From the IMG/VR virus record IMGVR_UViG_3300036791_000125, positions 1-35,000 of that record: a stretch of DNA of 35,000 nt; one strand, written 5' to 3'. Made by a program: the position numbers and the translations under genes. Below the pieces are notes generated by a model that was given only the letters and a program-made list of their open reading frames with translations, was not told where the DNA came from and made no database searches. Within the stretch, counting starts at the first letter, position 1; every line of letters begins with the position of its first letter. Shown here one piece after another: positions 1 through 35,000 of this stretch. This DNA comes from a virus.

Positions 1-56
1 TTTCGCGTGTGGAGTGGGTTGTCAGGGTTCGTGTCGATGGCGTTTGTCATCGACAT
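1..56 (-). CDS. Start of a leftward gene running off the left edge (partial)
   Basis: An open frame reads leftward from ATG at 56 (alternative in-frame ATG at 50) through the window edge, giving about 18 codons beginning MSMTNAID. No Shine-Dalgarno sequence precedes it. Instead an extended -10 element (61-69) lies 4 nt upstream, so the transcript may be leaderless or nearly so, starting close to the second ATG. The fragment is too short for any family assignment. It would be the first gene of a leftward unit separated from the 287-823 genes by a possible terminator. The frame could also be chance; the promoter-like element is the main support. Confidence 0.35.
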   Translation of the reverse strand, partial: MSMTNAIDTNPDNPLHTR

Positions 57-60
57 ACAC

Positions 61-69
61 AGTATAACA
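61..69 (-). promoter_or_regulatory. Extended -10 promoter element, leftward
   Basis: Read on the minus strand the bases are TGTTATACT, that is TGN followed by TATACT, a good extended -10. No convincing -35 hexamer lies 16-19 bp upstream, as is common for extended -10 promoters. The predicted transcription start falls at about position 54, next to the two in-frame ATG codons of the leftward gene, which suggests a leaderless mRNA. Inference from sequence only. Confidence 0.4.
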
Positions 70-104
70 CACGCGGCTACCGTCGTGTTGTCGGACCACA
101 GCAA

Positions 105-123
105 TTTACAAAAGGTTTACAAA
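105..123. repeat. Direct repeat of TTTACAAA spaced one helical turn
   Basis: TTTACAAA occurs at 105-112 and again at 116-123, 11 bp from start to start. The pair lies 36-62 bp upstream of the leftward extended -10 element at 61-69. A related sequence (TTTACAAAAC on the minus strand, near 897-906) lies upstream of the leftward HTH gene. The spacing suits a regulator binding one face of the DNA. The rest of 70-196 shows no gene I can support. Confidence 0.35.
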
Positions 124-196
124 CCGCGATCCGAGCGGACCGCTGGTGGCAGCGTCCTAGTGGGTTCTCAGTTAGTGGGCCGCGCCACACACAAAC

Positions 197-218
197 CGCG
201 AGGACGTCAGTCCTCACG
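197..218 (-). terminator. Possible terminator hairpin of the leftward accessory genes
   Basis: In the minus-strand transcript a 9-bp stem (with one G-U pair) closes a 4-nt TGAC loop: arms 210-218 and 197-205. It overlaps the stop codon of the 27-residue peptide and is followed by GTTTGTGTG, only weakly T-rich, so it may be an inefficient terminator or a 3'-end stabilising hairpin. Confidence 0.35.
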
Positions 219-290
219 GTCCGAGTTCCTGGCGGCATACGACCAGCAGAGGACAAGGATGATGATCCAGAAGGTGATGGACGCGGTCAC
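207..290 (-). CDS. Very small single-span membrane peptide (27 aa)
   Basis: A GTG at 290 overlaps the TGA of the upstream gene (GTGA) and is preceded by GGAAGGG at a 6-nt spacing, a strong ribosome binding site. The 27-residue product begins MTASITFW, has a hydrophobic stretch (about residues 4-15: ITFWIIILVLCW) and a charged tail ending NSDRED, as in an Nin/Cout small membrane peptide. I cannot assign a function; phage peptides of this shape include holin-like and superinfection-exclusion proteins, but that is only analogy. The overlap and ribosome binding site are the main support. Confidence 0.45.
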   Translation of the reverse strand: MTASITFWIIILVLCWSYAARNSDRED

Positions 291-550
291 GTCCATCCCT
301 TCCTTTCCGCAGCAGCGAGGGAGCAGATCCTTTGTCCGTTGAGGAGACAGCGGGTTCCATCGTCGTGGTGGACGATGAACCAGGGGGTGAGGGATCCTTG
401 CATCTCCGGTCCGTAGTAGGCGTCCGTTCGAGGTTCGAGGTGCAGGTCGAGAGTTCCGATTGTCCCCGCCTTCATGGTGTAGTAGTCGAAGATCCTGTCA
501 CCCTCCCTCACCTCGATTCCATCTTCCGTGCGGATCGTTCCTTCGGTCAT
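287..550 (-). CDS. Small conserved phage protein of unknown function
   Basis: The 87-residue product starts MTEGTIRTEDG at ATG 550, chosen because AAGGGA lies 6 nt upstream; a longer frame to 625 lacks a ribosome binding site and begins with Arg-rich low-complexity sequence from a GTTGTC-type repeat. The pattern (T-x-DG-x-x-VREGDRIFDYY, then a small beta-rich domain ending DDGTRCLLNGQRIC) resembles short hypothetical proteins common in actinobacteriophages. Function unknown. It is the middle gene of a leftward trio (HTH protein, this, membrane peptide). The opposite strand carries a long open frame that I consider an artefact. Confidence 0.65.
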   Translation of the reverse strand: MTEGTIRTEDGIEVREGDRIFDYYTMKAGTIGTLDLHLEPRTDAYYGPEMQGSLTPWFIVHHDDGTRCLLNGQRICSLAAAERKGWT

Positions 551-646
551 GTCGTTCCCTTCGGGTCGTCGTGCGTGTCGTTGTCGTTGTCGTTGTCGGG
601 TGAGGTGTGCGCGTCTAACACGCACACGTCACGCGACGTTCACGCG

Positions 647-823
647 CTAGGCGCGCTTCGCGAACGCTTTGCGAGCGGCGTTCGCTGTCTTCGCGTCGAT
701 TGCCCACGAAGTGTTCTTGACGTTCACAGCGCGCGTGTGATGCTTGCGAAGCCACCCACGCAACGTCTTCGGCGACATCGCCAGCTCTGTCGCCAGCTCA
801 GTTGGCGTGATCGTCTTTGCCAT
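647..823 (-). CDS. Small helix-turn-helix DNA-binding protein
   Basis: The 58-residue, basic product reads MAKTITPTELA at its start, followed by a predicted helix-turn-helix (ELATELAMSPKTLRGWLRKH, about residues 9-28) and a basic tail. I chose ATG 823 rather than the longer start at 865 because AGGGGGTGAGG immediately precedes it. Proteins of this type in actinobacteria and their phages act as small transcription factors or nucleoid-associated proteins. It is the first gene of the leftward trio and lies beside the dyad-rich region 941-1009, so it may bind there and control the divergent promoters. That link is inferred. Confidence 0.65.
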   Translation of the reverse strand: MAKTITPTELATELAMSPKTLRGWLRKHHTRAVNVKNTSWAIDAKTANAARKAFAKRA

Positions 824-863
824 GTCCTCACCCCCTTTCGCGTGTTCGATGTTCATGTCACGC

Positions 864-894
864 ATTGTAATCGACGTTCACGCGCATCGTGTAA
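864..894 (-). promoter_or_regulatory. Candidate promoter for the leftward accessory genes
   Basis: On the minus strand a TTACAC hexamer (889-894) is followed 19 bp later by TACAAT (864-869), a good -10. The spacing is longer than ideal. Transcription would start near 857 and give a leader of about 34 nt before ATG 823 with its ribosome binding site. Confidence 0.35.
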
Positions 895-940
895 CGGTTT
901 TGTAAATGATGTGCACATACGTCGGATCATTGTGGATGCA

Positions 941-1009
941 AACGATTCGTTGTGTAAATCGTTCACGCGTGAATCGTTGAACGTGACAATCATTCACGAT
1001 GTCAACGAT
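941..1009. promoter_or_regulatory. Operator-like cluster of dyads and ATCGTT repeats
   Basis: This stretch has AACGATTCGTT (941-951, palindrome with a central T), ATCGTT at 958-963 and 973-978, a perfect 12-bp palindrome TTCACGCGTGAA (962-973) and AACGAT at 1004-1009. TTCACG-type words also recur at 631-890. It sits in the divergent gap between the leftward HTH gene and the rightward morphogenesis operon, the expected place for an operator. No convincing rightward -35/-10 pair was found in 824-1121; around 1044-1052 there is a short T-tract beside GCG-rich sequence. Confidence 0.45.
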
Positions 1010-1121
1010 CCCCCCCTGCACACGCACGAAGGAGGAATCGACGCGGAATTTTTTTCGCGCGGAGCGAAGCGAGAAGAGGATGGCAAGGTTTCACCAATCC
1101 ACTCCACGTACGAGGTCGCTC

Positions 1122-1274
1122 ATGCCGCGTAAGGTCCGCAGCGTATTCCAGCAACCACGCTCTCACGGCGTCGGGCCAAGTAGCTGGTCCACCTCTGTGG
1201 GCAAGGCGACGCAGACCTGGCGCAACCCCAAGAAACCACCCACCAGGAAAGGATGGAAACCGTATGATCAGTAA
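1122..1274 (+). CDS. Small basic protein of unknown function
   Basis: A 50-residue Arg/Lys/Trp-rich product beginning MPRKVRSVFQ and ending KGWKPYDQ. GAGG at 1112-1115 gives a 6-nt spacing to ATG 1122. An upstream in-frame ATG at 1080 would give 64 residues, but its purine-rich sequence abuts the start. It would be the first gene of the rightward operon, ahead of the two small genes before terminase. The composition is compatible with nucleic-acid binding, but no motif is recognised and the frame may not be used. Confidence 0.35.
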   Translation: MPRKVRSVFQQPRSHGVGPSSWSTSVGKATQTWRNPKKPPTRKGWKPYDQ

Positions 1275-1298
1275 CCCCCGCCAAGGGTGGTGGAAGTA

Positions 1299-1538
1299 AT
1301 GGCAGTTGACGACGGCATGGAAGGCGGGTCCGATCCAGCAGGCGTTCCTGGTGGTGGGCCTGACGTGAAGACCGGAACCTACGACGGTGACGGCGATGCT
1401 GACGGAAGCGCTCCAGGCGTTCCAACTCACCACGGCTCGGGTGCCGACTACGCCGGCGCACCAGGTGGCGGTGGAGATGTCGTACCTCCCAACGGGAGTA
1501 GCACCAACAACGAACCGCGCCCTGAGGACTTCCTCTAA
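1299..1538 (+). CDS. Small Gly/Asp/Pro-rich protein of unknown function
   Basis: The 79-residue acidic product begins MAVDDGMEGG and ends EPRPEDFL. ATG 1299 is preceded by AGGGTGG at a suitable distance. The stop overlaps the next start (TAATG at 1536-1540), which is the best evidence that this frame rather than the overlapping +1 frame is translated. The low-complexity Gly/Asp/Pro composition suggests disorder. Its position upstream of the large terminase is where a small terminase subunit often lies, but there is no HTH or oligomerisation motif, so I do not call it one. Confidence 0.55.
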   Translation: MAVDDGMEGGSDPAGVPGGGPDVKTGTYDGDGDADGSAPGVPTHHGSGADYAGAPGGGGDVVPPNGSSTNNEPRPEDFL

Positions 1539-1936
1539 TGCCCGCCATCACTACAATCGACCAGTACAACGCCCTCGCGGGTAAGCATCTCGCCCGCGAC
1601 AAGCAGCTCAACGCCCCTGTGGGTGCAGCAGGTGGCGTGATCAACATGGACGCCCCTGTCGGTGGTGCTGAGACCCTCACCGTCATGGCAGACATGAGTG
1701 GTGCAGCGGCAGGTGATCTCGGCATCAGCGTCTTCCCCTACGAAGCCGACGGCGTCACGATCCAGCCCGTCTCGCTCTTACCGATGGCGAATGTCGGTTA
1801 TCCCCCGACGCTCGCTGCCCCGCGTGTGGTGTCTGAGGAGGAGTACGACGTGCGCGGTATTGACAAGGTCCAGATCCAGGCCAAGAACAACAACGCCGGC
1901 GCCCAGAGCATCAACCTGTCCTGGCGCACCTACTAG
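1538..1936 (+). CDS. Unknown protein, probably a minor virion component
   Basis: The 132-residue product starts MPAITTIDQYNAL and is translationally coupled to the previous gene through TAATG. It is rich in Ala, Val, Gly and Thr with alternating hydrophobic stretches (QSINLSWRTY at the C-terminus), suggesting a beta-sandwich structural protein. I recognise no family. Lying directly before terminase, it could be a head decoration or fibre-type protein. Mass spectrometry of virions would settle this. Confidence 0.6.
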   Translation: MPAITTIDQYNALAGKHLARDKQLNAPVGAAGGVINMDAPVGGAETLTVMADMSGAAAGDLGISVFPYEADGVTIQPVSLLPMANVGYPPTLAAPRVVSEEEYDVRGIDKVQIQAKNNNAGAQSINLSWRTY

Positions 1937-1976
1937 CCCCGACCTACAACGCTACCTCCTTCGGAGGTTCCAACGT

Positions 1977-3473
1977 ATGACCACAGCTACCAGTAACGTC
2001 ACTCTTCCCTACGCCCCGAACCCTAAGCAGCAGGACTTCCACGGTCTCAAAGCGAAGTATCGTGGCTTCTGTGGTGGGTGGGGTAACGGGAAGACCACCG
2101 CTGGCTGTGTGGAATTCTTCCTCCGCTTGATCGAGTACCCAGGCACCAACGCCATAGTGTCACGCAAAACGAGGCCCGAGCTCAAGGCCACGACTTGGGA
2201 CATGCTCGTGAATGGCGATACGCAGGATACTGGGTGGACGGGCATACCGAAGTCAGTCATCCGCACCTATCGCGTAAGCGACCTGTTCGTGGAGCTGATC
2301 AACGGTTCCAAGATCCATGGACTTCCACTCGACGATCCCGCGAAGCTCGAGAACTACAACCTGGGGCTGTTCTTGCTCGATCAGGCGGAGGAGGTGGAGG
2401 AAGACATCCTCCTGAAGATTCACGGTCGTCTCAGGCAGAACCGTGCGCCTCGTGAGGGTCTCCTCCTATTCAACCCCAACGGCCACAACTGGCTGTGGCG
2501 CCGATTCATCGACCCCAGCCGTCAGTACAGCTGGCGTGACCTATACAAGTGCGTCGAAGCGACACCATTCGACAACCCTAACCTCCCCGAAGACTATATG
2601 GAGCAATTCGAGGGTCTTCCGAAGCATTGGTATGATCGGTTCGTTGCCGGCTCCCACGATGTCTTCACGGGACAGATCTTCGTCGACTACAACCCCGACG
2701 TGCATGAGATAGCTCCCTTTAGGATCCCCTCGGATTGGGAGCGATGGTGGTGTTTCGATCCGGGCATTCGTCACGAGGCTTGTAGCTTCTGGCTCGCCCG
2801 TGACTATGACGGCAATGCCTACGTCTATCGCGAGATCTTAGAGGCAAATCAGACGGTAGAGTGGTGGGCGCAAACGACGTTCGCAGCGGAGGCAGATGAT
2901 GACTGGGGTGGGCCTGATGAGGAGATCTTCCGACGTCTCGTTGGACCGGAGAGTCGAATCCGATCCACCACAGATGGCAAGTCCGTCTACGACCTTCTTG
3001 GCGAGAACGGCCTTTACCCCGAGTTCTCTGATAGAGACCCCGCCGCCAGGATATCTCGGATCACCGAGTACCTACGACCCACAGCTGGACATGTATATCC
3101 ATTCCGGTCTCTGGAGAAACCAGGGGCCGAGGGAGCGCCTCGCCTCTATATCTTCCGTGACGAGGAGGCAGTGCCGAAGCTGCGCGAATATCTTCCGCAG
3201 TACAGATGGAAGCCACAGAGGACGAACTTCACCGAGGAGGACTCCGCAGAGAAGCCGCGAAAGAAGGACGACCACAACATCGACTGCCTCGGACATATCC
3301 TCGTCGCAGTGGATGAGCTTCCTGATCCTCAGGTGGAGAATCGGCGTCGCTCGCCTGCTGATGCCGAGGCTGCAGAACTTGATGCCCACTTCGACGCCGA
3401 GCTCGAACTTGCCGTCGAGCGGTCGATTGCTCGTGGCTACAGACCTGGCAGAGTTGCGTCTACGGTCGGGTAA
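1977..3473 (+). CDS. terL: Terminase large subunit (ATPase and nuclease)
   Basis: The packaging motor, which cuts concatemeric DNA and pumps it through the portal. The 498-residue length is typical. ATG 1977 was chosen for CGGAGG at 1962-1967; the longer open frame extends meaninglessly through the previous gene. Residues 33-41 form the Walker A loop (GGWGNGKTT), and LFLLDQAEE (131-139, Asp135) is Walker B, in the usual hydrophobic-D-x-A-E form. The C-terminal RNase-H-like nuclease starts at WWCFDPGI (Asp261) and closes with the acidic DDHNIDCLGH segment. No intein or break is seen. A separate small subunit is not recognisable nearby. Confidence 0.95.
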   Translation: MTTATSNVTLPYAPNPKQQDFHGLKAKYRGFCGGWGNGKTTAGCVEFFLRLIEYPGTNAIVSRKTRPELKATTWDMLVNGDTQDTGWTGIPKSVIRTYRVSDLFVELINGSKIHGLPLDDPAKLENYNLGLFLLDQAEEVEEDILLKIHGRLRQNRAPREGLLLFNPNGHNWLWRRFIDPSRQYSWRDLYKCVEATPFDNPNLPEDYMEQFEGLPKHWYDRFVAGSHDVFTGQIFVDYNPDVHEIAPFRIPSDWERWWCFDPGIRHEACSFWLARDYDGNAYVYREILEANQTVEWWAQTTFAAEADDDWGGPDEEIFRRLVGPESRIRSTTDGKSVYDLLGENGLYPEFSDRDPAARISRITEYLRPTAGHVYPFRSLEKPGAEGAPRLYIFRDEEAVPKLREYLPQYRWKPQRTNFTEEDSAEKPRKKDDHNIDCLGHILVAVDELPDPQVENRRRSPADAEAAELDAHFDAELELAVERSIARGYRPGRVASTVG

Positions 3474-3482
3474 GGAGAGAGC

Positions 3483-3695
3483 ATGACGGACTACAGTGCC
3501 GCACAACGCAAGAAGATGGCAGCGAACGGTCAGGCACGCTCTGACGGTTCGTTCCCCATCGCCAACTGTGGTGATGCGCAGAACGCCATCCAGTCTCTTG
3601 GCCGAGCAAACAACACGGCCACCGCACGGGCCCACATCAAGAAGCGTGTTGCCGCTCTAGGCTGCACTGGCAGCACCTTCGACAACTGGAAGTAG
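3483..3695 (+). CDS. DUF6582-like small phage protein
   Basis: The 70-residue product begins MTDYSAAQRKKMAANGQA and continues with SDGSFPIANCGDAQNAI and an alanine-rich helix RAHIKKRVAALG. This pattern matches a small domain (DUF6582) I know from phage head gene clusters, where it is often fused to or next to capsid-maturation proteins. Its biochemical role is not established. AGGAGAG precedes ATG 3483. It lies 9 nt after terminase and 8 nt before the next small gene. Confidence 0.75.
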   Translation: MTDYSAAQRKKMAANGQARSDGSFPIANCGDAQNAIQSLGRANNTATARAHIKKRVAALGCTGSTFDNWK

Positions 3696-3703
3696 GAGGA
3701 GAT

Positions 3704-3856
3704 ATGAACGAAGAGCCACAGCCTGAGACCGAGGCCGAGCACGAGGCCAGCACTCCGCCTGAGCCGCCTGAGAAGGACACGCCTGCCGAGGGCGAGCCTT
3801 CGCACGAGGGGCCTGAGGGTGACGGTGGGGAGGACGCTAGTGACGCTGAAGCGTAA
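3704..3856 (+). CDS. Small acidic, Pro/Glu-rich protein (50 aa)
   Basis: ATG 3704 follows TAGGAGGAGAT, a near-ideal ribosome binding site. The 50-residue product (start MNEEPQPETE, end GEDASDAEA) is almost entirely Glu, Pro, Asp, Ala and Gly and is surely disordered. It overlaps the amidase start by 17 nt, and its own end supplies the GGGGAGGA used by that gene. Function unknown. Such a short low-complexity protein is easily missed by gene finders, but the initiation signal is strong. Confidence 0.55.
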   Translation: MNEEPQPETEAEHEASTPPEPPEKDTPAEGEPSHEGPEGDGGEDASDAEA

Positions 3857-4655
3857 ATGGATTCCGTCGCCGAACTACTCATCGAGGGGCGGTGCTGGCG
3901 TTCGGCTGATCGTGCTTCACACGGCGGAGGGTGCGACGACCATCGAGTCGTTGGGGAACTTCTTCGCGTCCTCCAGCGCTGGCGTATCTTCCCATACGGG
4001 GGCTGACGACACGCCAAACACCGTCGGCGAGTACGTCAAGCGTGGTAACAAGGCGTGGACTGCCGCCAACGCCAACCCGTACGCGGTGCAGATCGAGCTG
4101 TGCGCGTTCGCTAAGTGGTCCACCAGCGAGTGGAACAAGCATCCCGAGATGATCAGCAACTGCGCTAAGTGGATCGCCGAGGAAGCGAAGGCGTTCGGCA
4201 TTCCGATCACTAAGTTGTCCCCGAGTGCGGCGCAGGGTAGTGGTCGTGGTGTCTGTCAGCACAATGATCTCGGCTCGTGGGGTGGAGGTCACTGGGACTG
4301 TGGTGGTGGCTTCCCCATCGACAAGGTCCTCGACATGGCAAGGAGCGGGGGCGGAGGAGGAGACGATTACATGAATCCACCACAGTGGTTGTGGGACTGG
4401 CTGCAGTGGTACGAGACGACTGAGCGCAAGAAGAGCGAACGTCCGCAGGCGGCGCCCGAGTCGATTCCGCAGTGGGCGTGGGACTACCAGGAGAATGTCC
4501 ATCGGATCTGCAAGCGCAAGGGCATGACTGAGGGCGAGCGCGACTGGATCGACTGGCGCGCCGCAGGTTCTCCAGAATCATCCCGCCCAGACGTGCCCGA
4601 GACCATCCCGCCGTTCTGGTGGCCTGACAATGAATACGTGGTAGCGAAGAGTTGA
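3840..4655 (+). CDS. Endolysin: N-acetylmuramoyl-L-alanine amidase with Trp-repeat tail
   Basis: A peptidoglycan amidase (Amidase_2/PGRP type) cutting the bond between MurNAc and the stem peptide. GTG 3840 is preferred over GTG 3819 because GGGGAGGA lies 6 nt upstream; the product is 271 residues. The catalytic domain spans about 1-170: VLHTAEG gives zinc ligand His27, QHNDLGS gives His141, and HWDCGGGFP supplies Asp153 or Cys154. After a Gly-rich linker (169-174) come three P-x-W-x-W-like repeats (near 180-190, 210-216 and 258-262) that look like a wall-binding tail. There is no signal peptide, so it would need a holin; the small membrane proteins at 4692-5532 are candidates. Lysis genes between terminase and portal are unusual but seen in some actinophages. 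Confidence 0.88.
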   Translation: MTLKRKWIPSPNYSSRGGAGVRLIVLHTAEGATTIESLGNFFASSSAGVSSHTGADDTPNTVGEYVKRGNKAWTAANANPYAVQIELCAFAKWSTSEWNKHPEMISNCAKWIAEEAKAFGIPITKLSPSAAQGSGRGVCQHNDLGSWGGGHWDCGGGFPIDKVLDMARSGGGGGDDYMNPPQWLWDWLQWYETTERKKSERPQAAPESIPQWAWDYQENVHRICKRKGMTEGERDWIDWRAAGSPESSRPDVPETIPPFWWPDNEYVVAKS

Positions 4656-4691
4656 GGAGGCGCTACGAGTTGGGGCTATTACCTCGGGGCA

Positions 4692-4808
4692 GTGACTACC
4701 GTACTCTTAGCGATACATGTGCTGATTGGTCGGGAGGTACTTCGATTGCGTGACCGCGTGCTCCGGCTCGAGGAACGTCTGAGACTACGACGAAGGAGGC
4801 AGGAATGA
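4692..4808 (+). CDS. Small membrane protein with Arg-rich coiled coil, holin-like
   Basis: The frame stays open directly after the amidase stop and ends in TGA overlapping the next ATG (ATGA at 4805-4808). From GTG 4692 it gives 38 residues. An in-frame ACG at 4665, 4 nt after a perfect GGAGG (4656-4660), would add SWGYYLGAV and complete a membrane span (GYYLGAVTTVLLAIHVLIG) before a basic helix (REVLRLRDRVLRLEERLRL). The longer form makes better biological sense, but ACG is a rare start; a change of ATG to ACG or a sequencing error is possible. Position after the endolysin suggests a holin or lysis helper, not proven. Confidence 0.4.
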   Translation: MTTVLLAIHVLIGREVLRLRDRVLRLEERLRLRRRRQE

Positions 4809-5149
4809 ACCAATACGTCACACTGGTCGAGCGGATGACCCTACCGCCAGCCACGTGCATGAAGTGCGGTAAGGGCAACACGCCTGACGGTCAGACGGGT
4901 GAGATCGGTCCATTCCTCGACATGGGTCTCGAGTACAACTGGGGCGATTCAGGGTACTTGTGCATGGACTGCCTCGCACTCATGGCTGTCACGGCGGGGT
5001 GGATCTCTCCTGACACGGAGAAGCAGCTCAAGCGGGAGATCAAGCGCCTCGAGAAGAAGCTCCACGACAAGGACGCGGAGATCGACGTGCGAGCCCGCCG
5101 TGAGCAAAGCGCTGTACGCCGCGCAAGGGCATTGGAGTCTGTAACGTGA
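4805..5149 (+). CDS. Zinc-ribbon plus coiled-coil protein, unknown function
   Basis: The 114-residue product has two CxxC pairs (Cys18/Cys21 and Cys53/Cys56) spaced like a treble-clef or zinc-ribbon domain. A charged helix follows (about 70-110, KQLKREIKRLEKKL), predicted to be a coiled coil. GAAGGAGGCAGGA before ATG 4805 is a strong ribosome binding site. The stop overlaps the next GTG (GTGA). I do not recognise the family. In a head/lysis operon it might be an assembly or host-takeover factor, but there is no direct evidence. Confidence 0.7.
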   Translation: MNQYVTLVERMTLPPATCMKCGKGNTPDGQTGEIGPFLDMGLEYNWGDSGYLCMDCLALMAVTAGWISPDTEKQLKREIKRLEKKLHDKDAEIDVRARREQSAVRRARALESVT

Positions 5150-5532
5150 TCTGGGCGCTTTACGGACTTCTGATCATCGTTGTGGGTGTGTTTGCGTTTA
5201 GCGTGTTTCTTTCGCTCCAGAGTGTCTCTCAAACTCTGGCCAACGCACTCTCAACACTCGAACGAGTGCATCACAACGATGGGAAGCGAATCGACCAGAT
5301 CCTTGACCGCCTTATGGCGATGGACTTCGAGACGTTCAAGAACTATCAGCTGGCAGAAGAGGCAGACATTGGGGGCCAGGAGTTTCCTGAGGAGGGCGAT
5401 AACGAGGCAACCGTCATTCTAGAGCGGCCTGGGATCAGTAGATCTTACGGTGAGGTCGATTTACGGCGTGCCGCTGAGGAGAGACAGATCCTCACGGAAG
5501 ATTTTCCAGCTGAGGAGGAGGCCAAGGCGTGA
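5146..5532 (+). CDS. Single-span membrane protein with acidic cytoplasmic tail
   Basis: The 128-residue product has one clear N-terminal membrane span (about 2-24, IWALYGLLIIVVGVFAFSVF), then a helical region with heptad character (SVSQTLANALSTLERV) and a long acidic tail ending EDFPAEEEAKA. GTG 5146 overlaps the upstream stop and GTG 5529 of the portal gene overlaps its own stop, so it is coupled on both sides. It may be a holin or spanin-like lysis component given the endolysin nearby, or a membrane-anchored assembly factor. Sequence alone does not decide. Confidence 0.7.
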   Translation: MIWALYGLLIIVVGVFAFSVFLSLQSVSQTLANALSTLERVHHNDGKRIDQILDRLMAMDFETFKNYQLAEEADIGGQEFPEEGDNEATVILERPGISRSYGEVDLRRAAEERQILTEDFPAEEEAKA

Positions 5533-7730
5533 GAATTGGCGAGTGTACCAAAGACTCTGATCTTCTGGCAGCTCTCGATACTGCTCGTGAGCGCCGCATG
5601 AACAACCGCAGGGGCTGGGAGATCGTCTGGTGGAACAACTTGGCGCTCGTGGCTGGCGATCATTACGCCACGTGGGACCCTGTGAGGGCTCTTTACGTGG
5701 ATCGGGATCCGACTTTTGACCCGGTTGTGGACACCAGAGAGAAGAAACCGCGTATGGTGATCAACCACGCACTCTCTGTAGCCCGAACTGAGCTCTCGAA
5801 ATTGACCAAATCGCGGCCAATCACGGATGTGATCGCCAATTCGGACGATCCGCAGGACCTCGCAGCAGTAAAAGTCGGTCGAAGTGCGCTGGACTACGCT
5901 GAATGGAAGTTCAAGCTGCCTCGACTGCGCAAACAAGCCCTGTGGTGGATGATTCAATGCGGTTTGGGCGCTCTGTACGTCGGTTGGGACTCGCATGACG
6001 ACCGTGCAGGCAACCTCAGCTACGTCGTGGACCCAGCTACGGGGGATCCGACCTTCTCGCCGGTCCGTAAAAAGGAGATCCAAGCGATGGTTGCCGATGG
6101 AACGCTTGACGAGGCTCCTGAAGTGAACTTCCCACTCGGTGAGGTGGAGTTCAAAGTTTACTCCCCGTTTCAGTTGTTCCCCGATGAGACCGCGTTGGAC
6201 TTCGACGAGATCAAGGATCTCATTACCACGGAAGTTGCAGACGTGGACGTCATCAAGGGACAGTACGGTCGGCCTGCGCGGGATATCGGACCTGAGCAAG
6301 TGAACCTAGGGACGATGGAACGTCGTGTAGGTAACCGTACTGGGTGGGCGGAGATCGGATCGCAGCAGGATAATGCGTGCTACGTCCACACGTTCTGGCT
6401 GGTACCGAACACCTACGAGGGTAATAACTACCTCAAGGATGGCAAGTACGTGAGGTGGTGTCAGAACCGAATCCTCGACTCGTCACCTGGCTTCCCGTTC
6501 CAGGATGGTCGGATGCCGTTCGTCTTTTTCCAGCATATACCGCAGGCGACGAGCATCTGGCCGGATACGGTCATCAACCACATTCGTGGGCCCAACCTCG
6601 AGGTGGACAAGATCGTCAGTCAGCTGATCGAGGCGAAGGACTACATGGCGAATCCGATGTGGCGGGTTGCCACTCAGCAGAAGGTCAAGGGTCAGATCAA
6701 GGCAGCTGCGGGCAGCATTCTCCGTTACGTACACGTGCCGAATGTACCGCCACCGGAACCGATCCAGGGTCTGCAACTTCCCGCGCAGGTAGAGTCGCTC
6801 CTCGCAGGACTGCGCGAGCAGATCATGGAGATATCGGGGCAATCTGAGGTCGCGCACGGCAATGTTCCGACTGGCGTGCGTAGCGGCGTCGCGGTCGCTT
6901 ACCTCCAGGAGGAGGACGATACGAAGATTGCCCCGACTATCGAGAACATGGAGTTTGCGATAGCGCTTGAGGGCTCACTCACGTTGGAGCGTTTCAGTCA
7001 GTTCTACGTCGTGGATCGCATCATCCAGTTCTACCGCCCCGATGGTCGATTCGACGCCATGAAGTTCAAGGGGGCCAACCTCAAGGACAACACGGAGGTT
7101 ATCACCCAGGCCGGCTCAGCGATGCCGCGAAGCAAGGCCGCGAAGCAGCAGTACACCCTTGAGCTCGTATCGCTTGGCATCCTCACCGATCCTGAGCAGA
7201 TTCAGGAGCAGCTTGACATTGGCTCGGGTGCGCCGTCTGTCAAGGACATGAACGTCCAGCAGGCTGAGCGCGAGAATAACATTATGCTGCACGGCCTCGC
7301 GATGGGCATGTTCCACATGGCGCGGGATGCCTCACCTGAGGAGCAGGATCGCACCGTCAGCGCGGCGGTACCTGTGAAGGCGTGGCAAGATCATCCCACG
7401 CACATCGAGCACCACACCATGCAGATGATGGACGAGGAGTTCGACAAGCTTCAGGTGACTCACCCTGGCATAGTCCGGCTCTTCGACGAACATGTTGCTA
7501 TGCACCAGAAGATGATGGCGGACCAGCAAGCCGCTATGGCGCAGGCCCAGCAGGCAGCGAAGGGCGCGCCCGAGGGTGCAGGTGGAATTCCCGCAGGCAA
7601 TGGTGGACCACCGCCGCCAGGCGTACCAGGCATGACTCGACAGAACACGGCAGTCCCTGACATCATCGGAGGCGGGCAAACGCAGCTGACCGCTCGCCGC
7701 GAACCCGCACTACCGAGTAGGGGCAGGTAA
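5529..7730 (+). CDS. Portal protein
   Basis: The dodecameric ring at the capsid vertex through which DNA enters and leaves. The 733-residue product opens MRIGECTKDSD (GTG start, overlapping the previous stop) and carries the N-terminal WEIVWWNNLALVAGDHY pattern of large podovirus/actinophage portals. A middle region has the FPFQDGRMPFVFFQHIP and IRGPNLEVDKIVSQL segments seen in this family, followed by a helical C-terminus and a Gln/Ala/Gly/Pro-rich tail (about 650-733). The length is at the long end for portals, like those of short-tailed phages. Terminase before it and scaffold/capsid after it confirm the role. Confidence 0.88.
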   Translation: MRIGECTKDSDLLAALDTARERRMNNRRGWEIVWWNNLALVAGDHYATWDPVRALYVDRDPTFDPVVDTREKKPRMVINHALSVARTELSKLTKSRPITDVIANSDDPQDLAAVKVGRSALDYAEWKFKLPRLRKQALWWMIQCGLGALYVGWDSHDDRAGNLSYVVDPATGDPTFSPVRKKEIQAMVADGTLDEAPEVNFPLGEVEFKVYSPFQLFPDETALDFDEIKDLITTEVADVDVIKGQYGRPARDIGPEQVNLGTMERRVGNRTGWAEIGSQQDNACYVHTFWLVPNTYEGNNYLKDGKYVRWCQNRILDSSPGFPFQDGRMPFVFFQHIPQATSIWPDTVINHIRGPNLEVDKIVSQLIEAKDYMANPMWRVATQQKVKGQIKAAAGSILRYVHVPNVPPPEPIQGLQLPAQVESLLAGLREQIMEISGQSEVAHGNVPTGVRSGVAVAYLQEEDDTKIAPTIENMEFAIALEGSLTLERFSQFYVVDRIIQFYRPDGRFDAMKFKGANLKDNTEVITQAGSAMPRSKAAKQQYTLELVSLGILTDPEQIQEQLDIGSGAPSVKDMNVQQAERENNIMLHGLAMGMFHMARDASPEEQDRTVSAAVPVKAWQDHPTHIEHHTMQMMDEEFDKLQVTHPGIVRLFDEHVAMHQKMMADQQAAMAQAQQAAKGAPEGAGGIPAGNGGPPPPGVPGMTRQNTAVPDIIGGGQTQLTARREPALPSRGR

Positions 7731-7900
7731 TGCCATACGCCAACGTACCCAAAGCACTGTGGGGCAAGATGGACGACTGCGTGGCGCAGGTACAGAAGAA
7801 GGGCAAGGGCAAGAATGCCTACGCCATCTGCTACGCCTCTGTGGTCGGCTCAGATGTCGCATCTGCGGCAAGGTCACGCCTCAAGAAGGGAGGTAAATAA
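7730..7900 (+). CDS. Small conserved phage protein (56 aa)
   Basis: ATG 7730 overlaps the portal stop (TAATG). The product starts MPYANVPKALWGKMDDCV, includes a basic KKGKGKNAYAICYAS segment and ends RLKKGGK. I recognise this as a short protein type common in phage head operons, in which N-A-Y-A-I-C is conserved, but its role is not known to me. It is too short for many gene finders. GGGAGG at its end serves as the ribosome binding site for the next gene. Confidence 0.7.
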   Translation: MPYANVPKALWGKMDDCVAQVQKKGKGKNAYAICYASVVGSDVASAARSRLKKGGK

Positions 7901-7901
7901 C

Positions 7902-8462
7902 GTGGCCACAGAAGAAGACGTGAACCTCGAGGATCTCACGAAAAGCGAGCTGCAGGACAAGGCGGAGGAGGTCGGTGCGGATTGGAGCGCCGCCGACTCC
8001 AAGTCAGAGCTGATCGACAAGATCAACGAGGCCGAAGAGCCAAGTGACGATGACGACGAGGAGGGTGCTGACGAGGAAGAGGTCGGTGAGGATCAGACCG
8101 CTACTTCATACGCCAGCGAAGAGTTCCCTGAGCGTCGTCCCATCGAGGTGGATATCAAGGACGTCGAGGTCGCCGACTACGAGGGTGAGATCACACCCCC
8201 GTTCAATGGTGAGACGTTCGTAATCCTCGACGGTGCGAGCGACGATGTCCCCAATGAGATGGATGGTGCCGTCGCGGCCATGATCGACTGGCCGGTGTCG
8301 GTCGAGCATGACCACCACACGGGGACGACGATCACTTACGATCCCCCGGAGGGGGTATACATCGTCAAGGAGCTCAGCCAGGGCATTCGGCTGAGCGTCA
8401 CCAAGGATGCCTTCAAGAAAGTGTCCACGAACGGAAGGGCAGGACTGGTAGGGTTTGCCTAG
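7902..8462 (+). CDS. Acidic protein with N-terminal SAP/Rho-N-like helical motif
   Basis: GTG 7902 was chosen over the longer frame because GGGAGG lies just upstream and the extra residues belong to the small gene before it. The 186-residue product has an N-terminal LTKSELQDKAEEVG...SKSELIDKI pattern (about 10-40), as in SAP or Rho-N-terminal domains that bind nucleic acid. A strongly acidic linker (about 43-66) and a beta-rich C-terminal part follow. It lies between portal and scaffold. Possible roles are a head-assembly factor or a DNA-associated virion protein; not decided. Confidence 0.65.
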   Translation: MATEEDVNLEDLTKSELQDKAEEVGADWSAADSKSELIDKINEAEEPSDDDDEEGADEEEVGEDQTATSYASEEFPERRPIEVDIKDVEVADYEGEITPPFNGETFVILDGASDDVPNEMDGAVAAMIDWPVSVEHDHHTGTTITYDPPEGVYIVKELSQGIRLSVTKDAFKKVSTNGRAGLVGFA

Positions 8463-8754
8463 AGACTTACGTAACCTGAACGAAGCGATGGAGGAGATCG
8501 ACAAGATCTCCATTCAGACGAGTCAGGGTGCGTATGTCAAGGCAGACGACGTGAAACGACTGCTCACGGAGAAACGCGAGGTGTTGGAGGCGGAGCTCGA
8601 GAATCGTATCGAGAAGCGCATCCCCTATCGTATGTCGCCTGAGCGCGCAAGAAGGCTTGCGATGCGAGATGAAGGCCTGCAGGAAGACCACAAACCCACA
8701 GGCCCACGTGAGCCTGGTAAGTCAATTCCAGCAGGAGAGGCAAGTGGATCCTAG
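8455..8754 (+). CDS. Charged helical protein of unknown function
   Basis: A TTG start at 8455 (overlapping the upstream stop by 8 nt) gives 99 residues beginning MPRDLRNLNEAM. It is mostly charged helix (KRLLTEKREVLEAELENRIEKR) with a disordered C-terminus. GGTAGGG just upstream is a modest ribosome binding site. The last 11 nt overlap the homing endonuclease start, so insertion of that element may have altered this protein's C-terminal end. No family recognised. It could be a small assembly chaperone. Confidence 0.55.
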   Translation: MPRDLRNLNEAMEEIDKISIQTSQGAYVKADDVKRLLTEKREVLEAELENRIEKRIPYRMSPERARRLAMRDEGLQEDHKPTGPREPGKSIPAGEASGS

Positions 8755-9124
8755 CTACGTCGCAGGTTTCTTTGATGGTGAGGGGTGCGTTTACTCTCGC
8801 GTCAAAGCGAATGGTAGCGTCAGGATCCGTCTCCACATGGACCAAATGAAGGCAGAGGTGCTATACCGGATCCAGGAGTACTTGGGCTATGGTAAGATCT
8901 ACTACAGGAGGAGTAACGGCAGCACTACCCTGCACATCGACAGGATAGCCGATTGCCTGAAGTTTATCGAACTAATCGCTCCGCACTCTGTGGTAAAGGC
9001 GGATCAACTCTACCTTGCGTGGTTGATCCTCAATGCTGATGCGATGGCTGAGAGGAGAGACCTTCACTCCCAACTACAGTCCATTCGCCGTCGAGGGCGT
9101 AAAGCGAAGACTGGGAAGGGGTAA
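8744..9124 (+). CDS. Free-standing LAGLIDADG homing endonuclease
   Basis: The 126-residue product carries one LAGLIDADG motif (YVAGFFDGEGCV, residues 5-16), so it should act as a homodimer making a staggered cut at a long site. GTG 8744 was chosen for AGGAGAGG at 8733-8740; the longer frame starts inside the previous gene. It sits between an accessory head gene and the scaffold with no intron or intein context, which fits a mobile selfish gene. A close relative is encoded at 30613-30999 on the other strand (both share AGFFDGEGCVY and a late HSVVK/YSVVK segment), suggesting spread within the genome. Confidence 0.85.
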   Translation: MDPSYVAGFFDGEGCVYSRVKANGSVRIRLHMDQMKAEVLYRIQEYLGYGKIYYRRSNGSTTLHIDRIADCLKFIELIAPHSVVKADQLYLAWLILNADAMAERRDLHSQLQSIRRRGRKAKTGKG

Positions 9125-9126
9125 TA

Positions 9127-9984
9127 GTGGGTGAGATGGCAGACAGAATGGCGGCGCAGATCGAGCAGGATGGTGGACTCGAGGGCGACGCTGCAGCACC
9201 GGGTACCGGAACGGGAGATCCGACTGGCGATACGCCCGCGGGGGCGGAAAACACCGATACTGGTCGTCAGGGTCCCCCAGAGTCGATTCCGTACTCCCGA
9301 TTCCAGGAGGTAAATGGCCGTTACAACGAGCTCAAGCAGTACGAGCAGTTGGCAGAATACGGCATCGAACCGGACTCCGCGGTTCGCTTGGCGAGCTTCG
9401 AGGCCGCCTACGTAGAGGATCCAAAGGGCATCATCAGCTCTCTGATCGACTCCCAACAGGACTTGCCCGAGGAAACGAAGGCCGCGATGAGGGAACTCTT
9501 GCGGCAAGAGTCTACTGCTGGCGCTCAAGGGGATCAGGAAGAGGGCACGGGTGAGGCTGTCATTCCTCCGGAGGTGGCCCAGCGTCTTGCTTACGTCGAT
9601 CAACTTCGCGCTCGCGACGCGGAGGTCGAGAGTCAGCAGCGCTTGGACCTCGTTGTTCGTCACTGGGACGGCTTGGATGAACAGGATAGTCTCGATGTCC
9701 CCGAGAGAACGAAACTCGTATGGATCGCGTCAGCCGCTGGTCAAGGTGGCTACGAGACTCTGGAGCAGCTCGCAGAAGCTGCACGAGGTGCGTATCTCGA
9801 GGACCGGGATCATTCCCTTGGATCGGCTGTCCGGTCGAGAGAAACGGGAACGCCTCGCTCGGTGCCCGGTGGTACAGCTGCGCCTTCGCCCCCTGAGGAG
9901 TTCAAGGACTTCGGGGCTGCGAACAAGCAGATCATGGCCGACATCAAGGCAGGGCGTCTACCCGGAATGGAACAGGAGAGCTGA
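9127..9984 (+). CDS. Scaffolding protein (probable)
   Basis: The 285-residue, acidic, largely helical protein directly precedes the decoration and major capsid genes, the standard scaffold position. Gly/Thr-rich disorder at the N-terminus (about 20-50), charged helices in the middle (SRFQEVNGRYNELKQYEQL) and a C-terminal helix (KDFGAANKQIMADIKAGRLPG) fit a scaffold that binds capsid protein through its C-terminus. GTG 9127 has GGAAGGGG 5 nt upstream; ATG 9136 would be worse placed. No protease domain is visible, so the scaffold may leave intact. Assignment rests mainly on context. Confidence 0.7.
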   Translation: MGEMADRMAAQIEQDGGLEGDAAAPGTGTGDPTGDTPAGAENTDTGRQGPPESIPYSRFQEVNGRYNELKQYEQLAEYGIEPDSAVRLASFEAAYVEDPKGIISSLIDSQQDLPEETKAAMRELLRQESTAGAQGDQEEGTGEAVIPPEVAQRLAYVDQLRARDAEVESQQRLDLVVRHWDGLDEQDSLDVPERTKLVWIASAAGQGGYETLEQLAEAARGAYLEDRDHSLGSAVRSRETGTPRSVPGGTAAPSPPEEFKDFGAANKQIMADIKAGRLPGMEQES

Positions 9985-10319
9985 TGGCAGCTTCACCAGC
10001 AATCGTCAAACGCGGGGCTGCCGGAGACATGTTCTTCCGTATCGTGGACGTCACGCTCGACGGCAGCTACCCCGCAGGTGGTTACCCCCTTACTCCAGCA
10101 CAGCTGGGGCTAGGGGCAAGTGGTCAGGTGTTCATGGTGGATCCGTGCACCGTCAGCAAGACCACGGGGTGGCTTGTCGGCTGGGACTACACGAACGCGA
10201 AGTTGCAGGTCTTCGACGGCTCTGGAGCCGCGAACGCAGCCATGAACCAGGTAGCGGCGGCGACTGTCCTCACGGGCGTCGTCGTTCGCCTCTTCGTCAT
10301 GGGCTTCGGTCAAGGCTAG
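9984..10319 (+). CDS. Head decoration-like protein
   Basis: ATG 9984 overlaps the scaffold stop (TGATG). The 111-residue product (start MAASPAIVKRGAAGDMFFRI, end FVMGFGQG) is beta-rich. It has the V-K-R...DVTLD-x-SYP-GGYPLTPAQLGL pattern I associate with a small protein placed next to many phage capsid genes and often described as decoration or head-fibre-like. Gene order (scaffold, this, capsid) supports a capsid-surface role. Function inferred, not demonstrated by a known motif. Confidence 0.65.
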   Translation: MAASPAIVKRGAAGDMFFRIVDVTLDGSYPAGGYPLTPAQLGLGASGQVFMVDPCTVSKTTGWLVGWDYTNAKLQVFDGSGAANAAMNQVAAATVLTGVVVRLFVMGFGQG

Positions 10320-10333
10320 GAAGGAGCTGAGTA

Positions 10334-11617
10334 ATGGTTCAGACCACGACCTCAGCTGACGCGATCCTCCAAAATTACTACCTCCCTGTGGTCAGGGAGA
10401 TGGTGAACCAGCGTGCAATCCTGCTCTTCGGATACACGCCGGCGGAACTGGAGGCGGGTGCGGGTACGATGAACGCTTCTCAGGGTGAGACCCTAGACTA
10501 TCAGGGTATCTCCAAGGATGCGGACATTGTCGAGTTCGCAGGTCGACAGTGGGTCATCGCACTCCACGTCACTCGCAACGAGTCAGGTACGGCTCGTGCG
10601 GAAGGCGCAACGCTCCCGACCCCGGGTCAGCAGGGATGGGCGGACATTCTCGACAAGGTCCGCAAGGAGTACAAGCAGATCCAGCTCACGGGCTTCTCGA
10701 TGGAGGTCACGGAGCGGAATCTGGGCGCGTACCTGCGCCTGCTCGAAGCGGAGACCGTTGGTGCGGTCAACGACCTCCGGAAGGACATGAACCGCCAGGC
10801 GTTCGGTGATCAGCGTGGTACGTTGGCACAGATCACCGCGAACGGTGCCAACACCTTCAACGTCGATAACCTGCAGTACCTTCGGGTCGGCATGTATATC
10901 GACATCGTGAACCAGGCGACGGACGCAGTCCTCGCAACGCGAGTGCAGATCACCGCGATCGCTCCGGCGACTCGTACGGTCACGTACTCTGGGTCGGCTG
11001 TCACGACCGTCCCGGGTACACATGTGCCCGCAGTCGAGGGCAACTGGAAGCAGGAGATCAACGGTCTCCGCAACATCATCCGCTCGGATCTCTCCCAGAA
11101 CTACATCCTCCACAGCATCGACAGCTCTGTGGCGGGCAACGAGTACTGGAAGGCGAAGCAGGCGGATGGTGGTAACTCTACCTTCGACGAAGATGCGGGC
11201 CAGCTGATGCTGGACCAGATCGGCGCCGAGGGCTGGGAGACCGCGATGCTCCTGACCACTCGCGGCATTCGCCGTCGGTACGTGAACACGCTCAAGGCCC
11301 AGAAGCGGTGGAACGATGCCAATGCTGGGACGATGCACGGCGGGTTCAAGTACATCGACTACAACGGCTACCCATTGCTGTTCGACGACGACTGCCCGAA
11401 GCAGTACATGTTCCTCATGCGTCCGGACGACTTCCTGTGGGTGCAGCTCAACGGGAACGACTTCCGATGGATGAACAGGGACGGGGCGATCCTCCGCAAG
11501 GTCGAGAACCCTGACACCGACGCCTACAAAGCCACGTTATACAAATACTGTGATTTGGGGTGCTTCCGGCGGAAGACGCAGGGAGCATTCTACAACCTCG
11601 CGGACGACATCCCGTAA
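10334..11617 (+). CDS. Major capsid protein
   Basis: The shell protein, presumably of HK97 fold. The 427-residue product begins MVQTTTSADAILQNYYLPVV after AGGAAGGAGCTGAG, an excellent ribosome binding site. The N-terminal arm, the long helix region (ATLPTPGQQGWADILDKVRKE), a beta-rich insertion near 165-230, and the C-terminal NGNDFRWMNRDGAILRKVEN segment resemble capsid proteins of large podovirus-like actinophages. Its position after scaffold and decoration genes confirms it. Strong expression is expected. No transmembrane or enzymatic motif is present. Confidence 0.88.
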   Translation: MVQTTTSADAILQNYYLPVVREMVNQRAILLFGYTPAELEAGAGTMNASQGETLDYQGISKDADIVEFAGRQWVIALHVTRNESGTARAEGATLPTPGQQGWADILDKVRKEYKQIQLTGFSMEVTERNLGAYLRLLEAETVGAVNDLRKDMNRQAFGDQRGTLAQITANGANTFNVDNLQYLRVGMYIDIVNQATDAVLATRVQITAIAPATRTVTYSGSAVTTVPGTHVPAVEGNWKQEINGLRNIIRSDLSQNYILHSIDSSVAGNEYWKAKQADGGNSTFDEDAGQLMLDQIGAEGWETAMLLTTRGIRRRYVNTLKAQKRWNDANAGTMHGGFKYIDYNGYPLLFDDDCPKQYMFLMRPDDFLWVQLNGNDFRWMNRDGAILRKVENPDTDAYKATLYKYCDLGCFRRKTQGAFYNLADDIP

Positions 11618-11643
11618 CTCCGGAGCGGGATAGGAGGCGGACG

Positions 11644-12102
11644 ATGGAGATGTTACCGATGAAGGCTTGGTACAACCACGAGCACGGTGTCATCGAGCTG
11701 GAAGACGACGTACTCTCCATCGTCCGCCAGGTCCGCGAGCTGTACGAGCGTCGGATCACGATCGAACTCCTCCCTGATTCACGGGAGCCGTATGCGTTCG
11801 TGGAGCATTGTGAGGACGGGGCCGATCGACTCGTCTTCACATGCGTCGAACTGGATGGTCGCGCTCTCGAGCGTCTCCTGAGATCCGACAGTCACGGCCG
11901 TGCGTACATCGACCCTTACGACGAATCCGAGCAGGCTCATGACCGCCTCCAGGAGGAGAAGGACTACGCTAGCCAGGAGAAGCTTGGTGAAGTCGCTGAG
12001 GAGATGGCGTATGCACTCAAGCGTGAAGGCCGCGCTGAATCACTACCACTCACTGTGGGCCTAAACGCGGGGAGGACGCAGCGTGCCGACGACCACAGGT
12101 AA
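11644..12102 (+). CDS. Unknown protein between capsid and adaptor genes
   Basis: ATG 11644 follows GGAGG and gives 152 residues beginning MEMLPMKAWYNHEHG; the longer frame runs back into the capsid gene. The protein is acidic, with a compact N-terminal half and a charged helical C-terminal half (SEQAHDRLQEEKDYASQEKL). The end overlaps the adaptor gene by 20 nt. No family recognised. The position suits a head-completion or capsid-associated protein. Confidence 0.65.
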   Translation: MEMLPMKAWYNHEHGVIELEDDVLSIVRQVRELYERRITIELLPDSREPYAFVEHCEDGADRLVFTCVELDGRALERLLRSDSHGRAYIDPYDESEQAHDRLQEEKDYASQEKLGEVAEEMAYALKREGRAESLPLTVGLNAGRTQRADDHR

Positions 12103-12751
12103 GATGCAACTGCAGGACTTCGACGCCGCCCTCGTAGCGCGTGGGTTCGATGGGTTCCAGCCATTCGAGCGAGCCCAGATGATCAACTTGGGCTATCGGT
12201 ACGTGGCGCGTAAGTACCCGTACTACTGGGAGTTGGCGAATCAGACGTTTGTCGTCCACGCTGGGGATCCGCCGATATCTATCTGGAGTGCGGGTCAACT
12301 GGGTGCTGACAACGTCTCAGGCGTCTACATCGTCTCAGACCCGTACCGTGCGAAGCTCCAGGCGATGAAGCAGGATACCTTCGAGAGGCAGTGGCTGTCA
12401 CAGGATCTGACGGCTGCAGCGAACCGGAGTACACCTAACAACTACTACGTCTACAACCAGATGATCTACATCCTACCCCCGCCGCAGACGACTATATCGG
12501 TGGAGGTGTTCTTCAGTCAGTTCCTGCCAGACATGGTCGCTGCGACCGATGCGCCGGTTACTCCGCCTATCATGGACGAAGTGATCCTCGATGCGTCATT
12601 AGTCCGCGCGCACAGACGCGCACACGAGTTGGAACTGGCGAACGACGCACAAGCCCGTGTGAGTGAGGCCATCACTGACATCCTCATGCACGATGTGTGG
12701 ATCATGGCCGAACAACAGGAGAGAGTGGTACCTGACGACCAATGGCTCTGA
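12083..12751 (+). CDS. Head-to-tail adaptor protein (probable)
   Basis: The 222-residue product starts at GTG 12083 after GGGGAGGA. Its N-terminal helices (LQDFDAALVARGFDGF, RAQMINLGYRYVARKYPYYWE) and the placement between capsid and nozzle genes match the adaptor/tail tubular protein A class (T7 gp11, P22 gp4, SU10-type adaptor). That ring attaches under the portal and starts the short tail. The length is typical. The assignment is by pattern and gene order. Confidence 0.72.
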   Translation: MPTTTGKMQLQDFDAALVARGFDGFQPFERAQMINLGYRYVARKYPYYWELANQTFVVHAGDPPISIWSAGQLGADNVSGVYIVSDPYRAKLQAMKQDTFERQWLSQDLTAAANRSTPNNYYVYNQMIYILPPPQTTISVEVFFSQFLPDMVAATDAPVTPPIMDEVILDASLVRAHRRAHELELANDAQARVSEAITDILMHDVWIMAEQQERVVPDDQWL

Positions 12752-12990
12752 TGCCCGCAGATATGACCGTCACTCGTCAGACCGTGTACGAGTGGATCGA
12801 GGAGTGGAATGACAGTGGCAAGAGCGAAACGCTCGAGGAGTGGGTTCGTCGCCACGTCAAGGAGTTGAACCTCCCCGACCTGATGGTCAACACTGTGGGC
12901 CACGACACGCTCGACGACATTACCCCGCTCGACGACCTCATCGTGATGGATCTACCTTCGTACACAAATGCCACAGATAGCGCCACTTAG
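12742..12990 (+). CDS. Small acidic protein of unknown function
   Basis: The 82-residue product overlaps the adaptor end by 10 nt and the nozzle gene start by 23 nt, so all three are probably coupled. ATG 12742 lacks a good ribosome binding site, as expected for coupling. It is acidic and helical at first (TVYEWIEEWNDSGKSETLEEWV), and then rich in Asp and Leu. No family recognised. It may be a chaperone or a small adaptor component. Confidence 0.55.
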   Translation: MALMPADMTVTRQTVYEWIEEWNDSGKSETLEEWVRRHVKELNLPDLMVNTVGHDTLDDITPLDDLIVMDLPSYTNATDSAT

Positions 12991-14554
12991 CGACGTACAA
13001 GCGAAGACGCAGGGCTTCGGTAATGGCCTGAACATTCAGGATGCCCCGAACGAGTTGTCGCCCACAGAGGTGAGGCGCGCCGAGAATGGCATCTTGGACG
13101 AGCGTGGCGGATTCACCAAGCGTCTCGGTTGCCTGAATCAGGGCGTCATTCCGGGGGCATCAACCGACCGTATCATCAGCACCCACATCTTCTACCGAGG
13201 CACAGTCGCGCCACAGTTCTTGATCCACACGAGTGCTGGGCGTGTTTTCTACACTAACGACCCGAACACGGCGCCTGTCGTGTGGACGGAAATCAGTGCT
13301 GGTGGTTGGTCGCATACCCAGCCTATGTCGTGGGAGACTTTCAACTCGAAGTGCTACTTCTGCGACGGCCTACATGCTTACGCATCGTGGGATGGCGGGG
13401 TATATGCCGCTTACGCATCTGCGCCCGTAGGGAAATACCTACGCCTGTGGAAGGATACGATGTGGGTATCGGGCGTAGTGAACCTCGCTGACAGGGTTTA
13501 CTCGTCAGCTCCGGGTGATGCTGAGACCTGGCCTGTGGTCAACTGGGTGGATATCCGTCGAGGTGATGGTGATGCAGTCCGTGCACTCGGCACTGACGGA
13601 TTGTTCTTGATCGTAGGCAAGCGCAATTCGGGGACGGTCATCAACGATCCGGCGTTGCTGACTAACCACGTCTTCGACTACGAGAAAGGCATCGAGAGTC
13701 ACTGGAGTGTGATCGAGCACGAGTCGGGGATCTTCTATATCACCCGTCGCGGTGTTGCGCAGTGGCAAGGTGATTCACCTGCGAGCCTCATCTCGTACAA
13801 GATCGACCCACTCTTCGATCCGAGGGTCTTGAATTTCGACCGCCTAGAGTTTACGTGGGCTTACGCTCAGGGACAGCGAATCTCATGGTGCTTGTCTGAG
13901 CTGGGTTCGGCGGTACCGACCATGCAGGTCAACTACTATCCGCGCCTTGCTGAGCTCACAGCACTGGGCATTCGTGGTCTCGGTCCTTGGAGTTTCGACA
14001 GGATCCCAATCGCCTGCGCCTCACTGTGGCGCTATCAGTCTACCCAGCGACTGTATGGCGGATCGACAACCGCTAATAAGTTCTACTGGGTATTCGCTGA
14101 CACCACAGGGCAGGATGATGGTGTCACTTTCCGTGCGACTCTAGAGACGGGGGCGTATGACTTCGGACAGCCGCTGTTCACGAAGTACCTCCGACGTCTG
14201 CGTATCCTGGGTCGTGGTCAGTTCAGCGTCCAACTACGAAAGGACTTCGCAAACGGAGTTTACAAGACCTTCGGGGTAGATCTTTCGTCGGCTTTGACGC
14301 GGTGGAATAGCGGTAACTGGAGCGATGGCACGGACTTGACTGACCTCTGGGGTCCCGACTCCAACATCAAGGAGGCAACGGTAAACCCCGACGCCTACAG
14401 TCGGTACATGGCGTTTATCTTCACTGACGCTGATCCTGACGTGGGTACTGTGATCTTGCCTATCGGATCGAAGGACGTTTCGCTTCCCGCTGGTCAGTGG
14501 TCAGTCCTCGGTTGTCTGATTGATGGGAACCTACTAGGGATAAGGGAGAGCTAA
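12968..14554 (+). CDS. Tail nozzle/tubular-type structural protein
   Basis: The 528-residue, beta-rich product has an N-terminal pattern (GNGLNIQDAPNELSPTEVRRAENGILDERGGFTKRLGC) like nozzle/stabilisation proteins of short-tailed phages, such as T7 gp12 (tail tubular B) and P22 gp10, which begin with an N-G...L-x-x-RPG/KR-x-G beta-propeller blade. It should form the distal tail tube that DNA passes through. The large beta content (for example WAYAQGQRISWC) fits a propeller. It follows the adaptor gene directly. The finding strongly favours a podovirus morphology. Confidence 0.72.
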   Translation: MPQIAPLSDVQAKTQGFGNGLNIQDAPNELSPTEVRRAENGILDERGGFTKRLGCLNQGVIPGASTDRIISTHIFYRGTVAPQFLIHTSAGRVFYTNDPNTAPVVWTEISAGGWSHTQPMSWETFNSKCYFCDGLHAYASWDGGVYAAYASAPVGKYLRLWKDTMWVSGVVNLADRVYSSAPGDAETWPVVNWVDIRRGDGDAVRALGTDGLFLIVGKRNSGTVINDPALLTNHVFDYEKGIESHWSVIEHESGIFYITRRGVAQWQGDSPASLISYKIDPLFDPRVLNFDRLEFTWAYAQGQRISWCLSELGSAVPTMQVNYYPRLAELTALGIRGLGPWSFDRIPIACASLWRYQSTQRLYGGSTTANKFYWVFADTTGQDDGVTFRATLETGAYDFGQPLFTKYLRRLRILGRGQFSVQLRKDFANGVYKTFGVDLSSALTRWNSGNWSDGTDLTDLWGPDSNIKEATVNPDAYSRYMAFIFTDADPDVGTVILPIGSKDVSLPAGQWSVLGCLIDGNLLGIRES

Positions 14555-15279
14555 TGGGTTTCTACAACATCGTGAATTCCCCGTCCATGGTCGCGGGTCA
14601 ACCCGAAGACGTTGGGCAGGTCCTCGCGAACTTCCAGGCAATCCAGGCGATCCTCAATGGCGGGATCGACGACGTGAACATCCGCTCCACGGCCGCGATC
14701 AACCCCAGCAAGTTCTTGGGTTATCCGTCCGACCCGACGAAGGTCTTAGGGGGAGACGGTGTATGGAGGACACAGGTCCCATACGGTATAGCCCTTCCCG
14801 CTAGCCCCGTAGATGGACAGGTCTTCTGCCTCGTCGACTCGCTCACTGTCCCGACCTACGACTGGTGCCTCCGTTACAACGCTGGAGCGACGGGACCGAA
14901 CAAGTGGGAGTTCATTGGTGGCTCGGCACTTACCGGAACTGTTCCCGGATCGAACGCCATGGCAGGAGGTTGGGCTAACTACAACCCCACCGTTACGGCG
15001 CCGAGGAGCGGTGTCTATATGGTATCAGTCACTGTAGTAGTCACTTCTATAGGCGCTGCAGGTCTGGTGGGGTGTTCTGCGGCGATCAATGCCGCTCCCC
15101 AGTACCCCGTTGTGGAGGCGTTGGCGACTGTTTCAGCTGGGTCACAGGTCAGTCTCTCGTTCAATCCGACCCCGTTCTCTGTCGTCGGGGGTCAGAACAT
15201 CGCAGTCGCTGCCTACACGGCTGTTGCCTCCAACATAAGCCTAGTCTGGCTGTCAGTCGTGCCGAAAGCCCTCTCCTGA
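14554..15279 (+). CDS. Tail fibre-like/minor tail protein
   Basis: ATG 14554 overlaps the nozzle stop (TAATG). The 241-residue product has a short N-terminal helix (EDVGQVLANFQAIQAILNG) with N-x-x-AAINPSKF, a segment typical of tail-fibre N-termini. A beta-rich C-terminal domain follows with a Ser/Val/Ala-rich, C1q/jelly-roll-like composition (SGVYMVSVTVVVTSIG). This suggests a trimeric fibre or appendage that may contact the host. Receptor unknown. Confidence 0.65.
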   Translation: MGFYNIVNSPSMVAGQPEDVGQVLANFQAIQAILNGGIDDVNIRSTAAINPSKFLGYPSDPTKVLGGDGVWRTQVPYGIALPASPVDGQVFCLVDSLTVPTYDWCLRYNAGATGPNKWEFIGGSALTGTVPGSNAMAGGWANYNPTVTAPRSGVYMVSVTVVVTSIGAAGLVGCSAAINAAPQYPVVEALATVSAGSQVSLSFNPTPFSVVGGQNIAVAAYTAVASNISLVWLSVVPKALS

Positions 15280-15626
15280 TGGCGCAGCAGACGATCCCAC
15301 CACAGCACCCGATGCGGCAATCGCCGGTCGGGCAGCAGGTCTGGACGGTTTGGACCATGTTCCTGTGGTTTCTCGGCACCATCTACGACCAGTTCGTCAA
15401 TAAGTTCGCACTGGGCACTAACACGGTTGCTGCGGCTGCGACAACCCTCACTGTGGTTCATGGTCTCGGGTTTGCATCGTACACCGTGATCCTCACCCCC
15501 AACGGTGCAGCTCCACCTGGTACGTACTGGGTCTCTGGTAAAACGACTACGCAGTTTGTCATCAACTTGTCCACGCCTGCGCCTGCTGGCGGTACCACCT
15601 TCGATTGGATGGTGAAAGCGAAATGA
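15279..15626 (+). CDS. Small tail protein with lectin-like C-terminal domain
   Basis: ATG 15279 overlaps the preceding TGA, giving 115 residues; the longer frame runs back into the fibre gene. Residues 10-45 look helical and amphipathic (VWTVWTMFLWFLGTIYDQFV). The C-terminal half (VVHGLGFASYTVILTPNG...GTTFDWMVKA) has the H-G-L-x-F...T-P-N...W-V pattern of small beta-sandwich receptor-binding or tail-tip domains found in many phages. Probable role: fibre tip or tail appendage. Family-level inference only. Confidence 0.6.
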   Translation: MAQQTIPPQHPMRQSPVGQQVWTVWTMFLWFLGTIYDQFVNKFALGTNTVAAAATTLTVVHGLGFASYTVILTPNGAAPPGTYWVSGKTTTQFVINLSTPAPAGGTTFDWMVKAK

Positions 15627-16765
15627 GTGCACTCGCTCCGAACCCCCAAACCGAAACCGGCGTGGGTGGTGCAGCCCCTCCTGTGGCAGGGGATGACTTC
15701 TCTCAGTACTACCTGCCACAGCAGATGACAGGATTCCCTGCGGGTCCGCCTGCGGGTGCGCCTATCGACTCGACGTACCTCGCAAAGGAGGCACAGAACC
15801 GTCAGAACATCGCTAGCCAGTACGCGACTGAGCTTCAGTCGTTGGGTTACACAGACCCGCAGACGGGGCAGTATATCCCAGGTAGCCTCGTCACCAACGC
15901 TCGGCTTGCAGAGGAGCAGGCGCAGCAGGGATTGTCTCAGGCTGATCTCGCCAACACTCAGGCGATGCAGCAGGCTGGCACCCTGTTCAGCGGCATGCGC
16001 GGGCAGCAGCAAGCACTCGCTGAGGCACCATTCTTGGGTCAGATCGGACAGACCGAGTTGCAGCTTCCTCAGGACATGGCGAGTCACTTCCAGACGGCGG
16101 CGGGTCTCATCAATGCCTACACCACGCAGAACAACATCGACCTCGCAGACGCTGCCACGCGCGCGACTGCCGCCATCGACGCCAACCCGCCTGGCGGTCC
16201 GACAACCCCCCCGCCTGGTGCACCAACGACGCCACCTCCCGCAGCACCTTCTTCGTACAACCCCTACGCCTACGTCCCCGGTGGGTCGTCGGCAGCGAAG
16301 GCAGCTGCAATTCAGAACGCGGGGTACAACGGACCAGTCTACATGCAGGAGGGCGGTACAGTTACACAACCCACACCTGCGGTGTTGGGCGAGTCAGGCC
16401 CCGAGACTGTGGTCCCCCACGAGAACCTCACTGCTGACGAGCAGATGCAGCTCCAGAACCTCGCTGCCACAGCGCAAGCGCGAGCAGCAGGTGATATCTT
16501 AGCTCCGCAGCGACCTGTCGATCAGGGGTATGGTCCTGGCGGTGTGAACATGAGGTCCCTACCTCGACTCCCTGTGGTCAATCCCGCTACGTACCTCCAC
16601 GAGAACTACGGCTTGCGTTCTCCCGCAGCTGAGCAGGAGGCGGAGAACATGTGGATAGGTCATCACCCCGGTGCGCTTGCGGGTCGCACGCAGGCTATCC
16701 CGCACTGGGTGCAGGCAGCAGTCCATGAGAGGATCGCAGCTATGCACCGTAGGATGATCGACTGA
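15623..16765 (+). CDS. Internal virion/ejection protein with tape-measure-like motif
   Basis: ATG 15623 overlaps the previous stop (ATGA). The 380-residue product is Ala/Gln-rich and helical, with a Pro/Thr spacer (189-209). A segment near 254-265 (VLGESGPETVVP) matches the V-L-G-E-x-G-P-E-x-V-V-P motif common at the C-termini of tape measure and ejection proteins. It starts a run of four large genes that replaces a long tail module, so it is probably carried in the capsid and ejected with DNA, as with T7 gp14-16. Confidence 0.65.
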   Translation: MSALAPNPQTETGVGGAAPPVAGDDFSQYYLPQQMTGFPAGPPAGAPIDSTYLAKEAQNRQNIASQYATELQSLGYTDPQTGQYIPGSLVTNARLAEEQAQQGLSQADLANTQAMQQAGTLFSGMRGQQQALAEAPFLGQIGQTELQLPQDMASHFQTAAGLINAYTTQNNIDLADAATRATAAIDANPPGGPTTPPPGAPTTPPPAAPSSYNPYAYVPGGSSAAKAAAIQNAGYNGPVYMQEGGTVTQPTPAVLGESGPETVVPHENLTADEQMQLQNLAATAQARAAGDILAPQRPVDQGYGPGGVNMRSLPRLPVVNPATYLHENYGLRSPAAEQEAENMWIGHHPGALAGRTQAIPHWVQAAVHERIAAMHRRMID

Positions 16766-18249
16766 TGGCCGCCGCAGCAGCACCTCCAGCTAACCCGATC
16801 ACTACCCCGATGACCTACGCGCAGCTGCAGGCGCTGGCGGCATCGCAAGCTGCGGCTACGATTGGGGGTCAGAATGCACCGCTGTCGGCTCAGGTCAACA
16901 CCCTCACTGATCAGGAGAAGACCGCGCATGGAGACGTCGTAGCAGAACAGGGACGACTCCTTCCATACGTGCAGCAATCAGCAGGTGTAGTTCAGCAGGC
17001 CGAGAATAATGCCCTCTCGATGGAGCAACAGGTATTCGCGGCCGCGGGCACGCGCATGAATCAGCTCCACCAGAACGCTGCTGCGGAGGCGCAGCAACTC
17101 GCGCAGCAAATGGGTGGGCCTGTATCGACTGGGCAATTCACTCAGGCACTTGAGCCGTACGAGAACGCGCTGCCGAACGTGCAGGCTGGCGGTACGCTGA
17201 ACGCGCTTGGCATGTCTCTGGCGGGGACCCAGGAAGCGCAGCAGTTTGCGGGTCAGGTGTTCCCCGCGATGATGTCAGAGGAAGCAGCGAAGTCTGACGC
17301 ATTCTTCAACGATCAGATCAAGACTCTCAACAACCAGATTGCCGCTAACCAAGGTACCAAGTCTGACCTCGTGAACACCAACCTCAATACGCTCCTCCAG
17401 AACGAGCGCCAGTTCCAACTCAACGTCACTACGCAGAAGAGGGATGCGAAGGCGGCAGCTCTGAACGAGAAGGTGCAGAGGCAATCTCTCGCGGACGACA
17501 AGCTCCGTAACGCACTCGCGCAGGGCGCGGCGAAACGAGCTAACATCTCGCTGGGTATCTCGAGCGCCAAGGCGCAGGCTTCGATCGCTCACATGTCTAA
17601 TCAGGACAAGATCAATGCCGCGAAGTTGGGTATCACCCGACAAGAGGCTGCAGCACGCATCGCGCATGAGAGTGTGATGGCGAAGGTCGGGGCAGCGAGA
17701 GTGTCGGACTCGATCTCCAAGGACGCCATCTCCTTGGTGCAGAACGCGATGGGTGGCGGTAAGCCCGTTAGCACGACACGCGAGATTTACCTCCCAAACA
17801 ACCCCATATACAAGTTCAAGCCACCCGCAGGTGCATACCCTGGCAAGGGTGGACGATACTTCAAGGTCGTACATGAAACGAAGCCGGGGCAAACTGGTCA
17901 GCATCCGATCACGGATCCAAACCGCTTGTTCCAGTACGTGCGAGGATCCCTCCCGCAGCTTGGTCGCAAGGCGACGATCAACCTCATCCGCGCCCAAACC
18001 GGGCGGAAGAACTGGTCGCCGGGTCAGAGGGTGTCGTTCTCGGGTAACGACTACCACAACATGCCTCTGACGGAGTTGGAAGGTCTCGCACGTAACGCCG
18101 GTTACGCTGGTAAGTTTGGTAAGGGTAACCGTCAGGGAATCGTCGACTACCTGCTGCACGTCAATCCGCATCCTGGCCCAACCGGTCAGCAACAGGGTGC
18201 GGGTCAACAGCCTGCCGCACCAGCGCCTAACGTGTTCCTCAATCCGTAA
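16765..18249 (+). CDS. Internal virion/ejection protein, helical Ala/Gln-rich
   Basis: The 494-residue product begins MAAAAAPPANPITTP and is dominated by Ala/Gln/Asn-rich helices with coiled-coil character up to about residue 330. A more compact C-terminal part with a helix-rich LNRxx-like KATINLIRAQ segment and a disordered Gln/Ala/Pro tail follow. It has no enzymatic motif. Overlaps at both ends (TGATG before, TAATG after) tie it to its neighbours. Position and composition suggest an inner-core ejection protein comparable to T7 gp15; not a sequence match I can claim. Confidence 0.6.
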   Translation: MAAAAAPPANPITTPMTYAQLQALAASQAAATIGGQNAPLSAQVNTLTDQEKTAHGDVVAEQGRLLPYVQQSAGVVQQAENNALSMEQQVFAAAGTRMNQLHQNAAAEAQQLAQQMGGPVSTGQFTQALEPYENALPNVQAGGTLNALGMSLAGTQEAQQFAGQVFPAMMSEEAAKSDAFFNDQIKTLNNQIAANQGTKSDLVNTNLNTLLQNERQFQLNVTTQKRDAKAAALNEKVQRQSLADDKLRNALAQGAAKRANISLGISSAKAQASIAHMSNQDKINAAKLGITRQEAAARIAHESVMAKVGAARVSDSISKDAISLVQNAMGGGKPVSTTREIYLPNNPIYKFKPPAGAYPGKGGRYFKVVHETKPGQTGQHPITDPNRLFQYVRGSLPQLGRKATINLIRAQTGRKNWSPGQRVSFSGNDYHNMPLTELEGLARNAGYAGKFGKGNRQGIVDYLLHVNPHPGPTGQQQGAGQQPAAPAPNVFLNP

Positions 18250-21200
18250 TGCCGCAGGTTGAATCCTTCGCGCCGAGTCAACTCCCGAAGCTCGGGCAGG
18301 GCTTTCGTGGTCGACTGCCTGACGTAGATAGTGGTGGAGGTGGTCTCAAACCACCACCCGGCATCCCGCACATTCGCACCGCACCACAACTGCCGCGCAT
18401 CAATTATGGTGCTGTGGCACAAGTCGGTCGTCAGCCACGCAATCCTGTAGGTCAGTTGCCTCAGGGATTCGGTCCACTACCTCAGATACCGAAGATGCCG
18501 AAGCTCAGTTCTGCTGAGAGGCAGGCGATGGGTTGGATTCAGAACTCGGGTTCGAAGCCCAGTCAGAAAACCATCCAGCTAGTCAAGCAGCCTACGCCGA
18601 AGATGCAGATGCACCTCGCCTACAACCCACAGCTGCGTGAGGCGCACCAGGACCTACAGCAGCTGTTGGGACCCCCGAAGAATCAGCCATCAGTACAAGC
18701 AGCTACTCCCGGCGCGCAGCGAGCGATACGTCAGAGTAACCTCGTAGCCCAGAAACCGATGGAGGCAGGACTTATTCCTGGCGTTCCCTCGTTCCGCAAC
18801 CCAGTTGCTGCGTGGGGACAACGACTCCTCGGCGGCGTCGCCCAGAACATGGTGAATGTCGGCCCAGGATTGGCTACTGTGGGTGAACACTTCGGAGAGG
18901 ATATCGCCCACCCGATGCGCCACGACCCGATCTGGGGTCAGCTGGCTAGGCAAACTGGGTCAAGTTTAGCGGGTACGGTACTTCACCCAGGACGTGAGTT
19001 CGTTACTAACCCCGCTGAGGGGGTAACAAACCTAGCCACTATCCTATCGTTGGGGGCGGGTGCAGTTGCTAGGGGAGGCGTAGCTGCTGATGCTGCTGCT
19101 GGCTTACGTTCGGGTGAACTAACACCGTTGCAGGCCGCGTTGAAAGCTACGCACCCGCGAATCTTCGAGCGAGACATCAAGGTTCTCCCCGGCAATTCGA
19201 GTGTGCGTGTGAGACCACCTGCGTTCAAGAGTGCGCTTGGTGGCTATGCGCAGACTAAGCTGTTCGATCCGCTCACAGAGAAACTGATCGACGCCCCGAC
19301 CATGGGCAACAAGATACCGACCTTTCGTGAGGGTTCGCCAGTTCCTCAGATCTTCCATCGAGATGTTCCCGTTCCTAAGTTTGCGATCAAGGCAGCTGAG
19401 CGGCATGGCGCTAAACTCTTGCAGCGCGACGTGAACCTGAAGACGGAGATGCAACGTGGTGCTGCTGAAGTACCACTAATGCAGAAGATACGTCAGGCAA
19501 TCCCGCCTCCGCCTAGCATCCGCGATCGTAGTCCCGGAGCAAAGGCAGCTAGGGCTACGTATCGTCAGGCTGTGGCAGAAGCGCAGCAGCAAGCGTTTGC
19601 TGAGGGCGCACTGCAAGCTCACGCCAACCTTCACAAGAGTCTCTATGAGGGTGGCGCTGGAGCTGCCGAGTCTCTCTTCCATGATCCGCAGGGGTACGTC
19701 GGCATCAAGAAAAACCCGCTCGGGTATGGACCGAAGGACTTGGCGAAGTATGCCACGACTAACACCGCCGCACGTACCTGGAACCAGATGGTCGAGAAAG
19801 ATCCAGCTAAGTTGATGGCTGACCCCGACGCCTACAGCTACATTCCGAGAGCGACGTGGAATCGCTTGAAGCTTGAGGCTGGGCCGACGGGTAAGATGGC
19901 GGACATGGCGAACCTTGTCGATAGGGCGAATCAGATGGTCCGCTCTGGACGATTCTTGCACCCAGGCTACGCTGTGTGGGGCGTACAGAATGGGATGCTC
20001 CACCTGTCGCAGGCGGGTGCGCTCATAATCCGTAACATGTGGCAGCACCGCAACGAACTCTCGCGTCTGAACGAGGGAGATCTAGCCCAGTTCAATAACG
20101 CTGTGGGTGCAGGCCACTTCGGTGGCGGCATCGCTCGCTCCTACGGTGGAGGTGAGGGGTCGTTCTTCAAAGGCGGTGCTTTCAAGGTTCCAGGTGTCGG
20201 TGAGGTCCCTAGCATCCCGGGTAGTGTCAGTGCAGCAGCGAGGTTCAAGGGTTTGACTACTCGCGCAGCGCAGTTCTGGCACAAGGTCGACGACAAGTAC
20301 TGGCGCCAGCTGAGCATGATCCACGAGCTCAATCGTAACGGTTACCACAGTGCTGAGGATTGGTCCAAACTCCTGCACGACAACCCAGTCAAGTTCCGCA
20401 CCATCGCTCACCAGGCGCAGGATGAGGCGATCAACTACAGCGAGATGTCCCCCATCGAGCGTCAGACCGTAGCGAAGCTCATGACGGCATGGGGATGGAC
20501 ACGTGGTGCAACGAGCTACTCCCTGCGATTCCCACTCCAACACCCAGCTCAGGCAGCAGTACTGAATCAGCTCGCGCGCCAGGGTCAGAGCAAGGTCGAC
20601 AACTTCTACTCTGGGTACGGCGGTATGTCGCCGAGTTGGTTGCGTGGGTATCTGCCTCTGGGTCATGGTAACCATCCCTCACTGCTAGGCACGTCAGACA
20701 TCAATCCCGGTGAAACCGCGGGTTCACTGCTTCAATCACTTCCACTACCATTCATCCAGCCACAGGGACCTCATGATCCGCTCATCACACAATTCGGTCC
20801 CGCGACGCAGGGAATCTACGAAGCACTCTCGGGTCATGATCCATACGGCAAGGCACTACAGGGTAACGCGGGCGAAGCAGCGGCGACTGACGTGCTCAAG
20901 CGCTTCACGCCTTTGTCCTACTCAAACATCCTCGCTAAGTCCAAGAAGGGTGGCGGCACATTCCAGCAGGGGTTGAAGCCATTCCTCGAGAGTGAGTTCG
21001 GCGTTCCCCTCAGGCAGCTCGTCAATCCGAAGCAGACTGCAGCACTGGGTATGAAGGACTGGGAGACCTCACTACCCAAACCCGCAGAGATTCAGTTCCG
21101 CTACAACCAGGCAGTCAAGCAGCTCCCCCAGGAAATGGCCCTGTTCAAGAAGTGGAACGGCGGTGTGGGTGTTGGCTCAGCACTCGTCTCCAAGCTCAAG

Positions 21201-21518
21201 GGGGATCTTGAGGCTGTCGAGCAGCGTGACATGTTCCAGTACAAGGTCGCGCAATCCAAGGGTGCGAACTCGTTCCGCACCCTACCAGCTGTGGACCGCG
21301 CAAATGCTGGCATTGATTTCATGCTCCAGCACAAGTACATCTCACCCTCAGATGCGGCGGGATTGAAGCGTGAGATGAGTCAGTATAACACGGAACCGCT
21401 GATGAATCAATTTGCTACCACCATATGGGGTGGTCCTGGCATCGGTAGTGTCGTCTCTCAATGGAAGTCCGCGATGAAACAACTCCAACCAGCACCGGTT
21501 GCACCTCCTCGTGGCTAA
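18249..21518 (+). CDS. Large internal virion/ejection protein (1089 aa)
   Basis: This is the largest gene in the window. The product has a Pro/Gly-rich, disordered N-terminus (to about 200), then mixed segments and long helical stretches (for example EVPLMQKIRQAIPPPPSI and SPIERQTVAKLMTAWGW). A C-terminal region resembles the helical membrane-interacting part of large podoviral core proteins. No catalytic motif was found; the wall-degrading activity is in the next gene. It overlaps the transglycosylase gene by 8 nt. By position it corresponds to the large DNA-ejection protein, forming part of the conduit across the envelope. Confidence 0.62.
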   Translation: MPQVESFAPSQLPKLGQGFRGRLPDVDSGGGGLKPPPGIPHIRTAPQLPRINYGAVAQVGRQPRNPVGQLPQGFGPLPQIPKMPKLSSAERQAMGWIQNSGSKPSQKTIQLVKQPTPKMQMHLAYNPQLREAHQDLQQLLGPPKNQPSVQAATPGAQRAIRQSNLVAQKPMEAGLIPGVPSFRNPVAAWGQRLLGGVAQNMVNVGPGLATVGEHFGEDIAHPMRHDPIWGQLARQTGSSLAGTVLHPGREFVTNPAEGVTNLATILSLGAGAVARGGVAADAAAGLRSGELTPLQAALKATHPRIFERDIKVLPGNSSVRVRPPAFKSALGGYAQTKLFDPLTEKLIDAPTMGNKIPTFREGSPVPQIFHRDVPVPKFAIKAAERHGAKLLQRDVNLKTEMQRGAAEVPLMQKIRQAIPPPPSIRDRSPGAKAARATYRQAVAEAQQQAFAEGALQAHANLHKSLYEGGAGAAESLFHDPQGYVGIKKNPLGYGPKDLAKYATTNTAARTWNQMVEKDPAKLMADPDAYSYIPRATWNRLKLEAGPTGKMADMANLVDRANQMVRSGRFLHPGYAVWGVQNGMLHLSQAGALIIRNMWQHRNELSRLNEGDLAQFNNAVGAGHFGGGIARSYGGGEGSFFKGGAFKVPGVGEVPSIPGSVSAAARFKGLTTRAAQFWHKVDDKYWRQLSMIHELNRNGYHSAEDWSKLLHDNPVKFRTIAHQAQDEAINYSEMSPIERQTVAKLMTAWGWTRGATSYSLRFPLQHPAQAAVLNQLARQGQSKVDNFYSGYGGMSPSWLRGYLPLGHGNHPSLLGTSDINPGETAGSLLQSLPLPFIQPQGPHDPLITQFGPATQGIYEALSGHDPYGKALQGNAGEAAATDVLKRFTPLSYSNILAKSKKGGGTFQQGLKPFLESEFGVPLRQLVNPKQTAALGMKDWETSLPKPAEIQFRYNQAVKQLPQEMALFKKWNGGVGVGSALVSKLKGDLEAVEQRDMFQYKVAQSKGANSFRTLPAVDRANAGIDFMLQHKYISPSDAAGLKREMSQYNTEPLMNQFATTIWGGPGIGSVVSQWKSAMKQLQPAPVAPPRG

Positions 21519-22737
21519 CTTCACCCCCATCATCCGTGAAGCAGCTGCACGTTACAACATTCCTGAGGGAGTGCTACAGCGCCAGATGATGGCTGAGTCA
21601 GGAGGCAATCCCAACGCGAAGTCTCCGGTGGGGGCACTGGGACTTATGCAACTGATGCCTGGTACAGCGAAAGGTCTTGGCGTAACTAACCCAAACGACC
21701 CGCGACAGAACATCATGGGTGGCGCAAAGTACCTGCGTGATCAGATCAACCACTTCGGTAGCTTGAAGCTTGCCCTCGCTGCCTACAATGCAGGCCCTGG
21801 TGCTGTGGCAAAGTATGGTGGAGTGCCCCCATTCGCTGAGACCCACGACTACGTCAATAAGATTCTCGGTGGACTTCCAAGTGTGGGGGCCGCTCCCCAA
21901 GAGTCGCCGCCGGCGCTCGCTGCCTCAGCCGGTAAGGGTGCACGCGCCCCCACTGCCCCCTCCAAGGGAGGTGGTACAAACTTCAGACAGTTAGCCAGTC
22001 AACTAATGGGTCCCGCACCACCGCCACCGATGACGCCAATGTCAGGTCAGGTCAGTTCCACACCCACCGTGCCCGGGTTCGGAGGTAGCATGAGCATGAC
22101 TAGCACCGAAGGTCAGGATGGCCAATTAGCTCCTCCGCTCACAGTACCGGGATCAGGTGCTGTAGACTGGAAACAGTTCCTACCACAGAAGCCAGGCGGT
22201 GGTCAAGCACAACCCGACATACCAGGCCTGCAACAGCTTGGGTTGCGTGGCATGGGCATACGATTGATGGCGCCAGTGCATGGTAGTGGTGCATCAATCG
22301 TCCACGCAGCCCAATCTTACCTCGGCACGCCATACAAGTGGGGCGGCACGTCGCGTCAGGGTGGGATGGATTGCAGTGGCTTCCTGCAGAACGCCATGAA
22401 GGATGTAGGCATCAAGGTTGGGCGCACGACCTACGAGCAGGTCAAGGAAGGCCAGCCCGTATCTCTCAATCAGTTGCAGCCCGGCGATGCAGTCTTCACT
22501 GAACCCGGTCACGCGGGACCGAATCATGTCGGCCTCTACATCGGACACGGCATGATTCAGGAGTCTCCACATACGGGGACAGTCAACTCGATCATCCCAC
22601 TCAAGAACTACCTTGGTGGTGGGTTCGTTGCAGCACGTCGGTACGTAGGCATGATGCCATCCAACCCCCCCAAGGGGGGTAACACTGGAAGAGGCAACGC
22701 TGGAAGAGGCAACGCTAGAGGAAGGGGTCAGAGATGA
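21511..22737 (+). CDS. Virion wall hydrolase: lytic transglycosylase plus NlpC/P60 peptidase
   Basis: A two-enzyme protein for local wall opening during DNA entry. GTG 21511 (overlapping the previous stop by 8 nt) gives 408 residues. Residues 5-120 are an SLT-type lytic transglycosylase: catalytic Glu29 in MMAESGGNP, then GALGLMQLMP and LALAAYNAGPGAV. A Pro/Gly linker (about 125-245) leads to an NlpC/P60 domain (about 258-378) with Cys288 (MDCSGF), His339 (NHVGLYIG) and His354 (ESPHTG), a plausible full catalytic triad. The C-terminus is an RGN-type repeat encoded by a 15-bp tandem repeat. Being last in the internal-protein series, it parallels T7 gp16. Confidence 0.88.
   Translation: MANFTPIIREAAARYNIPEGVLQRQMMAESGGNPNAKSPVGALGLMQLMPGTAKGLGVTNPNDPRQNIMGGAKYLRDQINHFGSLKLALAAYNAGPGAVAKYGGVPPFAETHDYVNKILGGLPSVGAAPQESPPALAASAGKGARAPTAPSKGGGTNFRQLASQLMGPAPPPPMTPMSGQVSSTPTVPGFGGSMSMTSTEGQDGQLAPPLTVPGSGAVDWKQFLPQKPGGGQAQPDIPGLQQLGLRGMGIRLMAPVHGSGASIVHAAQSYLGTPYKWGGTSRQGGMDCSGFLQNAMKDVGIKVGRTTYEQVKEGQPVSLNQLQPGDAVFTEPGHAGPNHVGLYIGHGMIQESPHTGTVNSIIPLKNYLGGGFVAARRYVGMMPSNPPKGGNTGRGNAGRGNARGRGQR
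22681..22710 (+). repeat. 15-bp tandem repeat encoding an RGN-rich tail
   Basis: The unit AACRCTGGAAGAGGC occurs at 22681-22695 and 22696-22710 and a partial copy follows. It encodes the TGRGN/AGRGN tail of the transglycosylase-peptidase. Copy number may vary between related phages. A C7-AA-G6 inverted repeat (22665-22679) sits just before it. Confidence 0.8.
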
Positions 22738-22829
22738 AGCTTCAGTTCGACACCATCAGCCTCGGTGACATCGCGCTCTGCGTCGTCGCAGCCTGCGTCG
22801 TCTGGGCACTCATTCACGGCTGGGGTTGA
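22734..22829 (+). CDS. 31-residue single-span membrane peptide
   Basis: ATG 22734 overlaps the stop of the wall-hydrolase gene (ATGA), and AGGAAGGGG (22718-22726) is a strong ribosome binding site. The product starts MKLQFDTISLGD and continues with a hydrophobic segment (IALCVVAACVVWALI), ending HGWG. It is the last gene of the rightward operon, just before the terminator. A small holin-like or membrane-anchoring role is plausible but unproven. Confidence 0.5.
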   Translation: MKLQFDTISLGDIALCVVAACVVWALIHGWG

Positions 22830-22835
22830 GTGATT

Positions 22836-22889
22836 CCCCCTTTGGGGGTAGAAGTTGAGGGTGGGGAGCATCCTTCGCACTCCCCACCC
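22836..22889. terminator. Two strong hairpins at the convergent operon junction
   Basis: CCCCC-TTT-GGGGG (22836-22848) is followed by a perfect 10-bp stem (arms 22859-22868 and 22880-22889, GGGTGGGGAG against its complement) around an 11-nt loop. They lie right after the last rightward gene and in the path of the leftward transcript too, so they could stop transcription from both sides. No long T-tract follows, as is common for high-GC terminators. Confidence 0.7.
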
Positions 22890-22908
22890 CCATTCACGCG
22901 CTCGATCA

Positions 22909-22994
22909 GCGTTCGGGCATCACGCAGGTACGTAACAGAAGATCTCCTCGGATGAGGGAACGCCCTGCGTGCATCATCACGTCACACCGAACGC
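22909..22994. other. Nested inverted-repeat structure in the intergenic gap
   Basis: An 86-nt stretch folds as nested stems: an outer 8-bp stem (GCGTTCGG at 22909-22916 with CCGAACGC at 22987-22994), an inner 8-bp stem (CACGCAGG at 22921-22928 with CCTGCGTG at 22964-22971) and a small CCTC/GAGG hairpin (22946-22957). It lies between the terminator and the end of the leftward operon and contains no gene I can support. It could be a 3'-UTR structure, a small RNA or a DNA site. It is not a tRNA: there is no T-arm. Confidence 0.5.
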
Positions 22995-23001
22995 AGCATT
23001 G

Positions 23002-23337
23002 TCACAGAAGCCCGCAAAGTGCGGCGCTATTCGGCCAGGGCTCGTAACCTCGAACGTATACTGCTCGCGCGCCCGCGCGTAACTGAGCCCACCTTGGCCA
23101 GTGATTCGCTGTACCCCAGCGACGTAGGAACGCGGGACCATACGTGCGTTGAAAGGTGAGGTCCATCTGCAACCCGCCCCAGTACGGTGATGAGGGATCA
23201 GTCCAACTTCCCTCGTAGCGGTGGATGCAGAGTAGGTTATGGACGATGCGTTGGTACCGAGTGCTACTAGCTTGTGCGATGGAGACTCCGCTGCAGAATA
23301 TCGCGGCGCAAGTCGTCAGTGTTGCGGCCACCTTCAC
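23002..23337 (-). CDS. Exported Rpf/transglycosylase-like wall hydrolase
   Basis: The 111-residue product starts at GTG 23337, 6 nt after AGGAGG; the upstream TTG (23343) would abut it. It has a signal-peptide-like N-terminus (about 1-24, MKVAATLTTCAAIFCSGVSI) and a small lysozyme-like domain of the transglycosylase-like/Rpf family: CIHRYEGSW (catalytic Glu42), GGLQMDLTFQRTYG, and WPNSAALCGL at the end. Cys37 and Cys108 may form the family disulfide. Homologues are typical of actinobacteria, notably Thermoleophilia. It is the last gene of the leftward operon and overlaps the VRR-NUC gene by 71 nt. Probable role: host wall degradation at lysis, or modelling it during infection. Confidence 0.8.
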   Translation of the reverse strand: MKVAATLTTCAAIFCSGVSIAQASSTRYQRIVHNLLCIHRYEGSWTDPSSPYWGGLQMDLTFQRTYGPAFLRRWGTANHWPRWAQLRAGARAVYVRGYEPWPNSAALCGLL

Positions 23338-23641
23338 GGGCAACCTCCTTGTCGATCATTACTAGCAGGTGAGATACCTCCCCAACCGTTGTGAACACAA
23401 CACTATAACCACCACAGTCCACGATTTCGTTGAGGATGGCTTTCTGCTTCGCCGTGGGTTTACCCCCTGGCATCTTCGCCTCTAGTCCGAGGAATCTCCC
23501 CCTGTAGCAGCAGAGGATATCTGGGATTCCTACCTCTTGGAAAGACTCATCACCTCCTTGTATCTTGAAAGCCCGCGCACCTCTCGACTTGAGGAGTGCC
23601 CGAGCCTTCTGTACGAGTTTGCCTTCTGGTTGACGTGGCAT
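23267..23641 (-). CDS. VRR-NUC family nuclease
   Basis: A 124-residue PD-(D/E)XK-type nuclease (VRR-NUC), a family of structure-specific DNA nucleases used as Holliday-junction or flap resolvases. Motifs: EVGIPDILCC (Asp41), then LGLEAKMPGGKPTAKQ (Glu54, Lys56, Gln66), the standard D...ExK...Q layout. The start at 23641 has no good ribosome binding site. GTG at 23668 would add nine residues and uses GAGGAGGG, but that site is locked in a hairpin (23653-23688). Either start leaves the domain intact. It likely processes recombination or replication intermediates with the Sak4- and Cas4-like neighbours. Confidence 0.78.
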   Translation of the reverse strand: MPRQPEGKLVQKARALLKSRGARAFKIQGGDESFQEVGIPDILCCYRGRFLGLEAKMPGGKPTAKQKAILNEIVDCGGYSVVFTTVGEVSHLLVMIDKEVAREGGRNTDDLRRDILQRSLHRTS

Positions 23642-23652
23642 AGTGAAAGTGT

Positions 23653-23705
23653 GAGGAGGATCCCCCACCGCATGAGGGGACCCTCCTCGTTCGCGCGCTG
23701 CGAAC
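23653..23705 (-). promoter_or_regulatory. Structured leader of the VRR-NUC gene: two hairpins
   Basis: On the minus-strand RNA a 6-bp hairpin (23689-23705, GTTCGC/GCGAAC) is followed by a 13-bp near-perfect hairpin (arms 23676-23688 and 23653-23665). The first arm of the large hairpin includes GAGGAGGG, the only good ribosome binding site for the VRR-NUC gene, and its loop holds an in-frame GTG. It may therefore control translation, or act as a terminator or processing site between the HNH gene and the last two genes. Confidence 0.5.
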
Positions 23706-23708
23706 TCT

Positions 23709-23981
23709 TTACCGAAGACTGAAGTGCTCCTTCGGGGTTACTTGTTGTAGGTGGTCAGGGTTGACGCAGATGTCGTTGCAGCACTTGTGGTGGATGTGGT
23801 GCCCTTCGATGAGAGGTCCGACATAGTGCTCGTACGCCAAGCGGTGGACATACTCTGTCCTACGATCTATGTGAGTAGTCCCTCTACCTTTGCGGTCTAC
23901 GTACCCGATCCACTCCCAGCATCCTGACTCCTCGTCTTCCACCACCTTCGCTAAGAACCACCTGAGTCGTTCGGGGGTCAC
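23709..23981 (-). CDS. HNH homing-type endonuclease
   Basis: The 90-residue product has the GCWEWIGYVDRKGRG start and the HHIHHKCCNDICVNPDHL core (61-78) of the HNH family with H-x-x-H-x-C and the closing N-P-x-H-L. The catalytic histidines are intact, so it should cut DNA. GTG 23981 overlaps the ssDNA-binding protein stop (GTGA) with GAGGAG just upstream. Free-standing HNH genes of this kind are mobile elements in phage operons. A recruited role in DNA processing cannot be excluded. Confidence 0.85.
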   Translation of the reverse strand: MTPERLRWFLAKVVEDEESGCWEWIGYVDRKGRGTTHIDRRTEYVHRLAYEHYVGPLIEGHHIHHKCCNDICVNPDHLQQVTPKEHFSLR

Positions 23982-24505
23982 AGCTCCTCTACATCGACGT
24001 CTTCGAGATCTTCGTCCTCTTCATCTTCCTCTTCCTCTTCTTCCTCCTCGGTTTCGTCGTCTTCGTCTTCCTCGTCATCAGCCTCCTCAGCTTCGTTGTA
24101 CTTGTCCTTCGGCTGGTAGTCGACGATCTGCGAGCGGATCTTGCCCTCGTACTCGTCGTCCTCCACCGTGATCATCAGCGGCTTGCCGTACACGACCTCG
24201 GGGTCGAGGTTGAGTACCTTGCCAGCGACGTTCTTGCCGATGGCGGCGTGGATCAGATTGCGCAGATTCCACAGTGCATCGGGCTTGAGGGACGTGCGGT
24301 CGTACAGGGTCTTGCCCTTGAACTTCTTCGGTTCGATGACCTGGAAGCGCCACGAGAGGTAACGACTTCCAGATTTCTCCGACTTGCGAAGTTCTGCGTT
24401 GACCGGCTTGGCGAGATAGTCGCCCTCAGGGACGTGTGCTGCTCTGCCTCCGGAGCGGATCTCCTTGTCTACGCCACTGAAGTCGACCTTGATCTTGCGT
24501 GCCAC
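23978..24505 (-). CDS. ssDNA-binding protein (DUF669/T7 gp2.5-like) with acidic tail
   Basis: The 175-residue product starts at GTG 24505 (GAAGGGAGA upstream; one-base overlap with the previous stop). The N-terminal 130 residues have the OB-fold-like pattern of the DUF669 family of phage ssDNA-binding proteins (EGDYLAKPVNAELRKSEKSG, SWRFQVIEP, KGKTLYDRTSL). The C-terminal 40 residues are almost all Asp/Glu, like the acidic tail of T7 gp2.5 that contacts replication partners. It lies downstream of the Sak4-like ATPase and nuclease genes. Probable role: coating single-stranded DNA in replication and annealing. Confidence 0.78.
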   Translation of the reverse strand: MARKIKVDFSGVDKEIRSGGRAAHVPEGDYLAKPVNAELRKSEKSGSRYLSWRFQVIEPKKFKGKTLYDRTSLKPDALWNLRNLIHAAIGKNVAGKVLNLDPEVVYGKPLMITVEDDEYEGKIRSQIVDYQPKDKYNEAEEADDEEDEDDETEEEEEEEEDEEDEDLEDVDVEEL

Positions 24506-25305
24506 TATTCTCTCCCTTCGTAGATCTGAACTAACATGTCCGCGAGGTCAGGCGCGTCGATGTGGTCAGGAAACACACCGTTGCGGTCCTTGCTGATGTA
24601 GCGCTCCGAGTCGCCTAGGAGCAGCCTACGCCTGATCTCCTTGCGCGCGGTCTTCGTCTTCTTGTTGCGGATTACCACCTCCCTCTTCGTGAGGTAGCCG
24701 ATTGTACCGACTGCGGCCTTGAGTGTTTTCTCAATGCTAGGAGACACCTCGGGACCGTAGACGACCTCACCGCCCTCTTCGTCCTCATCGCCTACCTGCT
24801 TAGCACGGAGCTGCGCGATGAAGATGACGTTGAGTGGGAGGTTTCGGTAGTTCGTGATCTGTGTACGCATGAGCTTGCCCACCTTACCCCAGGCCTGACG
24901 GCTAGGCATATCGGGATCGCGAGACGCATCCCGGGAAGCCTCATCACCCAAGACGAAGTCCATGCAGATATTTTGTAGGTTAGATACAGTGTCAATACCA
25001 ACGGATTCATAGCTGTGGTCCCCCTCCTGCAAGAACCAGTAGATGTCGATGACCTCGCGCCAGTACTCAACCTGAATGTAGTCTGGGTTGAAGTCGCGGC
25101 TGACCGAGTCGTGGCCCTTGTCGTTCACGTCGATCATCAGGATCTTAGGCGCCGACGCTGCGAAGCGGGTCTTGCCTGTCCCCGAGTCACCGTACACGAG
25201 GATGTTCTGATTCTTGGCGAGCTGACTCGCCTTCTTGATCCTCTTACGTACTCTCTCGCTGACGTTCGAGCGGTCAGTCTGCGAGGAGATCCGGTTCCTT
25301 GGCAT
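24505..25305 (-). CDS. Sak4-like RecA-type ATPase (AAA_24)
   Basis: A 266-residue RecA-fold ATPase of the phage Sak4 type, used for single-strand annealing or recombination. Walker A is GDSGTGKT (39-46). Walker B is ESVGIDTVS (Asp105). An Asn/Gln-rich segment (NVIFIAQLRAKQ) and the RKEIRRRLLLGDSERYISKDRN portion are typical of the family. ATG 25305 follows GAGGAAAGG and overlaps the nuclease gene by 32 nt. With the adjacent ssDNA-binding protein and Cas4/RecB-like nuclease it forms a recombination module. Confidence 0.83.
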   Translation of the reverse strand: MPRNRISSQTDRSNVSERVRKRIKKASQLAKNQNILVYGDSGTGKTRFAASAPKILMIDVNDKGHDSVSRDFNPDYIQVEYWREVIDIYWFLQEGDHSYESVGIDTVSNLQNICMDFVLGDEASRDASRDPDMPSRQAWGKVGKLMRTQITNYRNLPLNVIFIAQLRAKQVGDEDEEGGEVVYGPEVSPSIEKTLKAAVGTIGYLTKREVVIRNKKTKTARKEIRRRLLLGDSERYISKDRNGVFPDHIDAPDLADMLVQIYEGRE

Positions 25306-26344
25306 ACCTTTCCTCTGCTGTAGTGAAGTCGGCTTCGATCAGCCCGTCAATGTCTAGCCCCGAGAATTCGGCCACACACAGACTGTGGTACTCGCACCCC
25401 CACCGACAGTTGTAGAAATACGAGCGAGGAGCGAACTTGCTTCGGCGCTGAATATCCCGGACCGACACGAGAAACTCAAGCAGTGCTTGCCTGATCTTGT
25501 CGTCCTCAACTGGGATACGCTCACGTCTGTACCATAGCACGTCTCGACCACGTAGGTCAAGCAACTTTTCACGATACACCGCCTTGGCGTAGTCTTTCCA
25601 CATGTCACCGTGCAGTTCCTTGATCGCCCACAGATAGGTGTAGTAGTCAGTGTCCATGCGCTTCGCTACCGATAGGGTACCGTTCTTCAGGATCCTCGGG
25701 ATCGCTGGCGGTTTCGTGCGACCATAGTCGTAGATGAACCCTCGCAAGTCGTACCCTAGTCTGCGCCCTGCCCACACGTACATACAGTTCTGCGGGCTCA
25801 TCATGCGCTCATCGTCGTCAGGGATGGACTTCACCCACTTCGCGTCACGGAACCACAACCCGCCGTACTCGTTGTCCTCGACCATGAGGTCGATGCGTCC
25901 CTTGAATGGGTAGTCCTTACCGACCTTCGGTAGCGAGTGCTTGACCACGAACTCGATCGCGGGCTTACCGTTGTGCAAGGCTGCGACGCTGTACTGATCT
26001 GCCTCGTCCTTCCAGAATCGCAGGTAACCCTTGAACATGCGGTAACACTCTGTGGGCAGGTCGCCGTACTCTTCTTTTTCCTCGTCGAACAGTTCGTCGT
26101 AAGCCTCCTCGAACTGAGCGTGTACGTCCTGCCACGGGACGACCTTGACCTTGAACCCGCTCTCGCGTGCCCACTCGCGGTTGTGCGCCTCTTGTAACGC
26201 ATGAAGCCAAGTCCCACGGCGCAACTGAACCTTCGGCACCTTCGGTACGAGTTCGAGACCGTCAGGTGCGTAGTCGTAGCGGAATGAGTACTGCTTCTGA
26301 CACCGACGGAACATCTTGATGCGGCTCTGATTCATGCCTGGCAT
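25274..26344 (-). CDS. Cas4/RecB-like PD-(D/E)XK nuclease with predicted Fe-S cluster
   Basis: A 356-residue exonuclease-like protein. The nuclease core has His48, Glu131, KGRIDLM (Asp152) and RDAKW (Asp167, Lys169), the PD-(D/E)XK signature. Four cysteines, one near the N-terminus (Cys15) and three near the C-terminus (Cys313, Cys317, Cys323, in NCRWGCEYHSLC), match the iron-sulfur cluster of Cas4/AddB. In phages such proteins resect DNA ends. GGAG lies 8 nt before ATG 26344 and the start overlaps the HNH-HTH stop by one base. Probably works with the Sak4-like ATPase; no CRISPR array is present. Confidence 0.85.
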   Translation of the reverse strand: MPGMNQSRIKMFRRCQKQYSFRYDYAPDGLELVPKVPKVQLRRGTWLHALQEAHNREWARESGFKVKVVPWQDVHAQFEEAYDELFDEEKEEYGDLPTECYRMFKGYLRFWKDEADQYSVAALHNGKPAIEFVVKHSLPKVGKDYPFKGRIDLMVEDNEYGGLWFRDAKWVKSIPDDDERMMSPQNCMYVWAGRRLGYDLRGFIYDYGRTKPPAIPRILKNGTLSVAKRMDTDYYTYLWAIKELHGDMWKDYAKAVYREKLLDLRGRDVLWYRRERIPVEDDKIRQALLEFLVSVRDIQRRSKFAPRSYFYNCRWGCEYHSLCVAEFSGLDIDGLIEADFTTAEERYAKEPDLLAD

Positions 26345-26694
26345 CAGCTAGGCTCCATGAACTTCTTGAGGTCAAGGCGATTGATTCGCCACACTCGCCC
26401 CACCTTTACGGCTTTCAATGTACCCTCTCTACACCATCGAGTAACAGTCCGCTCTTTCACATTCATTATCCTCGCAACCTCACGAGGCTTCAGGAGTGAC
26501 ATGTACTCACCACGATGTCGAGAGCGATGATGTCCCTCACAGAGCCATACCACATCAAGCGGACGACTGTAGTCATCATGGTGAGCCTCAGTCTTACGAT
26601 TGCCGCAGACCTCACAAGGCTGACGCTTGAGAGCGCCAGACGATATTGCCCGCCTAACCTGCTGCCTTGCTCGTTCTTTATCGGTCATTGACAT
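26344..26694 (-). CDS. HNH/zinc-type domain fused to excisionase-like HTH
   Basis: The 116-residue product joins two domains. Residues 24-62 have CEVC, EAHHDD and LCEGHHRSRHRGE: a treble-clef HNH-like fold with Cys27, Cys30 and His38/His39. Residues 66-116 form a MerR/excisionase-type helix-turn-helix (LLKPREVARIMNVKERTVTRW...GTLKAVKVGR-VWRI). ATG 26694 lies directly after an extended -10 element; the second ATG (26688) fits a leaderless start. It may be a mobile endonuclease with its own DNA-binding domain or a transcription regulator. Which role is not resolved. Confidence 0.72.
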   Translation of the reverse strand: MSMTDKERARQQVRRAISSGALKRQPCEVCGNRKTEAHHDDYSRPLDVVWLCEGHHRSRHRGEYMSLLKPREVARIMNVKERTVTRWCREGTLKAVKVGRVWRINRLDLKKFMEPS

Positions 26695-26703
26695 ATTGTA
26701 TCA
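26695..26703 (-). promoter_or_regulatory. Extended -10 promoter, leftward, between polymerase and HNH-HTH genes
   Basis: Minus-strand TGATACAAT (TG-N-TACAAT) lies at the polymerase stop codon. The predicted start of transcription, 7 nt downstream, coincides with the second in-frame ATG of the next gene, so the message may be leaderless. The same nonamer occurs at 33031-33039. Confidence 0.45.
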
Positions 26704-29127
26704 TACCCCGATCCCTAGCCCCGATGCGTCAGGGGTACCTGTCCAGTGCTGATCCCACTCGACGTCCGCGATGATGGGGATGTCGATCTCTACACCGAAC
26801 GTCTGCTTGAGGGGCAAGTTCTCCATCACCTCCTTGACTACAGGACCGACCTCTTCAACCGCATCCTCTCGTACCTGTAGAAATATGGCATCATGGAGCG
26901 TCCCAACGAGGAAAGCGGTTCGGGGGTCAAGCTGAGGCTGAAGTTGAACCATGGAGAATAACATGAGATCCGACGCGGTGGCCTGGACTGGGGAGTTGAT
27001 TGCTTGCCTTTCGGCTTCCATGCGAACACCGTTATCCGACGATAGGATATCCGGTAGATGTCGTACACGCCCCAAAGGACTGACGACTCTGTGGTAATTG
27101 TGTGCCACCCTCTTCTGTCGGTCATGCCATGCCTCCAGGTCGCTGAACATGGAGAAGTACTTGGATCTTGCCAATTCAGCCTCAGCTAATGACACCTCGA
27201 TTTCGTAGTTCTCGAACGCATAGGACTGAAACTTCTTCGGGTACATGCCGTACAGGAACCCGAAGTTCACAGCCTTAGCCCTCTTGCGCTCCTCCTTCGT
27301 CACTGTCTTCGGTGATTTCCCAGTAAGAGAGGATGCGGTTACGAGGTGAAGATCTTGCCCCGTGAGGAACGCACGTCGCATCCTCCTCTCCTTGGCTACG
27401 TGGGCAGCGATGCGTAACTCGATCTGGGAGTAATCCGCTTGGACGAATAACCACCCCGGAGGCGCACCGATCACACCACGTATAAACGAGTCCCTCGGGA
27501 CCTGTTGAAGGTCGCCAGATAAACGTCCAGTCACTGTCCCGTACAACTTGTAAGTAGTGTGGAGCCTGCTTCGCGTATCCAATCTCGTAGACCATGGTAA
27601 CAAGTAGGTGTTCATCCATTTCAGCTGGAGTGTCCTATACTCGAGGAGCGCCTTGATTGCGGGATGATCGTGGTAATGTAGGAGTACCGACTCCCTGGTC
27701 GAGGGGCGCCCCGTAGCAGTCTCCTCCAAAGGGGATAAGCCAAGCCCCCGCTTAGAAAAGAGCCACCTGCCCAGTTGCTGGGTGGAGTTGAAATTGAAAT
27801 CTTCCCTCCACTTCTGTGGTAGATGCTCACGCAATACCTCCTTGCGGTCGTCGATCTCCCCTTGCAGAACCGCCATTCTGTGGAACAGGCGCTTCTGGTT
27901 GACGTACATGCCTGCAGCCTCGACCTGCTGAATCACATGTGAGGCGGGCATGAGCAACTTGGCGAACAGCCTCGTCAAGCGTGGTTGCGCTATCAGTTCC
28001 TCGCGCAGCCTCGGGTAGATCTGGTGCGTGTAGCCCACATCGTTACCGTTGTACGAGCAGATCTTGCGAAGCGGTTCCTTCATGATCTTATCTGGCTTGA
28101 GTTCGACCATCCCCTTGTAGACGTCCGCCCCGAGTACGGACTGGGATAAGAAACCGAGGTTCTTCGGGCGGTTTTCATCGAGCAGGTGCGCGGCGAGCAT
28201 GATGTCGAAGCGGTGCTCTAGAAATACCCGAGCTCCCGCAAGCTGCTGGTTATCGTGCTTGCCATTTTGTGCAACAAGCTTAAGGTCTCCGCGTCTGAGT
28301 GCTGGGGCAAGATATCGCAGGATATCACGCCATCTACGTCTAAACGGGCTTTGCGGATGAGACAGCGGGACGACGTAAGTTGTCTTGCCGTCCCACGAGA
28401 TACCGAGACAGACGATATCCCACTCTCTTTCCCACGGTCGGCCGCGGTTTTCCACGTCGTAGGAGACCACAGAAGAGGGTGGGAGCGCCTCGAGTTGTCG
28501 CCTGAGCCACTTGACGGCATCGACGGTATCGACATACTTACTCCTCACTGGCACGACCTGGAACTCGCCTCGCATCATGCGGGCGAATCGCTTCACGTCT
28601 TCAGCCAGCGTGCTGTGCTGACCTGGGTTACGGAGAATGTATGCGGGGTGGAACGTTGCCATCACCTCGCGTGACGCCCACACTGGGTCCTTGACCTTGA
28701 GCCTTAGCCCCCTTTGCTTCGTGATGCCCGACTTGCGCGCGACCGCTTGGAGGGCCGCGTTGCCGAGTAGAAGCACAAATCGTGGGTCAACTTTACGAGC
28801 CTCACGTTCCAGGTAGATGCGACATGCTTCGAACTCCACTCGGTCAGGACGACGGTTTTCTGGTGGGCGGCACTTGACGACATTGGTAACATATGCCTCG
28901 TCACGAGAAAGCCCCGCCTCGGTGAGTAAAGTATCAAGTAGCTTTCCCGCGCGTCCACTGAACACCTTGCCACTGTAGGCTTCATGCTCACCCGGTGCCT
29001 CCCCGATAATCATGTAGTCCGAATGCCTATTGCCGCTACCCATCACGCAGACTCTATCTGTGGTCTCGTGCAGATGACAGCGCTCGCAGCCGTGGTCTGC
29101 GTACTTGTCGAGGGGCGACTTATACAT
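26701..29127 (-). CDS. Family A DNA polymerase with N-terminal uracil-DNA glycosylase domain
   Basis: An 808-residue fusion. Residues 1-185 are a family-4-type UDG domain: GEAPGEHE (42-49), FHPAYILRNP (159-168) and four cysteines (14, 17, 86, 102) in the Fe-S layout. A 3'-5' exonuclease domain follows (SYDVEN with Asp224/Glu226; NGKHDNQQL near 288-296; SYNGNDVGY with Asp363). The polymerase domain starts near 400: motif A ADYSQIELR (Asp565), motif B RAKAVNFGFLYG (616-627), motif C LHDAIF (His745/Asp746, with Ala where E. coli has Glu). The order suggests replication with proofreading plus a uracil-recognition or repair function. ATG 29127 overlaps the upstream gene by 8 nt. I recall a similar UDG-like N-terminus in phage SPO1 DNA polymerase. 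Confidence 0.93.
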   Translation of the reverse strand: MYKSPLDKYADHGCERCHLHETTDRVCVMGSGNRHSDYMIIGEAPGEHEAYSGKVFSGRAGKLLDTLLTEAGLSRDEAYVTNVVKCRPPENRRPDRVEFEACRIYLEREARKVDPRFVLLLGNAALQAVARKSGITKQRGLRLKVKDPVWASREVMATFHPAYILRNPGQHSTLAEDVKRFARMMRGEFQVVPVRSKYVDTVDAVKWLRRQLEALPPSSVVSYDVENRGRPWEREWDIVCLGISWDGKTTYVVPLSHPQSPFRRRWRDILRYLAPALRRGDLKLVAQNGKHDNQQLAGARVFLEHRFDIMLAAHLLDENRPKNLGFLSQSVLGADVYKGMVELKPDKIMKEPLRKICSYNGNDVGYTHQIYPRLREELIAQPRLTRLFAKLLMPASHVIQQVEAAGMYVNQKRLFHRMAVLQGEIDDRKEVLREHLPQKWREDFNFNSTQQLGRWLFSKRGLGLSPLEETATGRPSTRESVLLHYHDHPAIKALLEYRTLQLKWMNTYLLPWSTRLDTRSRLHTTYKLYGTVTGRLSGDLQQVPRDSFIRGVIGAPPGWLFVQADYSQIELRIAAHVAKERRMRRAFLTGQDLHLVTASSLTGKSPKTVTKEERKRAKAVNFGFLYGMYPKKFQSYAFENYEIEVSLAEAELARSKYFSMFSDLEAWHDRQKRVAHNYHRVVSPLGRVRHLPDILSSDNGVRMEAERQAINSPVQATASDLMLFSMVQLQPQLDPRTAFLVGTLHDAIFLQVREDAVEEVGPVVKEVMENLPLKQTFGVEIDIPIIADVEWDQHWTGTPDASGLGIGV

Positions 29128-29314
29128 CTGGGTTACTCGGTACGGGGATAGACTGACCCGCTTCGACCTCGACTACGTCGAGCTCTGGACCGCAGATGTC
29201 AGCTGCCTCACGCGCGAAACGATCCACGGCTGTATTCACTGTGGTCAGCCAGCGATTAGCCACCTCCTCGTCCTCAGTGTCGATTACTACACAGAACCAA
29301 GCGACTCGTCTCAC
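29120..29314 (-). CDS. Small protein of unknown function
   Basis: A 64-residue product from GTG 29314, which overlaps the dCMP deaminase stop (GTGA) and ends overlapping the polymerase start by 8 nt. It starts MRRVAWFCVVIDTEDEEVAN, then a helical segment and an acidic end (GPELDVVEVEAGQS). It shows no motif I recognise. Tight coupling with the deaminase and polymerase suggests a real gene, perhaps a small replication partner. Confidence 0.6.
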   Translation of the reverse strand: MRRVAWFCVVIDTEDEEVANRWLTTVNTAVDRFAREAADICGPELDVVEVEAGQSIPVPSNPDV

Positions 29315-29838
29315 TGCGCGTGGAACTCCTGCTTGACTGCGCCGATGCCTGCGAGGCGAAGGAGCTCGATGCCGGCGGGATCACGGTAGTCCTCCTCGTA
29401 ATACACGCGCCGGATCCCTGCAGCGATTAGCAACTTGCTACATACGTCGCACGGTGCAACTGTCACGAACAGCGTCGTGTTGTCTGTAGAGATCCCCTGA
29501 CGCGCCGCAAAAGCAAGGGCGTTCGCCTCTGCGTGTGTTGCGTTGCGACAGCCGTGCTCGCTTAGCATGCTCGCCTCTAGATCTGCGGCTTCCTCGTTGT
29601 CCATCGGCTCGCGGTACTCGGGCAGGAGCTGCCAGCCGTGGTTGTTCTCCTCGCAGTGAGGTAGGCCGGCAGGCGCACCGTTGTAACCCCAGCTGATCGC
29701 ACGACCATCGCGCACGAGGACTGCACCCACCGCCTTGCGGGGGCAAGTGCCGAGACGCGAGAGCTGAATCGATATGCCCATGAATACATCTCGCCGCAGA
29801 ATGTCGCGGCCGATCTCAGGTAGACTGATCTCGCTCAC
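29311..29838 (-). CDS. Deoxycytidylate (dCMP) deaminase
   Basis: Converts dCMP to dUMP, the precursor for thymidylate. The 175-residue zinc enzyme has THAEANALAF (zinc ligand His102, proton-shuttling Glu104) and APCDVCSK (Cys130, Cys133), and N-terminal VGAVLVRDGR with GYNGAPAGLPH, all diagnostic. An insertion-like stretch (about 62-98) lies between them. GTG 29838 has AAGGGGGA upstream. It overlaps the thymidylate-synthase-family gene by 23 nt. Its coexistence with a possible dCMP-hydroxymethylase means the two would compete for dCMP, as in phage T4, where both are present. Confidence 0.9.
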   Translation of the reverse strand: MSEISLPEIGRDILRRDVFMGISIQLSRLGTCPRKAVGAVLVRDGRAISWGYNGAPAGLPHCEENNHGWQLLPEYREPMDNEEAADLEASMLSEHGCRNATHAEANALAFAARQGISTDNTTLFVTVAPCDVCSKLLIAAGIRRVYYEEDYRDPAGIELLRLAGIGAVKQEFHAQ

Positions 29839-30634
29839 GAAGATCCCCCTTGTGTAGATGGAACGAGTACGCGGTGAAGTTCAGGTACCCTACCTCGACC
29901 GGACGCCATGCCTCACTACGGACGTACAGCTCGTTGAGTACCCACTGCGCGAGTCTCACTGCCATGTAGACATCGTCGCGGAAGTGGCGGATCGCATCGC
30001 AACTACGGATTGGGTACCACAGGTGTAGCTTGTTCTGTCGCATGAGGAAGTGGTAGTGTAGGGTGCAGGGAATCCGACCACCGTGTTTTGCTCCTGTGTC
30101 TTCAGGGAAGAAGATGGGGAACGTAGCCTGCCTCGTGAGTGGGTTCTCAGCTAGGAGGCTGATCACGTCGGTGAGGTCGCCGTACATGAATCGGATCCCA
30201 GTGTTGACTAGCATCTGAGGTTCTAATGGCATACTGCCAATACCAGCATGTACGGGCCAGAATCGCTCCTGGTAGGTGTGAGTGAACCGCCCGTCGATCA
30301 TGGTTTCCTCGGTTTGATCGTTCCACCAGGGCCAGTTCTTGTACTCGACGCCGGGGTTGCTGGGTACGCCGGCGACGCGCTCCTGGAAGTGATCCTCCGC
30401 CCACGGCAAGTTCGGGTTGATCAGTTCCGCTGCCTCCTCTTGCGACTCAGGCATCTTCGCTGTCCACTGTAGGTTGATGATCTCCTTTGTCACAAGATCA
30501 GGCTTACCCTCTGTGGGCACGCCCTGCCACGTGCCAGCGTCTACGTCCTCGCCGAACTGATCGAGGTACTCGAGGGATTCGAGGATCGCATCGTCCAACC
30601 ACTCGAAGACGTTCACGCTAAGAGACGTCTCCAT
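29816..30634 (-). CDS. dCMP hydroxymethylase/thymidylate-synthase-family enzyme
   Basis: A 272-residue member of the thymidylate synthase superfamily, transferring a one-carbon unit to C5 of a pyrimidine nucleotide. The catalytic core aligns without gaps to E. coli ThyA: Cys190 (IPCTLHYHF), then 20 residues to Arg210 in RSCD, then 11 to position 221. There the dUMP-specific Asn177 of ThyA is replaced by Asp221 (HFRDDVY). T4 dCMP hydroxymethylase also has Asp (Asp179, as I recall, in an FRND context). His259 and His261 correspond to the His/Tyr ribose-binding pair, with Tyr replaced. The N-terminal half is divergent. Likely substrate dCMP; product hydroxymethyl- or methyl-dCMP is not determined. 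GGGAGG precedes ATG 30634. Confidence 0.75.
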   Translation of the reverse strand: METSLSVNVFEWLDDAILESLEYLDQFGEDVDAGTWQGVPTEGKPDLVTKEIINLQWTAKMPESQEEAAELINPNLPWAEDHFQERVAGVPSNPGVEYKNWPWWNDQTEETMIDGRFTHTYQERFWPVHAGIGSMPLEPQMLVNTGIRFMYGDLTDVISLLAENPLTRQATFPIFFPEDTGAKHGGRIPCTLHYHFLMRQNKLHLWYPIRSCDAIRHFRDDVYMAVRLAQWVLNELYVRSEAWRPVEVGYLNFTAYSFHLHKGDLRERDQST

Positions 30635-30999
30635 ACTTGTTTCGCCTCCCTTAGTTCTTGTACTAGACCCCCCCGCTCACTCCGTGGAAGCTCAAGTAAC
30701 TCCCTCATGATTTCTAACTGACCTCGCTTCACTACGCTGTAGGGTAAGATGAGATCTATGAAGGCCGAAATCTCTGCCTGCCGAGTACACCTCCAAACCC
30801 AGGTATGTCCGTTGCTATGACGTAGCATACGCCCAAACCCCAGCATCCTCTGAACTCTCAAGAGGACCTCAGGGTCGTTTTGGGAGAGCTCGACGGATAC
30901 GTTGTGGTGTTTGCTCTTAGAGAAGCCTGCGTACACGCATCCCTCCCCATCGAAGAAGCCTGCGATGTATGCTCGTTGGACAGGACGTAAGTGGTTCAC
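30613..30999 (-). CDS. LAGLIDADG homing endonuclease between two nucleotide-enzyme genes
   Basis: The 128-residue product carries one LAGLIDADG motif (YIAGFFDGEGCVY, about 11-23), implying a homodimeric site-specific endonuclease. GTG 30999 overlaps the stop of the upstream thymidylate-synthase-like gene (GTGA), and its end overlaps the start of the downstream one by 22 nt. It is a relative of the gene at 8744-9124. Homing endonucleases often sit beside conserved dNTP-metabolism genes and cut the same locus in relatives lacking them. No intron signals are seen. Confidence 0.85.
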   Translation of the reverse strand: MNHLRPVQRAYIAGFFDGEGCVYAGFSKSKHHNVSVELSQNDPEVLLRVQRMLGFGRMLRHSNGHTWVWRCTRQAEISAFIDLILPYSVVKRGQLEIMRELLELPRSERGGLVQELREAKQVWRRLLA

Positions 31000-31817
31000 G
31001 GATAGAGTGGCTTCCAGGTTAGGTCGCGGACCGTGACAGTCGGTAGGTAGTCCTCGTCCATGTATTCACGGTACCTTCGCATCACCCTCTTCAAAGGCCC
31101 GTATTTGTTGTCGTGGATGCCCGCCTCGTGGTACTCCGTGATCTTGTCGTACCACTTCCCGACGAGGTTGATGGTGGGGTACTGCTTGCGAAGTGCGGGG
31201 AGCTCGAGGTCTTCTATGTATGCGGTCTTGAAGAGCATGGGGAGTGACTTGAACCCATGGAACTGCAAGGCGTCTACGTGCCACGCAAAAGCAAATTCCT
31301 CAGGACGAACTCCCACTCGCTTACCAATAGTCCTCGCGAGGACGTGGGCAAGTGCCAGATCAAGACCGCCGATATAAGCGATGTAAGATACCCGAGAGTG
31401 AAGTATGAGCGTTGGCTGTTCCTTTCGTACATTACCGCGATACGTCCAGCCGAGCATGCAGTTACCCCACCGATGGCGCTTTGAATATCGCTCGACGTTT
31501 CGGGAGAACATCGAAGTACAAGCACCTTTCGCTCCCTCTCCGCTGGCGAGTTCCTCACACTTTCCAACGAACCGTATCAACTCCTCCTTCTCGACATAGT
31601 CCCTCACCAGTCTCGTCCACCGCTGCTTGTTCAACCACAGATCACGGCCCATGTCGAGGTCGAACGCCATGCTCTTACAGCTCAGGACGTTGTCGTAGCT
31701 GATGATATCTGCACTGCCTACGCAGTCGACGAGGCCGTTGTCGATAGTGCCTCGCCACATACGCCAGATCGACCCGCGCCACAGGTCAGACAGGTCTTCG
31801 TAGTCCTTACGAATCAT
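30996..31817 (-). CDS. Divergent thymidylate-synthase-like protein, function unknown
   Basis: The 273-residue product resembles the TS fold. The N-terminal SCKSMAFDLDMGRDLWLNKQ segment (46-65) parallels the G-x-x-MRFDLS...T-KK region, and YVEKEELIRFVG the following helix. LILHSRVSYIAYIGG with Arg142 precedes Asp153 by 11 residues, the same spacing as Arg to the substrate-selecting residue in TS. WHVDALQFHGF (179-189) recalls the VGSLHxY segment. The catalytic Cys loop is not clearly placed: Cys120 is the nearest candidate, but about 16 residues seem missing. It may be a non-standard pyrimidine-modifying enzyme or a structural partner of the next enzyme. ATG 31817 overlaps the zinc-ribbon gene. 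Confidence 0.5.
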   Translation of the reverse strand: MIRKDYEDLSDLWRGSIWRMWRGTIDNGLVDCVGSADIISYDNVLSCKSMAFDLDMGRDLWLNKQRWTRLVRDYVEKEELIRFVGKCEELASGEGAKGACTSMFSRNVERYSKRHRWGNCMLGWTYRGNVRKEQPTLILHSRVSYIAYIGGLDLALAHVLARTIGKRVGVRPEEFAFAWHVDALQFHGFKSLPMLFKTAYIEDLELPALRKQYPTINLVGKWYDKITEYHEAGIHDNKYGPLKRVMRRYREYMDEDYLPTVTVRDLTWKPLYP

Positions 31818-31944
31818 TCTGTAGCACCTTCGCTTGGGCAGGTGTGATGCCCGGGACCCGACACTTACACTTCAACGCACTACAAACGCCATCGGGTGTG
31901 AGGCGATGGAGGGTCAGTAAGTGACCGCATATCTGACACCTCAT
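31807..31944 (-). CDS. Small zinc-ribbon protein (45 aa)
   Basis: ATG 31944 overlaps the MazG stop (ATGA) and the end overlaps the next gene by 11 nt, so the frame fills an otherwise unexplained gap exactly. The product starts MRCQICGHLL and contains CxxC followed by C-x4-C-x-C (Cys3, Cys6, Cys21, Cys26, Cys28), a zinc-ribbon-like pattern. No family assigned. In a nucleotide-enzyme operon it may be a regulator or small accessory. It is below the usual gene-finder length. Confidence 0.6.
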   Translation of the reverse strand: MRCQICGHLLTLHRLTPDGVCSALKCKCRVPGITPAQAKVLQNDS

Positions 31945-32294
31945 CTCGACACCCCGTCATGGGGGAACTTGATCCAATCGCGCTCGCGGACCTGACGCCA
32001 GACCTTGTCGATCTCCTCTGCGAGAATGAATCCTCGATGGCTAGCGATGCCGAGCATGAAGATCACGAGGTCAGCGCACGCATCCTTGATCTCCGCCTGG
32101 TGATCGACGCCCTCACCACGAATGCCCTGACTCGACTTGAGGAGGTGATGTGCTAACTCACCCATCTCCTCGACCATCCCCATGAACGGATCCTCCTCGC
32201 GGTCGTTGGGGAAGTTGTGCGCGACCCACTCATCCCGCTCCAACTGGATGAATTCTAGGTCAAGGATTCGAGTCTTACCGACAGATTCTCCCAT
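31941..32294 (-). CDS. MazG-like nucleotide pyrophosphohydrolase
   Basis: Hydrolyses (d)NTPs to NMPs and pyrophosphate in the all-alpha NTP-PPase family. ATG 32294 was chosen because GGGAGG lies 4 nt upstream; the longer frame runs into the kinase gene. The 117-residue product has the metal-binding EEMGELAHHLL (Glu42, Glu43, Glu46) and EIKDACADLVIF (Asp71, Asp75) motifs. Phage MazG proteins have been linked to removing unwanted nucleotides or altering host signalling. Here it lies between the dNMP-kinase-like and thymidylate-synthase-like genes, so it may shape the dNTP pool. Confidence 0.82.
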   Translation of the reverse strand: MGESVGKTRILDLEFIQLERDEWVAHNFPNDREEDPFMGMVEEMGELAHHLLKSSQGIRGEGVDHQAEIKDACADLVIFMLGIASHRGFILAEEIDKVWRQVRERDWIKFPHDGVSR

Positions 32295-32809
32295 GAGTCC
32301 TCCCAAGTGTAGTCGTAGAGCATCACGTTGTCGTAGAGCGCCTGCGCGCACCAGGCATACGTAGCCCAGTACATGTTCCAAACCTTCGACAGTGCCTGCG
32401 CGCTCACGTCCTTCAGCTGTGGTCGATCGTCCTGGCGTATGTTGGTGAGGGTTACCTCGAAGTCAGGCAGACAGAAGATGAGGATTGGTTCGATCGACCA
32501 CAGTCTGCCAATGCCTTGTGCGAGTTCTTTGGGGTGGATGTGTAGGTCGCGCTCGACCTGCGCCTGCTGGTAGATTGGGTCGGAGATGTAGAAGCATCGG
32601 TCGTACACGCCCTTGCCCAACGAACTCGGGCGCATCGCGAGCTGCCCATTCCACCACTCAGCGAGGTGGTCAGCAGGACCATGAGTCGACGAGAGTAGGG
32701 CAGGTGGCGGGCGACGATACTCACGCTCGTACTCGGTGGCGATCCTCTGGGCGAGTGTCGTCTTGCCAGCGCCGTCTGGTCCCTCGACGATGATTGGTAG
32801 CTTACCCAC
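32255..32809 (-). CDS. Deoxynucleoside-monophosphate-kinase-like P-loop protein
   Basis: Start GTG 32809 overlaps the upstream stop by 8 nt and follows GGAGCGGGAG; the longer open frame is unlikely. The 184-residue product has a P-loop EGPDGAGKTT (9-18), the signature of thymidylate-kinase-like and phage dNMP kinases. DR-C (YDRCFYISD) matches the DRY/DR-x substrate region, and RQDDRPQLK resembles the lid. It would phosphorylate dTMP or a modified dNMP. In this operon a kinase accepting a modified dCMP is attractive, but that is inference. Confidence 0.78.
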   Translation of the reverse strand: MGKLPIIVEGPDGAGKTTLAQRIATEYEREYRRPPPALLSSTHGPADHLAEWWNGQLAMRPSSLGKGVYDRCFYISDPIYQQAQVERDLHIHPKELAQGIGRLWSIEPILIFCLPDFEVTLTNIRQDDRPQLKDVSAQALSKVWNMYWATYAWCAQALYDNVMLYDYTWEDSWENLSVRLESLT

Positions 32810-32996
32810 GCTCCCGCTCCACTTGTGGGTGGTGCTCAGACGACCTCTCCTCGTCGCCCTCATAGAACGAGACCTCCTTGGTCAAGACGATCGTCCCCGT
32901 GTCGGTCTGGATGGCTGCGAACGGCTCGCCTACGCTACCACCACTGTGGTTCACGCTCTCAAGTGGGATACCCTTGACTTTCCATCTCATTGACAC
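32802..32996 (-). CDS. Small protein of unknown function
   Basis: GTG 32996 is preceded by GGGAGG about 9-10 nt upstream, and an extended -10 promoter candidate lies at 33031-33039. The 64-residue product starts MSMRWKVKGIPLESVNHS, has a small beta-rich middle (IQTDTGTIVLTKEVSFYEG) and a charged tail. No family recognised. It is the first gene after the helicase and overlaps the kinase gene, so expression is coupled. Confidence 0.6.
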   Translation of the reverse strand: MSMRWKVKGIPLESVNHSGGSVGEPFAAIQTDTGTIVLTKEVSFYEGDEERSSEHHPQVERERG

Positions 32997-33030
32997 CGTG
33001 TACTACCTCCCTTGTAGTTGTACGACATTC

Positions 33031-33039
33031 ATTGTATCA
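33031..33039 (-). promoter_or_regulatory. Extended -10 promoter, leftward, before the nucleotide-metabolism genes
   Basis: Minus-strand TGATACAAT overlaps the helicase stop codon, identical to the element at 26695-26703. The predicted start near 33024 gives a leader of about 28 nt to GTG 32996 with its ribosome binding site. No -35 match was found at 16-19 bp. It could separately boost the kinase-MazG-hydroxymethylase segment. Confidence 0.45.
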
Positions 33040-34476
33040 CACGCGGAGGAACCTATGCGGATCACGCATCAGTTGTCCATGCCAGTCTTCTTTTCTTCTG
33101 AGTCCCGCAAGAACCCCTCGATCGACTGTACCACGGGCGACGAAGGCGGTGACTCTAACGGGACGGTGTTGATTAGGCCCTCGTAGTCGATTGAGGCACT
33201 GCCAGAAGTCGACCCAGCTATCCGGTAATGTGAGGAATGCCACTTCGGCAGCACGAGTAAGTTCGATGCTGAGGGATCCAGCTTGATGCTGAATGACCAG
33301 TGCCTGTGGGCCACGGCGGCTCGATTGAAACGAGTGTACCACGTCGCCGCGATCTCTGCGTCGTGTACGGCCGTCGAGTACTTGAGTACGAAAACCGGCT
33401 CGTGCCAGAAGGTCCCGGGAGGAATCAACCTCGGCACGGAAACGACAGTACACGACCACGTCCTCCCCTTGCTCGCTGAGATTCTCAGCATACGCTCGGA
33501 GAGAGGTAGTCTTAGCATCGTGGATCTGGTCACCCGCCGTGGTGAAACCAGCCGTAAGCTGTAGTAGGCGCAGTCGCAGCACACCCTGATTGGCAGCATC
33601 CAGAACGCCAGCGTCAGTCTCAACGATGTACTCCTCAGCCAACTCATCATACAGATCCTTTATCTTTCGTGGTAGAGTGACGGGCAGGACCTGCCAGAAT
33701 AGTTTCCCTTCTAGTCCTGCTTGTCGTGCGGTGCAAGTGACAGAGTTTCGTCTGACGATTCGGTCCAGTCGTCGTTGGTTGGTGAATCGAATGATGGTGT
33801 AGCGTCTGCGGCCTGTACCATATACAACATAGTCCTCGTCAAACGAAGCAGCATTCGTACCCAGAAGCGAGTCATCCATGATGCGGAACTGGGCAAAAAG
33901 ATCACGCCATCCCTTGGGGTTGGGGGTGCCAGTAAGTAGGAGGACGTAGGGACGCTTACCTCCGTTTCGCTTACGAAGACGACGAACGAGTCTCCATGCA
34001 TCCTGCGCAGCACGACCGCCGGGGCGTTTGTACTGATGGCTCTCGTCGATAACGACAACATCTGGATCCCACCTCTCTAGCTCGCGTTGCTTGGGACGCT
34101 TGAGGTTCGTGGCAGCACGGACAGCACGGAATGTTTCTTCTCGCCCTGCGAGGAAAAACTGCGGATGCCCCCAGTCGAACGTGGGTCTATCCTTGTGTAT
34201 GTCATACCATTCTTCCTCGAAAGTCTCTGCGTGATACCAGTAGGGGAAATGCTTGTGTAGCTCACTCGCCCACACGTCGAGGGCAATCGACGGCGCAAGG
34301 ATCAGCACCTTGCGGCATTCACCCTTCAGCGCAAGGATAGCCGCGTAGTCTAGCGCGATTTTTGTTTTCCCAAGTCTAGGCTCCATGAAAATACCATAGT
34401 TCCTATGCCTGACCGCTGCCAAAGTAGCGCGACTTTGATGGGGGAAAGACTTAGTCTTCGGAGTGTACTTCAACAT
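33037..34476 (-). CDS. SNF2-like superfamily 2 DNA helicase/translocase
   Basis: A 479-residue ATP-dependent DNA translocase or helicase. Motif I is MEPRLGKTKIAL (Walker A, 31-42). Motif II is VVVIDESHQYK (DESH, 144-147). Motif III is LLLTGTPNPKG. The second RecA domain includes VVVYCRFRAEVD, and motif VI is the QCLNRLRGPNQ segment. The layout and length fit SNF2-type phage helicases involved in replication or recombination. ATG 34476 has AAGGAAG upstream and overlaps the endonuclease VII gene by 26 nt. No primase or DnaB-type helicase is in the window. Confidence 0.88.
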   Translation of the reverse strand: MLKYTPKTKSFPHQSRATLAAVRHRNYGIFMEPRLGKTKIALDYAAILALKGECRKVLILAPSIALDVWASELHKHFPYWYHAETFEEEWYDIHKDRPTFDWGHPQFFLAGREETFRAVRAATNLKRPKQRELERWDPDVVVIDESHQYKRPGGRAAQDAWRLVRRLRKRNGGKRPYVLLLTGTPNPKGWRDLFAQFRIMDDSLLGTNAASFDEDYVVYGTGRRRYTIIRFTNQRRLDRIVRRNSVTCTARQAGLEGKLFWQVLPVTLPRKIKDLYDELAEEYIVETDAGVLDAANQGVLRLRLLQLTAGFTTAGDQIHDAKTTSLRAYAENLSEQGEDVVVYCRFRAEVDSSRDLLARAGFRTQVLDGRTRRRDRGDVVHSFQSSRRGPQALVIQHQAGSLSIELTRAAEVAFLTLPDSWVDFWQCLNRLRGPNQHRPVRVTAFVARGTVDRGVLAGLRRKEDWHGQLMRDPHRFLRV

Positions 34477-34813
34477 ACTTCCTTGCTCGACGTAGCAATT
34501 TCTTTTCTTCTACAAACCCCACCAGGAGGTTACACCGGTCGCATAGCAAGCCTCTAACCTTGCCTGTACTATGGTTGTGGTCAACAACTAATCGTACCTT
34601 CCGACGACAGATCATGCATCTACCGCTCTGCTTCTCAACCATAGTGAAGTAGGCCTCACGAGATAGGCCATACTTTCTCCGCCTATGAACATGAGGCCTA
34701 CACTCTTTACAGTAGGTTTGAAGTCCGTGAAGGGTACTTATTCCAAAAGCTGAAGCGGGTTTGACAGCTCCGCACTCGGAGCACTTCTTTGTTGGCCGGG
34801 TCCAATTACCCAC
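34451..34813 (-). CDS. Recombination endonuclease VII-type HNH nuclease
   Basis: The 120-residue product has a zinc site (Cys11, Cys14, Cys35, Cys38) followed by CMICRRKVRLVVDHNHSTGKVRGLLCDRCN (Cys66, Cys69, catalytic Asp78/His79, Cys91, Cys94), the endonuclease VII signature. T4 endonuclease VII resolves Holliday junctions and branched DNA before packaging. Many phage homologues act as free-standing mobile nucleases, so either role is possible. GTG 34813 overlaps the upstream stop by one base. Confidence 0.88.
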   Translation of the reverse strand: MGNWTRPTKKCSECGAVKPASAFGISTLHGLQTYCKECRPHVHRRRKYGLSREAYFTMVEKQSGRCMICRRKVRLVVDHNHSTGKVRGLLCDRCNLLVGFVEEKKLLRRARKYVEVHSED

Positions 34814-35000
34814 TACGGCATGCCGGCTGCGGCACGTGCCTCCATCTCGGAGCGAAGGCGATCAGCACGGTACTGCATCATGGCACCGTTGATGCCGTCG
34901 ATCAACTCCGACCACAGGTGGCTGTTGTTGTTCTGCATGGCCAGGATGCATCCACGCAAGAACACCTCCGTCTCCTCCGCGTCATGGAACTCGAACCGCA
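34813..35000 (-). CDS. C-terminal part of an unknown protein (partial)
   Basis: The frame enters from the right edge and ends in TAG overlapping the next GTG. The 61 visible residues are helical and acidic, with a clear amphipathic helix (RGCILAMQNNNSHLWSELI) and an Ala-rich end (MEARAAAGMP). I do not recognise the family from this fragment. It belongs to the same leftward operon. Confidence 0.6.
   Translation of the reverse strand, partial: RFEFHDAEETEVFLRGCILAMQNNNSHLWSELIDGINGAMMQYRADRLRSEMEARAAAGMP

Follow-up and report, generated by a model that had tools for sequence, protein, structure and literature searches.

A conserved pair of thymidylate synthase-fold proteins in a phage replication gene cluster as a candidate dCMP-modifying unit

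Genes of the cluster

The window, by which the whole analysed stretch of 35,000 nucleotides of viral DNA is meant (IMG/VR record IMGVR_UViG_3300036791_000125), is a fragment of a genome of probably about 46 kb, and the features given below with start and end are encoded on its minus strand. A DNA polymerase A (26701 to 29127; PolA 4e-83) carries an N-terminal family-4 UDG domain (3e-35) and a 3'-5' exonuclease, and adjoining it are a dCMP deaminase (29311 to 29838; PF00383 1.7e-20, phrog_174 9e-48) with HAE and PCxxC zinc motifs in its translation and a protein of the thymidylate synthase (TS) superfamily, here termed TS1 (29816 to 30634). These are joined by a second TS-fold protein, TS2 (30996 to 31817), a MazG-like nucleotide pyrophosphohydrolase (31941 to 32294), and a dNMP kinase of the TMP type (32255 to 32863) that matches phrog_761 'thymidylate kinase' (2e-17) and shows the Walker A motif GPDGAGKTT. 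The MazG assignment is based on phrog_715 (2e-5) and an EExxE...ExxD motif in the translation, the Pfam PRA-PH score being under its cut-off; its start was set at the methionine of MGESV, and the longest reading frame extends to 32381. The preliminary description had placed these genes in one leftward series, which agrees with the reading frames and with the family matches found for PolA, UDG and exonuclease, deaminase, kinase, and MazG. The cluster extends beyond the region considered there, with an SNF2/ResIII-type helicase (33037 to 34476; phrog_62 3e-77) and an endonuclease VII (to 34813), and on the downstream side follow genes of a PD-(D/E)XK exonuclease (25274 to 26344; PF12705 5e-12), which is a conserved neighbour, an AAA ATPase, and a DUF669 protein.

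Between TS2 and TS1 lies a LAGLIDADG homing endonuclease gene (30613 to 30999; PF14528 1.3e-8) that is regarded as standing outside the pathway. In the close relatives L002 and L003 there is no room for it, as TS2 and TS1 overlap there by 25 nt. Homing endonucleases were also considered as a recurrent insert at this position, and this idea was abandoned, as the other large gaps mostly contain other reading frames, one of them endonuclease-VII-like.

Two proteins with the fold of thymidylate synthase

TS1 matches phrog_160 'thymidylate synthase' (3e-23), and its Pfam TS score of 17.1 bits is below the cut-off of 24.3. Its AF2 model (pLDDT 89.7) resembles AfhB (Z 20.5), MilA (Z 20.0), and TS (about 19), and the best PDB matches of its profile are AfhB (3e-10), MilA, and the N229D mutant of the L. 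casei TS. If TS superfamily membership is defined by the TS fold together with the catalytic Cys, the phosphate Arg, and His207, TS1 belongs to it, having that predicted fold (Z 19-20.5 to TS, MilA, and AfhB) and invariant C190 (codon 30065 to 30067), R210, and H259. The residue on which the preliminary description had relied for dCMP specificity is D221 (codon 29972 to 29974) at the position of Asn177 in E. coli TS, and as Asp is found there in all 80 relatives, it is not a chance substitution. The same column contains Asp in the T4 dCMP hydroxymethylase gp42 and in the Mosigvirus AfhB homologue, and Asn in the SPO1 dUMP hydroxymethylase gp29 and in the ThyA of phage Huwbert. TS1 thus lacks the Asn177 by which canonical, dUMP-using thymidylate synthases are recognized, and with D221 and C190 it has the residue combination of dCMP hydroxymethylases. 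Position 147 (T191 in TS1) is Thr in 62 and Ser in 18 of the 80 sequences, and positions 147 and 177 are those that best discriminate TS proteins of cytosine-modified from those of unmodified viral contigs, most TS proteins of modified contigs carrying Asp177 (PMC8670742). The Leu143 position, whose equivalent in the T4 enzyme has been linked to water access (PMC6400193), is Leu in ThyA and polar in TS1 (R187), in the T4 and SPO1 enzymes (Asp), and in the AfhB homologue (Glu). D213 is a further residue of the dCMP-type set and corresponds to the folate-binding position 169, where Asp is found in 79 of the 80 sequences. An invariant E85 lies 36 residues before Y121, which by spacing alone would correspond to the pair Glu58 and Tyr94, Glu58/Glu60 serving folate activation. 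In a tree with reference enzymes the TS1 family is long-branched and has no firm placement, and therefore the choice between a hydroxymethyl, a hydroxyl, and a methyl product is not settled by it.

TS2 belongs to phrog_13667, a family of unknown function (1.8e-32), and Pfam and NCBIfam searches with the TS2 of the window gave no match, yet its predicted structure (AF2, pLDDT 94.9) is a TS fold, in line with the divergent second TS-like gene that had been supposed here. The best structural match in the PDB is AfhB (Z 15.0, rmsd 3.3, 186 aligned residues; Foldseek E 4.6e-6, probability 1.00), followed by the CMP hydroxymethylase MilA (Z 14.0), as compared with about 10-11 for TS. A PDB search by the TS2 sequence alone found no TS, so that the fold becomes visible from the structure model alone. 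In 64 relatives Y74, C120 (codon 31458 to 31460), R142, and D153 (codon 31359 to 31361) are invariant, and D153 follows R142 by 11 residues, which is the spacing of R166 and N177 in TS. TS2 thus shows, like TS1, the residue mark of enzymes for cytosine nucleotides. A profile comparison of TS2 with TS1 is weak (probability 3-12%) and aligns Cys with Cys, Arg with Arg, and Asp with Asp. As no conserved counterpart of Glu58 was seen in the TS2 alignment, a folate chemistry is doubtful for this protein. By tblastn, TS2 matches 85 records, and in the cultured phage records examined the product is a 'hypothetical protein'; neither in annotation nor in the literature found has phrog_13667 been described as a TS-fold family. 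TS2 is therefore newly recognized, on the strength of its structure model, as a TS-fold relative next to a dCMP-type TS1.

A heterodimer of the two proteins was also considered from the phosphate Arg that TS1 lacks (R127 replaced by Gln), and this argument was given up, as SPO1 gp29 has the same TRQ.

Conserved neighbourhood and possible partner enzymes

Of 98 loci, 75 have TS2 together with TS1. In every one of these TS2 precedes TS1 on the same strand, and in 44 the two genes overlap or are at most 50 nt apart. The remaining 23 loci have a TS1 without a detected TS2; in two of them the upstream sequence is missing, and most of the others are from divergent or very large viruses. Among 68 non-duplicate loci with the pair, the dCMP deaminase and PolA adjoin it in 67, the kinase in 59, the exonuclease is present in 62, and a homologue of the SNF2/ResIII-type helicase is near it in 54. 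A co-occurrence of TS, PRA-PH, and dCMP deaminase is known from cytosine-modified contigs (PMC8670742). TS2 is present in many phages that exist as cultured isolates, the therapy phage Muddy being one of them.

A dCMP-modifying pathway, as one form of the pyrimidine modification that had been proposed for this region, is supported by the dCMP signature, the TS pair, the context of kinase, MazG, and deaminase, and the conservation of the set, whereas the UDG domain of the polymerase had to be discarded as a sign of modified bases: a UDG-like domain was found by profile at the N-terminus of 73 of 78 polymerases, and about half of the relatives, including Muddy, Cozz, Zuko, and Huwbert, have a degenerate catalytic motif in it. 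The preliminary description had also seen no hydroxymethyl-specific glycosyltransferase or DNA methyltransferase in the window and had allowed for one outside it. Among the window reading frames searched, no glycosyltransferase acting on a modified base was recognized. For the missing stretch of about 11 kb, 18 of its larger reading frames in two near relatives were searched with Pfam or PHROGs, and they contained no recognizable glycosyltransferase, other hydroxymethyl-specific transferase, or DNA methyltransferase. Found there were a primase/helicase, one endonuclease-like match, one terminase-like match, and several proteins without family, and the idea of hypermodifying genes hidden in this stretch was set aside as far as the searched reading frames match a family. 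In the 48 records with the pair, a carbamoyltransferase is encoded in none and a family-2 glycosyltransferase in three. A known hypermodifying partner is not generally present in these records, and this counts against the explanation that is favoured in the following, as do the 23 loci without a detected TS2, the loose placement of the TS1 family, and the lack of a conserved Glu58 counterpart in the TS2 alignment.

Function of the pair and comparison with known systems

It is proposed, with a probability of roughly 0.6, that TS2 and TS1 constitute a dCMP C5-modifying unit within a replication gene cluster, which most likely hydroxymethylates and feeds the phage polymerase. In TS1 the Cys would attack C6 of dCMP while Asp221 protonates N3, the carbon would come from methylene-tetrahydrofolate, and the methylene would be quenched by water, so that C5 most likely gains a hydroxymethyl group. 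For TS2, in which a Cys, an Arg, and an Asp are likewise invariant, two roles come into question: it may be a subunit that TS1 cannot do without, or it may itself act on dCMP, either the same as TS1 uses or the one already modified. Phosphorylation of the modified dCMP to its diphosphate would then fall to the TMP-kinase-like enzyme. MazG and the dCMP deaminase would drain normal dCTP and dCMP and also supply dUMP for dTMP, and the modified dCTP would be incorporated by the phage polymerase and could protect the DNA from nucleases. A more far-reaching version, in which TS2 carries out a catalytically distinct, folate-independent second step and thereby generates, together with TS1 on dCMP, an undescribed cytosine modification that is widespread in phages of Actinobacteria and Proteobacteria including Muddy, is a tentative idea.

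The product could be 5-hydroxycytosine instead of 5-hydroxymethylcytosine if TS1 or TS2 were a flavin-dependent dCMP hydroxylase like the Mosigvirus-type AfhB. This is unlikely, although AfhB is the top PDB match of TS1 by profile and the top structural match of both models, 5-hydroxy-dCMP synthases do belong to the TS superfamily (PMC13390438), and TS2 has no conserved Glu58 counterpart; TS1 scores almost equally with MilA and ordinary TS, and its folate-binding Asp169 is Asn in the Mosigvirus homologue. The current annotation amounts to thymidylate supply alone, by which dCMP deaminase, dUTPase/MazG, TS, and TMP kinase would lead to dTTP and TS2 would be an unrelated hypothetical protein. 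The cluster of Gordonia phage Azira has been described in this way (PMC10353413), and the kinase is TMP-like and dUMP is made by the dCMP deaminase, but the dUMP-fitting Asn177 is replaced throughout the TS1 family, an N177D exchange turns TS to dCMP according to papers as cited in PMC8670742, and TS2 with its modelled TS fold is not unrelated. As ThyX is also encoded in 9 of the 48 records with the pair, the pair probably does not serve dTMP formation, and in Huwbert a ThyA coexists with it. On the grounds of Asp177 and of ThyX or ThyA in carriers, dTMP synthesis was rejected as the main role, and this explanation as a whole is improbable. Phage XP12 DNA contains 5-methylcytosine, and that TS1 is a dCMP methylase by which these phages obtain such DNA is very improbable. 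A TS in which Asn is changed to Asp does methylate dCMP (Liu and Santi 1992, cited in PMC8670742), and a hydroxyl-decorating enzyme was not recognized in the reading frames searched, but TS1 has an Arg in place of the hydrophobic Leu143, a position connected with hydride transfer.

With TS2, a 'hypothetical protein' has turned out to be, by its model, a TS-fold protein that keeps catalytic residues and adjoins a dCMP-type TS. If the proposed function is true, cultured phages such as Muddy, Cozz, Zuko, Serbin, Almagne, and others carry an unrecognized modified cytosine, and this would be relevant to restriction, CRISPR, and other DNA-targeting defences as well as to the engineering of the therapy phage Muddy and the sequencing of such genomes.

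Among known systems, the cytosine-modified viral contigs of MetaGPA, with TS, PRA-PH, dCMP deaminase, and carbamoyltransferase, match in Pfam neighbourhood and residue signature and differ by the carbamoyltransferase. With T4 gp42, TS1 shares the TS fold, the catalytic Cys followed by Thr, a polar residue at Cys-3, Asp177, and the context of dCMP deaminase and kinase, but the identity is only about 18%, and T4 has one such enzyme and a glucosyltransferase without a TS2. The T4-type system also comprises a kinase for the modified dNMP and a dCTP remover, and the TMP-kinase-like and MazG genes present here may be their counterparts. The AfhB-type dCMP hydroxylase (5-hydroxy-dCMP synthase; PDB 9iqu, 9iqc) is the best fold match of both models, and Cys and Asp177 are found also in the Mosigvirus homologue, which differs at position 169, lies in a T4-like phage context with arabinosyltransferases, and has no TS2 beside it in the stretch shown. 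MilA, the second-best fold match, likewise has a cytosine nucleotide as substrate, but it belongs to a bacterial antibiotic pathway and uses a ribonucleotide. The highest identity to TS1 among the references (24%) is that of SPO1 gp29, in which TRQ also replaces SRR at the phosphate site, whereas its position 177 is the Asn of uracil specificity, and TS1 has Asp.

The replication cluster and its relatives

A compact replication cluster is found on the minus strand at about 23.3 to 34.8 kb of the window, with the order endonuclease VII, SNF2-type helicase, TMP-kinase-like protein, MazG, TS2 (a TS-fold protein, phrog_13667, 30996-31817), a LAGLIDADG ORF, TS1 (a TS-superfamily protein, 29816-30634), dCMP deaminase, UDG-exonuclease-PolA polymerase, HTH ORF, PD-(D/E)XK exonuclease, AAA ATPase and DUF669. 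The functions proposed for it are predictions that draw on sequence, fold and gene context. The record, a virus fragment, covers 35 kb; near relatives have 46-47 kb, and aligning it to one of these (G003) shows that about 11 kb are absent between window end and window start. Outside the cluster, a 1089-residue protein with no Pfam match (18249-21515), perhaps an internal virion protein, lies directly upstream of a transglycosylase (SLT) and NlpC/P60 protein.

TS2 was detected by HMM in 75 of 98 TS1 loci, always upstream of TS1 and on the same strand, with an overlap or a gap within 50 nt in 44 of these 75. Of 68 non-duplicate loci with both genes, 67 contain dCMP deaminase, 67 PolA and 59 the kinase; genes for the helicase, the exonuclease, the AAA ATPase and DUF669 each occur in 54-62. 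The 18 non-duplicate loci that lack TS2 for the most part lack these neighbours too; several TS2-less contigs derive from very large viruses. A tblastn search of cultured phages gave 106 records for TS1 and 85 for TS2. By host or origin, Serbin, Almagne, Strzyga and MW202455 fall outside the groups reached by the TS2 search; they, too, encode a divergent TS2 directly upstream of TS1.

Two LAGLIDADG homing-endonuclease ORFs occur in the window, at 30613-30999 between TS2 and TS1 and at 8657-9124. The near relatives L002 and L003 have no room for such an ORF between the two genes, and their TS2 shares 87-94% identity with that of the window but their TS1 no more than about 68-72%, a difference that would fit an exchange of sequence at the homing-endonuclease insertion.

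TS1, a predicted dCMP enzyme

The TS fold of TS1 is clear in the predicted model (pLDDT 89.7; Z 20.5 to the dCMP hydroxylase AfhB, 20.0 to the CMP 5-hydroxymethylase MilA, about 19 to ordinary TS) despite a Pfam TS score of 17.1 bits, below the cut-off of 24.3. In an alignment with T4 gp42, a Mosigvirus AfhB homologue, SPO1 gp29 and Huwbert ThyA, TS1 keeps the catalytic Cys (C190) and, in E. coli TS numbering, Arg166 (R210), Asp169 (D213), His207 (H259) and Tyr94 (Y121). Position 177 is Asp in TS1 (D221) and in both dCMP-type references, gp42 and the AfhB homologue, whereas the uracil enzymes gp29 and ThyA have Asn. This Asp, which the preliminary description had taken as the mark of dCMP specificity, does not vary among 80 sequences; the same sequences have Thr (62) or Ser (18) at position 147. 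It has been found by MetaGPA that positions 147 and 177 best discriminate the TS of cytosine-modified contigs from others, the former mostly having Asp177 (PMC8670742). By its residues, TS1 is thus predicted to be of the dCMP type. The residue three before the catalytic Cys, which in T4 is tied to an active-site water (PMC6400193), is Arg in TS1, Asp in T4 and SPO1, Glu in the AfhB homologue and Leu in ThyA, and because it is polar in TS1, hydroxymethylation or hydroxylation is favoured over methylation. As the product, 5hmC is favoured over 5-hydroxycytosine or 5mC.

In phage Azira, the cluster has been read as serving thymine synthesis (PMC10353413). As the main role of the pair this was rejected, on account of Asp177 and of separate ThyX or ThyA in carriers: ThyX is also encoded in 9 of 48 records with the pair and is present in MW202455 and MW202777, and Huwbert has a full ThyA beside the pair.

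TS2, the novel element of the locus

The novel element of the locus is TS2, which has no Pfam or NCBIfam match and belongs to a PHROG of unknown function. The second, divergent TS-like gene noticed earlier has been confirmed as such by its AlphaFold model (pLDDT 94.9, pTM 0.92), whose structural matches are AfhB (Z 15.0, 186 aligned, 3.3 A; Foldseek E 4.6e-6, probability 1.00), MilA (Z 14.0) and TS (Z about 10-11). Four residues, Y74, C120, R142 and D153, do not vary among 64 relatives, some of which are only about 12-20% identical to the window protein, and the R142-D153 spacing of 11 is that of R166-N177 in TS. In a weak profile-profile alignment of TS2 and TS1, the Cys, Arg and Asp of one protein fall exactly on those of the other, and in both models the Cys stands directly before a strand, the Arg close to where the next strand ends and the Asp a few residues inside the following helix; one TS2 branch has YRSTE, close to the TS motif QRSxD. 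A conserved residue corresponding to Glu58 was not seen in TS2, and it is therefore doubtful that TS2 carries out folate chemistry itself; it may be a partner of TS1 or a second enzyme.

Contig L045 (8017-9944) has two tandem copies of TS2 directly upstream of TS1, and in L062 (8491-9318, 11125-11865) a second, separate copy follows downstream of the pair, on a contig that also encodes ThyX.

Polymerase domain and decoration of the base

An N-terminal UDG-like domain is present on 73 of 78 PolA proteins near TS1 (window 26701-29127, L087, L090, L088, L089 and others). The preliminary description had counted it in favour of base modification, but it has to be dropped as evidence because the catalytic motifs GEAPGxxE/HPxxxL are degenerate in about half of the polymerases, including those of Muddy and Cozz; the repair-enzyme fold has apparently been kept for a non-catalytic role.

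It had also been suggested that a transferase could lie outside the window. Among 18 of the larger ORFs of the missing stretch, taken from two near relatives, none was recognised; the family matches were to primase/helicase, to an endonuclease and to a terminase, the latter two by likeness, and the other proteins had no family. A carbamoyltransferase was found in none of the 48 records with the pair and a family-2 glycosyltransferase in three, and the annotation of Muddy, in which many genes are unnamed, names no transferase or DNA methyltransferase. The simplest forecast is therefore a cytosine that is undecorated or unusually decorated.

In L027 (9057-13250) and L028 (6218-10798), TS1 without TS2 stands beside C5-cytosine-methyltransferase-like, N6/N4-methyltransferase-like and asparagine-synthase-like genes, a set that calls to mind the CmoX/CmoY pathway to carboxymethylcytosine (PMC12783734), here combined with a dCMP-type TS.
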